The notes under the pieces: model-generated | Seen by the model: the letters and a program-made list of their open reading frames with translations, nothing else | Database searches by the model: none | Told to the model about the DNA's origin: nothing | Assembly: GCA_963681505.1 (NCBI GenBank) | Contig: OY811982.1 | Coordinates: 6,004,683-6,068,682 of the forward strand | Length of the DNA: 64,000 nt | Direction: 5' to 3' | Source of the DNA: Eunapius fragilis | Lineage: Eukaryota > Porifera > Demospongiae > Spongillida > Spongillidae | Made by a program: the position numbers and the translations under genes | Shown: in pieces, positions 1-64,000 of the stretch | Numbering within the stretch: position 1 is the first letter of the stretch | Layout of the letters: each line of letters starts with the position of its first letter

Positions 1-1370
1 CTGACAAAGCGCCTGTAGTAATTTGCCAAACCCAAGAACTGTTGCAAATCTTTCTTGGACAATGGTGTAGGCCAGTTAGCAATTACAGATGTCTTATCTG
101 CGTCTGTCGCAATGCCCTTTTCAGATACCACATGTCCAAGATAACGTACCTCTTTTTGGCACAACTTTCACTTTTCCAGTTTCAACTTCAGTCCAGTTTC
201 CTCAGATGAGGACAAAAAACCCACCTAAGTATGCTAGATGCTGTTGGAAGGGTTTACCCACAACCACAGTGTCATCTATATACACTAGGCATTGGCTATC
301 CTTCATATCACTAAGGACACGATCCATTAGGCACTAGAAAGTTGCTGGAGCAATGCAAAGCCCAAAAGGCATTAGTTTAAATTAAAACAGACCCTCTGGT
401 GTTGCAAATGCCGGTTTCTCTCTACTCTGGGCATTTAATTCAACTTGCAGTATACACTTACAAGGTCTAAGGTACTATAAACGTAGACCCTCACAGATTA
501 TCCAGTAAGTCATCCACACGTGGCAAGGGATATGCATCCTTTCGTGTGACAGCATTCACTCTTCTATAGTCTACACAGAATCTCACCGAACCATCTTTCT
601 TGTGGACCAAGATAATGGGTGAAGACCATGGACTATTTGAAGGCTGAATGACATCATTCTTCAACATTTCATTAAGGAGCTTTTGAACCTCCAGGCGACA
701 AGCTGGTGAGATCCGTCGTGCCAATTGATGATATTGCATGTTTTATTAGATTAATACGTCCAATGTTAAAACATGTCAACAGAACACATCAGCATACTCT
801 AGCAGTAATGCATACAAAAGGTCTTTTTCATACTCACCAAGGTGGTCAATACTAGAAACTAATCCAAAGAGCTTCTTCCTTATGCTGAGGAACTTCTGTA
901 ACAGCAAACAGAACTACATGCAGTGTCTGGATTCTGATTCAGCAGTGGTGGTTCTTCCACTAATACCTCAATCTTGAGCCACTCTAATGCCTTTACTCAA
1001 TTCGATAGGTTCTTTCCGAGGGTTCAACAATCGAATGGGAATCTCTTTGTTACGTGGGCTAACTACAGCACGAGTCACCATTACACAACTCTGCCTATAC
1101 TGCTCACTCTCAATTAGCCAAACCTTCCCCTGAGTGAAGTCAGATGAAGGCGTACTCATAACCTCAATTTCACTTCCTTCAGGTATCGTAAGCTTTTCAG
1201 CTAGAATCAACCAAAGAATTTCACTGTCTGGCCCGTCTTGATTACTTTTACCAATCAAGGGAAAAGTAATTCTGCTACTAGGGAAACTGATTTTTCTCTG
1301 CCCCATATGTATCACACAGCCGTACAAATCAAGAAAGTTTACCCCAAGTATAGCTTCCACAGTTCAACCA
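1..1370 (-). mobile_element. Ty3/gypsy LTR-retrotransposon fossil (pol part)
   Basis: Minus-strand peptides match Ty3/gypsy pol. At 968-1360 there is the end of a retropepsin-like region with the flank typical of these elements (ILGVNFLD, AVVSPRNKEIPIRLLNP). At 491-739 is the start of reverse transcriptase (SPWSSPIILVHKKDGSVRFC, then DYRRVN). The sequence at 1-480 reads as further pol and runs off the left edge. The copy is incomplete and carries several breaks; no LTR is visible here. It is probably old. Confidence 0.85.
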
Positions 1371-1489
1371 ACAATGTCGTTTCAAATGATGCAGATGTAG
1401 CAGCAAAGGAGGTACATGTATGTACAACACCGGTGGGAACAAAAGGTCATGTAGAACACATGAGGTACATGTAGAAAGTGTTTTATAAT

Positions 1490-1965
1490 GTTAAAGTGCA
1501 TGGCAAATCTACAAAGTGGGTGACTTAGTATGGTTGGTTACACACATCAGTGGTTAAAAGGGGAGAAAGTAAGAAGTTACATCATCCTTGGACTGGCCCA
1601 TATGAAGTTATTAGGTGCATGAGTGATTGTGTCTATAAGATCAAGGCTTAACAGGGGAGGGTGATCAAGGTACAGTAGTTCTTTTTGACCATCAAGCCAC
1701 AAGGTCTAGGTAAAAAGCGGACACTCAACCCTCAACCTCAGACACAGTTCACAAGTCTTGTCAACAGACTGTACCACAACAATCTACTGGAGATGAACTG
1801 ATCCTTGCAGTAAGTAGTACTGAAAAGGACCTGGATGAAGTACAGCATGAGCAGGAAGATTCCCTATAGTCCAAGAGCCTCGGTTTTCTCATCGTGTGAG
1901 AAGACCACCAAACCGCTATGGACTTCAGGACAGGAAGTGGTGTAATGCAGTGACTATCACCCAAC
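1490..1965 (+). mobile_element. Ty3/gypsy fossil, integrase C-terminal end
   Basis: Plus-strand peptides resemble the C-terminal end of a Ty3/gypsy integrase, including a stretch like DLVWL, a HHPWTGPYEV-like block and a terminal RRPPNRYG. It faces the opposite way to the pol fossil on its left, so the two are separate insertions or a rearranged element. The copy is broken in several places. No LTR boundary could be set; the 200 bases after it may be its 3' flank. Confidence 0.7.
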
Positions 1966-3600
1966 TACATGACCCTATGTCCCCTGCCATTCTACTGTCC
2001 CAACATTTTGTCTCAGACTCATTAGTATATAATGGTGTATATTTTTGTAGTGTGCATCTACATGTACATGCCTTGTTGCACTGCTGCTACATGTAGCTGG
2101 TGATCACTGTTCGCGTCTGGCGTTACACTAACAGTTTTTGTAAGGTACAAGCGTCTCTGTGATTAGGCTTTAATGAACATTCTAAAACAAACAAGGATGG
2201 CTGTATCCATTTTACCAGCTGTCACTTCTGCAGTAGGCACACTAATTCATTCAAATTATTAATCAACCCACATTTCTATTTGTATTAATATCATGATAGG
2301 ATGGGGAAAATGTTTACATTTGTAATTGTGGATATAATATACAAACGCACAGAGAAATTACAGTTGAAAAATCCTAACTCTGAGAAGTGTGAAAATATTT
2401 AAAATCATTACAAATATGCATGTATATACAGGGTGTCCACAATAGAATGCAAAGCCGTCAAATCAGTGTAACTCAGGATTGTAATTAATTAACTACTTCA
2501 TTTTTAAAATGTAGATATCGACATTAGGTAGATGCAAATAATCCAATTCAATAAGCAGTTAAGACTAAATTGTTTCAAAGTCCTCATAAATGATAAACAT
2601 ATTCAATCCCTATAATATTAATTTATTCAAGATAATGGTTAATACATAAGTGGCGAATAATAAATGCATACGTGGTGTGATAGCATGGACTCAGTTCCTT
2701 AATTTCTGCATGACCCCAAAGCTGAAATCAGATTCCCTCATCAGGTGTTAAAATCAAAAGTCATTAGTCAGTAAATAAACACTCTTAACCTCCCTCCCTC
2801 CCTTCTCCTGTTATGAAAATGATATGCTATGTGGAAATACGTGCTGACCACAGTTTTATCGAGGAGGAACAGCAGGCATTTGCCACCCTTGCCATTATCT
2901 AGCCCTCACCTACTCCCTTGGCAATTATGGGGTGCTATTTATATTTAGAGATGCATCATAAGTAAGTGACAGGCAAATGATAGATGCGAATTATACAGCA
3001 TTCCTTCTACCATTCTATTTCATATGTCAAGTACTGCATCATGCAGAGTAGTCTTTTTAAATTGCCCCTTCTGAGAACTATGAGGTTTTTTGTCAATGAA
3101 ACCGTGCTGACATTATAAGATATGTTTTCACATTCTAGCCATGGTTAATACTGTATCAGTAAAGCACCTAGAGGCATTATAGCTCCATAACTTCTGCATG
3201 TATAAACCTATGTTAGCAATACTAAACATACATAACATAACATACACAAATAAGAATGGATACAACTCTCAACCCCCCACTCCCCCACCACCCCACCCCC
3301 CACCCCCAGAGTTCGGGGTGAAACCTATACAGTTGAGGTGGGAAAGAGGGAAAGGTCATGAGTGTGGGTAGCTGGAGGGACATGAGGGCAGGGATTCTAG
3401 GACTAAACTTTGCCCCAAGTGATTGCTGGATATCAAATTATGCAGGTATAGCATATACTAATTTACTAATTGCTCATAGATGTGCATGATAGACAGGTTG
3501 TGATAGACATAGGCTCATAGTAATATTTTATCAGATGCCACAACTAAAGGATTTTGCACAGTCTTGTATGGGTGTTTTCAATGCAGCAGTGCAATAATAC
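1966..3600. other. Non-coding; relative of a TIR element at 2428-2660
   Basis: No gene recognised. From 2428 (acagggtgtccacaa) to about 2660 the sequence resembles the left part of the TIR element at 36257-37085, including a shared block reading taactcagga. The second end was not found. C-rich tracts lie at 3273-3307. Confidence 0.45.
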
Positions 3601-4003
3601 CTTGGAGGCTTGCGGCTGTAGCGGAACCACGCGATTCAGTTGATTCAGACTGCAGTTGCCGATGTGAATCTAAAAATGACGTTGTAATAGTGGTTTAGAT
3701 TTACACCACTCGGCAACTACCTCTTAAACGGGTTGTGAGCCACTCTATTGAGCAGTCTCCGCTTAAGCAATCTATAAATTGTTCAAAACATTTAGGGTTA
3801 CCACTTTTCAACACAGCCTCTATCAAAAGGCCCAACTTCTCCTTGGATGTCTGCTGTGCGCGTACTTTCTCGCGAAGCGTAAAGTGGATGATTCCATGGT
3901 CCACCAACTTAGCCCCCAAGTCCGCTGGATCTACGTTGGAGTTAAGAAAGGCATCAAAATTAGCAATTATTGCTTTGTAACCATTAGGATCAACCGCTTC
4001 CAT
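3601..4003 (-). CDS. CARD-domain protein, first two exons (partial)
   Basis: Exon 1 (3721-4003) starts at MEAVDPNGYK and encodes about 94 residues. The middle (LVDHGIIHFTLREKV, then KLGLLIEAVLKSGNPKCFEQF) has the helix pattern and the LL..L..G...F..F signature of a CARD, a death-fold module that mediates CARD-CARD binding in apoptosis and innate immune complexes. The exon ends at an AG|GTAGTT donor after WLTTRLR. A 51-nt intron (3670-3720) leads to exon 2 (3601-3669), which is Ser/Gln-rich and ends at AAG|GTATTA. Both junctions are phase 1. An in-frame ATG lies 36 nt upstream; the chosen start sits directly before the domain. Later exons were not recognised, so the effector domain is unknown. 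CARD assignment is by eye. Confidence 0.65.
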
Positions 4004-4639
4004 GTTATTTAATACACACCCGCCAAAACAGATTACCACGTGATCTTATTTTTAATAACATCGTAAAAATAATTATAGGAACAAGACAAACCCGTGCCGT
4101 GACGTCATGTAATGTAGAAGATTACTAACGCCACTTTTTCGTGACAACCAATGATCGCTGTTGTCACGAGTAAAGATGCCACAAATATTATAGAAGGCGT
4201 GCCGCCGGCTGCTAGTAGTGTGCACTCACGGCCACTTGGTGACACATTTACGAACAGCTGCTTACATTGTGTACACTTGTACAGAACAAATTAATTAGAG
4301 ACCCCTTAATGGACGTGCTCAAGACTTGCCAACGTAGGGTGAGTGACATCGAACCTTTCCGCTTCCCGTTGGGAGGCAAACAAACACGTCTCTGCCATTC
4401 ATGAAACTTCGTAATGCAGCGAGTTGATTCCGCAGTATATACGATTATACCCCAGTTGCTTTAGAAATGGCATGATCAATAGCTTGCTTCGAGTACAACA
4501 TGGCCGTAGGACACAAAGTGGCGCGACCTCATTGGCTGTTTCAAGTGACTGTCTCTTCAGCCTAGCTATATAGGTAAAATTACCATTCGTCCATTATAAT
4601 TTTTAGACCGCGTACCGCGCCTACATGCAGGTTTGATTA
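4004..4639. other. Presumed 5' flank of the CARD gene
   Basis: No gene is seen. The stretch has more CpG than its neighbours and would hold the CARD gene promoter, but no core promoter motif can be assigned. Confidence 0.3.
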
Positions 4640-5832
4640 GCGATGAACGACCATATTCCAATGGCTTGGCACAGGCATACATAAATGACCTTGATCATGG
4701 CAACCAGTTTTGCAATCCTCCAACGGCCAAATGCCCAGCATTAGATATCTCAGATTGCAGTGAGGTAGAAAAATTTGTCAGGTCTTCGTCTATCAGTCCA
4801 CAGAGCAAGTACCATTTGCTAGTCACCATTTCAAGCCAGCAGCAAATTACGACTTTCCAAAGCGTTCATTTCAACATCATTGGCTGCTCAAGTTTCCTTG
4901 GCTTGCTTGCAGTAAGCAAGAGATCTAGAATGGAGGTTTTTGTCTCCCATGTGTACATTTTATTCATCTGGATACCATTGTAGCAATCATGGTGTGCTAG
5001 TGAGTCAACCATTGAGAGCATTTCACGAGGCACTGGAATTATTTCATAAGCAAGCAGAGAAAGGCTATCGTAAGGATCAGTAATAAAATCTGATGAGTTT
5101 CTTAAGGTCATGACCAATCAAATACCACATATAAACAATCAGCTCAGTCAAGCAATGGCAGACAGGATTGCTTCAAATCATTAAAAGCTTAGTTCAAAAG
5201 GAAAGTATTGTGTGGATGACAGAACATTGCTCTATGTGGCCATTGTGATAATGCAACAGATGCAGATAAAAATCCCCTCAACACTGAAAACATGGCAATT
5301 TCCAAGCACTTCTAAATTTCAGAGTGGATGCAGGCGATACTGTTCTTGGTGAACATCTTAAAGCAGCTGCTAAGAATGCTATTTACACATCTGTTATTCA
5401 AAACCAGATAATTAATATTAGAAGTGAAATTATAAGGAGGCGAAATGGTTAAATCACTGTGATAGCTGATGAAGCTACTGATGTGTTCAATAAAGAGCAA
5501 ATGATTCTTTTAGTATATTGATCCTGACACATGTTTAGTTAGAGAAGATCTTGTGGGGTTCTTTGTATGTGATCAGGGCACCTCTGGTCAAGAGTTGGCT
5601 GGAAAAATCACTCCTGCTTGCAAAAAAAAACAGATTGGACTTGTCCAATCTGCAAGGTCAGGCATATGATGGAGCTGGAAACATGGCTGGTTCGGTGAAC
5701 AGCACAGCTGCTCCTATTGTTGCACAGTATCCACTGGCATTATATACATTCACTGTGTGTTGTCTCATTTGCAGCGACTTCAATATCAAACTGGAACAAT
5801 GTAATTCAAAGGAAAGAACAGTATTACATGAT
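4640..5832 (+). pseudogene. hAT-like transposase remnant (DUF4371/ZMYM1-like)
   Basis: Plus-strand peptides in several frames follow the order of a DUF4371 hAT-family transposase: an N-terminal block (CPALDISDCSEVEKFVRSSS), then FHEALELFHKQAEKGYR, a block near 5225-5290 (HCDNATDAD-like), NFRVDAGDTVLGEHLKAAAK near 5325, DEATDV near 5470, DPDTCLVREDLVGFFVCDQG near 5525 and LSNLQGQAYDGAGNMAGSV near 5650. At least four frame changes and several stops separate these blocks, so it is not functional. The reading frame is lost where a second element begins at 5833. The minus-strand ORF at 4866-5117 is its antisense shadow. Plain DNA transposon; the C-terminal dimerisation part is missing. Confidence 0.8.
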
Positions 5833-7088
5833 TTAATGTTTAATCTCCCTTATTTAAGAATGTCATTATCCTTAAATAAAGATCATCTATTACATTGCAT
5901 ATTTTTGCTAACCAAGTAAGTAAGATAAAATAAATACTATTGGTCAATTGTATACTGATTAACCTCCATAACAAACTTTAAATGATGTCAATATGATCAA
6001 TGTCCATGTGTAAAACAGGGATAAAGTGGCACATCCTTATTTAAGGATTGACACCATCCTTAAATATGGATCACAGCAGTTGAGATTAAATTATTGACCA
6101 TAAAACTCTTGATTTTCTCTGATAGCCAGTTGATTCAGCTATACTCACAACCTAATTCGTCGAAGAAATAACTTGTGGTTACTTATTTACACCATAACCA
6201 CTTCAAAATTAATAATATTAAGCATTTTTATAAAGACGTGTATGGATGTAGATGCTCCCTTCTGCTCAAATGCCAATGTGCAGGACATACCATGGCCTCA
6301 CTGAAACCACGTGCACTGCATGTGGTTGTTCTACCGCCGCTCCACTGAACAGTGTGTTTTCTAGTCCTATCATTGAGTACAATACCATGTAGAATGGTGC
6401 GTTGGGGGGGAAGGGGGGAGGGGGGTGTATGGGAAATCTAGGAAGCTTTGTCAATTGGCATACGATATGTGTTCGAGCTTAGTGGAACTTAGCCCCAATT
6501 AATTAGACTCGAGAGGAGACCATGCCATTTCCTAGGCCTACTGTTTCTGTTGCTGTCACTGTCATTTGACGAATCATGCAGTGCTGCCGCTTGGTCACCT
6601 ATAGGCCTACATGTATGTCATCCATCCGAACTGAGGAATTACATCCGTCACTTTCTGTGGCTCCCCTTTGGTATCTAAGCAGGGTTGCTTAGCTTGACGC
6701 TTTCGCCATCGTTTCAATCTTGGAAGTACTGGCCGGTAGTGAGTGTAGATTGTTGACGCCATAGATATTGTTCCACAGATTGTACATTATACTCCAAGAG
6801 CTACCAGAAACCTGTCCTTCCTTGCCATACGTTGCTTTGAGTTAATTTGCTCACTACTGTATCGCCAGCGGCAAATAGCGGTTTCGCCGTACTTACACTG
6901 GACTCAGTATACAGAAAGCCAAACCTGTTTCAATTGCGGCAGTTTTGCTGATCTGCATGATCTTGAATTTAGTGAATCCCTAATATAAAATAAAGCACCA
7001 AGTATGCTTTATTCTTTTAGAAAGTGGTCAACATCCTTATTTAAGGATGGCCATCCTTAAATAAGGATTGAGGGAGATTAAACATTAA
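5833..7088. mobile_element. Non-autonomous element with ~55-bp inverted ends
   Basis: The left end (ttaatgtttaatctccctt) is matched in reverse complement by the right end (gggagattaaacattaa, 7072-7088). The match continues inward for about 55 bp with mismatches. Extra copies of the core atccttatttaaggat lie at about 6032 and 7031. The 1.2 kb interior has no coding region I recognise. It interrupts the hAT remnant. Confidence 0.65.
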
Positions 7089-7668
7089 GCATGTCCACAC
7101 AACCAACACATATAGTATGCTAACACATCATAAATATCAGGATAGAGGTGGCTTTAGGGGGGGGGGGGGTGCACCACCCCTCCCCCCTTCCCCTCTCCTA
7201 TGATCTATGATGTAATGCATACTGCCATATATGTGTCAAAGTCACTTCCTGTTAGTGCATGTACTGTTCATGGATTTTCAAGCTGCCGTATAATTTGTGT
7301 GTTTATGATGCGTGCAGTAACAGGAGGGTGCCTCGCATCAATCATTCATATTGGATCAGCCTTTCCCCTAATTCTTGCATCCACCACTGCAGAATGTACA
7401 CATGCTAAGCCTACATACTTCAATACGTATATTTTTTTTTAAAAGCTCCTTGGGTGTATGCATTCATGTTTATGTGTGTGTGTATGTGTGTGTGTGTGCA
7501 AAATCGCAGTCTAAGTTATTATCTCATTCTTAAGCTAGTTTCTTTAATGCAATCCTTAACTCTGCATGTTGTATGCTTGGTCAATGTATACTGCTATGCC
7601 ATCGCACTGGTATACAGGAGTCTGCATATAGAAGCATATACCAGTGTGGATGCATAGCAATGTACACT

Positions 7669-7712
<44 letters not shown>

Positions 7713-9534
7713 GAAGCATATAGCAATGCACAGGGGTGTGTACATACATGCATAGCAGTGTAGGCCATGTGAAATGGTGTAGTATGGTTCTGAAAAAAGG
7801 AAGTCAATAGACTTATCAGTTCAGATGATATAACAATTTTAAGGTTATTCAAATGTGAGTACTCATGGCATATCACCGGACGAGCTATTAACGCCACCTC
7901 GGCCATTATAACTGTCATCACCATCATCCCATAATCATCAGTTTTATAACCACCATTAATACCAATGCTGTAATCACAAACATCACCATCCTCACTAACC
8001 CTATCACCTTTACCTTCACCTTCACCCCCTCGTCATTATATTTATTGCCGTCACATTGTTGCCATACCATATCATAGAGAAATGGTGTATTATGAATTGC
8101 GGAAAATTGGAAGTCAATGGCGTTTCCTGTGCGGGAGATGTAGCGATTTAAAAGTGAATCATTTTTACAACTTTATAAACGCGATATGACATTGTCGCGT
8201 GAAAGGTCCCATATAATAATGTATTGCAAAGCCGCTACTGCATGCATGGTGAGTCGCGGGTGCATGCGAACCACGAGGCTTCATTAACTACATGCAATGC
8301 AAGCTTAACCCTCCCGCACCCACCCCCTGGTCGGGACCTGTCCTTCTACATGTAGCACCCCCCTCAAAGAAATCCTGGATATGCCACTGGCATAGTAAAG
8401 GTAGTCCCCTGCCATAACGTTGTATAAATTCCACAGTAGCCTAATTACCTCCCGTCACATGATATCACCAACCTAATTGGTAGCGCCAACATTCTGCCGC
8501 TTGCTGGCGTTAGTAAACAGATGTAATATTCTATATAACATTACGTCATGGTACGAGAGACTACCTCAAACTGAAGTAATAATTATACCGGCGTGGTTGC
8601 GGTATGCGATAGTGACAAAGCGAACGGGAAACCATTGTTACCAGCGACAAAACTAGTGCCATCAAGCTGTGGCGTATCCAGGGGGAATGGGGCCGAACAC
8701 CCCGCCCCCAAATAGAAGTATAATTAATGTATACGTGGTTCCATAAGGTATGCAACATAAGGTATGCAATGGCGATGAATGCAACAAAGCAAACTGGAAC
8801 CGTTGTTAAACGAGCGCCAACAAGTGTGGGTCGCTTTGTTGAATGTATTTTGACCCCCTCCTAAATTCACAGTCACATGACATAATCGACATACCTTTGT
8901 TGATATGGTGTCCGGGTTGAAGTTGGTAGTACCCTAATGGGTTTCAACCCCCCCTTGTGATGTTTAGGTTCGTGATTGGATTGCTGGCAGATTTGGGGCT
9001 TTTGATTTCACTGTGTCATCCTCCCTCTCTCTTGCATCACTGAAGAATCAAACATGCACCACATCATGCAGGCTCCACAACTCAATCAGCAGAAGCCCAC
9101 AAGCATAGGTGACCGCAAATGCAATGTGAGCAGTCGAGTGGACATGGACATTATATCACCTACAACACACTACAAACATATGGAACATTTTATATGTACA
9201 AAAAATTTGAAATCTTGAAAAATTACTTTTAAGAATGCATCAAGATACTTTTGCGTCAACTATAAAGATAAAGGGGGGGGGGGGGGGTTGGTAATTCATG
9301 ACTTTCAAATTCCTGGCCATCCACTTGGGAGTTCATTCCCCATAAGGAAGGAAGATTTTTTGTGTAAATGTTTTTTTTTTTCTTAAAAATATCACTCCAC
9401 CTCTGCTAAATTTCAATCCATATAAATTTTTATGTATTCGTTAATTCATACAGCTATGGTTATAAGCTAACACTTTGAATGATGCATACTATTAATGAAT
9501 TATATATATCATTTTCAAAACTCAACCAACTTGT
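7089..9534. other. Non-coding with simple repeats and TIR-like sites
   Basis: No gene recognised. It holds a poly-G run near 7157-7170, (GT)n at about 7481-7498 and 7671-7709, and poly-G near 9272. Two sites resembling the CAGTGGCGGATCCAGG family point away from each other: about 8372-8390 on the minus strand (ccagtggcatatccagg) and about 8667-8682 on the plus strand (gctgtggcgtatccagg). Confidence 0.5.
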
Positions 9535-10780
9535 CTAGACACTCCTGAAACCTTCCATTGACCTATCACTTTGCCTGCCTAGGTAACACATGAGAGCCTC
9601 GCCAAACTCTATGGCTGTCTTCATCCTCCTCTTTCCATTAGGCAGTGTGAGTTGGATCTGAAAAAAGTGGCTCAACTCTCTTTTAGCCAAAGCTGTAACT
9701 CCTAAAGGAAGGGTTCTGGCCACCCATCAGCTGCTGGCATCTCTGCAGAATGACGGATTTACTCACTGCAGGCAATGTGCCAAGTGGTCGTCTATGTTGG
9801 TTGCCTGCTCCTCCACTGGGTACTGCTGAGGGAATGACTCCTCATCAATTCCATAGTCTCTTCTCTGTCTTGCCAGTACCTTTTTCAGATGGAGCAGCAT
9901 TAGGTTGATCATTTGATCACATCCTCCATGTACTCGTTTGCCATCTCAGACACATAGGCGGTCATCTTCCTCTGGCTTGCGAGTTTTTTTTAACACCCTG
10001 GAACAAGTCCTCTGTAACTCCACTGAACTCTGGTGTTGTGAGAGTCTGGTGAGCTGATCACTGATTGGTTGGTTCTGGCTGATTTGGAGACCCTTGTGAA
10101 ATCCCTGAGGTTGATATGAGTGGCTCCCTTCTCTATGGTTCTAGTATAGAAGGGCTCAACTAGATGTACTCCCAAGCAGGCAAACACCACCAGACAGGCA
10201 GGGGAGCTCCATTACTTCTCAAACTAAGCAGGCCAAGCGGTTGTTGATGTAGCAGTTCTGATTCAGAAACTCTACAAGGTGGTCAAAATTGTTGACAAGA
10301 ACTGCTGCTGCTATAGAAAGACAGCCAAGCCATTTATCCTCAAACAACATGCACATTTGCTTTATGAATGTAACAGTTCCTTTTACTCTTTCACAGCTCT
10401 TTTGATTTTGATTTGATTTGATTGATTGCATACATATAAGCACACATACATATGCAAAAAGGCAAGTAGCGGCACGATGTGTACGTGCACTTACAAACTG
10501 CCTCTTGATTATTCTTTGCCTGTCTCACCATTCCTCATCCTCCCAACACTGAATGTTTTCCTAAACTTCTCTACCCTCCTCTGAATGGTGGATACTGACA
10601 CACAGAAGACAGTGCCATGGAAGTACTTTGCATACACTTGCTTCGCAACTTCCCTGACAGCCATGGCATTGGTTACTGTGCCTTTACCTTGTCTCTCCAG
10701 GTGGTATCTCAGCATCCCTATTACACTCTTTATAGTGGGCAGTTGGTGGAAGGCTGGATGTCCTTGGATTGGGCAAAATC
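9535..10780 (-). pseudogene. Repeat-encoded protein remnant, family not assigned
   Basis: The minus strand carries a series of protein-like blocks in consistent order. At 10509-10780: HPAFHQLPTIKSVIGMLRYH, then AVREVAKQVYAKYF and STIQRRVEKFRKTF. At 10219-10400: TFIKQMCMLFEDKWLGC and FLNQNCYINNRL. At 9990-10190: CLGVHLVEPFYTRTIEKGATH. At 9770-9925: KKVLARQRRDYGID and FPQQYPVEEQATNIDD. At 9535-9725: IQLTLPNGKRRMKTA, EFGEALMCYLGRQSDRSM. It is interrupted by several stops and frame changes. The block style suggests a multi-copy, transposon-borne protein known to me only as uncharacterised; no catalytic motif is seen and I cannot name the family. Confidence 0.5.
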
Positions 10781-11154
10781 CCTATCAGCATCGAATGCCT
10801 TGTCTCCGGATCAGGTTGTGCACCCACTATTCGCCCCCACGAAAAAAAGGAATAAGAACCAGAGATATTAGAGTAGATGAACACAATTAGCCTCCTTAGG
10901 AGATGCAAGAGCGACGATTAATCGTGTTCTGAGCTTATTCTTTTTGTTCGCGTGCGTGTTCTCGTAAGCGGTAGTCGGGTGTTAAAATGACTGATATGTT
11001 ATTTGCACGAGGTTGGGAGTTTATTTCACAATAGACACTCACATCCCATACTGAATTTCATCTACATATGTTAATGAACAATGAACAACTACCCAAGTGG
11101 ACGCAACCCAATTCAACAATAAGTTTTTTTTTTTTTGCAATTACCATCCACTAC
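10781..11154. other. No feature seen
   Basis: AT-rich sequence with a poly-T run near 11123. No gene or repeat recognised. Confidence 0.4.
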
Positions 11155-11155
11155 A

Positions 11156-11340
11156 CAGCTGTCTACAGTAGTGTCCACTCCACAGCTGTCTACAGTAGTG
11201 TCCACTCCACAGCTGTCTACAGTAGTGTCCACTCAGCTGCCTACAGTAGTGTCCACTCCACAGCTGTCTACAGTAGTGTCACTGCATGGCTGTCTACAGT
11301 AGTGTCCACTGCATAGCTGTCTACAGTAGTGTCCACTCCA
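11156..11340. repeat. 27-bp tandem repeat, ~7 copies
   Basis: The unit cagctgtctacagtagtgtc plus cactcca repeats with small length variants; one unit lacks cca. The 27-bp period is divisible by three, which creates the apparent ORF through it. It directly precedes a truncated foldback element. Confidence 0.9.
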
Positions 11341-11500
11341 ATGAGAAAGTTGGTGGCATATAGGATTGGTAAGGCAATATTGGTGTCAAAAGGAAGGAAA
11401 CAAGGGTATAATAAGAAGGGGAAATGTATAGTGCGAAATATAGGACTACTATACATTTCCCCTTCTTATTAGATCCTTGTTTACACCAATATTGCCTTAC
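11341..11500. mobile_element. Foldback element, copy A (right end truncated)
   Basis: The left arm starts agaaagttggtggcatatag and is matched by a reverse-complement right arm ending caatattgccttacc at 11500, where a poly-C tract begins. The arms pair over about 70 bp around a short loop (gaaatatagga). The shared blocks (agttggtgg.atatagg, ggaaacaag, aatatagga) identify the family also found at 27809, 29485, 33681 and 59468. Confidence 0.8.
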
Positions 11501-11875
11501 CCCCCCCCCCCCCCCCCCCCCTCACACACTAAAAAGGCTTTGGCAATGTAGGGCCTAGCACTGGCATGAAATGACATTGTTATTAAAAGAGCAAGACTAG
11601 TACCATAATAAAGCCTAGTATCTATAAACATCACGTACTACCTTACTACCAATCTTCATTTTGCAAGACTCGCAAAGCAATTCAACCTTGTTCACCTCTG
11701 CAACATGATTAAAATGTAATCTCTGAGACCTGCCTTCCATTCCTCAATGTACTTATATATTAAGGTTCATAGATTTACTTTAGAGCTTTATTTCGAAAAA
11801 TATAATATCATCTAATTATAATTGCATCAATCCTTCACTGTTTCAAGGATCATCCACGGGTGTTTCGGAGTGGAC

Positions 11876-11970
11876 ATTTACGGATATTTAGATGTCCAAT
11901 TGCCCATTTACGTAAAAATGATTTACGGATATTTAGATGTCCAATTGCCCATTTACGTAAAAATGATTTT
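11876..11970. repeat. 45-bp direct duplication
   Basis: A 45-bp unit starting atttacggatatttagatgt occurs twice in a row (11876 and 11921) with no difference seen. This is a recent local duplication. Confidence 0.9.
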
Positions 11971-13434
11971 GCTAGCTCATTAACGCACTAACATATTCAA
12001 GGCCAGTTTCTGCTATGACCCAGTATCACTACGCCTCTCCATTGATAACTCCATGCATATTAATAAGCACAAACCCAAATCAACTTCTCACATGTTTATC
12101 GCATTTCAATATACGGCGCAACGTTTCAAGTAATCACGTGCTCCTTAATTCGTTACGAGTGCATCTTTTGGTGGACTATTTGTGAGGCTCTCGAACTTCC
12201 AGGCGAGTCGTGACGATAAAATACAGAATCTACGGGCATTGTAAAACAATCCAAGCTGGGTCACGTCTCGAGACGCGACGTCTAAGGCATATAAAATCGC
12301 TGCTGAAATCTATGAATAATTATCAACATCTTGGTTATTATAATGCTTTGCGATGGAGTTCCATTGCAGTCTGCTAACAAAACATTGCAGCGTGTGCGGT
12401 GGGAGATTGGTGGTGGCAAAGATATCAAAAAAAAGCATTTAAAACTCCCAATCTTACAAAAAGGAGCTTAAACTAGCATTTGGTATTGATATGAATCATA
12501 TGATCATTGATCATGTCACCATTATTCTGCAAACCATGTATGGAGAGGGTGTTAAGAGGCAGAAATAGCTAGTACCATTCAGATGGTCATGCCCTACAAG
12601 TGGAAAGTCCATATGTGTGAAGTGAGTGAAGAGCAAAATATAACTGAATTTATTTACATGATCACATTTAGGTTTGCCAGCATGTTGAGGTGCTGGTGAA
12701 AGGTGGCATGAAAAAAAAAGTGACAAAACATACAGCCAAACATCAAGTGAATCACTACAGTCATTAGTTGCACATATTGAAATTGCACCAACAATTTCAA
12801 TTAACTATCTGAAGTGTCCACTAGGCCATTGTTTTCTGCGCAGACCAGTAGAGCTGCCAAAGTCATGTCTGTGCAGGATGTATCATAACATGACTGACAT
12901 TGTCAGCAAAGAACACATGTCCCTGTTGTTATGACAACTCACCTTTAACTGCTTCCAGCATAAATGCAGCTCCTGACGTGTTCTTGTCTCTCCTAAGTGA
13001 TGTACTGCTTCTATGCGACTCCTGTAAAACATATCAAACTTTTCAGCAGGAGAGTACCTCTCACATGTTTGCAACACTTTATCTCCTCCATGTGAAATGG
13101 ATACTGAAGTACAAGTCGGCATCTGTAATTCAAAGAATGCTGTCTGAAGCCCAGAGCCAAATGTTTTGCAGATTCCAACTAGAGTAAAAAGTTTGAAGTC
13201 TTCAGGAACTGTCAGAACAAACCACAATTGAAGCACAGCAAGCAGTAAGTTGTAAACTATTGAAAAGATCACCAGAGAAGGCTTTAAATTGCATGATGGT
13301 CTGTTTGTGAAAAGTCATGATGTAGCACTTCAGAACATCGGAGTAGAGCCCCAGGAATACTTTTGGTGTAACCTCATTCACAAGACTTGAAGGTCAGACA
13401 ATTGTACTGAAAAGTTACTTTATTAAGATCAAAC
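11971..13434. other. No gene recognised
   Basis: Overlapping ORFs of 95-129 codons occur on both strands at 12883-13272 without recognisable motifs. They may be decayed repeat sequence. Confidence 0.35.
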
Positions 13435-13689
13435 TACCGTATACTATTTCCTTGATTACAAGTTGTGCTTTCTATTCAGGACACTACTGTACCTGCATTA
13501 AAAATTTTACCGGTACTTTAAATTGCTACAGTTGTGTAGTAGTGTTTGTGCACCTTTCGCTCTACTTGTGTTCCGATTGGCTCTTGACTCGGGTCTGTTC
13601 ATCCAACTGTAGCAAGTCAAAGTAGCAGTTAAATTGTTTAATGCGGGTACAGTTGTGTAGCCACAGCTTGTAATCAAGGAAATACGGTA
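13435..13689. mobile_element. MITE with ~30-bp TIRs and TA ends
   Basis: The left end taccgtatactatttccttg is matched by the right end aaggaaatacggta in reverse complement; pairing continues into gattacaag/cttgtaatc. The 255-bp length, absence of coding and TA at both edges suggest a Tc1/mariner-type non-autonomous element. Confidence 0.75.
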
Positions 13690-14560
13690 ATGGTTATCAT
13701 TACATAGCTACTAACCTGAAAGTCTTGTGGTTGTCTATAAAGAATGTGGCCCAGCCAAATCCTGTTCTCCTCATGGTTGCAGACAAATTTGAAGGGACAT
13801 TTGCTAGACCTGGAGCACGCCACTCCATCTATGACCAATGTTTTGTAACAGATGAGAAATGTTGAGAGTTAGGTATAGCAACATGACGTCACAGTGGATG
13901 AGTATTATTTTTCACATGAAGCTATAGTTCCCTTTATGAACCAATTTCCCCAATGAACCAAAATGCACCTATTAGAGGAGCACACAGTTGAGTGGGTAAG
14001 AAAATACAACTTTGGATTTGGCATGCTGGGTGAGCAAGGTGCTGAATTGATTCACCCATCGTATCAATGCACTTTGTGAACCACACACACACACATACAC
14101 ACACACACACATACACACCTTTCAGACATAATAGCATTAAATACGTTGCCATGAGACAGGATGGACAAAATATACTTAGCAATTCAAATCTAGCTATGAA
14201 CACCACTTACATGCAGTTCAATCAGAAACAAAGAAAAGAGGCTACGGTGCATCGTTAAAGATCACTTCATAAGTATTGCTCCTGACTCAATCCATGCTCA
14301 GCCACCCACAAAGACAGCAAAACGATGCCAAAACACACTGCTGCTTCATAGTATAGTGGATTTATATTCACGTACACAAAACACAACACGCGCGTTCTCT
14401 ATACCACTTGGCGATGTTTGCCCATTACTTCTGAAGCATATAAGTCGCGTCTCAGAAAAAGAGTAACATAAAACGAAAGCTCTATCTATGTACAATGCCT
14501 TTGTAAAAATAGTTTCTCATCTGGAAGTTCGCACGTCCCGGACTAACTAGCTTTGAAAAC
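13690..14560. other. No gene recognised; (CA)n
   Basis: An interrupted (CA)n microsatellite lies at about 14083-14118. Nothing else recognised. Confidence 0.4.
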
Positions 14561-14564
14561 CTAC

Positions 14565-14770
14565 CTCCGCGTAAGTAGGCCGCTTTTGAACGACACTTCT
14601 CCAGACCGAAACCATCTTTGATGCCCAATCATACCTCGCTCAGTAGAGCACAGGTTCATCTTCAACAATACTTCGTCTAAAGGGTCATCACGTGTTCTAT
14701 TCAGTAACTGTACAACGAATTCCAACGGGTACAAATCATTACAACCGTTACTAGGTGAGGTAATTGCCAT
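14565..14770 (-). CDS. Possible first exon of an unknown gene
   Basis: An open frame starts at MAITSPSNGCNDLYPLEFVV, continues LLNRTRDDPLDEVLLKMNLC and ends at an AG|GTAGGT donor consistent with an exon boundary. The composition is protein-like and the ATG has A at -3. I do not recognise a domain and no partner exon was found. It could be chance. Confidence 0.3.
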
Positions 14771-15460
14771 TTCAAAATTTTGCGGCGCAGGACTTTTTGT
14801 CCATCAATTCAATGGATCGTAACACCCGTGCATCTTGTAGATGAATGGCATCTTCTTAAAGAAACTGCCACTAATGTTTTCAAAACAGATTTAAGTCAGG
14901 TTTCAGATTTGAATGCCCTGTCAAGCATTATTTGATCAGACAATACTTTATTGCATGACAAATACATTGCATATATTATCCTCAAATATTGTGCTTTCCT
15001 GAATCATCAATCCCATTTTATGTTTTTTTTTTCAATAAGCGAACCAATTGCAAAATATTTACAAATGCCTTTATACTTGTTGACAATAATGAGTTCAAGT
15101 TCTTTGGAACAAAGTCATGATATGAAGTCTGACACGTTTACCGTCATTGGATAATTACTACGGGTGTAAGCCAAGTGACCAAACTGAGGCTGAAAATTCC
15201 ACCAAAGCAATAATTTAAAGTACACTTTAATTGCTTGGCAGAGAAGTTAAGAGAATAAGCATGTCTTGATTAAGTGAAGCCAAGGATACAATATTATAGT
15301 GTGATGTCAAATTAAGGTCATTGGAGATAGATTGAGGATTGTATTTACAGCCCTATTAATTGGTTGATTATGAGTAATTACCCTAGCTAACCCATGCTTA
15401 TAGGAGATTATACTACAAATTGAAATTTTGTACACAATTTTAAATAGCTGCCAGAATTAA
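14771..15460. other. No feature seen
   Basis: AT-rich DNA with no gene or repeat recognised. Confidence 0.35.
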
Positions 15461-16122
15461 AGTCCTGGACAGCATCGAGGAAGTATACGTTTATGTAGCA
15501 TGTATTTTAATTATATTCATAGCAAATCAATCACCACAATTCGGTAAAATATGTTAGCTATGTATGGTGAGAAAACGAAACTTATATAGCGTAACGTGAA
15601 GTCAAAAAATTCAAGTTTATTGGGGGTACTAAAATTTTTTTATTCAGTTTGACAATATTTCAGTACCGCGTCCAAAATCGATTCTACATATAATGATATC
15701 TAAAAATACCGAAAATCTCGTTTTTTACTTTAAAAATGTCCATACGATTTTCAAGACAAGTTTTTAAACGTTTTTGCCTCATTACTGGAGCCATATTCAT
15801 CACCCACTGACCTTGTGTAAGCAAAACAACTGCTAAAGTCCATAGTTTACTTAACAGCTGTGAGCGTTGTGCAACAATCTCATCGATAAGCCCTTTCCTT
15901 TGTTCCTACTGCGGCGTTATTATGTAACGGTCAAGTGTTTTCAATGAATATAATTAGCTGCTAATTGTGTTTATAGTTATAATTCAACTCACTGAATTTT
16001 TTGTTACGACGAGTTGGGCGAGTGAAACCAATATACGGAACATTCTTATCGGATCCCAAAGGCATCTTTAAAATTAAAAAAAATGGCACATTATTTTTAC
16101 TTCCTCGATGCTATCCCGGACT
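15461..16122. mobile_element. 662-bp TIR element, copy 1
   Basis: The ends agtcctggacagcatcgagg (left) and cctcgatgctatcccggact (right, 16103-16122) form TIRs of about 25 bp. The whole length matches the copy at 30817-31496 in reverse orientation, which fixes both boundaries. No ORF is seen, so it is non-autonomous. No target-site duplication is clear. Confidence 0.85.
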
Positions 16123-16228
16123 ATATAATATAAGCACCCCTACCACAGTAGCTGAAGCAAAAAAAAAGTTATAGGAAAGGAATGATTATGGATATGGATA
16201 AACAGTTTATCCAAACCTATATTATGTT

Positions 16229-16427
16229 GGTTTCAACACTGCGCCACAGCATTTAGTATGCAGAGCTGTGCAGAGTCTGCATACCAACCATATGCAGATG
16301 AGTATTGTTGAAGTGTTCGTATGTAGACGTCTGCATATGAACACTTCAATGATACCCGTCTGTATACGGTTGAAATGCAGACTCTGCACAGCTCTGCATA
16401 CTAAACACTGTAGCACAGTGCAAACCT
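16229..16427. mobile_element. Foldback palindrome, ~90-bp arms
   Basis: The sequence reads nearly the same on both strands. The block tttagtatgcagagctgtgc at about 16252 is mirrored by gcacagctctgcatactaaa at about 16386. The middle carries aagtgttcgtatgtag against ctgcatatgaacactt. This explains why similar ORFs appear on both strands. Confidence 0.85.
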
Positions 16428-16940
16428 TGGTTAATTTTTGGACATTCTGGTTTGGAAATGAAATTCATGTACGACATACATGTATATGCCAATGAAATAA
16501 TTAAGTAGATTGAAATATGCCATGTATTCTGTGCATTAACGATTTCGATAAATTTTTATTGAATCATCAGTGTGGTGTAGGAGGGCTGGCTGGCATACCT
16601 CTACACCCCCCCCCCCTCCCCCCAACCCCTTTTGTGTCCACACTAACCTGCAGTGAACTGAAATTATGTGGCTAGAACGAATACACAGCACTTGGCAATT
16701 GGAATATAAAATAGGCCCTCGTTGAGTGCTCTGAGCAACATTACTGTACTAATCAAGAATTCCTGTGGCTTAGGTACATGTATCCTCCCTCCATGCCTAT
16801 TAGTATTATTTTGGCCTTTTCACGAATCAGAAGCATGTACATGTACATTTACCTAAGTAACCAAGTGATGACACCTCAATTGAGGAACATGTCCTTCATA
16901 TAACATTTTGAAATAAAAATTTAAAAATACACGAGTTCTC
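16428..16940. other. 3' flank of the 17-kb Death-domain gene
   Basis: No further gene. A C-rich tract lies at about 16605-16630. Confidence 0.4.
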
Positions 16941-18096
16941 TTAGCCAGTGTCCTGTCGTATTTTTGCAGTAAATGATACCAAATTGTCCTGCATCTCTTT
17001 GTGCTGCATTTCTATCAGTGCTTCTTCAATGTGAGTAAAATCAGCCGAGTATCCAATTCTTCGTGTCCAAATGTCAAACATATTCATCATTAGGGTATGT
17101 AGATTTTTAAATTCAGTTATAGGACCATGTTCTAGTTTGCAGCTGTCTATCAAATGCTTGTACTCATTGGGAACTAATATCATTCCTAATCTCCATATAT
17201 CTTCACGATTAAGCTTCACAAGCTCTTCACCAAAGAAGGCTTTAATGTACTTAAAATTTTCTATTTTTTGCTGCTCATTCATTGGCTTGGGAAGGTAACG
17301 TCTCTTTGGTAAATGGGTACAATAACCTGCTTAGAAAGTAAATAAATAAATGTAGACAGTAATACTTTGTGCTTACTTCGTCGTGATTCTTCAATCGGTG
17401 CTTCACACTCCATTGAAGAAACTAAAGAAAACATACTGATGACTGGTATAATGGAGCCTGTACTTTTAAAATAACTCTTCATTATATTTTACTACCATGT
17501 AATAATACAAATAAATTAGCAGCAAAAACATACACAGGTGATATGTGACACCCATAGTTTAAATTAGGGTTAAAACAGCTGAGTAAATTTCTAAAATGGT
17601 GTTCCACGTTTTAGCTGTGCGTGGTGCCCATATTTTTATTTCAGAAACACATTAATACCAATTATGGTTACAATAAAGTAAAAAAAAACACAAATCACAG
17701 AGAGCAATACCTATATTACAAACACTGTGCTTTAAGCAAGTAACAATTTAAAACCCTTTCATCACCCAGACAAATATACTACATAGTATATTTGTACTAA
17801 GAATGATCTTCAATTTGATGCCCGCCAATTACAATTGTACATGCATTGTTATGGCAAGATATCAGCTAACCAAGTTGCAAACAATCAATCATTCTAGTGA
17901 ATGTATTTTGTAAACCATTAAAGGTATTAAGTTGAAAATGGGCAAATATTATATTCGTATCAAGGCAAATACATACGAGAAGTTGCAACATGTCCAATAG
18001 CACAATTCAAATGTACATCCTCATTATTAAACCATCCAGGTAAAGAATAGGACGCAATGAATGCTGCACTTGGCATGATGGGAGATCCCAAACCAC
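16941..18096 (-). CDS. Death-domain-like protein, three 3' exons (partial)
   Basis: Three exons join in phase 1: 17977-18096, 17377-17457 and 16941-17326 (terminal, with stop). The 50-nt intron at 17327-17376 has GTAAGC and GCAG ends. The last exon encodes about 125 residues. Its region from FKYIKAFFGEELVKL to EMQDNLVSF fits a Death-domain-like helical fold: MFDIWTRRIGYSADFTHIEE and ALIEMQHKEMQDNL match the pattern L..W......A....L..AL of helices 4-6. Death domains bind other Death domains in receptor and adaptor signalling. The upstream exons (GLGSPIMPSAAFIASYSLPG; SIIPVISMFSLVSSMECEA) are not recognised. The 5' end is missing. A paralogue lies at 29840-30475. Domain assignment is by pattern only. 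Confidence 0.6.
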
Positions 18097-18936
18097 CTAT
18101 ATGTAGAGAGTAGCTGTGCTTGATATCATGAAGCATCAGTTATGGTAATTGCTATACAATTCATGAAACACTGGAACACGTCAGCATCAAACATCTGTAG
18201 AACATCAAAAGCTAACAGAATTGGAATAGCTCGCGTGAAGTGATTAAAGTGACAAAAAGATACGAATGAAGGTTAGGGCTACATATGGATCCCTATCTCC
18301 AATGTCTTCAAGTTTTGATAACAACTTCTGAGCTTCTTGGCATTTGGAAGCATAAACAAAAGAAATAATTTCCAATGGTGACACAGCATGTAAAATGTGG
18401 CAGGCTTGTTTCCCTTAATTCTGAATGGAATGCAGTGGTATTACTTTAGCAGAAAAGCTCACATTTTGTGTTGTTCACATGAAGGCCAATGGTGGGCCTA
18501 TTTTCTGTATTAACGTCAATGCACAAAGCACCAATGATTTCTTACCAGCCACGACACCATCTTCTAAATACCATCCCTGAAATAAGATATTGAGGCCAAC
18601 ATCATTTGCATTGATAATCTGTGCAAGTCTAGAGCAAAAAAGGGACGCAAAGGGTCCCCTGCTTCACATTCTAAGATGTGATTGTTACCTTCCAACCGTC
18701 ACCAAAGAAAGTGCACTTTTTTTCTGTGATGTTTTTAAAATTTGTAAATGATCTATATAACTCTTTTCTATCCAATCTTACTGTTTTTGGCATTCAACCC
18801 TTCTACCAGCACACATGCAGGAACAAGCCTCCTCAAATCTAGCTAAAAGCACGTTTGAATTATATAGGTCTGGGCATGATGGATATGGTAATCTGCGTAC
18901 TTAGAGTGCTTAATATTTAGTGCCAAGGCTTTACTA
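18097..18936. other. No gene recognised
   Basis: The minus strand has short protein-like fragments broken by stops, possibly decayed repeat or upstream intron sequence of the Death-domain gene. Confidence 0.3.
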
Positions 18937-18943
18937 GTGAATT

Positions 18944-19455
<512 letters not shown>

Positions 19456-21250
19456 TGACCTCTGGTAGTTCCATGTGCTTCACAGTATAGGCCTTGAAAT
19501 TGGTGGCAATATTACGTTTTAGCACCAGGGTTCTCATTGCAAACACAATTGGAAGCTCCTTTCATCTGGGATTTCTATAAGGTGAACGTTTTTTGTCCTC
19601 CCGCCATCAGCTGCACAATGCACCCAAGCTGGAACTGAGTTTTACAATACCCCTGATGTCTCAAACCAGAGCCTTTCTACCTTGGCCTGAAAGATCAGTT
19701 GAGCAGCATAGACCTTGCTCAGGGAGAGGAGTGGTGCTACAAGTACATATATCTGCTAGAGTGACTCGTAGCATTCTTGTATCACATGATACCGGAGTAT
19801 AAGGCTTCTACATTCCTAATTCAACTTGTATCTCTCTAATGGAGCACTATAACTGCAGCAGCAGAGATGCATGGTCTCATTGGATTCTATGACAGACTTG
19901 AGGCTGAACGAAAGCAGCAAGTGTGCCTAGGCCCATGATCCCTTCTAAGAGGCGTTTTCTACAAGGTACAAACAAGCAGGTTGATACCCGTGCAAGCTCT
20001 TGTCACACGTAAGGATATTTAGAATATGTATCTATTGTGATCCCTAGTTGCTCTAGTTACATTTTCATTTTCATCTGTCACATCAACGATGGATAAATAT
20101 TACGATCCAGATTTATCGGATCCCCATTACTGTTAGCAATCCATATATGTGAGGTTGGCACATAAACAGCACATTATGCAACGCATTTCCGAATGACACA
20201 TACACTAATTTCACACTGGTTTCATGTGCTTCTCAGAATATGAAAGCAACATAAGTGTATTAGGTCTGAGAGCAAGGCGTCTTATATGAAAATGAAGCTA
20301 ATTATTATTAGCACATTGTCCGATGTGATCTCTATTTTGTACCAAAGTAAGCATGAAAGCATAATAAAATTTGTTGAAAACCGCTATAGAGAAAAGTGTA
20401 CTTACCTGCCCATGATGACCTGGAAATCATGAACTGCATCTCTTAAAACGCAGTCAAATTTCGCCTCAATCAAGGTAAAAAGATTAAACATTATATCAAC
20501 TATTTCAGCGATGGATGGGCTATCTAAAAAAGCCTAACATAGCCTTTTCCAACTAATTTTCTGAAATGTGGGTTCGACAAAAAAAATGCTTGATTCTTAT
20601 ATGGATCCACAGTGTTTTTTTAAAATGAATCTTGAGAACAGCAAATTCATATACCTCACCTACAACTTTTCGCCTTACATCTGGTGGAAATCTGTGTATC
20701 TTTGAGCTTTTTCATAGAAGTGTGAGTACCACCAGCCAAAAATATCAGGAATCTTATGTTACATTAATGGGACGTTTTATGATAAAAATTGGGCATGTGC
20801 TATTTTCCAAAATAAAACCAATATCTTCTGAGCTACACAGCCAGATTCCATTCATTCAGTAAATGTCCTGGAATTTTGCTCAACATCAATATCTTTATTA
20901 CAGATTAAATAAAAATCAACAGTCTGCAGATTCGAATAGCAACAGGACTCCTTCGGGTACTATATTCAGTTTTGACGTTGGAGAGACACTCCTTCATTCA
21001 GTTGTACGTGTTTTTAATCTGGAACGTTATTGACTTTGGTATGGACACGTGTTAAAAGGGCTCATAGTGTGCAAAAACAGAATGAAATACAAAACTGATG
21101 TCGCAATAGGTGCTGAAAATATGACGGACATGGGTTGCTTAGCTCGGAAGATAAGTGGGTTTGAAATTGATGCCATTTTTTATAGCACTTTAATAGGAAA
21201 AAAAGCACAAGCCTGGTTATGTGACAGTCATAAAACTTCCCATATACACA
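19456..21250. other. No gene recognised
   Basis: AT-rich DNA with short scattered ORFs only. Nothing supportable. Confidence 0.35.
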
Positions 21251-21495
21251 TGTATGGGACAGTGTCCAGCAAAATCACCCTGGCTTCTGGGTAGTTTTTC
21301 AAGTTTTCAAATCTTTTGATTTTCCGTGAAATTTAAAGCGCTTCTATCAAATGCATCCTAAATTGGTCTATACATCATTAAGTTATTAGGCACTGAATTT
21401 ATATATTTCAATGCGAGTGTTACCTTTCCTGCTTGTCCTGGAAAAATTGAAAATGTAGTACAAGGGTGATTTTGCTGAACACCGTTCCTTATATG
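21251..21495. mobile_element. MITE family 1 (gggacagtgtccagc), copy 1
   Basis: The left TIR is tatgggacagtgtccagcaa; the right end is gggtgattttgctgaacacc. It is in reverse orientation to the copies at 41243, 43331 and 54230. About 245 bp, non-coding. It abuts a MITE of another family at its right edge. Confidence 0.85.
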
Positions 21496-21697
21496 GGATC
21501 GTCGAGGCAGCAAAAAGGGATTCAGTGCAAAAAATTTTCAGGAGACACCTACTTCTTTCTTGTGCACTGGAAATTAGTATGTCTATTATGGAGTTACAAT
21601 GGTCTGAATTTTTAATTATGCGTAACTTTGATGCTCCTTCCTGGAAAATTTTTATAATATGCACTAGGTCCCATTTTACTGCCTCGACCCTATGTAT
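21491..21697. mobile_element. MITE family 2 (atatgggatcg), copy 1
   Basis: The left end atatgggatcgtcgaggcag is matched by the right end ctgcctcgaccctatgtat. Internal blocks (cactggaaattagt, gatgctccttcctggaaa) are shared with the copy at 57169-57417. About 207 bp, non-coding. Confidence 0.85.
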
Positions 21698-22099
21698 GTT
21701 TAATTTTGCTGTTTATAATTACCATTTCATTGGAGCATATGGAATAATGTATATACCTTCATTGTTTTTGAACTATTAGCACCCGAATAGAACACATCTT
21801 AGAATTGCAAACAGTCCTACTAACAATCCAAATCTAATCCTCTCACTGTTATTTGTTTAGCAGAGTAGTACAACATGAGCAAAGTTAATGTAATATAACA
21901 TGCCTACCAGGAGCTTGAAGGTCATCCAAATCATTGAATGCTGGTAGTACTCTATTATGAGCCATGTCATGACATCTGTACATTGTGGTAACATAACAAC
22001 AATTTAAATAAGGACAGGAGTGGGTTTGAGCCATACACCCTGAAATCCAGCCTCCCATCCCAAAGAATAGTTGCTGTCACCAGATCCCCGCCCCCTAGG
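21698..22099. other. No feature seen
   Basis: No gene or repeat recognised. Confidence 0.35.
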
Positions 22100-22350
22100 A
22101 TTCGGGTAGGTCCTCCTTAGTTGGGCGTAGCCGGACCTTTGCGTTTTGGCGGAAGGTCGGGTATCAAGCCTGTACCTGGATTTGTACCCATCTGATGGCT
22201 AATGTGGGCTACATGTCACATACAGTGTATGTGGTCTATTATGACATATAGCCACATACGGTACAAATCCAGGTATAGGCTTGATACCCGACCTTCCACC
22301 AAAACGTGATTGTCGGGCTATACGCCCAACTAGGTCCACCGCTTCCCGAA
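22100..22350. mobile_element. Foldback element with ~90-bp arms
   Basis: The left arm (gttgggcgtagccggacc ... ggtcgggtatcaagcctgta) pairs with the right arm (ataggcttgatacccgacct ... ctatacgcccaac). The loop at about 22190-22258 is itself partly palindromic. The element runs directly into a long (CT)n tract. Confidence 0.8.
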
Positions 22351-22366
22351 GGGACGGATAAAATTT

Positions 22367-22765
<399 letters not shown>

Positions 22766-25700
22766 CATACACACATAACGGTCTGGTCATAATTATATAT
22801 ATATTATGATGATATAATATAAAGGCCACTTACACCGTCCTGCGATGAAGACGAACTAATATTCATGACTAGAGTTATAGAAATCCCCTTACGTAATCCA
22901 ATAAACAAGCAGATCAACGACGACTACGTACTTGTGCTTCGCCGTTTGAAAACATACTCGTTAGCGAGAAAGACTCGTCAACAAGCCAAGGTATAGTAAA
23001 GTGGGTCTATAATAGTGTGTCTATCACAAACTGAGCAGGCCAAATGTGTTTAAATTATTGGACTAGGCCTACATGTATGATATATACATGCATATGTAGT
23101 TCATTAAATAGAGAACTTCGGTCTAACCCTAGCTGTAGTCTAAGATAATCTATGGTTCAATATTCCACATGCAGGGTCTAAACCCATGTACGTGTAGCCG
23201 CTTGCTGAAGGAATCGTGGAATGTCTCCGATTAAAGGATCTAATTGTTCATGATGTTATTTTATCATTTATAATCTGGCTAACGGAGGCAAACTAGCAAG
23301 GTATCATGCCTCCTGCTATCATCTAACTAGTTATTTCCATGTTCCCACCTTTTGTACAAGGTCTAGATAATTAAAGGAAGCCCATTTGATGTACATGTAC
23401 GCTTGTTTCCTAAATTGATATCGACCAGTCGACAAAGTGACTTACGGTACCATAATTACCTAAGCACTTGTGCTCCTGTCTCGAGGCTGTATGCGTGGTT
23501 CGGGCTGGGCCTATTAGGTTCAGCCTTTAGGGATGGTAAGGTCGATAGTTCAAAGGATCCATATCAAAGTAAGCTGGTTTACAGTACGGTAAGAATAGCC
23601 ACTGCCATGATATATTGGTATGACCATTGATGCATGTGGTGTTCGTGCTTTGGCAGCGTGTACAACGCACGTTGCTTTCACACAACATGCATCATATACG
23701 GTACATTCCCATATAGCATGCCAACGTATACTACGATTGCAGCTCACTTATGACTTGCTCTAAATAGACCACACCGGCATACAGTTGGGGTTCCATATGT
23801 GTCTTGTGCCACACTGTATACCGTATAAAAGCATTTATGTATGCCAATCTACCATGTATGTGTATCTACCTAAATGTGATTATAATGGCTTAGCTGTGTA
23901 GGCATACCATGCAATTAAGGTTCCACATTTACCTCTTGTCTATGGTATGTGTGCTCACCCTCCTACATGGTGTTAATGATCCAGTGTTTTCTTAGTGGAT
24001 ATGGAAATTTTTAAATCAAGGGTAATAGTGCACTTATATATGTATGTATATGTATTAAGGTATTCAAGAAGTCTTGTACCCAGATCCAATTCACACAGCT
24101 GATGTACTGTATCCCCTTGTGTGGTTAAGAGAGTATTATGCACATACATGCATGCATACACAGTTGTATATTGAATATGTGAGGTCTTATGCATATCAAT
24201 GTATACAAATAATAATTAAACTGTTTTATCAAGTTGCAATTCAACGTTTCGTAACAGCATGACTGGGCTGCCATTGTGTGTGTATGAGTGAGTGAGGATG
24301 TGGGAGTTATTAGGGTAGAGGTGATGAATGAGAGGCTGAGTGATTTGAGTGTTTGCCAGTGATTCTTGTGTGAGGAAGCAAAGTAGAGCAGCTGTTTGTC
24401 AATGCATCTGTCAGAATGCATTATTGGTTGATGAATAGTAGTATTCAGTGTTTGAGCATGCATATTGACATTATGGTCAATATACATGTATGTTGTGGCT
24501 GATAAATAATATGTGTACCCTCCAGTTGTTGTATTTCCTGTCATGAATACAGTCAAATGTAACATAATGTTCTCAACTGCCTCTTGCTTAAAGACTCTTT
24601 CCACTTGTTTCCTTCTCTCCTGGGTAATGTTTACCAAAGGTAGTGCATTCAAGACAAGATGAAATAGTTAAATGAATAACGTTTGTCACTTTCATGGCAA
24701 GATGAACGATGAATCCAACCCAGACAAGTCTGTTATGCCTCTCCTGTTTCCGCAGCTAGGAGATGTGGACATGAATGTTAATTTGTCAGGTTTTTAAACC
24801 CTGCAGGGTATTGGATGTGATATAAAAAAGTGTGCCTACCTTTTGGCAAATTTAATTAGTAACATAGAAGGCCTATTGCTGTTGGATGCACCCTTCACCG
24901 CCATTGCGTACAGTTTTGTTTGCAGGGAAATGATACTGTGTTGCTGCCTGTGGTCTTTACCCCTTTGTTCATTCTGTCTTCTCTTCTCTTTGAATCCTGT
25001 TTTGGAGATACATGGATATCCAGTTTGGCTTTCGCACTTCTTGTACACACGTACACTGTATTTGTTTTGCCTTTCACAACTGATCTGAAAAATTTTGTGA
25101 TTCTTTGCTTGTGCCCACTATACCAACACGCTCCAAAGGTATTTTCTATAAGCACCAGCAATTCATAGCATCCATCATTTAAACATCTGCGTTGTAGCAG
25201 TAGTAGCTAAATATTATGAGGATGTGCATGCATTATTTGACTTGATTTTTTGCACAGACTACAAATGCTATCCATTGTTGATGAACCTAGATACATCATG
25301 CCGACCATCCATCGTCATTTCAACACAGCTAACTCCCCTAATGGATTACTAGAGTACGTGATGGCCAGCATTGAAAACATGTTTTGCATCTTCAACACCG
25401 TGCTCCGACCCAAGAAGGCAAATTTGATAAATTCATTGTTCAAACATGCCCACCATCAAAAATTAAGTTGCCTTCTTGTTCAAAGGGTCTATTTTGCATT
25501 GTTAGAAAAAACGCTGGGCCTATAACCCATTATATATACACTTCCAGATATCCCAAAAATAGCAAACACAATGAATACTCAACTAAATGTGCACACAATG
25601 AATCAATCCTTTTAAGAAACATAATCTTTTTTTCTGTATAGTACTATGTACTTGAAAAAATCAGTTGTCCTTTTAGATAAACAATCTACCCACATTCCCA

Positions 25701-25904
25701 AGCATTATGAAGTTCACCAGGCAAAAATAAAAATTTAAATTAGAAAACACATGCAGCCACTTGCATAATATGTAAAGTGTGGAGTGGAAATGTAATGATA
25801 CAATTCTCCAATATTACTAAGGGCATATGTGTTTTGACTACAATTCATCCCCAAATATGATGTGAGTGGTACCGGATAATACCACTTTATTTTAAATGTG
25901 ACTA
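22766..25904. other. No supportable gene; possible weak exons
   Basis: Several open stretches end near plausible splice sites but match no family I know. They are a minus-strand one at 24523-24655 (VNITQERRKQVERVFKQEAV), a minus-strand one ending at an AAG|GTAGGC donor near 24840, and a plus-strand one at 25259-25470 (IMPTIHRHFNTANSPNGLLE) after a GCACAG acceptor. They are on both strands and do not form one model. Confidence 0.25.
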
Positions 25905-26718
25905 AGCCAAGTCACCAATCATTGTGTGGTGTTGTGATGGCTATGGAGCCAAGTCACCAATCATTGTGTGGTGTTCTGATGGCTATGGAGCCAAGTCACC
26001 AATCATTGTGTGGTGTTCTGATGGCTATGGAGCCAAGTCGCCAATCATTGTGTGGTGTTCTGATGGCTATGGAGCCAAGTCACCAATCATTGTGTGGTGT
26101 TGTGATGGCTATGGAGCCAAGTCACCTATCATTGTGTGATGTTCTGATGGCTATGGAGCCAAGTCACCAATCATTGTGTGGTGTTCTGATGGCTATGGAG
26201 CCAAGTCACCAATCATTGTGTGGTGTTCTGATGGCTATGGAGCCAAGTCACCAATCATTGTGTGGTGTTGTGATGGCTATGGAGCCAAGTCACCAATCAT
26301 TGTGTGGTGTTCTGATGGCTATGGAGCCAAGTCACCAATCATTGTGTGGTGTTCTGATGGCTATGGAGCCAAGTCACCAATCATTGTGTGGTGTTCTGAT
26401 GGCTATGGAGCCAAGTCACCAATCATTGTGTGGTGTTCTGATGGCTATGGAGCCAAGTCACCAATCATTGTGTGGTGTTCTGATGGCTATGGAGCCAAGT
26501 CACCAATCATTGTGTGGTGTTCTGATGGCTATGGAGCCAAGTCACCAATCATTGTGTGATGTTCTGATGGCTATGGAGCCAAGTCACCAATCATTGTGTG
26601 GTGTTCTGATGGCTATGGAGCCAAGTCACCAATCATTGTGTGGTGTTCTGATGGCTATGGAGCCAAGTCACCAATCATTGTATGGTGTTCTGATGGCTAT
26701 GGAGCCAAGTCACCAATC
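25905..26718. repeat. 42-bp minisatellite, ~19.4 copies
   Basis: The unit agccaagtcaccaatcattg + tgtggtgttctgatggctat + gg repeats head to tail with very few substitutions. Because 42 is a multiple of three, a 276-codon ORF with 14-residue repeats (MEPSHQSLCGVLMA) stays open, and a second plus-strand frame is open over long parts. Units 1, 5 and 9 share a variant (gttgtg for gttctg), which suggests an older four-unit duplication step. No splice or promoter context supports translation. Confidence 0.95.
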
Positions 26719-27808
26719 TATCAATTAAAGAAAGCTAGCTAACATCTTTGGGCAATAACTAGCAGTTGTTCTATTGTGATGCATGTGCACATAACTCACA
26801 TACAATGTACTGATTAGCTGTTTTACATTTTTAGCTGTACTGCACAGTAATGAATGATGAAGACAAACACACTCAACGTGTTCAAGGTTAGTACATATAA
26901 GCTTTTAAAGAACAGGTAAAGTGTTATTACGAATGTATGGAAATCCCTATGTGATAATCATTATCAGAAGGTTCCATACAGGAATAATGCAGCATGATGA
27001 ATGTAATTAAAAACATCTTAAGCAGGACAGCCAAGAGTCAGGTCATTTATCCCTTCGTGCCAATCGAGCGATATCAAAAAGGAAAATAGTTCTGCGTTTT
27101 TTTCTGTGTCATAAGACTGCACGCTTTTAGAGAACAAAAATACTCATGCCCATTGCCATTTACTGAAGTGTGCTATACCTTGTTTGGTATTCAGTGAAAA
27201 TAGCTCATTACATCAGCTATTCTTCAATGTCATACATGAATCAGTTGCAAGCGTGATTCAAATTCTTATTCTTCCTTGATGTGGAATCGAACTGGAGGTA
27301 AATACTGCATGAAGAACAGTTGAGGCCCTTTGGATGATATCAGGATACAGCTCCATGTGTACATGTCTGGCCACATTGCCTAAATGGTTGAGAAACTGGA
27401 GTGGAGCAGTAATATATGTTAACACTAAAGGAAGGCATTGTTCCACAGCTTGAAACGAAAATCTAGTTAACTACAGCCTGCATGTTAAGTTTCGGCAGGT
27501 ATCTGTAATATGCCGGAAAAAAAAACCTTTGTTATGTATCGGTTAACACATGAACAGTTTAAATGTGCATGGTCGTACAATGATGCGTGGCTAAAAAATA
27601 AAAATTAACCAGAGTTGTTTGATTCATAATAACCACAAGCCCTTCCCTCGCGACTGTCTGACTACGTACAGTATAACTACACCATCATCACTACCACTTG
27701 GCGGGCATTCTGATCAGCGAACGATAAACTATTATTTTCCTTATCTACTATGCCTTTTATGATTTCATGGTACAAAAGTTAAATGAAGCATTAAAAAAAT
27801 TTAATGAA
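26719..27808. other. No gene recognised
   Basis: AT-rich DNA. Only short ORFs without motifs. Confidence 0.35.
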
Positions 27809-28084
27809 CCATGTGATAAAAATTGTCTGTATGAGAAATTTGGTGGTATATAGGAATGAAAGGCTATAGTGGTGTAAAAAGCAAGGAAATGAGGTTAACT
27901 GACTAGGTAGGAAAAACCTATTTAGCACGTAGGTATTAAAATATGACTAACGCTAGCTAATATCGGTCTATTTCATTTTCTATTCACATAGTCAGTTAAC
28001 ATTGTTTCCTTACTTTATACACCACTATAGCCTTTCATTCCTAACCTGCAACTTTCTCATAGAGACAGTTTTCATCACTTGTAC
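27809..28084. mobile_element. Foldback element, copy B
   Basis: Left arm blocks ttggtggtatataggaatg, ctatagtggtgtaaaaagca and gttaactgact pair with agtcagttaac, tttatacaccactatag and cattcctaacc on the right. The tatttagcac loop motif is kept on the left side. About 276 bp, with more mismatches than copies C and D, so probably older. Confidence 0.8.
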
Positions 28085-29484
28085 CAATATGTGTTACAAT
28101 ACCAATAATGCTAACTGTAATATGGATGTCCCATTAAAAAAATTGTTTTAAGACTTATCAAGTATTTTATGCAGGTATTGTGCAAAACATGCTGGGGAAA
28201 TCAGAAATTCCTTTGCTGTTTAACAGAAAACACAGCAATTCAGCAGCCTGAATACAGCGAACTGGATATGTGTGAAGACAATTATAGTGGGTGCAGGTCT
28301 CATAAATCGCACATATCCAGTCTGCATATGGAGGCTTGTTATTCTTGCATACAGATTGCCATATCGCTATGAAATGCAGGTATATATTATGGGTAACTTC
28401 ACGTTGCCAAATACATACCTGCAAGGTGTAATAAAATTATGTATCATGGTTATAATGTGGTAGTTCATTTATGGAGGTTTGTTGAAAACATCATTTGACT
28501 TACCTAGTAGTTTCATGCTATGTTAGTGGATGTTTTACCAACAGGCAACTGGTTTGATCATAGTTCCTAGTTTTGGATTTACAGGCAGGCTACCTAAACT
28601 GAATTATTGCATACTCTTTATACTGATCGACAATTTATCAGTATAGAGTTCAAACGTAGGAATTGAGCTGGGTTGTGAATATAATTAAGAAAATGTGAAC
28701 TGTGCCTAGCGAGATTCCTGATGAATGGACATCATTGTTTTGCGTGAGTCAGGCTCTATGAAAACATACAGTTTTAGAGATCTTTATATAAGGTTCTAGT
28801 CCCATTGTTCTCCATGTTCATCTTACATGTATTCTTCTTTTCCTCCTCATTTCTTTATTTTCCTATAACTCACAATAGTAGCAGTTTCAAATTAAGCTGT
28901 TTGTACCAAAAGATGTGTAATAATTCTTCATTTTATCTTCACTGGTCAGCAGTGTACATGGCATTGAACTAAAATACCTTACTTTCATAGGGGCAGATGA
29001 AAGTTGGTTGGCACTTTGACTATGAGCTCCATGTCTCAATTCATACACTTGACGTAGCCGTGACATTACTTTTAAAAAGTTATCATTCCCTGTGGACATT
29101 CAACGCTTTTGTCTAAGAAAGTTATTTTTCTCAGAGTGTCTTATATATTCTACGTTTTCGTGTGAATTTTTTTCTATCCAAATAAATCTGCACCACCAAA
29201 AATATAGAGCCAAACAAAAAGTTGATTACCTCAAGTTCCAAGAGCAAGTATTACAAGATTGATCGTCAGAAGCATGCAAAGCAGAAGCCCATGCTCATTA
29301 CATAGTGAATGTCACAAACAATTGCGGTGCTGTATGCAACAATGGCATTCTATGGTGCTGATTGAGAAATACTACTATTATCAAAGCATTATCACCTATT
29401 CAATCTAACTCACTTGTCAATAGTTATACAATTTACTATTTTGTTATTGTTATCATCAATAATAAATTTTAAAAATAGAGGAAA
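28085..29484. other. No gene recognised; small hairpin
   Basis: A short inverted repeat lies at about 28260-28325 (actggatatgtg / cacatatccagt). Nothing else supportable. Confidence 0.35.
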
Positions 29485-29692
29485 CAAGTAAAGAAAAACA
29501 TTCTCTAATGAGGAAGTTTGATACGAATTGAAGTCAATGATGTACAAGGAAGGGAACAAAAGGAAAAACCTACATTGAGTATATGTACACATAAATGAAA
29601 CAGAACCAAAAATGAGGTTTAACCTTGTTTAGACCCCTTTGGCTGCAATCCCACCAACTTTCTCATTGGTGAATTCTTTGTATTTTGTATCC
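29485..29692. mobile_element. Foldback element, copy E (degenerate)
   Basis: The left end acaagtaaagaaaaacattc and the right block cccaccaactttctcattgg match the family termini, but the arms pair only in patches. This is an old copy about 150 bp upstream of the plus-strand Death-domain gene. Confidence 0.6.
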
Positions 29693-29839
29693 AATACGGA
29701 TTTATAACACTCCTTCCTATGGATCATTTTAGATCATAATGTGAAAAATATGGTTTTTTGACTAATATAATTGTGCTGGCCCTGGAAAAATTAGACCAGT
29801 TTTAAAAACAATATCAATACATTTAGTTATCATTTGTAG

Positions 29840-30475
29840 ATGATCAGAACTCAGATCGCTACCTGACATCATGGGCTCATCCGGACTCATATCAATGTTC
29901 ATGTGTTCATCATGCACCAGGACAAGAAACAGAAGGCTACAGTGCTGGTGAGATTATACATGTATCTTTATTCAGAGTCTTGTTATAATTTAGTACCCTT
30001 AGATTATACACCGGAACCTATTCAGTACTCTTTTTTGCCTGCTCCTCACCCTCTTCATACAAATGAACCTTTCTCTGATGAAAATAACTCCAGTGAAATG
30101 AAACGAATTTTGAAATCACCATCCACTCAAGCAGAATTTGATCAAAACAAAAAAATTATGAAAGGTTTTTTTGATACATATTTGGTAGCACTTTCACCAG
30201 AAGATGTTGCCAATTTTGGAGCAAAATTGATTGGCTGTGACTATGGGAAATTAATTTTTGACAGCCAAATCACAATGGGTAAAATTTGCCATTACAAAGT
30301 GGTGTCTGATTTGTTTGACAATTGGATTAGAAGAAAAGGATGGAAAGCTGATCTACATGAAATACAGTGTATACTGATGGAAATGGGAAACACTCTGATG
30401 TGTGACAACATGACCTTTTACATTAGGGAGAAGTCAAATCAGTTTAGTCGGAATTTAAGTATGACATTGTATTAA
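29840..30475 (+). CDS. Death-domain-like protein, two 3' exons (partial)
   Basis: The first visible exon (29840-29947) follows a TTTGTAG acceptor, starts and ends in phase 1 and contains SWAHPDSYQCSCVHHAPGQE. A 46-nt intron (29948-29993; GTGAGA...TTTAG) joins it to the terminal exon (29994-30475). That exon begins VPLDYTPEPIQYSFLPAPHP, passes a charged linker and ends with a Death-domain-like block from KKIMKGFFDTYLVALSPEDV to TLMCDNMTFY. Its core (LFDNWIRRKGWKADLHEIQC) matches the paralogue at 16941-17326 in the pattern D.W.RR.G..AD and in FF, LV.L..ED and M.DN. Identity is about one third by eye. The 5' exons are not identified. If the intron is not used, translation could begin at the ATG at 29903. 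Confidence 0.6.
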
Positions 30476-30816
30476 AGTGCATTTATATGATATTGATTCA
30501 TTGTTATTGTTCCTATGTTCATATATACCGTACAGCACACCAACAAAATCAAAGTCACAGCAGCAACCACCCCACACCCACACACCTCAACCCCCTCCTT
30601 CGACTGCTGCTCATATAAATAAATAAGAAGCATGCATATTTATGAATGGTAAGGTGTATTTTTTTCTACATTATTATGCAGTTGGAAATATAAGGATTAT
30701 AACTACAACGATTAAAATAAGACCACCCTAAGTAAGAACAATGAGTAACATGGGATGAATATTGATTTTGAAACAACAAAACTGACGAGACTGTGTTTAA
30801 GTCCAATCATTATTAT
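30476..30816. other. 3' flank of the 30-kb Death-domain gene
   Basis: No gene. A C/A-rich stretch lies at 30565-30600. Confidence 0.4.
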
Positions 30817-31496
30817 AGTCCTGGACAACATCGAGGAAGTAAAAATAATGTGCCATTATTTTAATTTTAAAGGTGCCTTTGGGGTCCGATAAGAACGTTC
30901 CGTATATTGGTTTCACTAGCCCAACTCGTTTAAACAAAAAATTCAGTCAGTTGAATTATAACTAAAAACACAATTAGCAGCTAATTATATTCATTGAAAA
31001 CACTTGACCGTTTACATAAAAACGCCGCAGTAGGGACAAAGGAAAGGGCTTATCGATGAGATTGCTCTTACCAATTACAGCTGTTAAGTAAACTATGGTT
31101 GCTTCAGCGAGTTGTTTTGCTTACACAAGGTAAGTGGATGATGAATATGGCTCCAGTAATGAGAGGCAAAAACTTTTCAAAACTTGTCTTGAAAATCTTA
31201 TGGACAGTTTTTAAGCAAAAAACGAGATTTTCGGTATTTTTAGATATCATTACATGAAGAATCAAAATATGATTTTTAAATTTGGACGCGGTACTGAAAT
31301 ATTGTCAAACTGAATAAATTTTTTTTGGTACCCCCAATAAACTTGAATTTTTTGACTTCACGTTACGATATATCAGTTTCGCTTTCTCACCATACATAGC
31401 TGACATATTTTACCGAATTTTGGTGATTGATTTGCTATGAATATAATTAAAATACATGCTACATAAACGTATACTTCCTCGATGCTGTCCAGGACT
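30817..31496. mobile_element. 680-bp TIR element, copy 2 (inverted)
   Basis: The ends agtcctggacaacatcgagg and cctcgatgctgtccaggact form the TIRs. Its length matches copy 1 at 15461-16122 in reverse orientation with few differences seen. Non-coding. It lies about 340 bp past the stop of the Death-domain-like gene. Confidence 0.85.
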
Positions 31497-33680
31497 TTAG
31501 TGTAGCTATGGTATCTGCTAGTGTTCTCCTCAATGAATGATTTTTACCCCACAGCATTCACACACCATATCAAATGTAAGTTATAAACTACTTGCTTCTC
31601 TTTAGTACCTAGTAAATTAGAAATTTTCTTTTTAAGGGGTTCAGATCGGAATATGTTAACAGCCAAATAAAATGTGATGGTTGGGCTTATCTTGAATGTA
31701 GTTCAAGTATAATTGTAAGATCATAGATTTGTGGCACGTACAAGGGACACATTATAATAATTATACTTATTAAGATGAGGCGGAAAATGGCATTAAAGAT
31801 TATCTCCTAGCTCTTTAGACAGCGTTAACTTATATTGGAGACTTAGCTAACGATTTTTGGTCATGGTAGCTACAGAGCAAATATGGTAGGTATTAAAACA
31901 TCAAAAATATGTATTTAATTAAACTTAATTTAACATTTGCATGCCAAAGCTTTTTTTCATGCCCGCTTGTCTTGTCATTAAACTTTGTGGAGCTCATGCT
32001 CAGCCAGCTGTAAATCTATGGTCTTTTTTTTTTTCTACCAATCTTCATTAAAGTATTGAATCCTCATTTTGTGAGCCTATTGTGCGCGTGCTCTGCATTA
32101 CTGGCATTAGACGGTGGTGATTGATTCATACAACTTTTTCTTTAAGGTACCGAAGCACAGCTGCTACGCCCTGTTGCATATTGTTACGTGCACTAAGTCC
32201 TGTTGCCTTTTGCACATCATTTGCAACCAACCTTCACACGCACACATCAACCATTTTCATACCCCTTTTATACGGAGCAGTGGTCCCCCCCCCCCATATT
32301 GAACTAAAATAAAAATTATCCTCCATATAACACTGAGGCTAAGGTCCAGCTTGGGGTGGGGTGGGGGGGGGGGGGGTTACTGACGATCACTCCCCCGCCC
32401 CCGGCACCGCACTGGAGCTAATATCAGGATTCCAGTAAAACGGTGGATCTCGTCTTTAAGAGTTCATTCAAACAAACACTCAATAGTCTAGTCTGAATGG
32501 CTAAACGGTTGTTGCAAAAGCATAAATCTGCACAGGTTATCACTAAGGGCGTAGTTCACCCAAAAATCTAAAACGCCGTATAACCTTATTTCGTTACTTC
32601 AAGAGACAAAATACAGAATTGCCTGATCCTCATGGTCGAATGCATTAGCACAGTCTATACCCTAGTCCGCTATTGTTGCAATTATTGTTCTGTGTTGCTA
32701 TGGAAAAAACATTTTGTCGTTTCCGATGTAATATGAAATCGTGTAGTGGGATTGATGAACAGTGGTACATATACATAGTGATTCCAAGTATTGACTTTAA
32801 TTCGTATGAATTATTGTTGAGGGTGGTTGTACGCATAAACACAATGCTCATCAGTTGCGCAGTTGCACAATATCTTGGGATGAAGGAGTCCCTTTCGCTG
32901 CAATGGACCGTTGCATTGTTTATGGTACAGTCCGCCAACCGTGTAACCGCGAACAAGTTCTACGCAATTGCAAAGATTAGCGATAGGGAGGCTGATGTAA
33001 AGGCGAACCGTTGTTTTTTGCTGCTGACCCCCTTATGGCGGATAGCAAAGGACGAATTCCCCAATTGAATCCCAAGCAAGACGATAGTGGGATTCTTACT
33101 ATGCCTCCTCAAGCATCTACAACGTCTAAGTATCGGATGTCTCGCTAGAGACTTCCATCATAGATACTATCTATATGCTTCCATATAGGTTTTGACACCG
33201 ACTATGAATTTAATTAAAATCCCGCGACCCTGCCGTAGCTTCGCTTCCGACGATCGGATCGTCTAACTTGTTGCGGCAATCGATCTAGAAGTCAAAACTG
33301 AGTAGTTTCGTTTTTGTTTCACGTCGTAGAACCGCGTGGTTGTCGAGAACGAAAAATACTGCCGTCCTCGTTCCCCTTCCAAAAATAATGGGCGGGTCAT
33401 CTGCTTCTTCTTCTTCTTCTTCTTGGGAACTCATAACTCGGGACAGGAACACTTTTAAGCAATGAAAAATTGCACCAATAGCTTTAGAATTTGCTGGAGG
33501 ACTCGCTTTGATACAAAAACGCCTAAAAGCCTATATACGGTCTTACCAATTCTAATTAAGCAAAGGTAACTAGAAAATGTTCTACGTCTGGATTAACGTC
33601 TGGATTGAATTAAATCGGTTAAATGAAAGGGGGGAAACCTGCGATGCAACAGTGATTTGGGTGTTAAAAAAATTAAGGAA
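31497..33680. other. No gene recognised; simple repeats
   Basis: A poly-G run lies at about 32357-32374 and (TCT)n at about 33403-33424. ORFs above 100 codons overlap on both strands at 32645-33068 without recognised motifs, so neither is called. Confidence 0.35.
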
Positions 33681-33972
33681 ACAAGTAAATAAAAACATTC
33701 TCTCTGAGAAAGTTGGTGGGATATAGGTTTTGCAGGCAAATAGTATACTGGTGTAAAAAGCAAGGAAACAAGTTTCATCAGAAAGGAAAATGTAATAGTC
33801 CTATATTTAGCACAAAAACAGCATATGCCTTAGTCGAAGTGTGCTAAATATAGGACTATTACATTTTCCCTTCTGATGAAACTTGTTTCCTTGCTTTTTA
33901 CACCAGTATACTATTTGCCTGCAAAACCTATATCCCACCAACTTTCTCAGAGAGAATGTTTTTATTTACTTG
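33681..33972. mobile_element. Foldback element, copy C (nearly perfect)
   Basis: Arms of about 132 bp (33681-33813 and 33841-33972) are reverse complements with about one mismatch. They surround a 27-bp loop. The left end is acaagtaaataaaaacattc and the right end is gaatgtttttatttacttgt. The near-identity of the arms implies recent origin or ongoing arm-to-arm correction. The right edge touches a lectin-like pseudo-exon. Confidence 0.92.
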
Positions 33973-34450
33973 TACTCCTACTAATCCATTTACTGGTCTT
34001 CCTATTAACCCAATATTGGCCCAAGGCAATTTCCTTGGTGTATTTGCCAAGACGACCGGGAACTACATACTTTCACCCCGATTGGTACCGTTAGTGCTTG
34101 GAGCAGCATTTACAACAGGCGATAACTCTTGTACTTTTGGCACTCGCTCCCCTGGTATTAGGTTTTATCAAGGTTAAACTCGACCAGTTTGCGTAATAGG
34201 CGATACTATTGATGGCAACTGGTTACTTACCACACAGGCCATACCTTTCAATCTTCGCACCAAGATTACAATTGAGTGCAATGGAGTTGATGTGAAACTG
34301 ACTGTGGGCGCGAATGTGTATGTTGCTAAACAACCTTCTCGTCGTGTCGCTGGCAATCTCATTGTGTACGCTAGTGTTCCTTGTAACCCGGCTGCAAATG
34401 CTCAATTTTATAACCTAGATTACAAGACCCTTCCTGCAGGAACTAATGCC
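33973..34450 (+). pseudogene. Decayed lectin-like exon, paralogue of the RTK ectodomain exon
   Basis: The plus strand encodes, in changing frames, a Pro/Thr linker end (PTNPFTGLPINPILAQGN), TTGNYIL, TTGDNSCTFGTRSPGIRFYQ, then GDTIDGNWLLTTQAIPFNLR, TIECNGVDVKLTVGANVYVA and RRVAGNLIVY followed by NPAANAQFYNLDYKTLPAG. The order and spacing match the concanavalin-A-like exon of the RTK gene (62564-63121). Two frame changes between about 34060 and 34115 and a stop near 34175 break it. The 3' edge keeps a splice-donor-like G|GTAATG at the same codon position as the RTK exon (after N-A). No other exons of this copy were found, so it looks like an isolated duplicated exon. Confidence 0.75.
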
Positions 34451-34480
34451 GGTAATGGATTGTATCATGAGATGATTTAA

Positions 34481-36256
34481 TTTTATTACACGCACGAGAA
34501 GAATGGAATATCGCAGGTGAAAATATTCCTTTTGCTACCTGAAGATCTCTGGATCAGGTGTAAACGTTGTTGTAAACCATTGTAAACCGTGATTTGCAGT
34601 TGCTTTACATGGCATAATTAACTGACATCACTTTTCTATTCTTTACAACTGTTGTGCTCCTGAATTGGTATGGATTTAGCGACTCGCGATTGTTTGATCA
34701 ATGGCAGTGTACAAAAATACCACAAAATACCACAAAGTACTAATAACAGAGATGCAATCTCTCAACCTTTGTGGGTGCTGTACTAACCCCGCCCAATTCA
34801 TAATTAATTGCATCATTTTAATTAAAAATGTTCATCTTTTAGCATAAGAAACGTTCAAGTCTGTTTAGTTTTTCACACTTGGGTTATGATCGAATCACAC
34901 CTTTGAATTCCACCACTGTAATGCACTCCATGTTACAAAGAAAGCATAACAACTTTTCTCGCGTGTGAATCAATTTTGAGGACTAGAGGGAGATTACTGA
35001 TTCATTGATGGTATATTACGTTTAATTATGGAAGCCGATTTTTAAATAGGAAGACCTCGTTTTCAATACGCATTATAGTTGTTCGATGTACTAGCTATCT
35101 GTTTCTCTCGTGGACAAGTAGTAAATCGAAATTGTTTGAAAATGTACTGTTCAAGCATTCCCTCGCGGACTAAAAATCTGGCGTGCTTGGTATTGAAGCA
35201 CCCCATATACAAGTCTTTCTATATATTCTATACGGGTAAGCAGGGGAGCATTAACTAATGATTCAGTCTGAAGGGAGCTAGATTGAAACCCATCGCTCAC
35301 TAGTTGTTCCCCGAAATCAGCTGCAGAAAGTGGAGGTTGTTTAATTAAAGGTGGATGTTGTCACAGACTTGCTGCATGCTTGATGGTACCGATGTTACTG
35401 ACGTTGACGATAGAACTCAAAATCCTTTAAAGATTAACTTCAGGATCAAACACGATGATTGCCTAGTTAGATTCTATACTGGCTTCATAAAAAATCGCAT
35501 TTTTTTGGCTTTGAAAAACGAAAACTAGATCCAGAAATCAAGTGTTTGTGGCATTGGTGAAGCTAAGGCTAGATCTCATGACTAAACGTTATCATTCCTT
35601 GGGCTGACAACTTTAAGACATAGTAGTTTTCTGACGACCAGCAGTCCGGACGTGACGTCACGTTCAATCAAATGTTTAATCAACATTCCATCGCTTACGC
35701 GCAACTGGTCCATTCGCGCGCGGTTTGCGAATCACCTAAAATTCCTATAATCATCCGTGAATCTATAGTCCAACTAGCTGTTTATTCCCAAGGATGGCGG
35801 TATACACGTTGTCCGTTCAAACACTGTACAATAGTAGCAGCCCGAATGTGGCATCAAACTAATCAAGGATGATTAAATTCTTTGTACCTTACGCCCAACT
35901 CGTCCACGATTACCTTGATCCTTTGACCGCTGGTGTCTGGTTATGTTTTCAAGTACCGTTTATTTTGTCCATCATCTTTGCATAATGGAATAGATATCTG
36001 CCTTCAAATTGCAACTGAAAGAAAGAATTAGACATTATAGTGCAAAGAACCCACACGTGTGGTCTGGTTAACACACTGTTAGGTAAGTCAACCCCCCCCC
36101 CCCCCCCCCCCCCCGTTCCCCGAAATGCACACAAAATTGAAGACCGCGCAACAATACAACTATTGGCACTGGTTAATCACGTTTAGGTTACCAAAGCAGC
36201 CTACAGGTACGCGACAAATGCTTTAGTAGCTGCATGAAAGTTTGGATTTACAATAT
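34481..36256. other. No gene recognised; poly-C run
   Basis: A poly-C run of about 24 bases lies at 36091-36114. Nothing else supportable. Confidence 0.35.
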
Positions 36257-37085
36257 ACAGGGTGTTTACGAAAGAACGCAACGCTTTAAAACCCCTATAA
36301 CTCAGGATCGAAATTAATTAACTGCTTGATTTCTTTAACATATGTTGCCGTAGTTAGGCAAATACAAATAATCCAATTAGGTTTCAATTATTACAAGCGG
36401 TTAAGTAACTGTATCAAATCCCTCATAAATCAAAATATTCAAAGCCCTCTATTAACAAAGTTATTCAAGATTGTGGTTTGCGATAATTGATTTTAATAAC
36501 TAGTAATAAGTAACACACGATCTGGATATGCGGTGGAACAGTACTGATTTCAAGTTTCTAGCTTCAATAGTGAGTTATTCACATTTAAGACCATCATTTG
36601 CTTTAAAGTTATTAAGGTTGAAGCTGTTTTGTGGTTAATATTTTTAAAAACCATCATAAATTATTCCAGTATAAAATGAAGTACAAAACACTACTTGATT
36701 TGGTAATGGATTATTTAATGGTGCGTTATTATAACTCAAAGTTAGTGGTCATATAGCTTTTTCAAGTTTGATTTGTTGTTTCGAATATTAACTAGTAAAA
36801 CGCCAATCCCATTTCATACTTTTTCAAAGTCTCATCAATTCTATTCTGCAGTTTATAAATGACGTTATTAATTAAAAGTTGTCGTACATTGTTTTGTCAG
36901 TTTAGTTAATTGCAAGCTGTTTGATTTTATCTTTTGAACGGCTAAAGATAAACGAATTGTAACGATGCGGTTCATATTTGACTAAACGTGGTTATTGTAC
37001 GCTCATAAATTCATTTAGATTGGCAATCCTATTAATGTATTGTATTCATTTTAAAGCGTTGCGCTCTTTTGCATTTACTACTATT
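36257..37085. mobile_element. ~830-bp TIR element
   Basis: The left end acagggtgtttacgaaagaa continues to cgcaacgctttaaa, which is matched by tttaaagcgttgcgctcttt near the right end (about 37051-37070). The interior is AT-rich without coding. A diverged relative begins at 2428. The CAGGGTGT start is reminiscent of mariner-like elements, but the class is not proven. Confidence 0.7.
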
Positions 37086-37790
37086 CAAATGTGTATGTAA
37101 ATATTGTATATGTGACATTTCAGCTATAGTAAATGAATCCTTTATATTTACTATTGTGTTGATGACTTGATGTCATATTTACTAACACATTTATCATTAG
37201 AAAAATATATCGTAAATCCAAACTATCATGCAGTGTAGGCTATCGATTACTATTGGTTACCGCGTGTCTGTTTCTGGCTACAAACCGTCCATTATTGTTC
37301 ATAATATGAATGATATCTACACATATGATATACCGTTATACTGCATTTCTCAAGCTCTTTCCAGCTATACTATTATTGTTACTTAAAAACCAATTTCTAA
37401 AATTCTTGTAAAGCACCTATAGCTCCATAGGGGGTATTGATTTTCACAAGTTGTGTAAAATGCTCACTGCTGTTATGAGATATAATGCAGCAAAATGAAA
37501 GGAGTAATTTGTGTACCACTGTACACATTTTAGGATGCAAATAGGCAATATATCAAGTTCATCCACTGCATGCAGATCATATTTGATGTCCACTGATTCT
37601 TGAAGGTCGACAAAAAAGCAACTTCAGAAATACTGTAAACGATTCCTTTATTCCAAAGTGTTCAGTATCAGCGGGATAGACTGAACAGTAGGTGTTGTGA
37701 AGCCAGAGGTAAATCTTGCATCACCACACTAAGTAATGCAAAATATTAACGAAAGGACACGCCCTGTGGATATTGTTATTAGGTCCCCTC
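37086..37790. other. No feature seen
   Basis: AT-rich DNA without a recognised gene or repeat. Confidence 0.35.
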
Positions 37791-38320
37791 CCTTCCTCTA
37801 CTTGCACTTTCTCTCCCTCTACTTGCACTTCCTCTACCTCTACTTGCACTTCTACTCCCTCTACTTGCACTTCCTCTAACTCTACTTGCACTTCCTCTCC
37901 CTCTACTTGCACTTCCTCTACCTCTACTTGCACTTCCTCTACCTCTACTTGCACTTCCTCTACCTCTACTTGCACTTCCTCTACCTCTACTTGCACTTCC
38001 TCTACCTCTACTTGCACTTCCTCTACCTCTACTTGCACTTCCTCTACCTCTACTTGCATTTCCTCTACCTCTACTTGCACTTCCTCTACCTCTACTTGCA
38101 CTTCCTCTACCTCTACTTGCACTTCCTCTACCTCTACTTGCACTTCCTCTACCTCTACTTGCACTTCCTCTACCTCTACTTGCACTTCCTCTACCTCTAC
38201 TTGCACTTCCTCTACCTCTACTTGCACTTCCTCTACCTCTACTTGCACTTCCTCTACCTCTACTTGCACTTCCTCTACCTCTACTTGCACTTCCTCTACC
38301 TCTACTTGCACTTCCTCTAC
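37791..38320. repeat. 21-bp minisatellite, ~25 copies
   Basis: The unit acttcctctacctctacttg + c repeats with few changes, most of them in the first five units. The 21-bp period keeps three or more frames open (TSSTSTC on the plus strand, VEVEEVQ on the minus strand). No gene signal surrounds it. Confidence 0.95.
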
Positions 38321-38329
38321 CCATGCCTC

Positions 38330-38515
38330 AACTACTCACATTTCACTATTTGCACCTTCAGTGCTTGCGCCTCCCCTATTCGTGCCTCCACCATCTGTGC
38401 CTCCTCTACTCGCACCTCCACTATTCGTGCCTCCACTATTTGCACCTCCACTACTCGCGCCTCCTGGACCACCATTTTCACCTCCACTATTTGAGCTTTC
38501 AGTACTCGTGTGTCC
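38330..38515. repeat. Degenerate 15-bp repeat
   Basis: Diverged units of the type cctccactattcgtg follow the 21-bp array directly and keep the same plus-strand frame open (PPLFA-type peptide). Much more variable than the neighbouring array. Confidence 0.75.
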
Positions 38516-38627
38516 ACTGTCTACGAATCCTCTTGCTCTGCGTACATGTACACCTCCTCTTAATCAGTCACATGCGCAAAGTTTTTTAATGTGGCCATGG
38601 TTTATTTGTCAGATAAGAATCAAATAA

Positions 38628-39029
38628 TTTGAATTAATATTGACCATCAATTAATTATCTGTTGTGTTCCCAGACATTGATTTTTGAATGACAAATGTAA
38701 TTACTTACAAAGATAAGGTAGGGTAAGTAATTTGTGCACCCCTGTACGCATATTACCAATATGTGTTCCTCTACCTCACACACGGATGCAAATTGACAAT
38801 ACACATAGCTGGCCAAAAATATGTTTTTCGATTAACTTTACTTTAGAATTGTGTATTTCAGTATTCTTACATCTATTTTAAATCAAATCTAATCATCCCT
38901 AGCTGCATCACTTGGCTTGAAAAAGTAATAGGTAATGTGGCTTCAAGGCTTGGTAATTAAATTATTCAATTAAAACAATTTGTTTGTCGAGTTTCTTCGT
39001 GCACATTGAAAGGGTTAACTAAAGGATCT
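38628..39029. other. No feature seen
   Basis: AT-rich spacer with nothing recognised. Confidence 0.35.
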
Positions 39030-41082
39030 ATGTATGCAACTTTTCAGCCTCCACTGATCTCTGCAATAGCCTTGCCCTGGTTGCACAAAAAATATGTACG
39101 ACTTATGTTGACCCTCAAGGTATTGCAGCACTCACTGCCAACCGTATTATTGTTCTTGATAAATGCCCAGGAGTGCGCCCCATTGGTGTTGGTGAGATAG
39201 TCAAAAGAATTATTATCAAGGCAGTTCTTTCTGTTATCAAGTCTGATGTACTAGAGGCTGCTGGTACTTTTCAGGTTTGTGCTGGACATGAAGCTGGATG
39301 TGAAGCTGTCATACATTCAATGTGTCGCATCTTTCATGATGCAACAACTGAGACTGTCCTGCTTGTTGATGCTAACAAGGCATTCAGCTCTCTCAACCAT
39401 AAAGTTGCTCTCTTGAATATCCACCAATTGTGTCCATCACTTGCCACTATACTTACAAACACATACAGAGAAAATGCTTCTCTCTTCATAGATGGGGATA
39501 CTCTTTTCTCTCAGGAAGGAATAACCCAGGGAGACCCTCTTGCCATGGCCATGTATGCTGTCGCAACTGTTCCTTTGATTGAGAAATTGCAGAGCACAAA
39601 CACCAAGCAGGTTTGTTATGCTGACGATGCTACAGCAGGTGGCACGCTACTGAATCTTAAGGCCTGATAGACCATGTTGTCATCTCTTCTGGTCTCTCCT
39701 ATGGATACTTTGTCAACCCTGGGAAAACGTGGTTGTTTGTTAAACTACAACATCCAAAAGAACTATTCTCTGGCACAGGAATTGGTATAACGTCTGAAGG
39801 GAAGTGCCATCTTGGTGCAGCACTTGGAAGCCATTCTTTTCTAGAGAGCTACATCAGCGACAAAGTGAAAGTGTGGGCATCTACCATTCTCAACTTATCC
39901 TTGATCGCTAAGACTCAACCTCATGCTGCCTACTGTGCTCTTGCTCATGGTGTGTCTGGGCTTTGGACTTCCTTCACACCATACCTGACATATCTTCACT
40001 ACTCCAGCCACTTGATGATGCAATCAGGCTCCATTTCATACCCTCCATCACAAGACTGACAGCATCAGTGATACGGAGAGGGACTTTTCACTATTCCAGT
40101 ACGTCTTGGTGGTCTTGCCATACCTAACCCCACTGTATCAGCTTCTTTTGAATATTCCTCCATCTGTAAACATCACAGCCCCTCTCGTCTCCTGTATATA
40201 GTCACAGTGCATGGACCTTCCTCACTCCACACATTTTGATCAAAAACAGGCCATGGCAACAATTCACTCACTGAGACAACAGTTACACTCTTCTGAAGTT
40301 GTGCGACTCAAAGCTATCCTGCCTCCTGCCCATGTGCGATCTATGGCTCTCAATAGTGAAAAGTGTGCCTCATCTTGGCTTTCAGTCCTGTCTATCGGTG
40401 ATCATGGTTTTGCACTCCACAAGGGTGCTTTCCATGATGCATTGTGTCTTTGCTACAATTGGCAAATATCAAACCTACCAAGCCACTGTGTCTGCAGCAG
40501 TTCTTTCACCACAAATCATGCACTCACGTGCCCAACAGGTGGTTTTCCATCTGTGCGCACAATGATCTGAAGGATTCTACAGCTAATCTGTTGACTTAGG
40601 TATGCTCACTGAGATATGTTCCAATGTGTGCATAGAACCACTATTGCAAAATTTAACTGGAGAACTGCTGTCACATGAAACATCTAATTCAGAAGATGGT
40701 GCTCCCAAATGCTCCCTCTTATCGAAACTTGCAGTTACCATCAGCATACCGCCTTCATGAATGCTAAAAGCAGAGGTAATATGACCAATGTGTACGGGAG
40801 GTAGAACATAGCTCCATCACTCCACTAGTATTTACCACATCAGGAGGAATGGGAAAGTGTGCTTCCATAACATACAAGTGACTTGCAGCTCTTCTATCAA
40901 CCAAGCAAGAGCAAAGCTATGGCACAACTATTGCTTGGGTAAGATGCTGCCTTAGTTTCTCTCTCTTGTGCTCATCCATCATGTGCCTAAGAGGTGCTGT
41001 ATCATCACAAGGACAAGCATTCAGATCCAGCGTGATTGATCTGGCTGTTGCAGAAGCCAAAGTTCCCTCAGTATCTGTTTAA
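39030..41082 (+). mobile_element. Broken reverse-transcriptase element with CCHC motif
   Basis: The plus strand encodes a reverse transcriptase with RPIGVGEIVKRIIIKAVLSV, the catalytic block LLVDANKAF, EGITQGDPLAMAMYA and the YADD box (CYADDATAGG). The thumb-like part follows at 39733-40060 (LGAALGSHSFLESY). At 40211-40570 the C-terminal region contains C-x-C-x7-H-x3-C followed by GGFPSVR. The tail to 41082 reads as the end of the same protein. A CCHC knuckle after the RT is known from LINEs with a restriction-like endonuclease (R2-like architecture), so a non-LTR class is my best guess; the family is not certain. The reading frame is interrupted several times. Confidence 0.7.
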
Positions 41083-41242
41083 CACATTGACTGCATCCTT
41101 TGTGTGCACATCTACACATCGTACTTTGTACTCATTTTTATTCATATTATGAAATTATATATATTAACAACCAAAAAAAAATCTAGCCTAGTCTAGGCCC
41201 TACTATCACCACATGCCAAATAGGAGTTATCCGGCTATGTAT

Positions 41243-41482
41243 ATTGACCCTTATGGTGTTTTATCAAATTTTCCAGGACAAGCAAAAGAAAAATAACGCT
41301 TGCATTGAAATGTATGGCTAGTAATAAATTCAGTACCTAATAAATTTATGATGGATAGTCCAATTTATGATGCGTAAGGGCCATGTATTTGATAGAAGCT
41401 CTTTGAAGTTATGGAAAATGAAAAAATTTGAAAACTTGAAAAACAATCCAGAAGAGTGATTTTGCTGGACACTGTCCCGTAT
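41243..41482. mobile_element. MITE family 1, copy 2
   Basis: It shares gacaagcaaaagaaaaataa, ttgatagaagctctttg and the right end gtgattttgctggacactgt with copies at 21251, 43331 and 54230. The left TIR is eroded. Confidence 0.8.
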
Positions 41483-43004
41483 GTTTTGTATACATATGCA
41501 TGACTGTGTTGTACACCGATTTTAACCAGCTGATAAACAGATGATGACTAATGGAAGGAGACTGTCTTGCGCACTGTGTATTTGATGTAGGCAACAACTG
41601 TGAATAACAAGTATAACGTGTGCATATTAATGCCACATTATTCCATGGATATACAAATGCCGTTCACTTGTATAAAAATAAGTTATTTATATAGTTGTAT
41701 TGAATCTAATACTGATATATATCACATTGTACAATATATAAGTGCACATGCATGTTAGTGTTACTCTGAACTCTCTGCTCCGACATCCTGGCTAGCAAAC
41801 TAGTCGGGGTCTATGATTTTTTTTTTTAATGGCCACTTTCCACAACCCTTCCATTCATCCTATCTGATCTCCAGCAAGCCTTCTTATTTCCATCATCCCG
41901 ACTGTGCATTAAGCTATATAGCTATCCTGCTTTCAACAAGCTATTTGAGATTGTCGCCCGCTTCTCTGTACCAATATTGGCGTTCTTATACTATTGGCTC
42001 GCCACGATAAGAAAGCAGCGAAGCTTGACTTTGGGAGCGATCGATCTCAACTGTGAGTCACTCAACAGCATGCATGCAGAGAAGGAAGTTGTCAAGATGA
42101 TTAAGAATAGCCCAAAGTGTAGGGAACTTGGATGGAAGTGCATTCCCTAGGCTGTTGAAGAAACGGCAACTGATATAATACAGTGCACCAGCACGAGATG
42201 GCAATAGACTCATCCTCCAGTGGAGCTGCAGTGACCTAGGAGATGTATATATGGTAGTCTAAGCCTTACCTGGATAATTGAGGGGAAATGCTCGGGCTAT
42301 ATCCTTGCAATATCCAGCTGTCTTGTTACCTGAGCTTTTATTATGCTTGTGTTCTGTACTGAATTGTATTATATACCTTCTCTTCGTATAAATGTATAAT
42401 ATAATTTAAGAAAATCTAACGATCGAAAACTGCATGGCACGTACGTAATGGCCGTAATCAGAAAAGTGTTATTCAATTGTTTTTGTGTTCATAAAGGTGA
42501 CGGCGAACTGATGAGAGGCTCACGGTGGAGATGCGCATTTTTACGGTATAGGCCTAATTTTTCCCCCTGTCATATACTTTAGGTCATGAAGTTTTGGCCT
42601 TTACGGTGAGGCTTTCGCTTCTACATTCTCACAACTGACGCCGATACGTCATGCACATGAGATGTTTTATAATGTACTTTATGTATTGGCAACTGCTAAT
42701 ATAGGAAACAGGGTGTATCATCCACAGGTAAGTGCATATATAATAACAAATTGAACACTGCATGCCGTGGAAGAGCAGATTTTGTCCCCCTCCCCCGCGG
42801 ATTTTGTTCTTCCCCCCCCCCCCCCCCCCCCGAACACTAGCATATATATGTCCCGGCAGAAATTGTCTCCTACCTCAACACGCCCATACGCTGTATAGGT
42901 GATGCTACGCCTTTCCTATTTCTCCCTCCGCCATTTTAAGGTGCACGTGGAGCGTTAGCGGTGAAGGACATGAATTTATGAACACTGTGAATGCAATTGA
43001 CTAG
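41483..43004. other. No gene recognised; poly-C run
   Basis: A poly-C run lies at about 42812-42830. Only short ORFs. Confidence 0.35.
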
Positions 43005-43290
43005 ACTGAACACATGCCCATCCTCAAACTAATGGTTTGGTGGAACCGTGGAACGTTTTAATCAAATGCTGCAGCGATATTTCGCGATCCCTAATCAACC
43101 TATGCAACGACATGCAAAACGATAGGGATGATCTTTTAGACCCTGTTCTCTTTGCTTATAGGTAATGTGCATTACAGTTTCTGAAATGCAGAATGATCAC
43201 CTCTAGATCTGTTTTTTATTGTGTCGGTGTGCATAACCTCTAAACAGAAATCAACAATGCACACTCCATTTGAGCTAATGTATATTGCAG
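43005..43290 (+). mobile_element. Retroelement integrase-core fossil
   Basis: Plus-strand peptides resemble the end of a retroelement integrase catalytic core (a WWNRGTF-like block, LLDPVLFAYR, then HTPFELMY). It is a small broken fragment with no LTRs visible. Family between Ty3/gypsy and related integrases is undecided; probably old. Confidence 0.55.
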
Positions 43291-43330
43291 GTACGACACT
43301 CTTTAGCTAAATTTTTTCTCTAAAACTATA

Positions 43331-43574
43331 CATGGAACATCCAGCAAAATCACCCATATGATACTTTATCAAATTTTCCAGGACAAGCAACGCTCGCATT
43401 GAAGTGTATGGCTAATTATAAATTCAGTGCCTAATAACTTTATGATGGACAGTCCAATTTTGGATGCGTAAGGACCATTTGATAGAAGCTCTTCGGAGTT
43501 TACGGAAAATGAAAAATTTGAAAACTTGAAAAACTATCCTGAAGGGTGATTTTGCTGGACACTGCCCCATATAT
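43331..43574. mobile_element. MITE family 1, copy 3
   Basis: The left end catggaacatccagcaaaat and the right end gattttgctggacactgccc are TIRs of the family. The interior matches copy 2 closely apart from a short internal deletion. About 244 bp. Confidence 0.85.
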
Positions 43575-45466
43575 TGTAGTTGCATACAATTTTTCTATGT
43601 CTGTTGTTTTTGAGCAAATTTATGTGCAGGAGCATGTAAATGTATTTCGCTCTGCATATGGTATTTCTTAGAGTCATGATGATTGTTATCCGTATTTTGG
43701 CCCAAGAGTATGAGAATGACACATTCTCCCAAACACTTCAGAACTGAACCAAAATGAGCAGCGTATAATCAATTTAAGACCGTTCAGCTCAGCCTATCTG
43801 TACTAGGAGCATTTCAGGATGTAGGCCATGACATTAGCAGGGTGGGTTTCGGAGTGTAAATGGTCCATACCACTTCCCTTCTCAATTTCAGACAAGAGCA
43901 GAGCTCTAAGAAAGAATTCAAAGATGACGCCTCACAGAATATTGTTGCGGTGGCAAACTTGTTGTCTTCTTTAGTAAGTGGTGGCATGGTGGCCTAGCTT
44001 ATCCAGGGGGCAAGTGACACCATCTTCAAAGTGTGGGAGGCCCAGCCACCATTTGATCAGAACTTGTACTTCCAAGGAAGGGAGGGATACCTTTTAATCA
44101 ATCAGCAATTCCTGGGGCAGACACAACCAAAATCCATGATTGGTCTGGTAGTAGATGGAGAAGCCTCATAAAGGGCTGTTTGGTCTCCATCTTTAAGGAC
44201 TGCCAATAATGATAACTAATTTAGTGGGGCTTCCATATAAGGGTTGAGAAAGAGTCCACTACTGCCTTAATTGCAGGAACAGAGTGACTGAATTGCTCTT
44301 GGGTCCTTTCTACCATAATATGCTCCATGTCTGAACTGATCCCAGAGGCAAAGGTAAGGAGCAGGGAATGCCACTCTAAAGAGTGTGGTCCAAATTCCAC
44401 TCAAAAATGCCTGACCAGGCATCATCCATTACTTGAATGGCCTCACACTCTTCAAGGCAACTGTGAACATCGTTTTCAAACCTTGTCAGAGGTATGATCA
44501 CAAGGTGGTGGGTAGGAGTGCTGTATGCACCACACATGCGAAATAAGGCTATGGCAACCTGAAGATCATGCAATGTGATGAGTAGTCGCATGCAGTAGTT
44601 CTTGGGCCTAAAACCACTTCCCCTCAACATATGCAGAGCAGAACTGTATGTCACCAATAATAGGAGCCCCCATGCAGCATTACAAGGTTTGGGATAGGTC
44701 ACAATACTCTTAAATGTGTGGTTCCTCCCTTGATGACAGTGCTTTGTGTGGCCATGTAAAGTGATCATTCGAGCCCTCAGAGTGCAGACCTCTTCATGGA
44801 AGAGGGTCCTTCACTAGACTTACATCTCAACTTAGCCAAGTTCTGCCCAAGGAGTTTTATTGATGCCATGGAAGGGGTTTAATTAGTTCGTCTAAATCAC
44901 CAAATGCTCTCATATCCCAAACATCACAGAACTTCCTAATTGGTGTCATCGTTTTTTCTTTTTGGCTCTCGTAGAAGAGGATGAGATACATTTAGGCAAC
45001 ATTAGAAGCCTCATCATGCATGCTCTGACTGTGAGGGAGTCTAAAAATGGTTCTGATTAATTCTGCCAACACCTGGGCCAATGCAGGACAATTGATGTGC
45101 ACATCTGATGCATACCAATCTAAAATGGAGAATCTGTGGTGGTATGAGAGGTACAGCAAGAAATGTGCCATATGCTAAGGGCATGATTGCATGTGGAGTG
45201 ATTGCATACAAGAGAATAGTACTAAGATCAAGCCCTCTGTCCAAATACTGGACAAGTATTGTCAGTTGAGTGATTTAATCAATTTGTATAGTTTCTTGAA
45301 AATGATAAATGTAAGGACAGATTTATGTGTACATGCAGACTATCTATACCACAGTCTTAATTGTCTGCAAATGGACATGCTTTTAGTATTGCTAAGGAGC
45401 TGAACAGGCGTTAAGGAGAACAGCAATGCGAGCTACAATTATATCACACCACACTGACGTGCATAA
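43575..45466. other. No gene recognised
   Basis: A 130-codon minus-strand ORF at 44376-44768 has no motif I know and is called neither gene nor repeat. Confidence 0.35.
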
Positions 45467-45671
45467 TTAATATTCATTTTCATCAGCTCCAATGTATGCG
45501 TTTTGCAAGTCAAGATAAAGCTTTTGCCCATGTTCCAGTGGTGCCCCCAGTATCAAGGCCTCAGGACATGTCTGGGTAACATTTTGACTCCAGGTCAAAA
45601 TATTCTCAGCTGGTGCTCCAAGTGATTTGACGAGGTACTCAAAGGAAGGGCGTTGAGCTTTATCTGGATTC
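45467..45671 (-). CDS. RTK exon: end of kinase C-lobe and tail, with stop
   Basis: It follows a TTACAG acceptor. The first base completes the Trp codon of the conserved [22 protein letters not shown] is the end of the kinase domain with its conserved RP; the tail contains [17 protein letters not shown], with three tyrosines. An intron of 5.8 kb separates it from the previous exon. Confidence 0.85.
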
Positions 45672-48600
45672 CTGTAATGTAAGATAAATGTGTAACCGGC
45701 CATGCCTGAAATGAATATGTGCATAGCATAATCAGGGCTCAGAGTGGGAAATCAATTAATTAAATCACTACACTTAAGGTAGGAAATCCTATGTTTCAAA
45801 AACAAATAGTAATACCATGGTTGGATAGGTGACAATGTGGCGATTTCAAATGTGCTTTTGTTTTTGTCAAAATGTTAACCGAGGAAAAGTTATGGGGCAT
45901 CAAAAATTTCGACGCCATATTCCAAATAGTTAGAACATTAGCGTTTCGCAAATAAATTAAGACCGCCATTTGTTCCGTATATCTAATTATCTGCATTTTT
46001 ATTATTGGTTATAGGTTAACTGTTAAGGGTGGGCTATATATAATTGGCAGGTAAATTATTTTTATGGTGTGTCCGTATTCTTAGCCGGACTCTGTTGTGA
46101 ATTTTCATAATGCGTGGTAAATGTGTCTGCGCGCGCGATCGATTGTGTATGCGTTTCAATGTGCGCGCTCGTGTTGTTTATATGTGCGTGTGTTATGTAT
46201 GTGCGCTATTTGTGTCTGCGCGTAAGAAGTTGCGTTGCTGACGGACAACAGCAGCTACTGCTTGGCATGTCCGAGTTCATTAGATAGTAACCACGATTTT
46301 CTACCTCGTGCACTGTAAGGGCTAAGCCCATCTGTAGGCGCTTTCTGGACTATATAATCATGGATTGTATCATAGATATTAGAGTAGATTGTATATAGTA
46401 AGGGGGCGTCTCCAAGGAAAAGATAACGTCATTTTGTCACCATACAATATGCAATAATTATTATAATAAAAGATACAACTGGTTATAATATAACATGTAT
46501 ACACACACATAGCAAATGCATAAAACGAGCCGCTTGTGACATGACAATGTGCATCTTCCAGGGGGTCTCCTGTGTAATAAGATAATCATTATGGACTGTC
46601 TGAGATACTCTACGGGTATAGGTGTGTGTCCTGGGGTGAGCGTCCAGGGTACTGTAGGGGTACAGGTGTGTGTCCTGGGGGGAGAGATGTGAGCCGTCAA
46701 GAGACGTGAGCCATCCGGGGTACTGTAGGGGAACAAGGTGTGTGTCGTGGGGGAAGAGACGTGAGCCGTCAAGAGACGTGAGCCATCCGGGGTACTGTAG
46801 GGGAACAAGGTGTGTGTCGTGGGGGAAGAGATGTGAGCCGTCAAGAGACGTGAGCCATCCGGGGTACTGTAGGGTAACAAGGTGTGTGTCCTGGGGGAAG
46901 AGACGTGAGCCGTCAAGAGACGTGAGCCATCCGGGGTACTGTAGGGGAACAAGGTGTGTGTCGTGGGGGAAGAGACGTGAGCCGTCAAGAGACGTGAGCC
47001 ATCCGGGGTACTGTAGGGGAACAAGGTGTGTGTCGTGGGGACTGAGGGTTGTCTGGTCAGTCAGTACTTCTAGAAATGTATGTCTGCAATGACTTGATGC
47101 CTGCATGGGGACAGTATACATTTATAGCCTGACAAATATTTCTATGCACACTCAATAGACCCATTGCTAGTAGTAGGGGTGCATGGATCATGTGTAATGT
47201 ACATACAAGGCACCCCCCCCCCCCGCCCACTCACCCCACAACAAGCCTTATCCACACTATTGCTTTCGACACTCAAAATGGTGGATCAGACAAATAACAT
47301 CACTTCGCTCCGCCCATTGCACAACCTCTATACATGCTGCTGGGCCCGCTCTTGTTTTATACTTGTCTCCTTGCGTTAACTCGGAAATGATACATATACC
47401 CGGCAGTGTGTAGACCATGGGACCATGTGAGAGTGTGTGGACTACCTTGTTCATACTGTCCAATCATCCTAGGTGGCACGCTCTTTGCCTCTGGTGTCCG
47501 ATGTCAACAAAGCAGCTGCTGTTATCATGGCAACTACTGGTGCTGAAGCCATCCCCTGCTTCACCACTACAGCCTTGTCTGCCTCCACTATGTTTGCTGA
47601 TCCAGAGGTGTCAGGACAGGGACTCCCGGGGCTGCTGTCTGCATATAGATAACAAGGTCGTCACAGAACGCAGCACCACCAACTCATCTGCCACCCCATT
47701 GGTGGCCTCGCTCCAGGCTTGTGTGCTGTAGACTGGGGAGAGGGACTGCCGGAGGTCATGAGATTGGGTCCGCTCTGGGCCTTGATGGTGGAGGTCCTTG
47801 GGTCTCCCTCTCCATGTCCTAGGACTTCTGGATGGGGACTGCTGGTGGGGGTCATGGGTAAGGATGCCATTGGCTGCTATCTGGGGAGTGAGGTTCCAAG
47901 CAGATGCCTGGAGGAAGGGACAGAAGGGACATGGAGATCAGAGGGGGATGGAAGGTGAAAGAGGGAGTGAGTGAAATGGAGAAAGGGAACAGGAGAGAGA
48001 GAGAGAGAGAGAGGAGGTGATTCCTCCCTGCCATGCATTGTACACATGACCTCAGCTATAGATGCATCAGGAGGAGAGATGTTTAACAACCCGTTTACGA
48101 CAGATGCAGGGTAACCTGGGGAATAATTCCCTCCTAGTCCTAGTGTTTCCTATATAAAGCCAATAACCACCCCCTCCTCCCACGTTATGTATCCCTCTTC
48201 ACACTATGTTTGTCACAAAGAAAATAACACTACAATAACCCCCAAGGCTGATCAAAGGGATAATGAACAGGTAATCCAAGACACAGGTATTTTTATGCAT
48301 CAACTGAAGGGGACAGTAGCCATCTTGGATGTACGTACGTTGGGCTATTACATTTAATAATCGTACACCCCCACGGAAGACACGTTATAAAATACATCTA
48401 CCCTGGTCAGCTCATGTGAGCACACAACCCTCTGGACAGTACGTTGTACGCACCCCCCCCCCCCCCCCACACACACACACACCCCAGGACACGACTAACT
48501 TCATATGGAGGCACCCTGGACAATTTTCTTGACCTGGCGGATCCAGCATATTTTAGGTTCATTATAACCGGGCAATTATGGGCCTGTGCCTGCAATTGCC

Positions 48601-51600
48601 CGGAATAACATACGTTGTATGAAGGCTGTATGATCGTGATGGGTAACAGCGGCGGATACAGGTTTTGGGGGGGGGGGGGGGCACGGATGGTGGGTGTGGC
48701 TGGGGGTGGGGTCGGCTTCTGGCCCGATACGAAAAGCGGGGGGGGGGGGGGGGGGGGTGCTGTCGGTTTATGGCCCGATACGAGGAGCGGGGGGGGGGGG
48801 GGGGGGGGTGCTGTCGGTTTATGGCCCGATACGAGGAGCGGGGGGGGGGGGGGGGGGGGTGCTGTCGGATTCTGGCCCAAAACGAAGAGCGGGGGGGGGG
48901 GGGGGGGGGGGGGTGCTGTTGGTTTCTGGCCCGATACGAAGGGCGGGGGGGGGGGAAGTATGATCGCGTATCGGGGGGCCCGGGATATAGTACAGTAGTA
49001 GAGTTCATGCGTGCGGATATCAATAGACAGCGCAATCGTGCAGCTATATTATAAAATGCGGCCCGAAAAGTTATGAATTTATTAATGAAGGGGGGGGGGG
49101 GGGGGGGGGGGGCACGTGCCCCGAGTGCCCCCCCCCTGGATCCGCCGCTGGGTAACCCAGTGATGGTCGGTCATCATCTTCGGTTCGTCTGTGCGGTTAG
49201 TCTCGTACCCAGGCCTTTTGTGGGAGCTAACCGCTAGCTTCGACTTTCTAACCAACTAGACATACTTGGACACAATCAAATCCCGCCTCTCTATAAGAAT
49301 TTACAAATAGTTTAATAAATCAAAATGCAAAAGGAATAACTTAGCACAAGTCAATGGTAAATGTGGTTCCATTGATTTTACAGTTATACATATACATGTC
49401 CATACAACATCACTCAGAGATTTGTCCATCAAATTCTTTCAATTGAGCACACAATGAAGATTTTATTTCCAAGACTGTGAAGTGTCCAGAAAAATCATCC
49501 GTCTCCCCATATGCTTAATGAAAACTGGTAAAGTGGTGTCATTACATCCATATGCATATGCAATGCGTATTAGGAAGTATATATCACGAACTTCATCACT
49601 ATAGTATAGTAGAAAATAAACATTTTATACATTCCCTCTCATGCTATTTTAAATGCTGATCACGTTGTGATTTATGTTGCTACGCCATACCAGGCAATGT
49701 AATATAACAAAGAGTGATTTGTGTAGTTTTTTTAAAGTAGCTGTAGAATTCATACTAAAGTATCCTCTAGTTAACCATACTCCATCCCTGCATGTGACTG
49801 CATTTCCAGTCTTCATTGTGTATTAAGTAAACAAGTTTACAATAGGTACAAGTTTCTGAATGGTTTTGTAATATGTATTTTTGCTGACACATGCTGCACA
49901 ACCCTAATCCATACTTAAGGACACGGGAGTATTTTGCATATGTACATCCAGCAAACTGACAAAAAAGCAGTTTGTAGCATAAAGCTAACAGTTTTTGCTT
50001 AGACCAGATATGTTCACTTGAACTAGCAAAAGTAGTAATTCTGTGTTCACAACCATTTTTTATGCACATACACCAATGTTATCAAATGAATAAGTAAGCC
50101 GTCTACCTGTTACCACTGTGCGCTGTCGTGGGAACGATGTTGGTCAAGTCATATCCACGTATTATAGGGAGCGTCTCCAAACTATTTTGGAAAAGTTAAC
50201 GTCATTGTGAAGTTTCATCCCCCCCCCCCCCCTCCCCCATAACGTCATTGATATCGGAGTCCGACGCCATTTTTTTGGTCAAAATGTCACGAGCCTGACT
50301 CAATGTCAAAATGACGCTAACTTTTCCATAATAGTTAGGAGACGCCCCTTTCTTATAAATAGAAATTTCTGGTCTCGTCATCACTGTAGCGATGACCTAA
50401 TCAACCCATGGAGGGGCTGGATACGAGTCTAAGTGCTATGAATAAATTACATTGTGTAAACAATCTCTGGGTAGATTTTTAATAGGAATATTTCGTATGT
50501 TTTGAACGGAATGCAATATCGGAATTCTGTCTCGTACAAAAGATGGATCCAAATGCTAAGATCTCCCTGAATTTTTAAAGCAGAAATTTGCGACATACAA
50601 AGTTAGCTATATTTTTTTGTTGTGATTTTCTATCTTTCAGGTATGCTTTAAGATATGTACCTGCTGATTTTATAAATTATGCAAAAGTTAATTGTGTATA
50701 TATATATACGACATCATTTAAATTCCATAATAATAAGTTGCAAAGATGATACGGAGTCAAGACATAGCAACTGCATTTCGAACTTTCATTATTATTTTTC
50801 ATCCAAAAAAGTTTGGAAAAAAAATCAAACAAATTCAAATTTGACATCACAACGCATACCTCTCCAGTGTAGAAAAAAATTGAGCGTTTTTGAAACTTCC
50901 GGACTTCCTACCTTAATAAAGCGTACGGGATTGCTGACAGTTGATTATTAAGTATTTTATTTTTTATCCACCACCTATCCTCCACCAAAATCTTAATTAT
51001 AATAGAGGGTAGGCACAGATAGATACATCTTTCTGCCAGCTAGGGTGTGTCATATGAGCACCTATCAGTGCACATGTTTTTACGAGCAACCTGTGCATGT
51101 AAATGCGTGAATTCCATGATGTCAGCAGTGTTTTGGAACCTTATTTTGATAAAGAGATGATTCAGAATAAATAAATAAAAGTATGTGCAATAAATGGAAC
51201 TATTTACATTGATTGCAATGTTTGCTAATGTAGCCTGCTTGCAACGTGTGCAGGTAAATAATTGGCAAGCTACATTTTGATATTGGGATCATTAATGAGG
51301 CTGATCTATTTCAAAGTAATGGATATTCTAACTCTGATACCTATCCCTCTAATTTTCCTTTAAATGAGGTTGCATATGTATGATCTTGAAGTACCCCATG
51401 CACAGGTGTAAAAAAAAATCCATGAAAGTAACGTCAAATCTCGTACATATGATGCATTATTGGATTGGATATCGGCATACCAACACTGAATAATAAGTTT
51501 GTATATTGCCCTGGGACACCCTGGAGGTGGTGTAGCCCGCATACCACTGGATATAATCTTGATCACCTTGCATTTGGGGAGGAATGCAATTTAGAAACAC

Positions 51601-54600
51601 TTCATGATTTGAATGTACATGCCTGTTGGTTGGTGTAGGTCTCATATGGCTTCAAACCGAGGCCCCAAATTTCATACATGACAGCTCCAAAAGACCACAC
51701 ATCACTCATCGTTGAGTACTTTTTGAATTGGATGGCCTAGTTAGGAAATATTGTGCAACTGAATGACACTTCTTGCCACAATTCAATGTACCAACATACC
51801 TCTGGTGCTGTCCACTTAACAGGTATTTGACCACCATGTGAAATATAATACTCATCTTCATCTAATATTCTTGACATACCAAAATCTGAAATCTGTAAAG
51901 GATGTTATTTTCTCAGTGCCATACATGCAGTGTGGTTACTGTGGTTACTTCAACTATATACAGAGCTACCATGTTATTGCAAACAGGTGTGTATTGAAGC
52001 ATTTTAAATATGTAACAACATGTAAGAAATAAACAGCTCAATATAATCATATTAGTAAATGTGACAAAAAACACGAACTGTGTGTTTAAGATGCCAATAA
52101 TACTTAGTAATAGTTACCTTGCAAATTAGTTTATCAGACAATAGAATATTCCTTGCTGCAAGGTCTCTGTGCACAAATCCTTTTCTGGAAAGGTATAACA
52201 TGCCCAGTGCCACTTGTTGACAGAAGGCCAGTAGCTGATTCGGAGAGGTTAATGTCTGCACTTCACCCTGACTAATAAAAAACAGAACAGCATATAAGAT
52301 TCAAATAAACCTTACCCATCCTACCATGGCCTCTGCTTCAGAAGATGATTTCTCAAATCTCCATTAGTGAGTAGTTCCAATACTAATATTACCTATATAG
52401 GTAATGTTTAATGCATCCAAGGGGTACAACGGAATGTCCCAATATATATATAAACACATACAGGAGTTCCAACAGTGACCACTCCATAGAGCTGCACTAT
52501 GTTCTCGTGATGGAATTGCCCATTGATAGCCGCTTCCTGCAAAAACTTGACTTCATCCTCTGGAGAGGCATTTCCTTTGAGCATCTTCAAGGCAACCTCT
52601 TTTTGCTGAGTTCCATAAAGCCACAGTCCTTTGTTTACTGTTCCAAACTCCCCAGAACCCAGATTATTCAAAATTCTAATCATAAGAAAGTATATCATTT
52701 AACCCAATTTACTTCCTCACCACCCCCCCCCCCCCCACCACCCCCCACCACCCCCCCCCCCCCCCGATCCCTAATACTCACACTTTCTAGCTGCATGCAC
52801 CAAGCAATACTTACTGGATGTTTTGCCTTGGAATTTCTAGATAGTTCTGTTCACGGATTTGTTGGTATATCTCTTCATGGTCAGTGGAAGGCATCCAAAA
52901 TGGTTCCATTTCATAAACACAAGAATTGTTCTTCTGAAATAATAGTTATCAAGTTTTCAAGTATTTAGTATTGTATGAGAAACCTACTGTAAATCAATCA
53001 AATCAATCACAATCGAATTTGGACTTTCAGTAATGGTTGGATTTTTGCATGTAGTTACAATGTTCACTTGTATGCAGGTATTACTGTTACCACGAATAGT
53101 TTGACATCAATATATGAGGCTGCATGCAGTTAAACATTACATTTATAATATATCTGTTGGCACTTCATACTTTATATGGAATTATCTGACCACCCCGCCA
53201 TTAACTTTGTGGAGGTGCCATTACTTTTTATTTTTGAATCAACTGGTTTGCATGAATTTTTCTTGGCCATGTCAAATGTTTGCATTTCACATGTACTTAG
53301 GTTGTTTTTGAATTCTTCATCCATTTATGGCTCTATCCCTAGAAAATTTTATTCTATTTTTTATTCTATTTGCAGTTTCTAGGGATAATAGCTGACCGTG
53401 TTATTCTACATACTGTGTGATTATTACTCAATGCTGAACAGCTATTTATATAAATTCACTATAATCTCATTTCAGTTAAGCCACTTACACTTTAAAAGCA
53501 TAAATTATACTAGCGTCCACCTCTATTTTATTCTATTGCATAGAATAAAAGCTACAAATTTTTACCATCTATGTATCCCCGTAATCGCACTGCTATAGTT
53601 CCGCTACAGCTTCCGCTCTTAACATTTGTGTTTCGGATTCTAGTTGTAGTGTGATGCTGTATACAATATCTGTGCACTGGATGTCCCAAAGAAACATGGT
53701 TTTCACGATATTCTAAGTTAAAGTTTTTAAAATTCTATCTGAGAGTTTTTAGGGCTATAATACGATGGTTGACCACCAGTTGTACGTGCTCGTGTCACGC
53801 GCGGGCATCCTAGAAAATTAGGATGGCTGCTTGTATTTGGAAAGAGGGAGTTTACTGTTTTGCACATTCCTCGGAAGCATTTTGTAGACTACAAACTGCA
53901 AAACAACATTTTAACAAAGCTGTCACGTGGGAAGTTGTAATTTGTATATACGTCAAGCAAATTAGTCATTTTCATAACAGCAACCTTGTATCTATTGCAT
54001 TGTAAGAACCTTGATTAACCGCTGAGTCCAGACTAGTGAAAGGGCATGTAGTCGCATGCATCAGTATTGCAATTAATGTGGGCTCATTTCTGTACGCAAA
54101 GCAGTGAAATTTAGCATCAAATAAGTTCATTCTACATGTAAGTCTGCACATGTATCATTTATTATTATTTGCAAGATTGACTCTAGATATATGCCAAGGC
54201 AAAAAAACTGCTTTAAATCATTCCATAATTATATGGAACAGTGTCCAGCAAAATCACCCTTGTGATACTTTTCAAAATGTTCAAGGACAAGCAAAAGAAA
54301 AGTAACGCTTGCATTGAAATGATGGCTAATAATAAATTCAATGCTTAATAACTTCATGCTGGATAGCCCAATTTAGAATGCGTAAGGACCATTTGATAGA
54401 AGCTCTTTGGAGTTCCCGGAAATTCAAACACTTTGAAAACGTGAAAAAACTACCCAGAAGGGTGATTTTGCTGGACACTGTCCCATATATTTATGTATAT
54501 ATACAAATTAAGGTACTTCTATTAGGACTTACCTCACTAAACAAGCCATATAAGTCTTCTGGAACGTTAACTACTGCGAGGTCGTTTCCCTGCAACTGGG

Positions 54601-57600
54601 CTCCAGTAACGCCATAACCATCATATCCATGGAGTTCATAACAACTACTATCGTGTTGTGGCACGTGCGATAACAGGAATTGTTGTTCACCAGGAGGCTG
54701 TGTTGTTGTCTTGTTTCCTACAGCCCTCATGCCGGTTAGCTTAGGGTTTACTTCTGAATAGCCTGCAGTGTTAGACAATATAAGTTATCTTTGGACTGGC
54801 AGCTGCCTCCTAGGAGACTATGTCGCGAATGCACAAACCGCAACAATTTCAATTCTCTTTGACCGGTCATTTCTGGATATGGACCATATATTACGTATAA
54901 ATGACCAGGAGTGAAATATGCCTATAAGGCATAGTTATACAGGCATAGGCATAGCTATACAGGCCTATATCACTGCATGGGGACTCAATGTACATGTATA
55001 GGTCCTTGAAAAGTACTATATACAGCGAATAATGAATGACATACACAGTCGGTTGCACACACACAGTGGCGGATCCAGAAACTTAATGANNNNNNNNNNN
55101 NNNNNNNNNNNNNNNNNNNNNNNNNNNNNNNNNNNNNNNNNNNNNNNNNNNNNNNNNNNNNNNNNNNNNNNNNNNNNNNNNNNNNNNNNNNNNNNNNNNN
55201 NNNNNNNNNNNNNNNNNNNNNNNNNNNNNNNNNNNNNNNNNNNNNNNNNNNNNNNNNNNNNNNNNNNNNNNNNNNNNNNNNNNNNNNNNAATTTCCGGCT
55301 TAGTGTCACAACATTTGAATTGTACCCAAAATAAGAAAGGGTCACAACAACCGCGTTGCTAAAATTCGAACGCAAACAACAGGGTTATAAGTTTTCTTTG
55401 TTTTCATTCTCAATTGGCTGACAATAACAGACATACAGAATGCAGAAATTAATAAGTAGACGATTAATTAAAGTTGACAAGCTTGGCCATATATATGTGT
55501 TAGGCGGTCGTCTATTTAGCATGCAGGCGGGGATGGGAAACTAAAGTCCAGTTTGGATTGGCCTAAAATTTGCTGCATGAATAACTATTAACCAGGTGCG
55601 TAGATGCACATGGAGGATTTCGACATTTACAATGTATTAATATTAACCTCTATATAATCTCTGCATAAATAGGCTAGCCATGCAACTTTTAAACTGCACA
55701 TGCTCCGCATTGTATAGCACCTACCGTTCCCTTGGCTTGTCAGCGTCTTTCTTGCCTTGACAACCCAGAAGAAGCCAATCACCACGAGCAGACTGAGAAC
55801 GAGGAAGAGAAGGGCAACGGTGGGACCCACTATCGCCCCTACGTTGATACCCGTGTTGGCCTCGGCATCTGCACTACTCCTGTAGACGTCAGACTCAGGG
55901 CGGACACCGTGGTGAGTACTTGAGGTATTGCCGATGGTTCAGACGCCGTTGGTGTCTCAACAGACCATCGCGACGATGGGTTGACGGTCGATGTGATTGA
56001 GGCTTTAGGATTCGATGTAAACATGTACGTGGTTGTGGTGGTTCTTTCAGTTGGAACGGGGGCCATCGAGATTGTTCTTATAATCGATGGCGCGCCAGTC
56101 GCACGACTCGAGTTAAGATTTAGAGAAGGGGTTGGCTTAACTGTACTAGTTGCTGATCTTGCGACAATACGTGACCGCGAACTTGTCGTAGGCCTCGAAC
56201 TCTTGGCCATTGGCGATGTAGTTATTATATATCTGATGACGCGCTGTCCGAATGCACCTCGAGGACTTTTGGTTATAAGACCTTATACTGGGTGAAAATA
56301 TTTCACGGCCAACTGTACTCAGGAGCGAATCCAGGAATTTAAATTTTAAAAAGCGGGGGGGGGGGGGGGGGGGGGGGTACCAATCACCAAGGAATGCGGG
56401 GGTGGCCGGGTAGGTGCGGGAGGTGGATATGCCCTCTCCAGCGAAAAAGCTCTGACAGCTAAACGTTGTTAAAAACTCTATATTGCGCGTCGACTATGAA
56501 TGTATGATTAGACGTACGTGCCCATGTATCTGTCACTGGCATTGCCCTCTATACGCCGTTGCTCGATGATGATAGTATTTGAAGTCCTCTGCCTACTGAA
56601 CGTATGTACACTGCACAGGCACGTAAATTTTAGGCTTCAAAACTTATCTCTTTCTGGGAGTGTTAAGATTTCTTTAAAACTGGTACAATAGACCTGTCGC
56701 TATTGGTTTATCAACAATTAATTTGCCAGTCATAATTACTGAGGCCGGCACAGTTGGAGATTGATTATTTAATGAAAAATATAATTAGTTAACCCGTTTT
56801 TAATACAAAGAGTGAACATTTATTTATTGTGCGACCACGGGCTAACCGCGTCCCATCAAAAATCAGGGTATAGGCATGTGCCTTAATCAAAGAGTCCATT
56901 TAATGTTCTATTGTCCTAACTGTGGGAATAATTGTACACCTGCGTTCATGTATATGCACAGATCTTCCGGTTCAGATGTCTTAAGGGCTTAGTGACATTT
57001 AATAACACTGGCACGAGAAAAGTAACATCATTTCGATAGGCGTATATAACAACAACGGGTAATAGCGGAGCTATCCATTTCTCTCCTGCTGTATACTTAC
57101 AAAATGTTATATACTCGCAAGGGTTGTGCTTTTTCGTATCTGAAGGACCTTACTAACTGGATTTGTACTATATGGGATCGAGGCTGCGAAAAGGGAACTA
57201 GCGCATATTTTCAAATTATTTCATATTCAAAGAGACATCTATGTCCTCTACAACTTCTTTCATTCGCACTGGAAATTAGTCTGTCCATCGTAGAGTTACA
57301 GGGTCCTGAATTTTAATTACGCGTACATTTTTATTGCACGCGTGGACTTTGATGCTCCTTCCTGGAAATTTTTATAATATGCGCTAGGTCCCTTTTCGCT
57401 GCCTCGACCCCATATATTAAATTTAACTTGCTTTCGTTCAATTATCAAATGGCAAAGACTGTTTCAGCTGATATACCCCCGAGATGACAGTCAGGACAAT
57501 AGACACGACGTGCAGGATACATTCAGCTAGCATCCATTGTTCATCACAGACTACCTGACAGCAAACCTGACTTGAAATGTATAGAGTGTCCATGTTTTTA

Positions 57601-60600
57601 ACACCGGATCCACGAGAACTAACCTTTTTTTTTTTATTTGTAGAAAGCTGTTTTGAAAAATTAGTCGGAAACGCATTTTGGTATACATATTCTGATAGCC
57701 CAACTCTCGCTGAGTGTTCTAGTGCTATTTTAAACCAGTATCTAGTATATACACTAACCTGCATTCGTTTGAAGCGACGCGGTTTGCAATATCTCGGTAG
57801 TCACGAATAAAGATATACACTTTTTTAGTGCTGTTTCATAATATACTGGGCGCGCCATTTCATTACTATCTAACTCATATAGATGGTTTATAAATGTTCA
57901 GGGTAAGCTCTATTCGCATACAATATCTTGCCCTACTAGTGCCCAGACCATGACCAATATAGAAGTGCTATGTCGCTCGCTCGTTCTACCACCCACAAGA
58001 AGCCAGTGTGTGACAACTGCGATGCTGGGACTAGTTGCACAAAGTGTTGTACATGCCAACCCCGTACGCGCGGTCACCCGAAGAAGGCTAGCGCAGTGCA
58101 GGAAACACCACATCGGTTAAATCCCGAGCGGCGTGCTACATGTACATCACGTTTTGCTGCTGAACCGGCTCGATACGATGAATGAAAGCACCAGCAACTA
58201 TGCATCATCGCAAGTCCACATTTGTCAGGTACTAAAGCTAATGGGTTGCGATGAGCACGAACACTTCCTAGCATCGAAATTAGGCGGCAGGTAATCTAGA
58301 GTGATAAAATAGCAAGGAGTGGTGCGAAATATTTAAAAACAACATGGATTCAAAACCACCATCCTCTTCCAATCCCCGTGCATTAGGGAAAGCAAACACT
58401 GGGCTAGTGTAAGTCCCTTCTACAGCTCCTGGTGTTTATCTTGAAAAGATTTTGGCCGCCTATGTCATCCAATAACAGGATATTCAGGAGTACTTAAGCA
58501 TTAGAATACCCTATTGTGAATTTCATTTTAAACGTAGCCCCACCCCTCCTTATGCATCCTAACCAAATACTTAACCTTACCCCTATGTCACTACATTCAG
58601 GGGTGGATCCAGGGAGAGTTGGGGCACAAATGATAGGTGTTACTAGGGTGGGTACAATCTCGCCCCTGTAGCTAGGTGGTATGGGGAAGCACTTTAAGTG
58701 TTTTGGGGCTCACAGAATCTTCGCACATTGCTCATTTTTTTAATCTCAAGAACTATGTTGAATTTCATTCATTATTAAGATGTCCATGATCATTACTCAT
58801 GCTAGCAGATAAATAGTTTTAAACAATACGTGCGACAGCATATTGTATTGGAAAATTTGTATCAACGAAGAAAGGCTCATCGTACGTGGATCGATGCTTG
58901 AATGCAGATGTGTTTATCGTGTTAAGGGGACACAGTGGTTGAGTGGTGCACCATGCAGCAAGACCTAACCATTCATTAGATATCATACAGTTATTTAATC
59001 GATGAAAGCCACTGAATGAACGTTCTACAAGTAGTGATCGAGTTGTTCTACTTTCAGCTCGGAAAGCATGCAAGCATCAGCAATTATGCAGCAAGATTGC
59101 ATGAAAAAGATACTTATTGGAAACTACGCGAGTAGGTTCCATAGTAATATGCGCTGTTTGAAATGTGTCTATAACGCCAAAGTTGCTTACGATAATGTAT
59201 AGTGGTGCATGGTTTATCTGATAATAGCGTGGGACCAGTTTACTTAGGGTATATTTATCCTATGTATTATATGGCTTCGCTTTGCCAACCTTTATCACCC
59301 TTTGGTCCTCAATGGAGGCAGTCTGGGGATTAGTGTAATATTTTAATGGTACATCTCAACAAAATTGCAGATTTAAAAATAAATCTGTCATGATCGCGCA
59401 ATATGACGTTTTTGCTATCTGAGTCTATAAGTTTCAAGAACTAAATACCACCAGAAAAATTTAGGGAACAAGTAATAAAAACATTCTCTATATGAGAAGG
59501 TTGGTAGTATATAGGAATCAAAGGTGATGGTGGTGTAAAAAGCAAGGGAACAAGGCTTCTGATTGAAAAGGAAACATAAAATAGACCTATATTAGCACGC
59601 ACATTTAATTACGACAACATGCTTCTAGTATAAGTCTATTTCATTTTTCCTTTTCAATCAGAAGCCTTGTTCCCTTGCTTTTTACACCACCATCACCTTT
59701 GATTCCTATATACCACCAACCTTCTCGTATAGAGAATGTTTTTATTACTTGTACATAAAAACTCAACACTTATAAAACAATAATGATGAAAAGGTATATT
59801 GTGGTAGCTTCCCTTGACCCAGGTCAAGTGGAGGTTGTGACATAGGCAAATGATGACCAAGATGAGAATGTGGGCCTTGAATACTCATAATTGAGCTTCC
59901 CAACAAAGAGAATTTAAGCTGCCTCTCAACCACATGATGGAGTCTGGCTCCATTTAGTGGAGAGCAGAGAGGCCAGTTGCTTACAGCTTGTTGTGGCTTG
60001 AGGGCCAAGCCCACCTGTGCGAGAAAGAATAAGCGGTGTGTAGGATTCATGTTCCACTTCATGGATGACTTGTTCATGCAATGATGACTTGTTCATATTT
60101 CCTCATTTTTTCCTCAAAATATGTCACGTAAAAAGTGACGTTTTCGCGTTTTGATTTTTATCCTTCAACTGTTCAGGTTGAATTGAAATAAGTGGAATTA
60201 TCACAGCCAACTATCACTTCTATACAAGAACATTTATTAAAAATCAAATAACGGTATCGATCACTCATTTCTCGATTATAATGGCCTTGTTGGAGCGTTG
60301 TTTGAGACTCTATTTGTAACCCACCACAGTTGCTATGTTTGTGGAAAGCTTGGTTGCAACAGCCAAATGGTCAATTTTGAGTTGCTTCGGCTGCAGGCTT
60401 TCGTACAACTTAGTATGACTTAATTAAGGGTTCATATTCACGGCTTGAAAGTTGTGTGCCTCTGGAGTAGTGCATACTTGTACAGTACAGTGTTGAAAAT
60501 GATACATATTTCAATTTAAGATTTTGTTCATTGAAACGCTTCCCTAGGGAACTAAGGGTTCATAACGTTATTAGAGTATCACTTTGCAGGAGAATCTAAA

Positions 60601-63600
60601 TCGCTTCAAAATCGGCAAATACGTAGAATAGTCAATTCGCTATATTGATTTGTCCGTTAGTTTTACCCGAGCCGTTGCAAAGATAGCTGTGCAAAGTGCG
60701 CGCGCATTGACCGGCTTGATTTGCGCCAATTTATTAACACGCCGCCATCCATACATTGGTGGCACGCATCATTAGCGGCAATCAAGTCGGAAAATATACC
60801 AGCATTTTGCACATGCAGCTATATATATTCAACGGCTATAGAATAGGACACATCAATAGCGACATGCATGGCTGTTCTATGTTTCTCAGTGTAGTACCGA
60901 TTTTGAATATCCTGCTAAGTGTTATTAATAATTAAGTTTTGAACCCCTAGGGGTAACGACCTTTATATCCATTAATAATCTGCGGGGTGCATGAACCAGT
61001 CACTTAAAAATAAAAATAAAAATAAAAACATTAGTCTCTGAAAGAGAACGGATCTGGAATTAAGGTCTGTATAATATATGTGCAGGTGCGATGTAAAAAA
61101 TTGGGAGTCGTTAAATACAATAGCTGGCTGCTAGCATGCTACTGCAGAGAGCCAACACGTGAATACCTTATCATTGTCACCAAGTAGGAAGTGCTGGCAG
61201 ATAATTAAAGTTAAAATTGTCGCCATGCATGAATCTGCCCCAATTTGGTGGTGGAAACAGTGTGTCTCCAAGATGGGGGCACATGTTTTGAACAGAAAAT
61301 AGTAAGAGAGCTAAGTATCTGTAGTTATAAATATAATAAAAAACATCTGGTTTCCACGCCGACTAGGATTTACACAGCAATACGAGCAATCAAGAAATAC
61401 CTGTATTAGTCTGTTTTACATTTATCCACTTCTTCTGTTCCCCTCCGTGTAACTCGTTTCTCTGTCGATATCATTGTCGCATTATGTTTTGCGTATCTCA
61501 GGTTCTTACGATAAAAAAACAACGCGTGGAAGTGTTTATTTTCGTCCTCGTATCCTATATATAATATACAGTAGATCGCAAAGCATTTTCTTCCCAACGC
61601 CTGGACCAAATTTTTTTCGCTCTGTTTCTCGTTTTCTCTGTCAAAAATATTTGTGAATATCCGCCTGCATTTTAGCTGCAACATTTCGTGACACTAGGTT
61701 GGGCCGTTAGCACCTCCGTGCACTTATAAATACACAATGCAATAGGCAGTCTATAACTGGAAAGTGACGAACAATGTCATCATTATACTTAGTGTCCAGG
61801 ATTAATGGACATCAATGCGCCGAATTAAGCTGTCGCTGTCTGTGCATCCGTTTCTGGTTCGCTCCCAGTGCGGTATATATAACTTGACATCCAGCATGAT
61901 ATTTCATAATGCATGCACCTATGCAGAAAACAAATTACCTAGCCTATACATAGCGCAGTACTAAGGCTACATAAATTTAGTGTCCACTACATGGAAAAAA
62001 AAAAAAAGATAAAAAGAAACTGCATTTGGTACATGTTCATGGCTTAATAGTCTTCTTCCCATGTGATTCACCAGCTTGAAAAAAGGAAGGAAAATACAAA
62101 TATTTATGACAGTTCAATAATTAACGGGCAATTATATCAACGGGTACATGAACATAATCTCTTATAAATTTAATTGACAACCATCTATATGCTTTCGCAT
62201 TATTGTCATTAACCGATTACTAATTGAGCGGCGTCAGTATTGTGTTTACCGTTCCTAAAGAATTCTTTTGCAATATTATACGAATTTGAAGTTACTCATG
62301 TTCAAGGCTTCAGATTATATTGTTGAAACCCCCTTCCTGCTACGTAACATTCATCTGCTGCCTCATTTTATTTGGTTTAGTTGTACAAAAATATTTCGGC
62401 GTTAATCGGTTAAGCAGACTGAAAAACTGTCCCTTTATATAAAAACAGTGTAACAATTTACAATGATCCGAGCGATATACGTGCATTTAAATCCCTATAA
62501 TAGTATACATGTATGCATGCATGCATACACGTGTGCAATATATCCTGATCTATAATAGTATACCTGCATTAGCTCTTGCAGGAAGGATCTTGTAATCAAC
62601 ATTATATATTTCAGCATTTGCAGCCGGGTACCAAGGGTCACCAGCGTACACGATGAGATTGCCAGTGACACGACGGGCAGGTTGTGTAGCAGTGTATACA
62701 GTCGACGATCCCACAGACAGCTTTACATTAGGTCCGTTACACTCAACTATAACTTTGATGCGAACATTGAGAGGTAGGTCAAATGACTCAAGTTTCCAGT
62801 TGCCGATAGAAGAATCGCCAATATAGACGCCTAGCTTAGTAGTACCGGGCATAAACCAAATAGCCGGGGCAGCACCTCCGAATTCCCCACAGCAGTCCTT
62901 GCCGGTAGTAAAATGGAGAATGCTTCCCCAATCACTGACCGTACCATGAGCTACAATTTCAAAAGAAAGGATGTAGTTTCCGGTTGTCGCGGAGATTGTA
63001 CCAATTTGATTGCCGCGGACCAATACAGGATGAGCAGGAATATTAGTAGGCGGGGGAAGCGTAGTAGGAACCGTGGGAGGCTTTGTAGCAGGTGGAATAG
63101 TAGGAGGCTTGATGCAATTACCTTCGCCAAGAAAAGTGACAGGTACCGGTGTGATGAGGGTGGGGGAACATATGCATAAAATGGGTAAGCATTAATTCAT
63201 CCCTAGCTGAGTTACATAGCTGCATCATGATCACGCGCGCACACACGTATGTCGATACCGCCCGCACACATGCATGTGCAGAAGACACACATGCATAACG
63301 CACGAAACTTTGTTTAATTCAGTGCACGCGGCTATACCTGAGTAATATGCCTTCAAGCATGAAAGATAAGCTGTAACGAGAAATTGCATGCCATTATTAA
63401 TAACACCATACTTGCATGACTGGCCTTTGTTATAAATACAAGCCTATGCTTACCGTCTTGGGCCGCTTGACATATTCCAACAACCTGATTTATTTCAGAA
63501 ATTTGTTCATTGCTGACACTGTTTATCACTGCAAACATGTCAATAAATAATAAATAAATAGACATACGCATGTACATATAAACTATGTTTGGCTCTCAGC

Positions 63601-64000
63601 CGGTAATGAGGTCTTTATTTTTTTTTTAAACAGAGAATAAATGCGCTCACAGGGTTACTAATCATAGTATGTATTTAATTTACCTGCATTAGCTCTTGCA
63701 GGAAGGATCTTGTAATCAACATTATATATTTCAGCATTTGCAGTCGGGTACCAAGGGTCACCAGCGTACACGATGAGATTGCCAGTGACACGACGGGCAG
63801 GTTGTGTAGCAGTGTATACAGTCGACGATCCCACAGACAGCTTTACATTAGGTCCGTTACACTCAACTATAACTTTGATGCGAACATTGAGAGGTAGGTC
63901 ATATGACTCAAGTTTCCAGTTGCCGATAGAAGAATCGCCAATATAGACGCCTAGCTTAGTAGTACCGGGCATAAACCAAATAGCCGGGGCAGCACCTCCA
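45467..64000 (-). CDS. Receptor tyrosine kinase with lectin-like ectodomain (5' end off window)
   Basis: The gene reads from the right edge leftwards: lectin-like exon A, a 25-residue spacer exon, a Pro/Thr linker with lectin-like exon B, a Ser/Thr-rich stalk, one transmembrane helix, a juxtamembrane segment and a complete tyrosine kinase domain of about 265 residues followed by a 45-residue tail. It should sit in the plasma membrane, bind an unknown (perhaps glycan) ligand outside, and phosphorylate tyrosines inside. Eight kinase and tail exons join with matching phases and give one uninterrupted frame. Key residues are all present: P-loop [12 protein letters not shown] lysine, QEAA glutamate, [16 protein letters not shown] and [15 protein letters not shown] marks a tyrosine kinase. 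The signal peptide exon is outside the window. One frame problem remains between stalk and membrane helix, and exons between 56.2 and 62.5 kb may be missing from this model. Confidence 0.85.
46090..46250. other. GT/CG-rich patch inside the last RTK intron
   Basis: Alternating purine-pyrimidine stretches (tgcgcgcgcg, gtgtgcg) stand out from AT-rich surroundings. No function assigned. Confidence 0.4.
46401..46436. repeat. Single end related to the MITE at 50165
   Basis: agggggcgtctccaaggaaa followed by agataacgtcatttt matches the TIR of the element at 50165-50350. No partner end was found nearby. Confidence 0.6.
46612..47042. repeat. 72-bp minisatellite, ~6 copies, in an RTK intron
   Basis: The unit contains a duplicated gacgtgagcc motif, then atccggggtactgtagggga and acaaggtgtgtgtcgtgg. 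The period equals 24 codons, so ORFs of 140-212 codons stay open on both strands; they are not regarded as genes. Confidence 0.95.
47043..48640. other. RTK intron; GC-richer, no gene called
   Basis: A plus-strand open stretch at 47473-47652 ([20 protein letters not shown]) is protein-like but unrecognised. Poly-C runs lie near 47212 and 48453, (CA)n near 48470 and (GA)n at about 47993-48013. Confidence 0.35.
48641..49158. mobile_element. Poly-G foldback element with internal ~54-bp repeats
   Basis: The ends gggtaacagcggcggataca and ggatccgccgctgggtaacc are inverted repeats. Inside are about four units, each a run of roughly 20 G followed by tgctgtcggtttatggcccg and atacgaggagc. A further G run of about 26 bases starts near 49089. 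The CAGCGGCGGATCCAGG end is shared with sites near 8380, 8670, 55071, 56319 and 58599. Run lengths in the assembly may be unreliable. Confidence 0.8.
49159..50164. other. RTK intron, no feature seen
   Basis: A 100-codon minus-strand ORF at 49767-50069 has no recognisable motif. Confidence 0.35.
50165..50350. mobile_element. MITE with ~40-bp TIRs
   Basis: The left TIR agggagcgtctccaaactat continues to aagttaacgtcat; the right TIR reads atgacgctaacttttccata then gttaggagacgcccct. The middle holds a poly-C run at about 50219-50232. About 186 bp, inside the last RTK intron. Confidence 0.85.
50351..51480. other. RTK intron, no feature seen
   Basis: AT-rich intron sequence up to the donor TTG|GTATGC at 51481/51480. 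Confidence 0.4.
51481..51566 (-). CDS. RTK exon: kinase C-lobe (VIKIISSG...QC)
   Basis: It encodes [20 protein letters not shown] then IYKLIIQC, the conserved segment ahead of the CW of tyrosine kinases. Its 86 nt end in phase 2 with donor TG|GTATGC. It follows a 56-nt intron with GC rather than GT at the donor. Confidence 0.85.
51623..51736 (-). CDS. RTK exon: kinase C-lobe (SDVWSFG)
   Basis: 38 codons, phase 0 at both ends: [20 protein letters not shown] then [25 protein letters not shown] carries the conserved Asp of subdomain IX. The acceptor is CTAG; the donor is CAG|GCATGT. Confidence 0.88.
51800..51892 (-). CDS. RTK exon: DFG and activation loop
   Basis: 31 codons, phase 0: [20 protein letters not shown] then [11 protein letters not shown]. 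It holds the metal-binding DFG, paired activation-loop tyrosines (EYY) and the tyrosine-kinase type VKWTAPE. Splice sites are TTACAG and GAG|GTATGT. Confidence 0.92.
52118..52271 (-). CDS. RTK exon: catalytic loop
   Basis: Encodes [40 protein letters not shown] and [19 protein letters not shown] is the catalytic loop of tyrosine kinases. The first base completes a codon begun in the previous exon. The donor is AAG|GTAACT. Confidence 0.92.
52325..52392 (-). CDS. RTK exon: hinge region
   Basis: Encodes [22 protein letters not shown]-type sequence, the hinge and start of the C-lobe (VLELL..GDLR). The acceptor is TATAG and the donor CATG|GTAGGA. A 53-nt intron follows. These exact sites keep the frame with both neighbours. 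Confidence 0.85.
52462..52675 (-). CDS. RTK exon: kinase N-lobe
   Basis: 71 codons starting [18 protein letters not shown]. It holds the glycine loop GSGEFG, the ATP-anchoring lysine in VALKML, the helix-C glutamate in FLQEAA, and [11 protein letters not shown]. The acceptor is ATTAG and the donor CCT|GTATGT. Confidence 0.92.
52815..52933 (-). CDS. RTK exon: juxtamembrane segment 2
   Basis: Encodes [20 protein letters not shown] then [24 protein letters not shown] and YLEI are tyrosine motifs of a type that can bind SH2 domains; this is inference. Splice sites are TTTCAG and CA|GTAAGT. Confidence 0.85.
52934..54229. other. RTK intron, no feature seen
   Basis: AT-rich intron with short chance ORFs. 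Confidence 0.4.
54230..54489. mobile_element. MITE family 1, copy 4
   Basis: The ends atatggaacagtgtccagca and tgctggacactgtcccatat are TIRs of about 28 bp. About 260 bp, lying 43 bp past the splice donor of the juxtamembrane exon, inside an RTK intron. Confidence 0.9.
54533..54762 (-). CDS. RTK exon: juxtamembrane segment 1
   Basis: It follows a CTGCAG acceptor in phase 1 and encodes [20 protein letters not shown], later [20 protein letters not shown] and [12 protein letters not shown], ending at GAG|GTAAGT. Rich in tyrosines, as expected for a cytoplasmic docking region. No known domain. Confidence 0.8.
55090..55289. other. Assembly gap (200 N)
   Basis: Exactly 200 unknown bases begin 19 bases after a CAGTGGCGGATCCAG site. 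The size is probably a placeholder. Confidence 1.
55725..56210 (-). CDS. RTK stalk (Ser/Thr-rich) and transmembrane segment
   Basis: At 55839-56210 one frame gives a Ser/Thr/Pro-rich stretch ([34 protein letters not shown]), as in mucin-like extracellular stalks. At 55725-55920 a frame shifted by one base gives [20 protein letters not shown], then the membrane helix [18 protein letters not shown] and the basic stop-transfer KARK. It ends at a phase-1 donor AACG|GTAGGT that fits the next exon. The shift between the two frames is unexplained: a small intron, a sequence error or a wrong stalk model are possible. The helix is certain; the stalk is less so. The upstream acceptor was not located. 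Confidence 0.65.
56211..57168. other. RTK intron region; poly-G run
   Basis: A site of the CAGNGGCGGATCCAGG family (caggagcgaatccagg, about 56320) is followed by a poly-G run at about 56357-56377. No gene recognised. Confidence 0.4.
57169..57417. mobile_element. MITE family 2, copy 2
   Basis: The left end tatatgggatcgaggctgcg and the right end cgctgcctcgaccccatata form the TIRs. The interior matches the copy at 21491-21697. About 249 bp, in an RTK intron. Confidence 0.88.
57970..58185 (+). CDS. Small cysteine-rich ORF, unknown
   Basis: 71 codons on the strand opposite to the RTK, inside its intron region: [20 protein letters not shown] then PRTRGHPKK. The spacing C-x2-C-x5-C-x2-CC-x-C followed by a basic PRTRGHPKK looks like a small metal-binding motif with an AT-hook-like tail, as seen in some nuclear or transposon proteins. 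No start context, splice or neighbour supports expression. I cannot name it. Confidence 0.3.
   Translation: MSLARSTTHKKPVCDNCDAGTSCTKCCTCQPRTRGHPKKASAVQETPHRLNPERRATCTSRFAAEPARYDE
58599..58618 (+). repeat. CAGGGGTGGATCCAGG site (transposon-end-like)
   Basis: caggggtggatccagggaga resembles the ends of the poly-G element at 48641-49158. A single end only. Confidence 0.5.
58819..59073 (-). pseudogene. Possible hAT C-terminal (dimerisation) fragment
   Basis: The minus-strand peptide [17 protein letters not shown] and WLGLAAW is reminiscent of the ERSFS..RLK...LA pattern at the end of hAT transposases. A weak match, isolated in an RTK intron region. Confidence 0.25.
59468..59752. mobile_element. 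Foldback element, copy D
   Basis: The left end acaagtaataaaaacattct and the right end gaatgtttttattacttgt bound about 285 bp. The arms pair for about 120 bp: ggtggtgtaaaaagcaaggg and aacaaggcttctgattgaaa are mirrored on the right with very few mismatches. The sequence between the shared family blocks differs from copies A-C. Confidence 0.9.
59753..62563. other. RTK intron region, no exon recognised
   Basis: Minus-strand ORFs at 59763-60077 and 61406-61684 show no motif. A phase-1 exon linking lectin-like exon B to the stalk might lie here but was not found. Confidence 0.35.
62564..63121 (-). CDS. RTK exon: Pro/Thr linker and lectin-like domain B
   Basis: It starts after a GCGAAG acceptor in phase 1 with [20 protein letters not shown], then the domain: [106 protein letters not shown]. 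The alternating hydrophobic strands and [14 protein letters not shown] motifs fit a concanavalin-A-like beta sandwich. It ends in phase 1 at CAG|GTATAC. Ligand unknown. Almost identical to exon A. Confidence 0.82.
63454..63528 (-). CDS. RTK spacer exon between lectin-like domains
   Basis: 75 nt between TTTGCAG and ACG|GTAAGC. It is phase 1 at both ends, so it fits both neighbours: [20 protein letters not shown] then QAAQDG. Short helical-looking segment with one Cys. Confidence 0.7.
63684..64000 (-). CDS. RTK exon: lectin-like domain A (cut by window edge)
   Basis: It encodes the same domain as exon B, from about [20 protein letters not shown] to PARANAG, with only about three nucleotide differences over 317 bases. 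The donor CAG|GTAAAT is at the identical codon. The start lies beyond the window. Confidence 0.85.

What the first reader, a model, noticed from the sequence alone, without database searches (positions are those of the whole stretch)
45467..64000. Sponge-type receptor tyrosine kinase with two lectin-like domains outside
Thirteen exons can be placed by phase and splice sites. The kinase carries every catalytic residue, and the ectodomain consists of tandem concanavalin-A-like domains on a Pro/Thr linker. A lectin-like jelly roll fused to a tyrosine kinase is not a standard vertebrate RTK layout and may mark a lineage-specific receptor family for recognising glycans or microbes.
Basis: partly seen in the sequence, partly recalled or inferred. 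Interest (0 to 1): 0.75.

Follow-up and report, generated by a model that had tools for sequence, protein, structure and literature searches.

The report
Sponge receptor kinase beside lectin-like gene
A probable sponge chromosome carries an animal-type receptor tyrosine kinase next to a gene with two copies of an unclassified lectin-like domain; the two look like neighbours rather than one fused receptor, but elsewhere on the chromosome the same domain appears to head receptors resembling human MET.

Summary
The pieces are real. On the minus strand, 55868-45467 holds ten exons for a 474-aa TM, juxtamembrane and tyrosine kinase protein with the catalytic motifs intact. At 64000-62562 lie two 98%-identical copies of a ~155-aa domain. 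Their union in one receptor is not supported: the closest kinase paralogue has a Ser/Thr stalk in frame with its TM and no such domain found upstream; in the window that stalk is out of frame with the TM; and the domain pair has its own promoter-like start and signal-peptide exon, of a kind shared with relatives. A narrow screen found no signal peptide for the kinase, so one gene stays possible. 'Lectin' is unproven: no significant profile match, and no structure could be predicted.

The idea fares better elsewhere: on C12 the domain shares open frames with a propeller-like domain, and at one locus propeller, PSI, IPT/TIG, TM and a MET/AXL-like kinase follow on the same strand. A survey seen in passages (PMC6374515) dates Met receptors to Bilateria.

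The parts
63684..64000 (-). lectin-like domain exon, copy 1 (continues beyond the window to about 64236; signal-peptide exon about 64930-64803 and TATA-like TTTATAAA also outside)
63454..63528 (-). candidate linker exon [25 protein letters not shown], phase 1-1; its end resembles the end of the signal-peptide exon
   Evidence: inferred from splice sites (acceptor score 1.8, donor 9.2)
62564..63121 (-). Pro/Thr linker plus lectin-like domain exon, copy 2, donor GCAG|GTATAC, phase 1
62037..62074 (-). candidate terminal exon [11 protein letters not shown] after a pyrimidine-rich acceptor; one of 18 such candidates, not similar to the tail exons of relatives
   Evidence: inference
55869..56152 (-). 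Ser/Thr-rich stalk reading frame, out of frame with the TM exon
55725..55868 (-). transmembrane segment ([26 protein letters not shown]) and start of the cytoplasmic part
54533..54762 (-). juxtamembrane exon
52815..52933 (-). juxtamembrane exon with tyrosine motifs (EEIYQQI, NYLEIP)
52462..52675 (-). kinase exon: glycine loop, VALK lysine, alpha-C glutamate
52325..52392 (-). kinase hinge exon
52118..52271 (-). kinase exon with HRDLAARN catalytic loop
51800..51892 (-). kinase exon with DFG and activation loop
51623..51736 (-). kinase exon DVWSFG; followed by a GC donor
51481..51566 (-). kinase exon [13 protein letters not shown]
45467..45671 (-). last kinase exon with RPSF, C-terminal tail and stop

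Best explanation
Two neighbouring genes on the minus strand. Gene A (about 64.93 to 62 kb): signal peptide, lectin-like domain, linker exon, lectin-like domain, then probably a short tail, made as a secreted protein. Gene B (about 56.2 to 45.5 kb): a receptor-type tyrosine kinase whose outside part is a mucin-like Ser/Thr stalk, as in its paralogue; ligand-driven pairing would let the kinase domains phosphorylate tyrosines in the long juxtamembrane region. Shown: the exons, kinase motifs, paralogue layout, shared signal-peptide exon and the frameshift. Inferred: secretion, the linker and tail exons, dimerisation, and that the frameshift is recent, an allele or an assembly error.
For: All ten exons align with the paralogue at C12:6199-6207 kb; 9 of 9 donors and the acceptors of the seven kinase exons are kept there, while the acceptors of the TM and the two juxtamembrane exons could not be compared. 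In the kinase exons 259 of 311 codon positions, stop included, read the same. The paralogue's stalk and TM share one frame. Of the 69 domain matches listed for the genome none lies on its strand within 100 kb upstream, and a profile search of the 12 kb fetched upstream found none. The domain pair has a TATA-like element and a signal-peptide exon; both are alike, by eye, in the two neighbouring genes at 75.6 and 81.2 kb. The signal-peptide query matched 16 of 30 loci at E<=0.01, itself included; two of these loci overlap and show the same exon. A tail-exon pattern hit 10 of 26 downstream segments (one exon counted twice, one hit probably chance; 4 of the 30 loci not examined). Kinase dN 0.087, dS 0.425.
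Against: No signal-peptide exon was found for gene B: a narrow screen (ATG, hydrophobic stretch, strict donor patterns), gives one frame at 57533 without a donor between 62.5 and 56.3 kb, and upstream of the paralogue three frames with phase-1 donors that I judged unconvincing by eye. So neither copy has a start of its own that I can show. The domain-exon donor is kept in 26 of 30 loci by eye, and the lectin 2 donor and the stalk acceptors 56140 and 56152 are phase 1, so splicing between them is allowed. The tail exon of relatives was not found after lectin 1 or 2.
Confidence: 0.57

Rival explanations
1. One gene: signal peptide, two lectin-like domains, Ser/Thr stalk, TM, tyrosine kinase, with a 6.4-kb intron; the frameshift is an assembly error or an allele.
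For: Phases agree at phase 1; the domain-exon donor is kept in 26 of 30 loci by eye; no other signal peptide was found for the kinase; the same domain is linked to kinases at other loci.
Against: Paralogue without the domain; stalk out of frame with TM; relatives that end after the domain; 18 pyrimidine-rich in-phase acceptors leading to short terminal frames lie in the would-be intron, though chance gives such sites too.
Confidence: 0.28
2. The kinase gene is a recent pseudogene: the frameshift uncouples stalk from TM and nothing functional is made.
For: A frame break relative to the paralogue between stalk and TM; no start found.
Against: 474 aa open over ten exons; dN well below dS; no acceleration in the window copy (4 changes unique to the window, 8 to the paralogue, 19 ambiguous).
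Confidence: 0.12

Closest known systems
Metazoan receptor tyrosine kinases; Eph kinases among the nearest solved ones
   Same: TM segment, juxtamembrane tyrosines, complete tyrosine kinase. In PDB one entry labelled EGFR (9p9u) leads at E=9e-96, why is not clear; then Eph kinases at about 1e-70, then Src/Abl, BTK (best 60 of 914 seen)
   Different: Outside part is a Ser/Thr stalk; no ephrin-binding domain was noticed, but the stalk was not searched by profile. Not assigned to Eph
EGF-bearing receptor kinases on C23 of the same genome
   Same: 57-68% identical over the matched exon in the best C23 rows
   Different: Outside part has a different N-terminal region and an EGF repeat (one locus, read by eye)
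MET/RON receptors (relevant to the L017/L047 locus, not to the window gene)
   Same: PSI and IPT/TIG by Pfam, TM by eye, kinase whose PDB matches after the EGFR entry are AXL, MET, RON, propeller-like domain in the Sema place
   Different: Propeller not recognised as Sema by Pfam; extra N-terminal lectin-like domain; tandem arrays
Concanavalin A-like / Laminin_G_3 domains
   Same: Length; one of 26 family members gave Laminin_G_3 at E=0.0078
   Different: No significant match for the window copies to Pfam or NCBIfam, nor for the family profile to PDB

Membership tests
Receptor tyrosine kinase | tyrosine kinase domain with catalytic residues | tested here: met
   motifs by eye
Receptor tyrosine kinase | single TM segment in frame with the kinase | tested here: met
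   TM recognised by eye
Receptor tyrosine kinase | signal peptide and outside part in frame with the TM | tested here: inconclusive
   stalk out of frame in this assembly, in frame in the paralogue; no signal peptide found by a narrow screen
Lectin-RTK fusion at this locus | lectin-like exons and kinase exons in one transcript | not testable with these tools
   no transcript data; indirect evidence mostly against
Concanavalin A-like lectin | significant profile match or fold match | tested here: inconclusive
   profiles negative; structure prediction never accepted, queue full (20 tries)
Concanavalin A-like lectin | sugar binding | not testable with these tools
   none
Eph receptor | ephrin-binding domain | not tested
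   none noticed in the exons read; no profile search of the stalk
MET-type RTK (L017/L047 locus) | Sema propeller | tested here: inconclusive
   profile meets only repeat proteins named Cake and Scone, which I recall as designed propellers; no Pfam Sema
MET-type RTK (L017/L047 locus) | PSI and IPT/TIG repeats | tested here: met
   PSI E=9e-10, TIG E=3e-15
MET-type RTK (L017/L047 locus) | kinase of the MET family | tested here: inconclusive
   AXL ranks before MET and RON, after an EGFR entry (incomplete kinase); no tree built

The most novel reading that the evidence does not exclude
This sponge has a large array of MET-like receptor tyrosine kinases (40 propeller places and 36 kinase-exon places on C12, four of each on C15), a subset of which gained an N-terminal copy of an undescribed, fast-diverging domain that is also made as secreted proteins. 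Receptor heads and soluble relatives sharing one recognition domain would be a lineage-specific recognition system, and MET-type receptors would predate Bilateria or have arisen twice. The window pair could be a further fusion in progress.
Probability: 0.5. Interest if true: 0.75.

Novelty: new variant of a known kind. Interest (0 to 1): 0.52.

Why it matters
If the MET-like loci hold up, receptor kinases with PSI-IPT outside parts exist in a sponge, which bears on when this receptor layout arose; the survey I saw in passages (PMC6374515) dates Met receptors to the bilaterian ancestor and reports plexins and semaphorins in Amphimedon. A shared head domain on kinases and on secreted proteins in expanded arrays is what one would look for in an allorecognition or microbe-sensing system in an animal without adaptive immunity; that function is speculation.

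Tried and rejected
Poly(A) signals as a sign of gene ends after the domain exons: 10 of 30 loci have one within 250 nt, 8.1 expected, so uninformative. Dating the lectin and kinase duplications by dS: lectin window against the two neighbours 0.61 and 0.57, kinase 0.43, not decisive. Prokaryote relatives of the domain: 158 stretches matched a pattern, none confirmed. A direct splice from lectin 2 to the TM exon: one phase-fitting acceptor, score -1.8. The 'Eph receptor' label: kinase similarity only. Kinase phylogeny: not done; ranking by PDB matches used instead. Intimin in the PDB profile search (E=0.021) was treated as chance.

Full report
The window is C12:6004683-6068682 of an unnamed 219-Mb genome in 24 contigs. 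The gene in question runs on the minus strand, so I extended the window by 40 kb to see its upstream end.

Kinase part. Ten exons from 55868 to 45467 join to 474 aa with consistent phases: TM segment, juxtamembrane region with several tyrosines, full tyrosine kinase, short tail. One intron has a GC donor. All ten align with a paralogue at C12:6199-6207 kb on the plus strand; eight do so to within 4 nt of both ends, the two juxtamembrane exons only in their 3' part. Nine of nine donors are kept, the GC donor too, and the acceptors of the seven kinase exons; the other three acceptors could not be compared. Over the seven kinase exons 259 of 311 codon positions, stop included, read the same, dN is 0.087 and dS 0.425; 4 changes are unique to the window, 8 to the paralogue and 19 ambiguous against a C23 outgroup. 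So the kinase has been under constraint.

Outside part of the kinase gene. In the paralogue a Ser/Thr-rich stalk and the TM share one reading frame. In the window the matching stalk is in another frame than the TM: the stretch just before the shared GCC GAG GCC codons differs in length by a number of bases that is not a multiple of three. I cannot tell a true lesion from an assembly error. A narrow screen found no convincing signal-peptide exon for either copy, and queries made from the lectin genes' signal peptides found none at the paralogue. This counts against my two-gene reading.

Lectin-like part. Two exons, 98% identical in protein and dS 0.018, are separated by a small candidate exon that looks like the end of a duplicated signal-peptide exon now used as a linker. 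Upstream lie a signal-peptide exon (64930-64803) and a TATA-like TTTATAAA. The same kind of start sits before the two neighbouring plus-strand genes at 75.6 and 81.2 kb, whose domain exon runs into a stop because the usual donor is lost. By eye the donor is kept in 26 of 30 loci, missing in L010, L013, L019 and L023. The signal-peptide query matches the 1.5-kb upstream flank of 16 of 30 loci at E<=0.01, itself included; L025 and L027 overlap and show the same exon. A tail-exon pattern (G[IL]TSQ...* in most) hit 10 of 26 segments: L025 and L027 again share one exon, the L008 hit is probably chance, L016, L017, L022 and L028 were not examined, and none was found after the window copies. A short in-phase exon after a pyrimidine-rich acceptor exists at 62074, one of 18 such candidates, and does not resemble those tails.

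Identity of the domain. Genome-wide there are 69 matches (69 candidates, all scored). The window copies match nothing in Pfam and copy 2 nothing in NCBIfam; 1 of 26 members gives Laminin_G_3 at E=0.0078. A profile against PDB gives nothing credible. The 'lectin' label therefore rests on the look of the sequence.

Link at this locus. For one gene: agreement of phase 1 and the lack of another signal peptide. Against: the paralogue without the domain, the frame break, and the stand-alone relatives. I put two genes at 0.57, one gene at 0.28.

Elsewhere on C12. At C12:397, 444 and 908 kb the domain and a propeller-like domain lie in one open frame (540, 541 and 520 aa; two of the three read). Of 17 domain places on C12 below 2.5 Mb (one split piece dropped), 10 have a same-strand propeller within 5 kb downstream; controls are 0 for opposite strand and 0 for upstream. 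Of 40 propeller places on C12 (one short piece dropped), 18 have one of 36 same-strand MET-like kinase-exon places (one second piece dropped) within 20 kb downstream, against 2 on the opposite strand and 10 upstream on the same strand, so in these arrays spacing alone is weak evidence; on C15 4 of 4 lie within 8.2 kb. At L017 plus L047, domain, propeller, PSI, IPT/TIG, TM and kinase follow on one strand. Frame-consistent introns exist at every junction that needs one, some with poor scores and one of about 3.2 kb, and I ran no control for this. Its kinase, typed without its first exon, best matches AXL, MET and RON after one entry labelled EGFR. A C15 locus shows propeller, PSI, TM and kinase in the same order within about 5.7 kb (by eye), and no domain match lies on C15. 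The start of the domain-propeller genes is not settled: of the ten with a propeller within 5 kb, four had their upstream flank searched (L009, L016, L017, L028), and only L009 gave a weak signal-peptide candidate (best E=0.085).

Literature. Seen in passages: PMC6374515 (Met receptors traced to Bilateria; in Amphimedon plexins and semaphorins), PMC8242945, PMC8662651, PMC5793068; the rest only as listings. Searches of the held library listed no title or abstract start on a sponge MET-like or lectin-headed kinase; lists were cut at 8 to 15 rows, and most subscription journals are not held.

Noticed in passing
window 32900-34480, plus strand: Another signal-peptide exon and a decayed copy of the lectin-like domain with an internal stop and lost stretches
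   Followed up: partly
L047 with L017 (C12:297001-309102), L048, L049: Lectin-like domain joined to a propeller, PSI, IPT/TIG, TM and MET/AXL-like kinase; propeller and kinase places spread over C12 0.04-2.25 Mb
   Followed up: yes
L051 (C15:1437000-1446500): Compact MET-like receptor gene without the lectin-like domain; three more propeller-kinase pairs on C15
   Followed up: partly
C7:2.76-2.92 Mb: Array of 19 matches to the lectin-like domain; a tail exon was seen in 5 of the 6 loci fetched from there, two of which overlap
   Followed up: partly
L050 with L036 (C23:3930069-3943250): Related receptor kinase with another N-terminal region and an EGF repeat (by eye)
   Followed up: partly
window 25905-26718, 37795-38321, 46636-47040, 48702-48955: Tandem repeat arrays; the last two lie in the 5.8-kb intron before the last kinase exon, which is 0.65 kb in the paralogue
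   Followed up: no
window 59455-59766: Element matching itself in both directions with copies at the paralogue and two other loci, probably mobile
   Followed up: no
window 55090-55289: Run of 200 N in the intron after the TM exon
   Followed up: no
L001, about 66.7-68.5 kb in extended window coordinates: Trinucleotide repeat of about 1.7 kb
   Followed up: no
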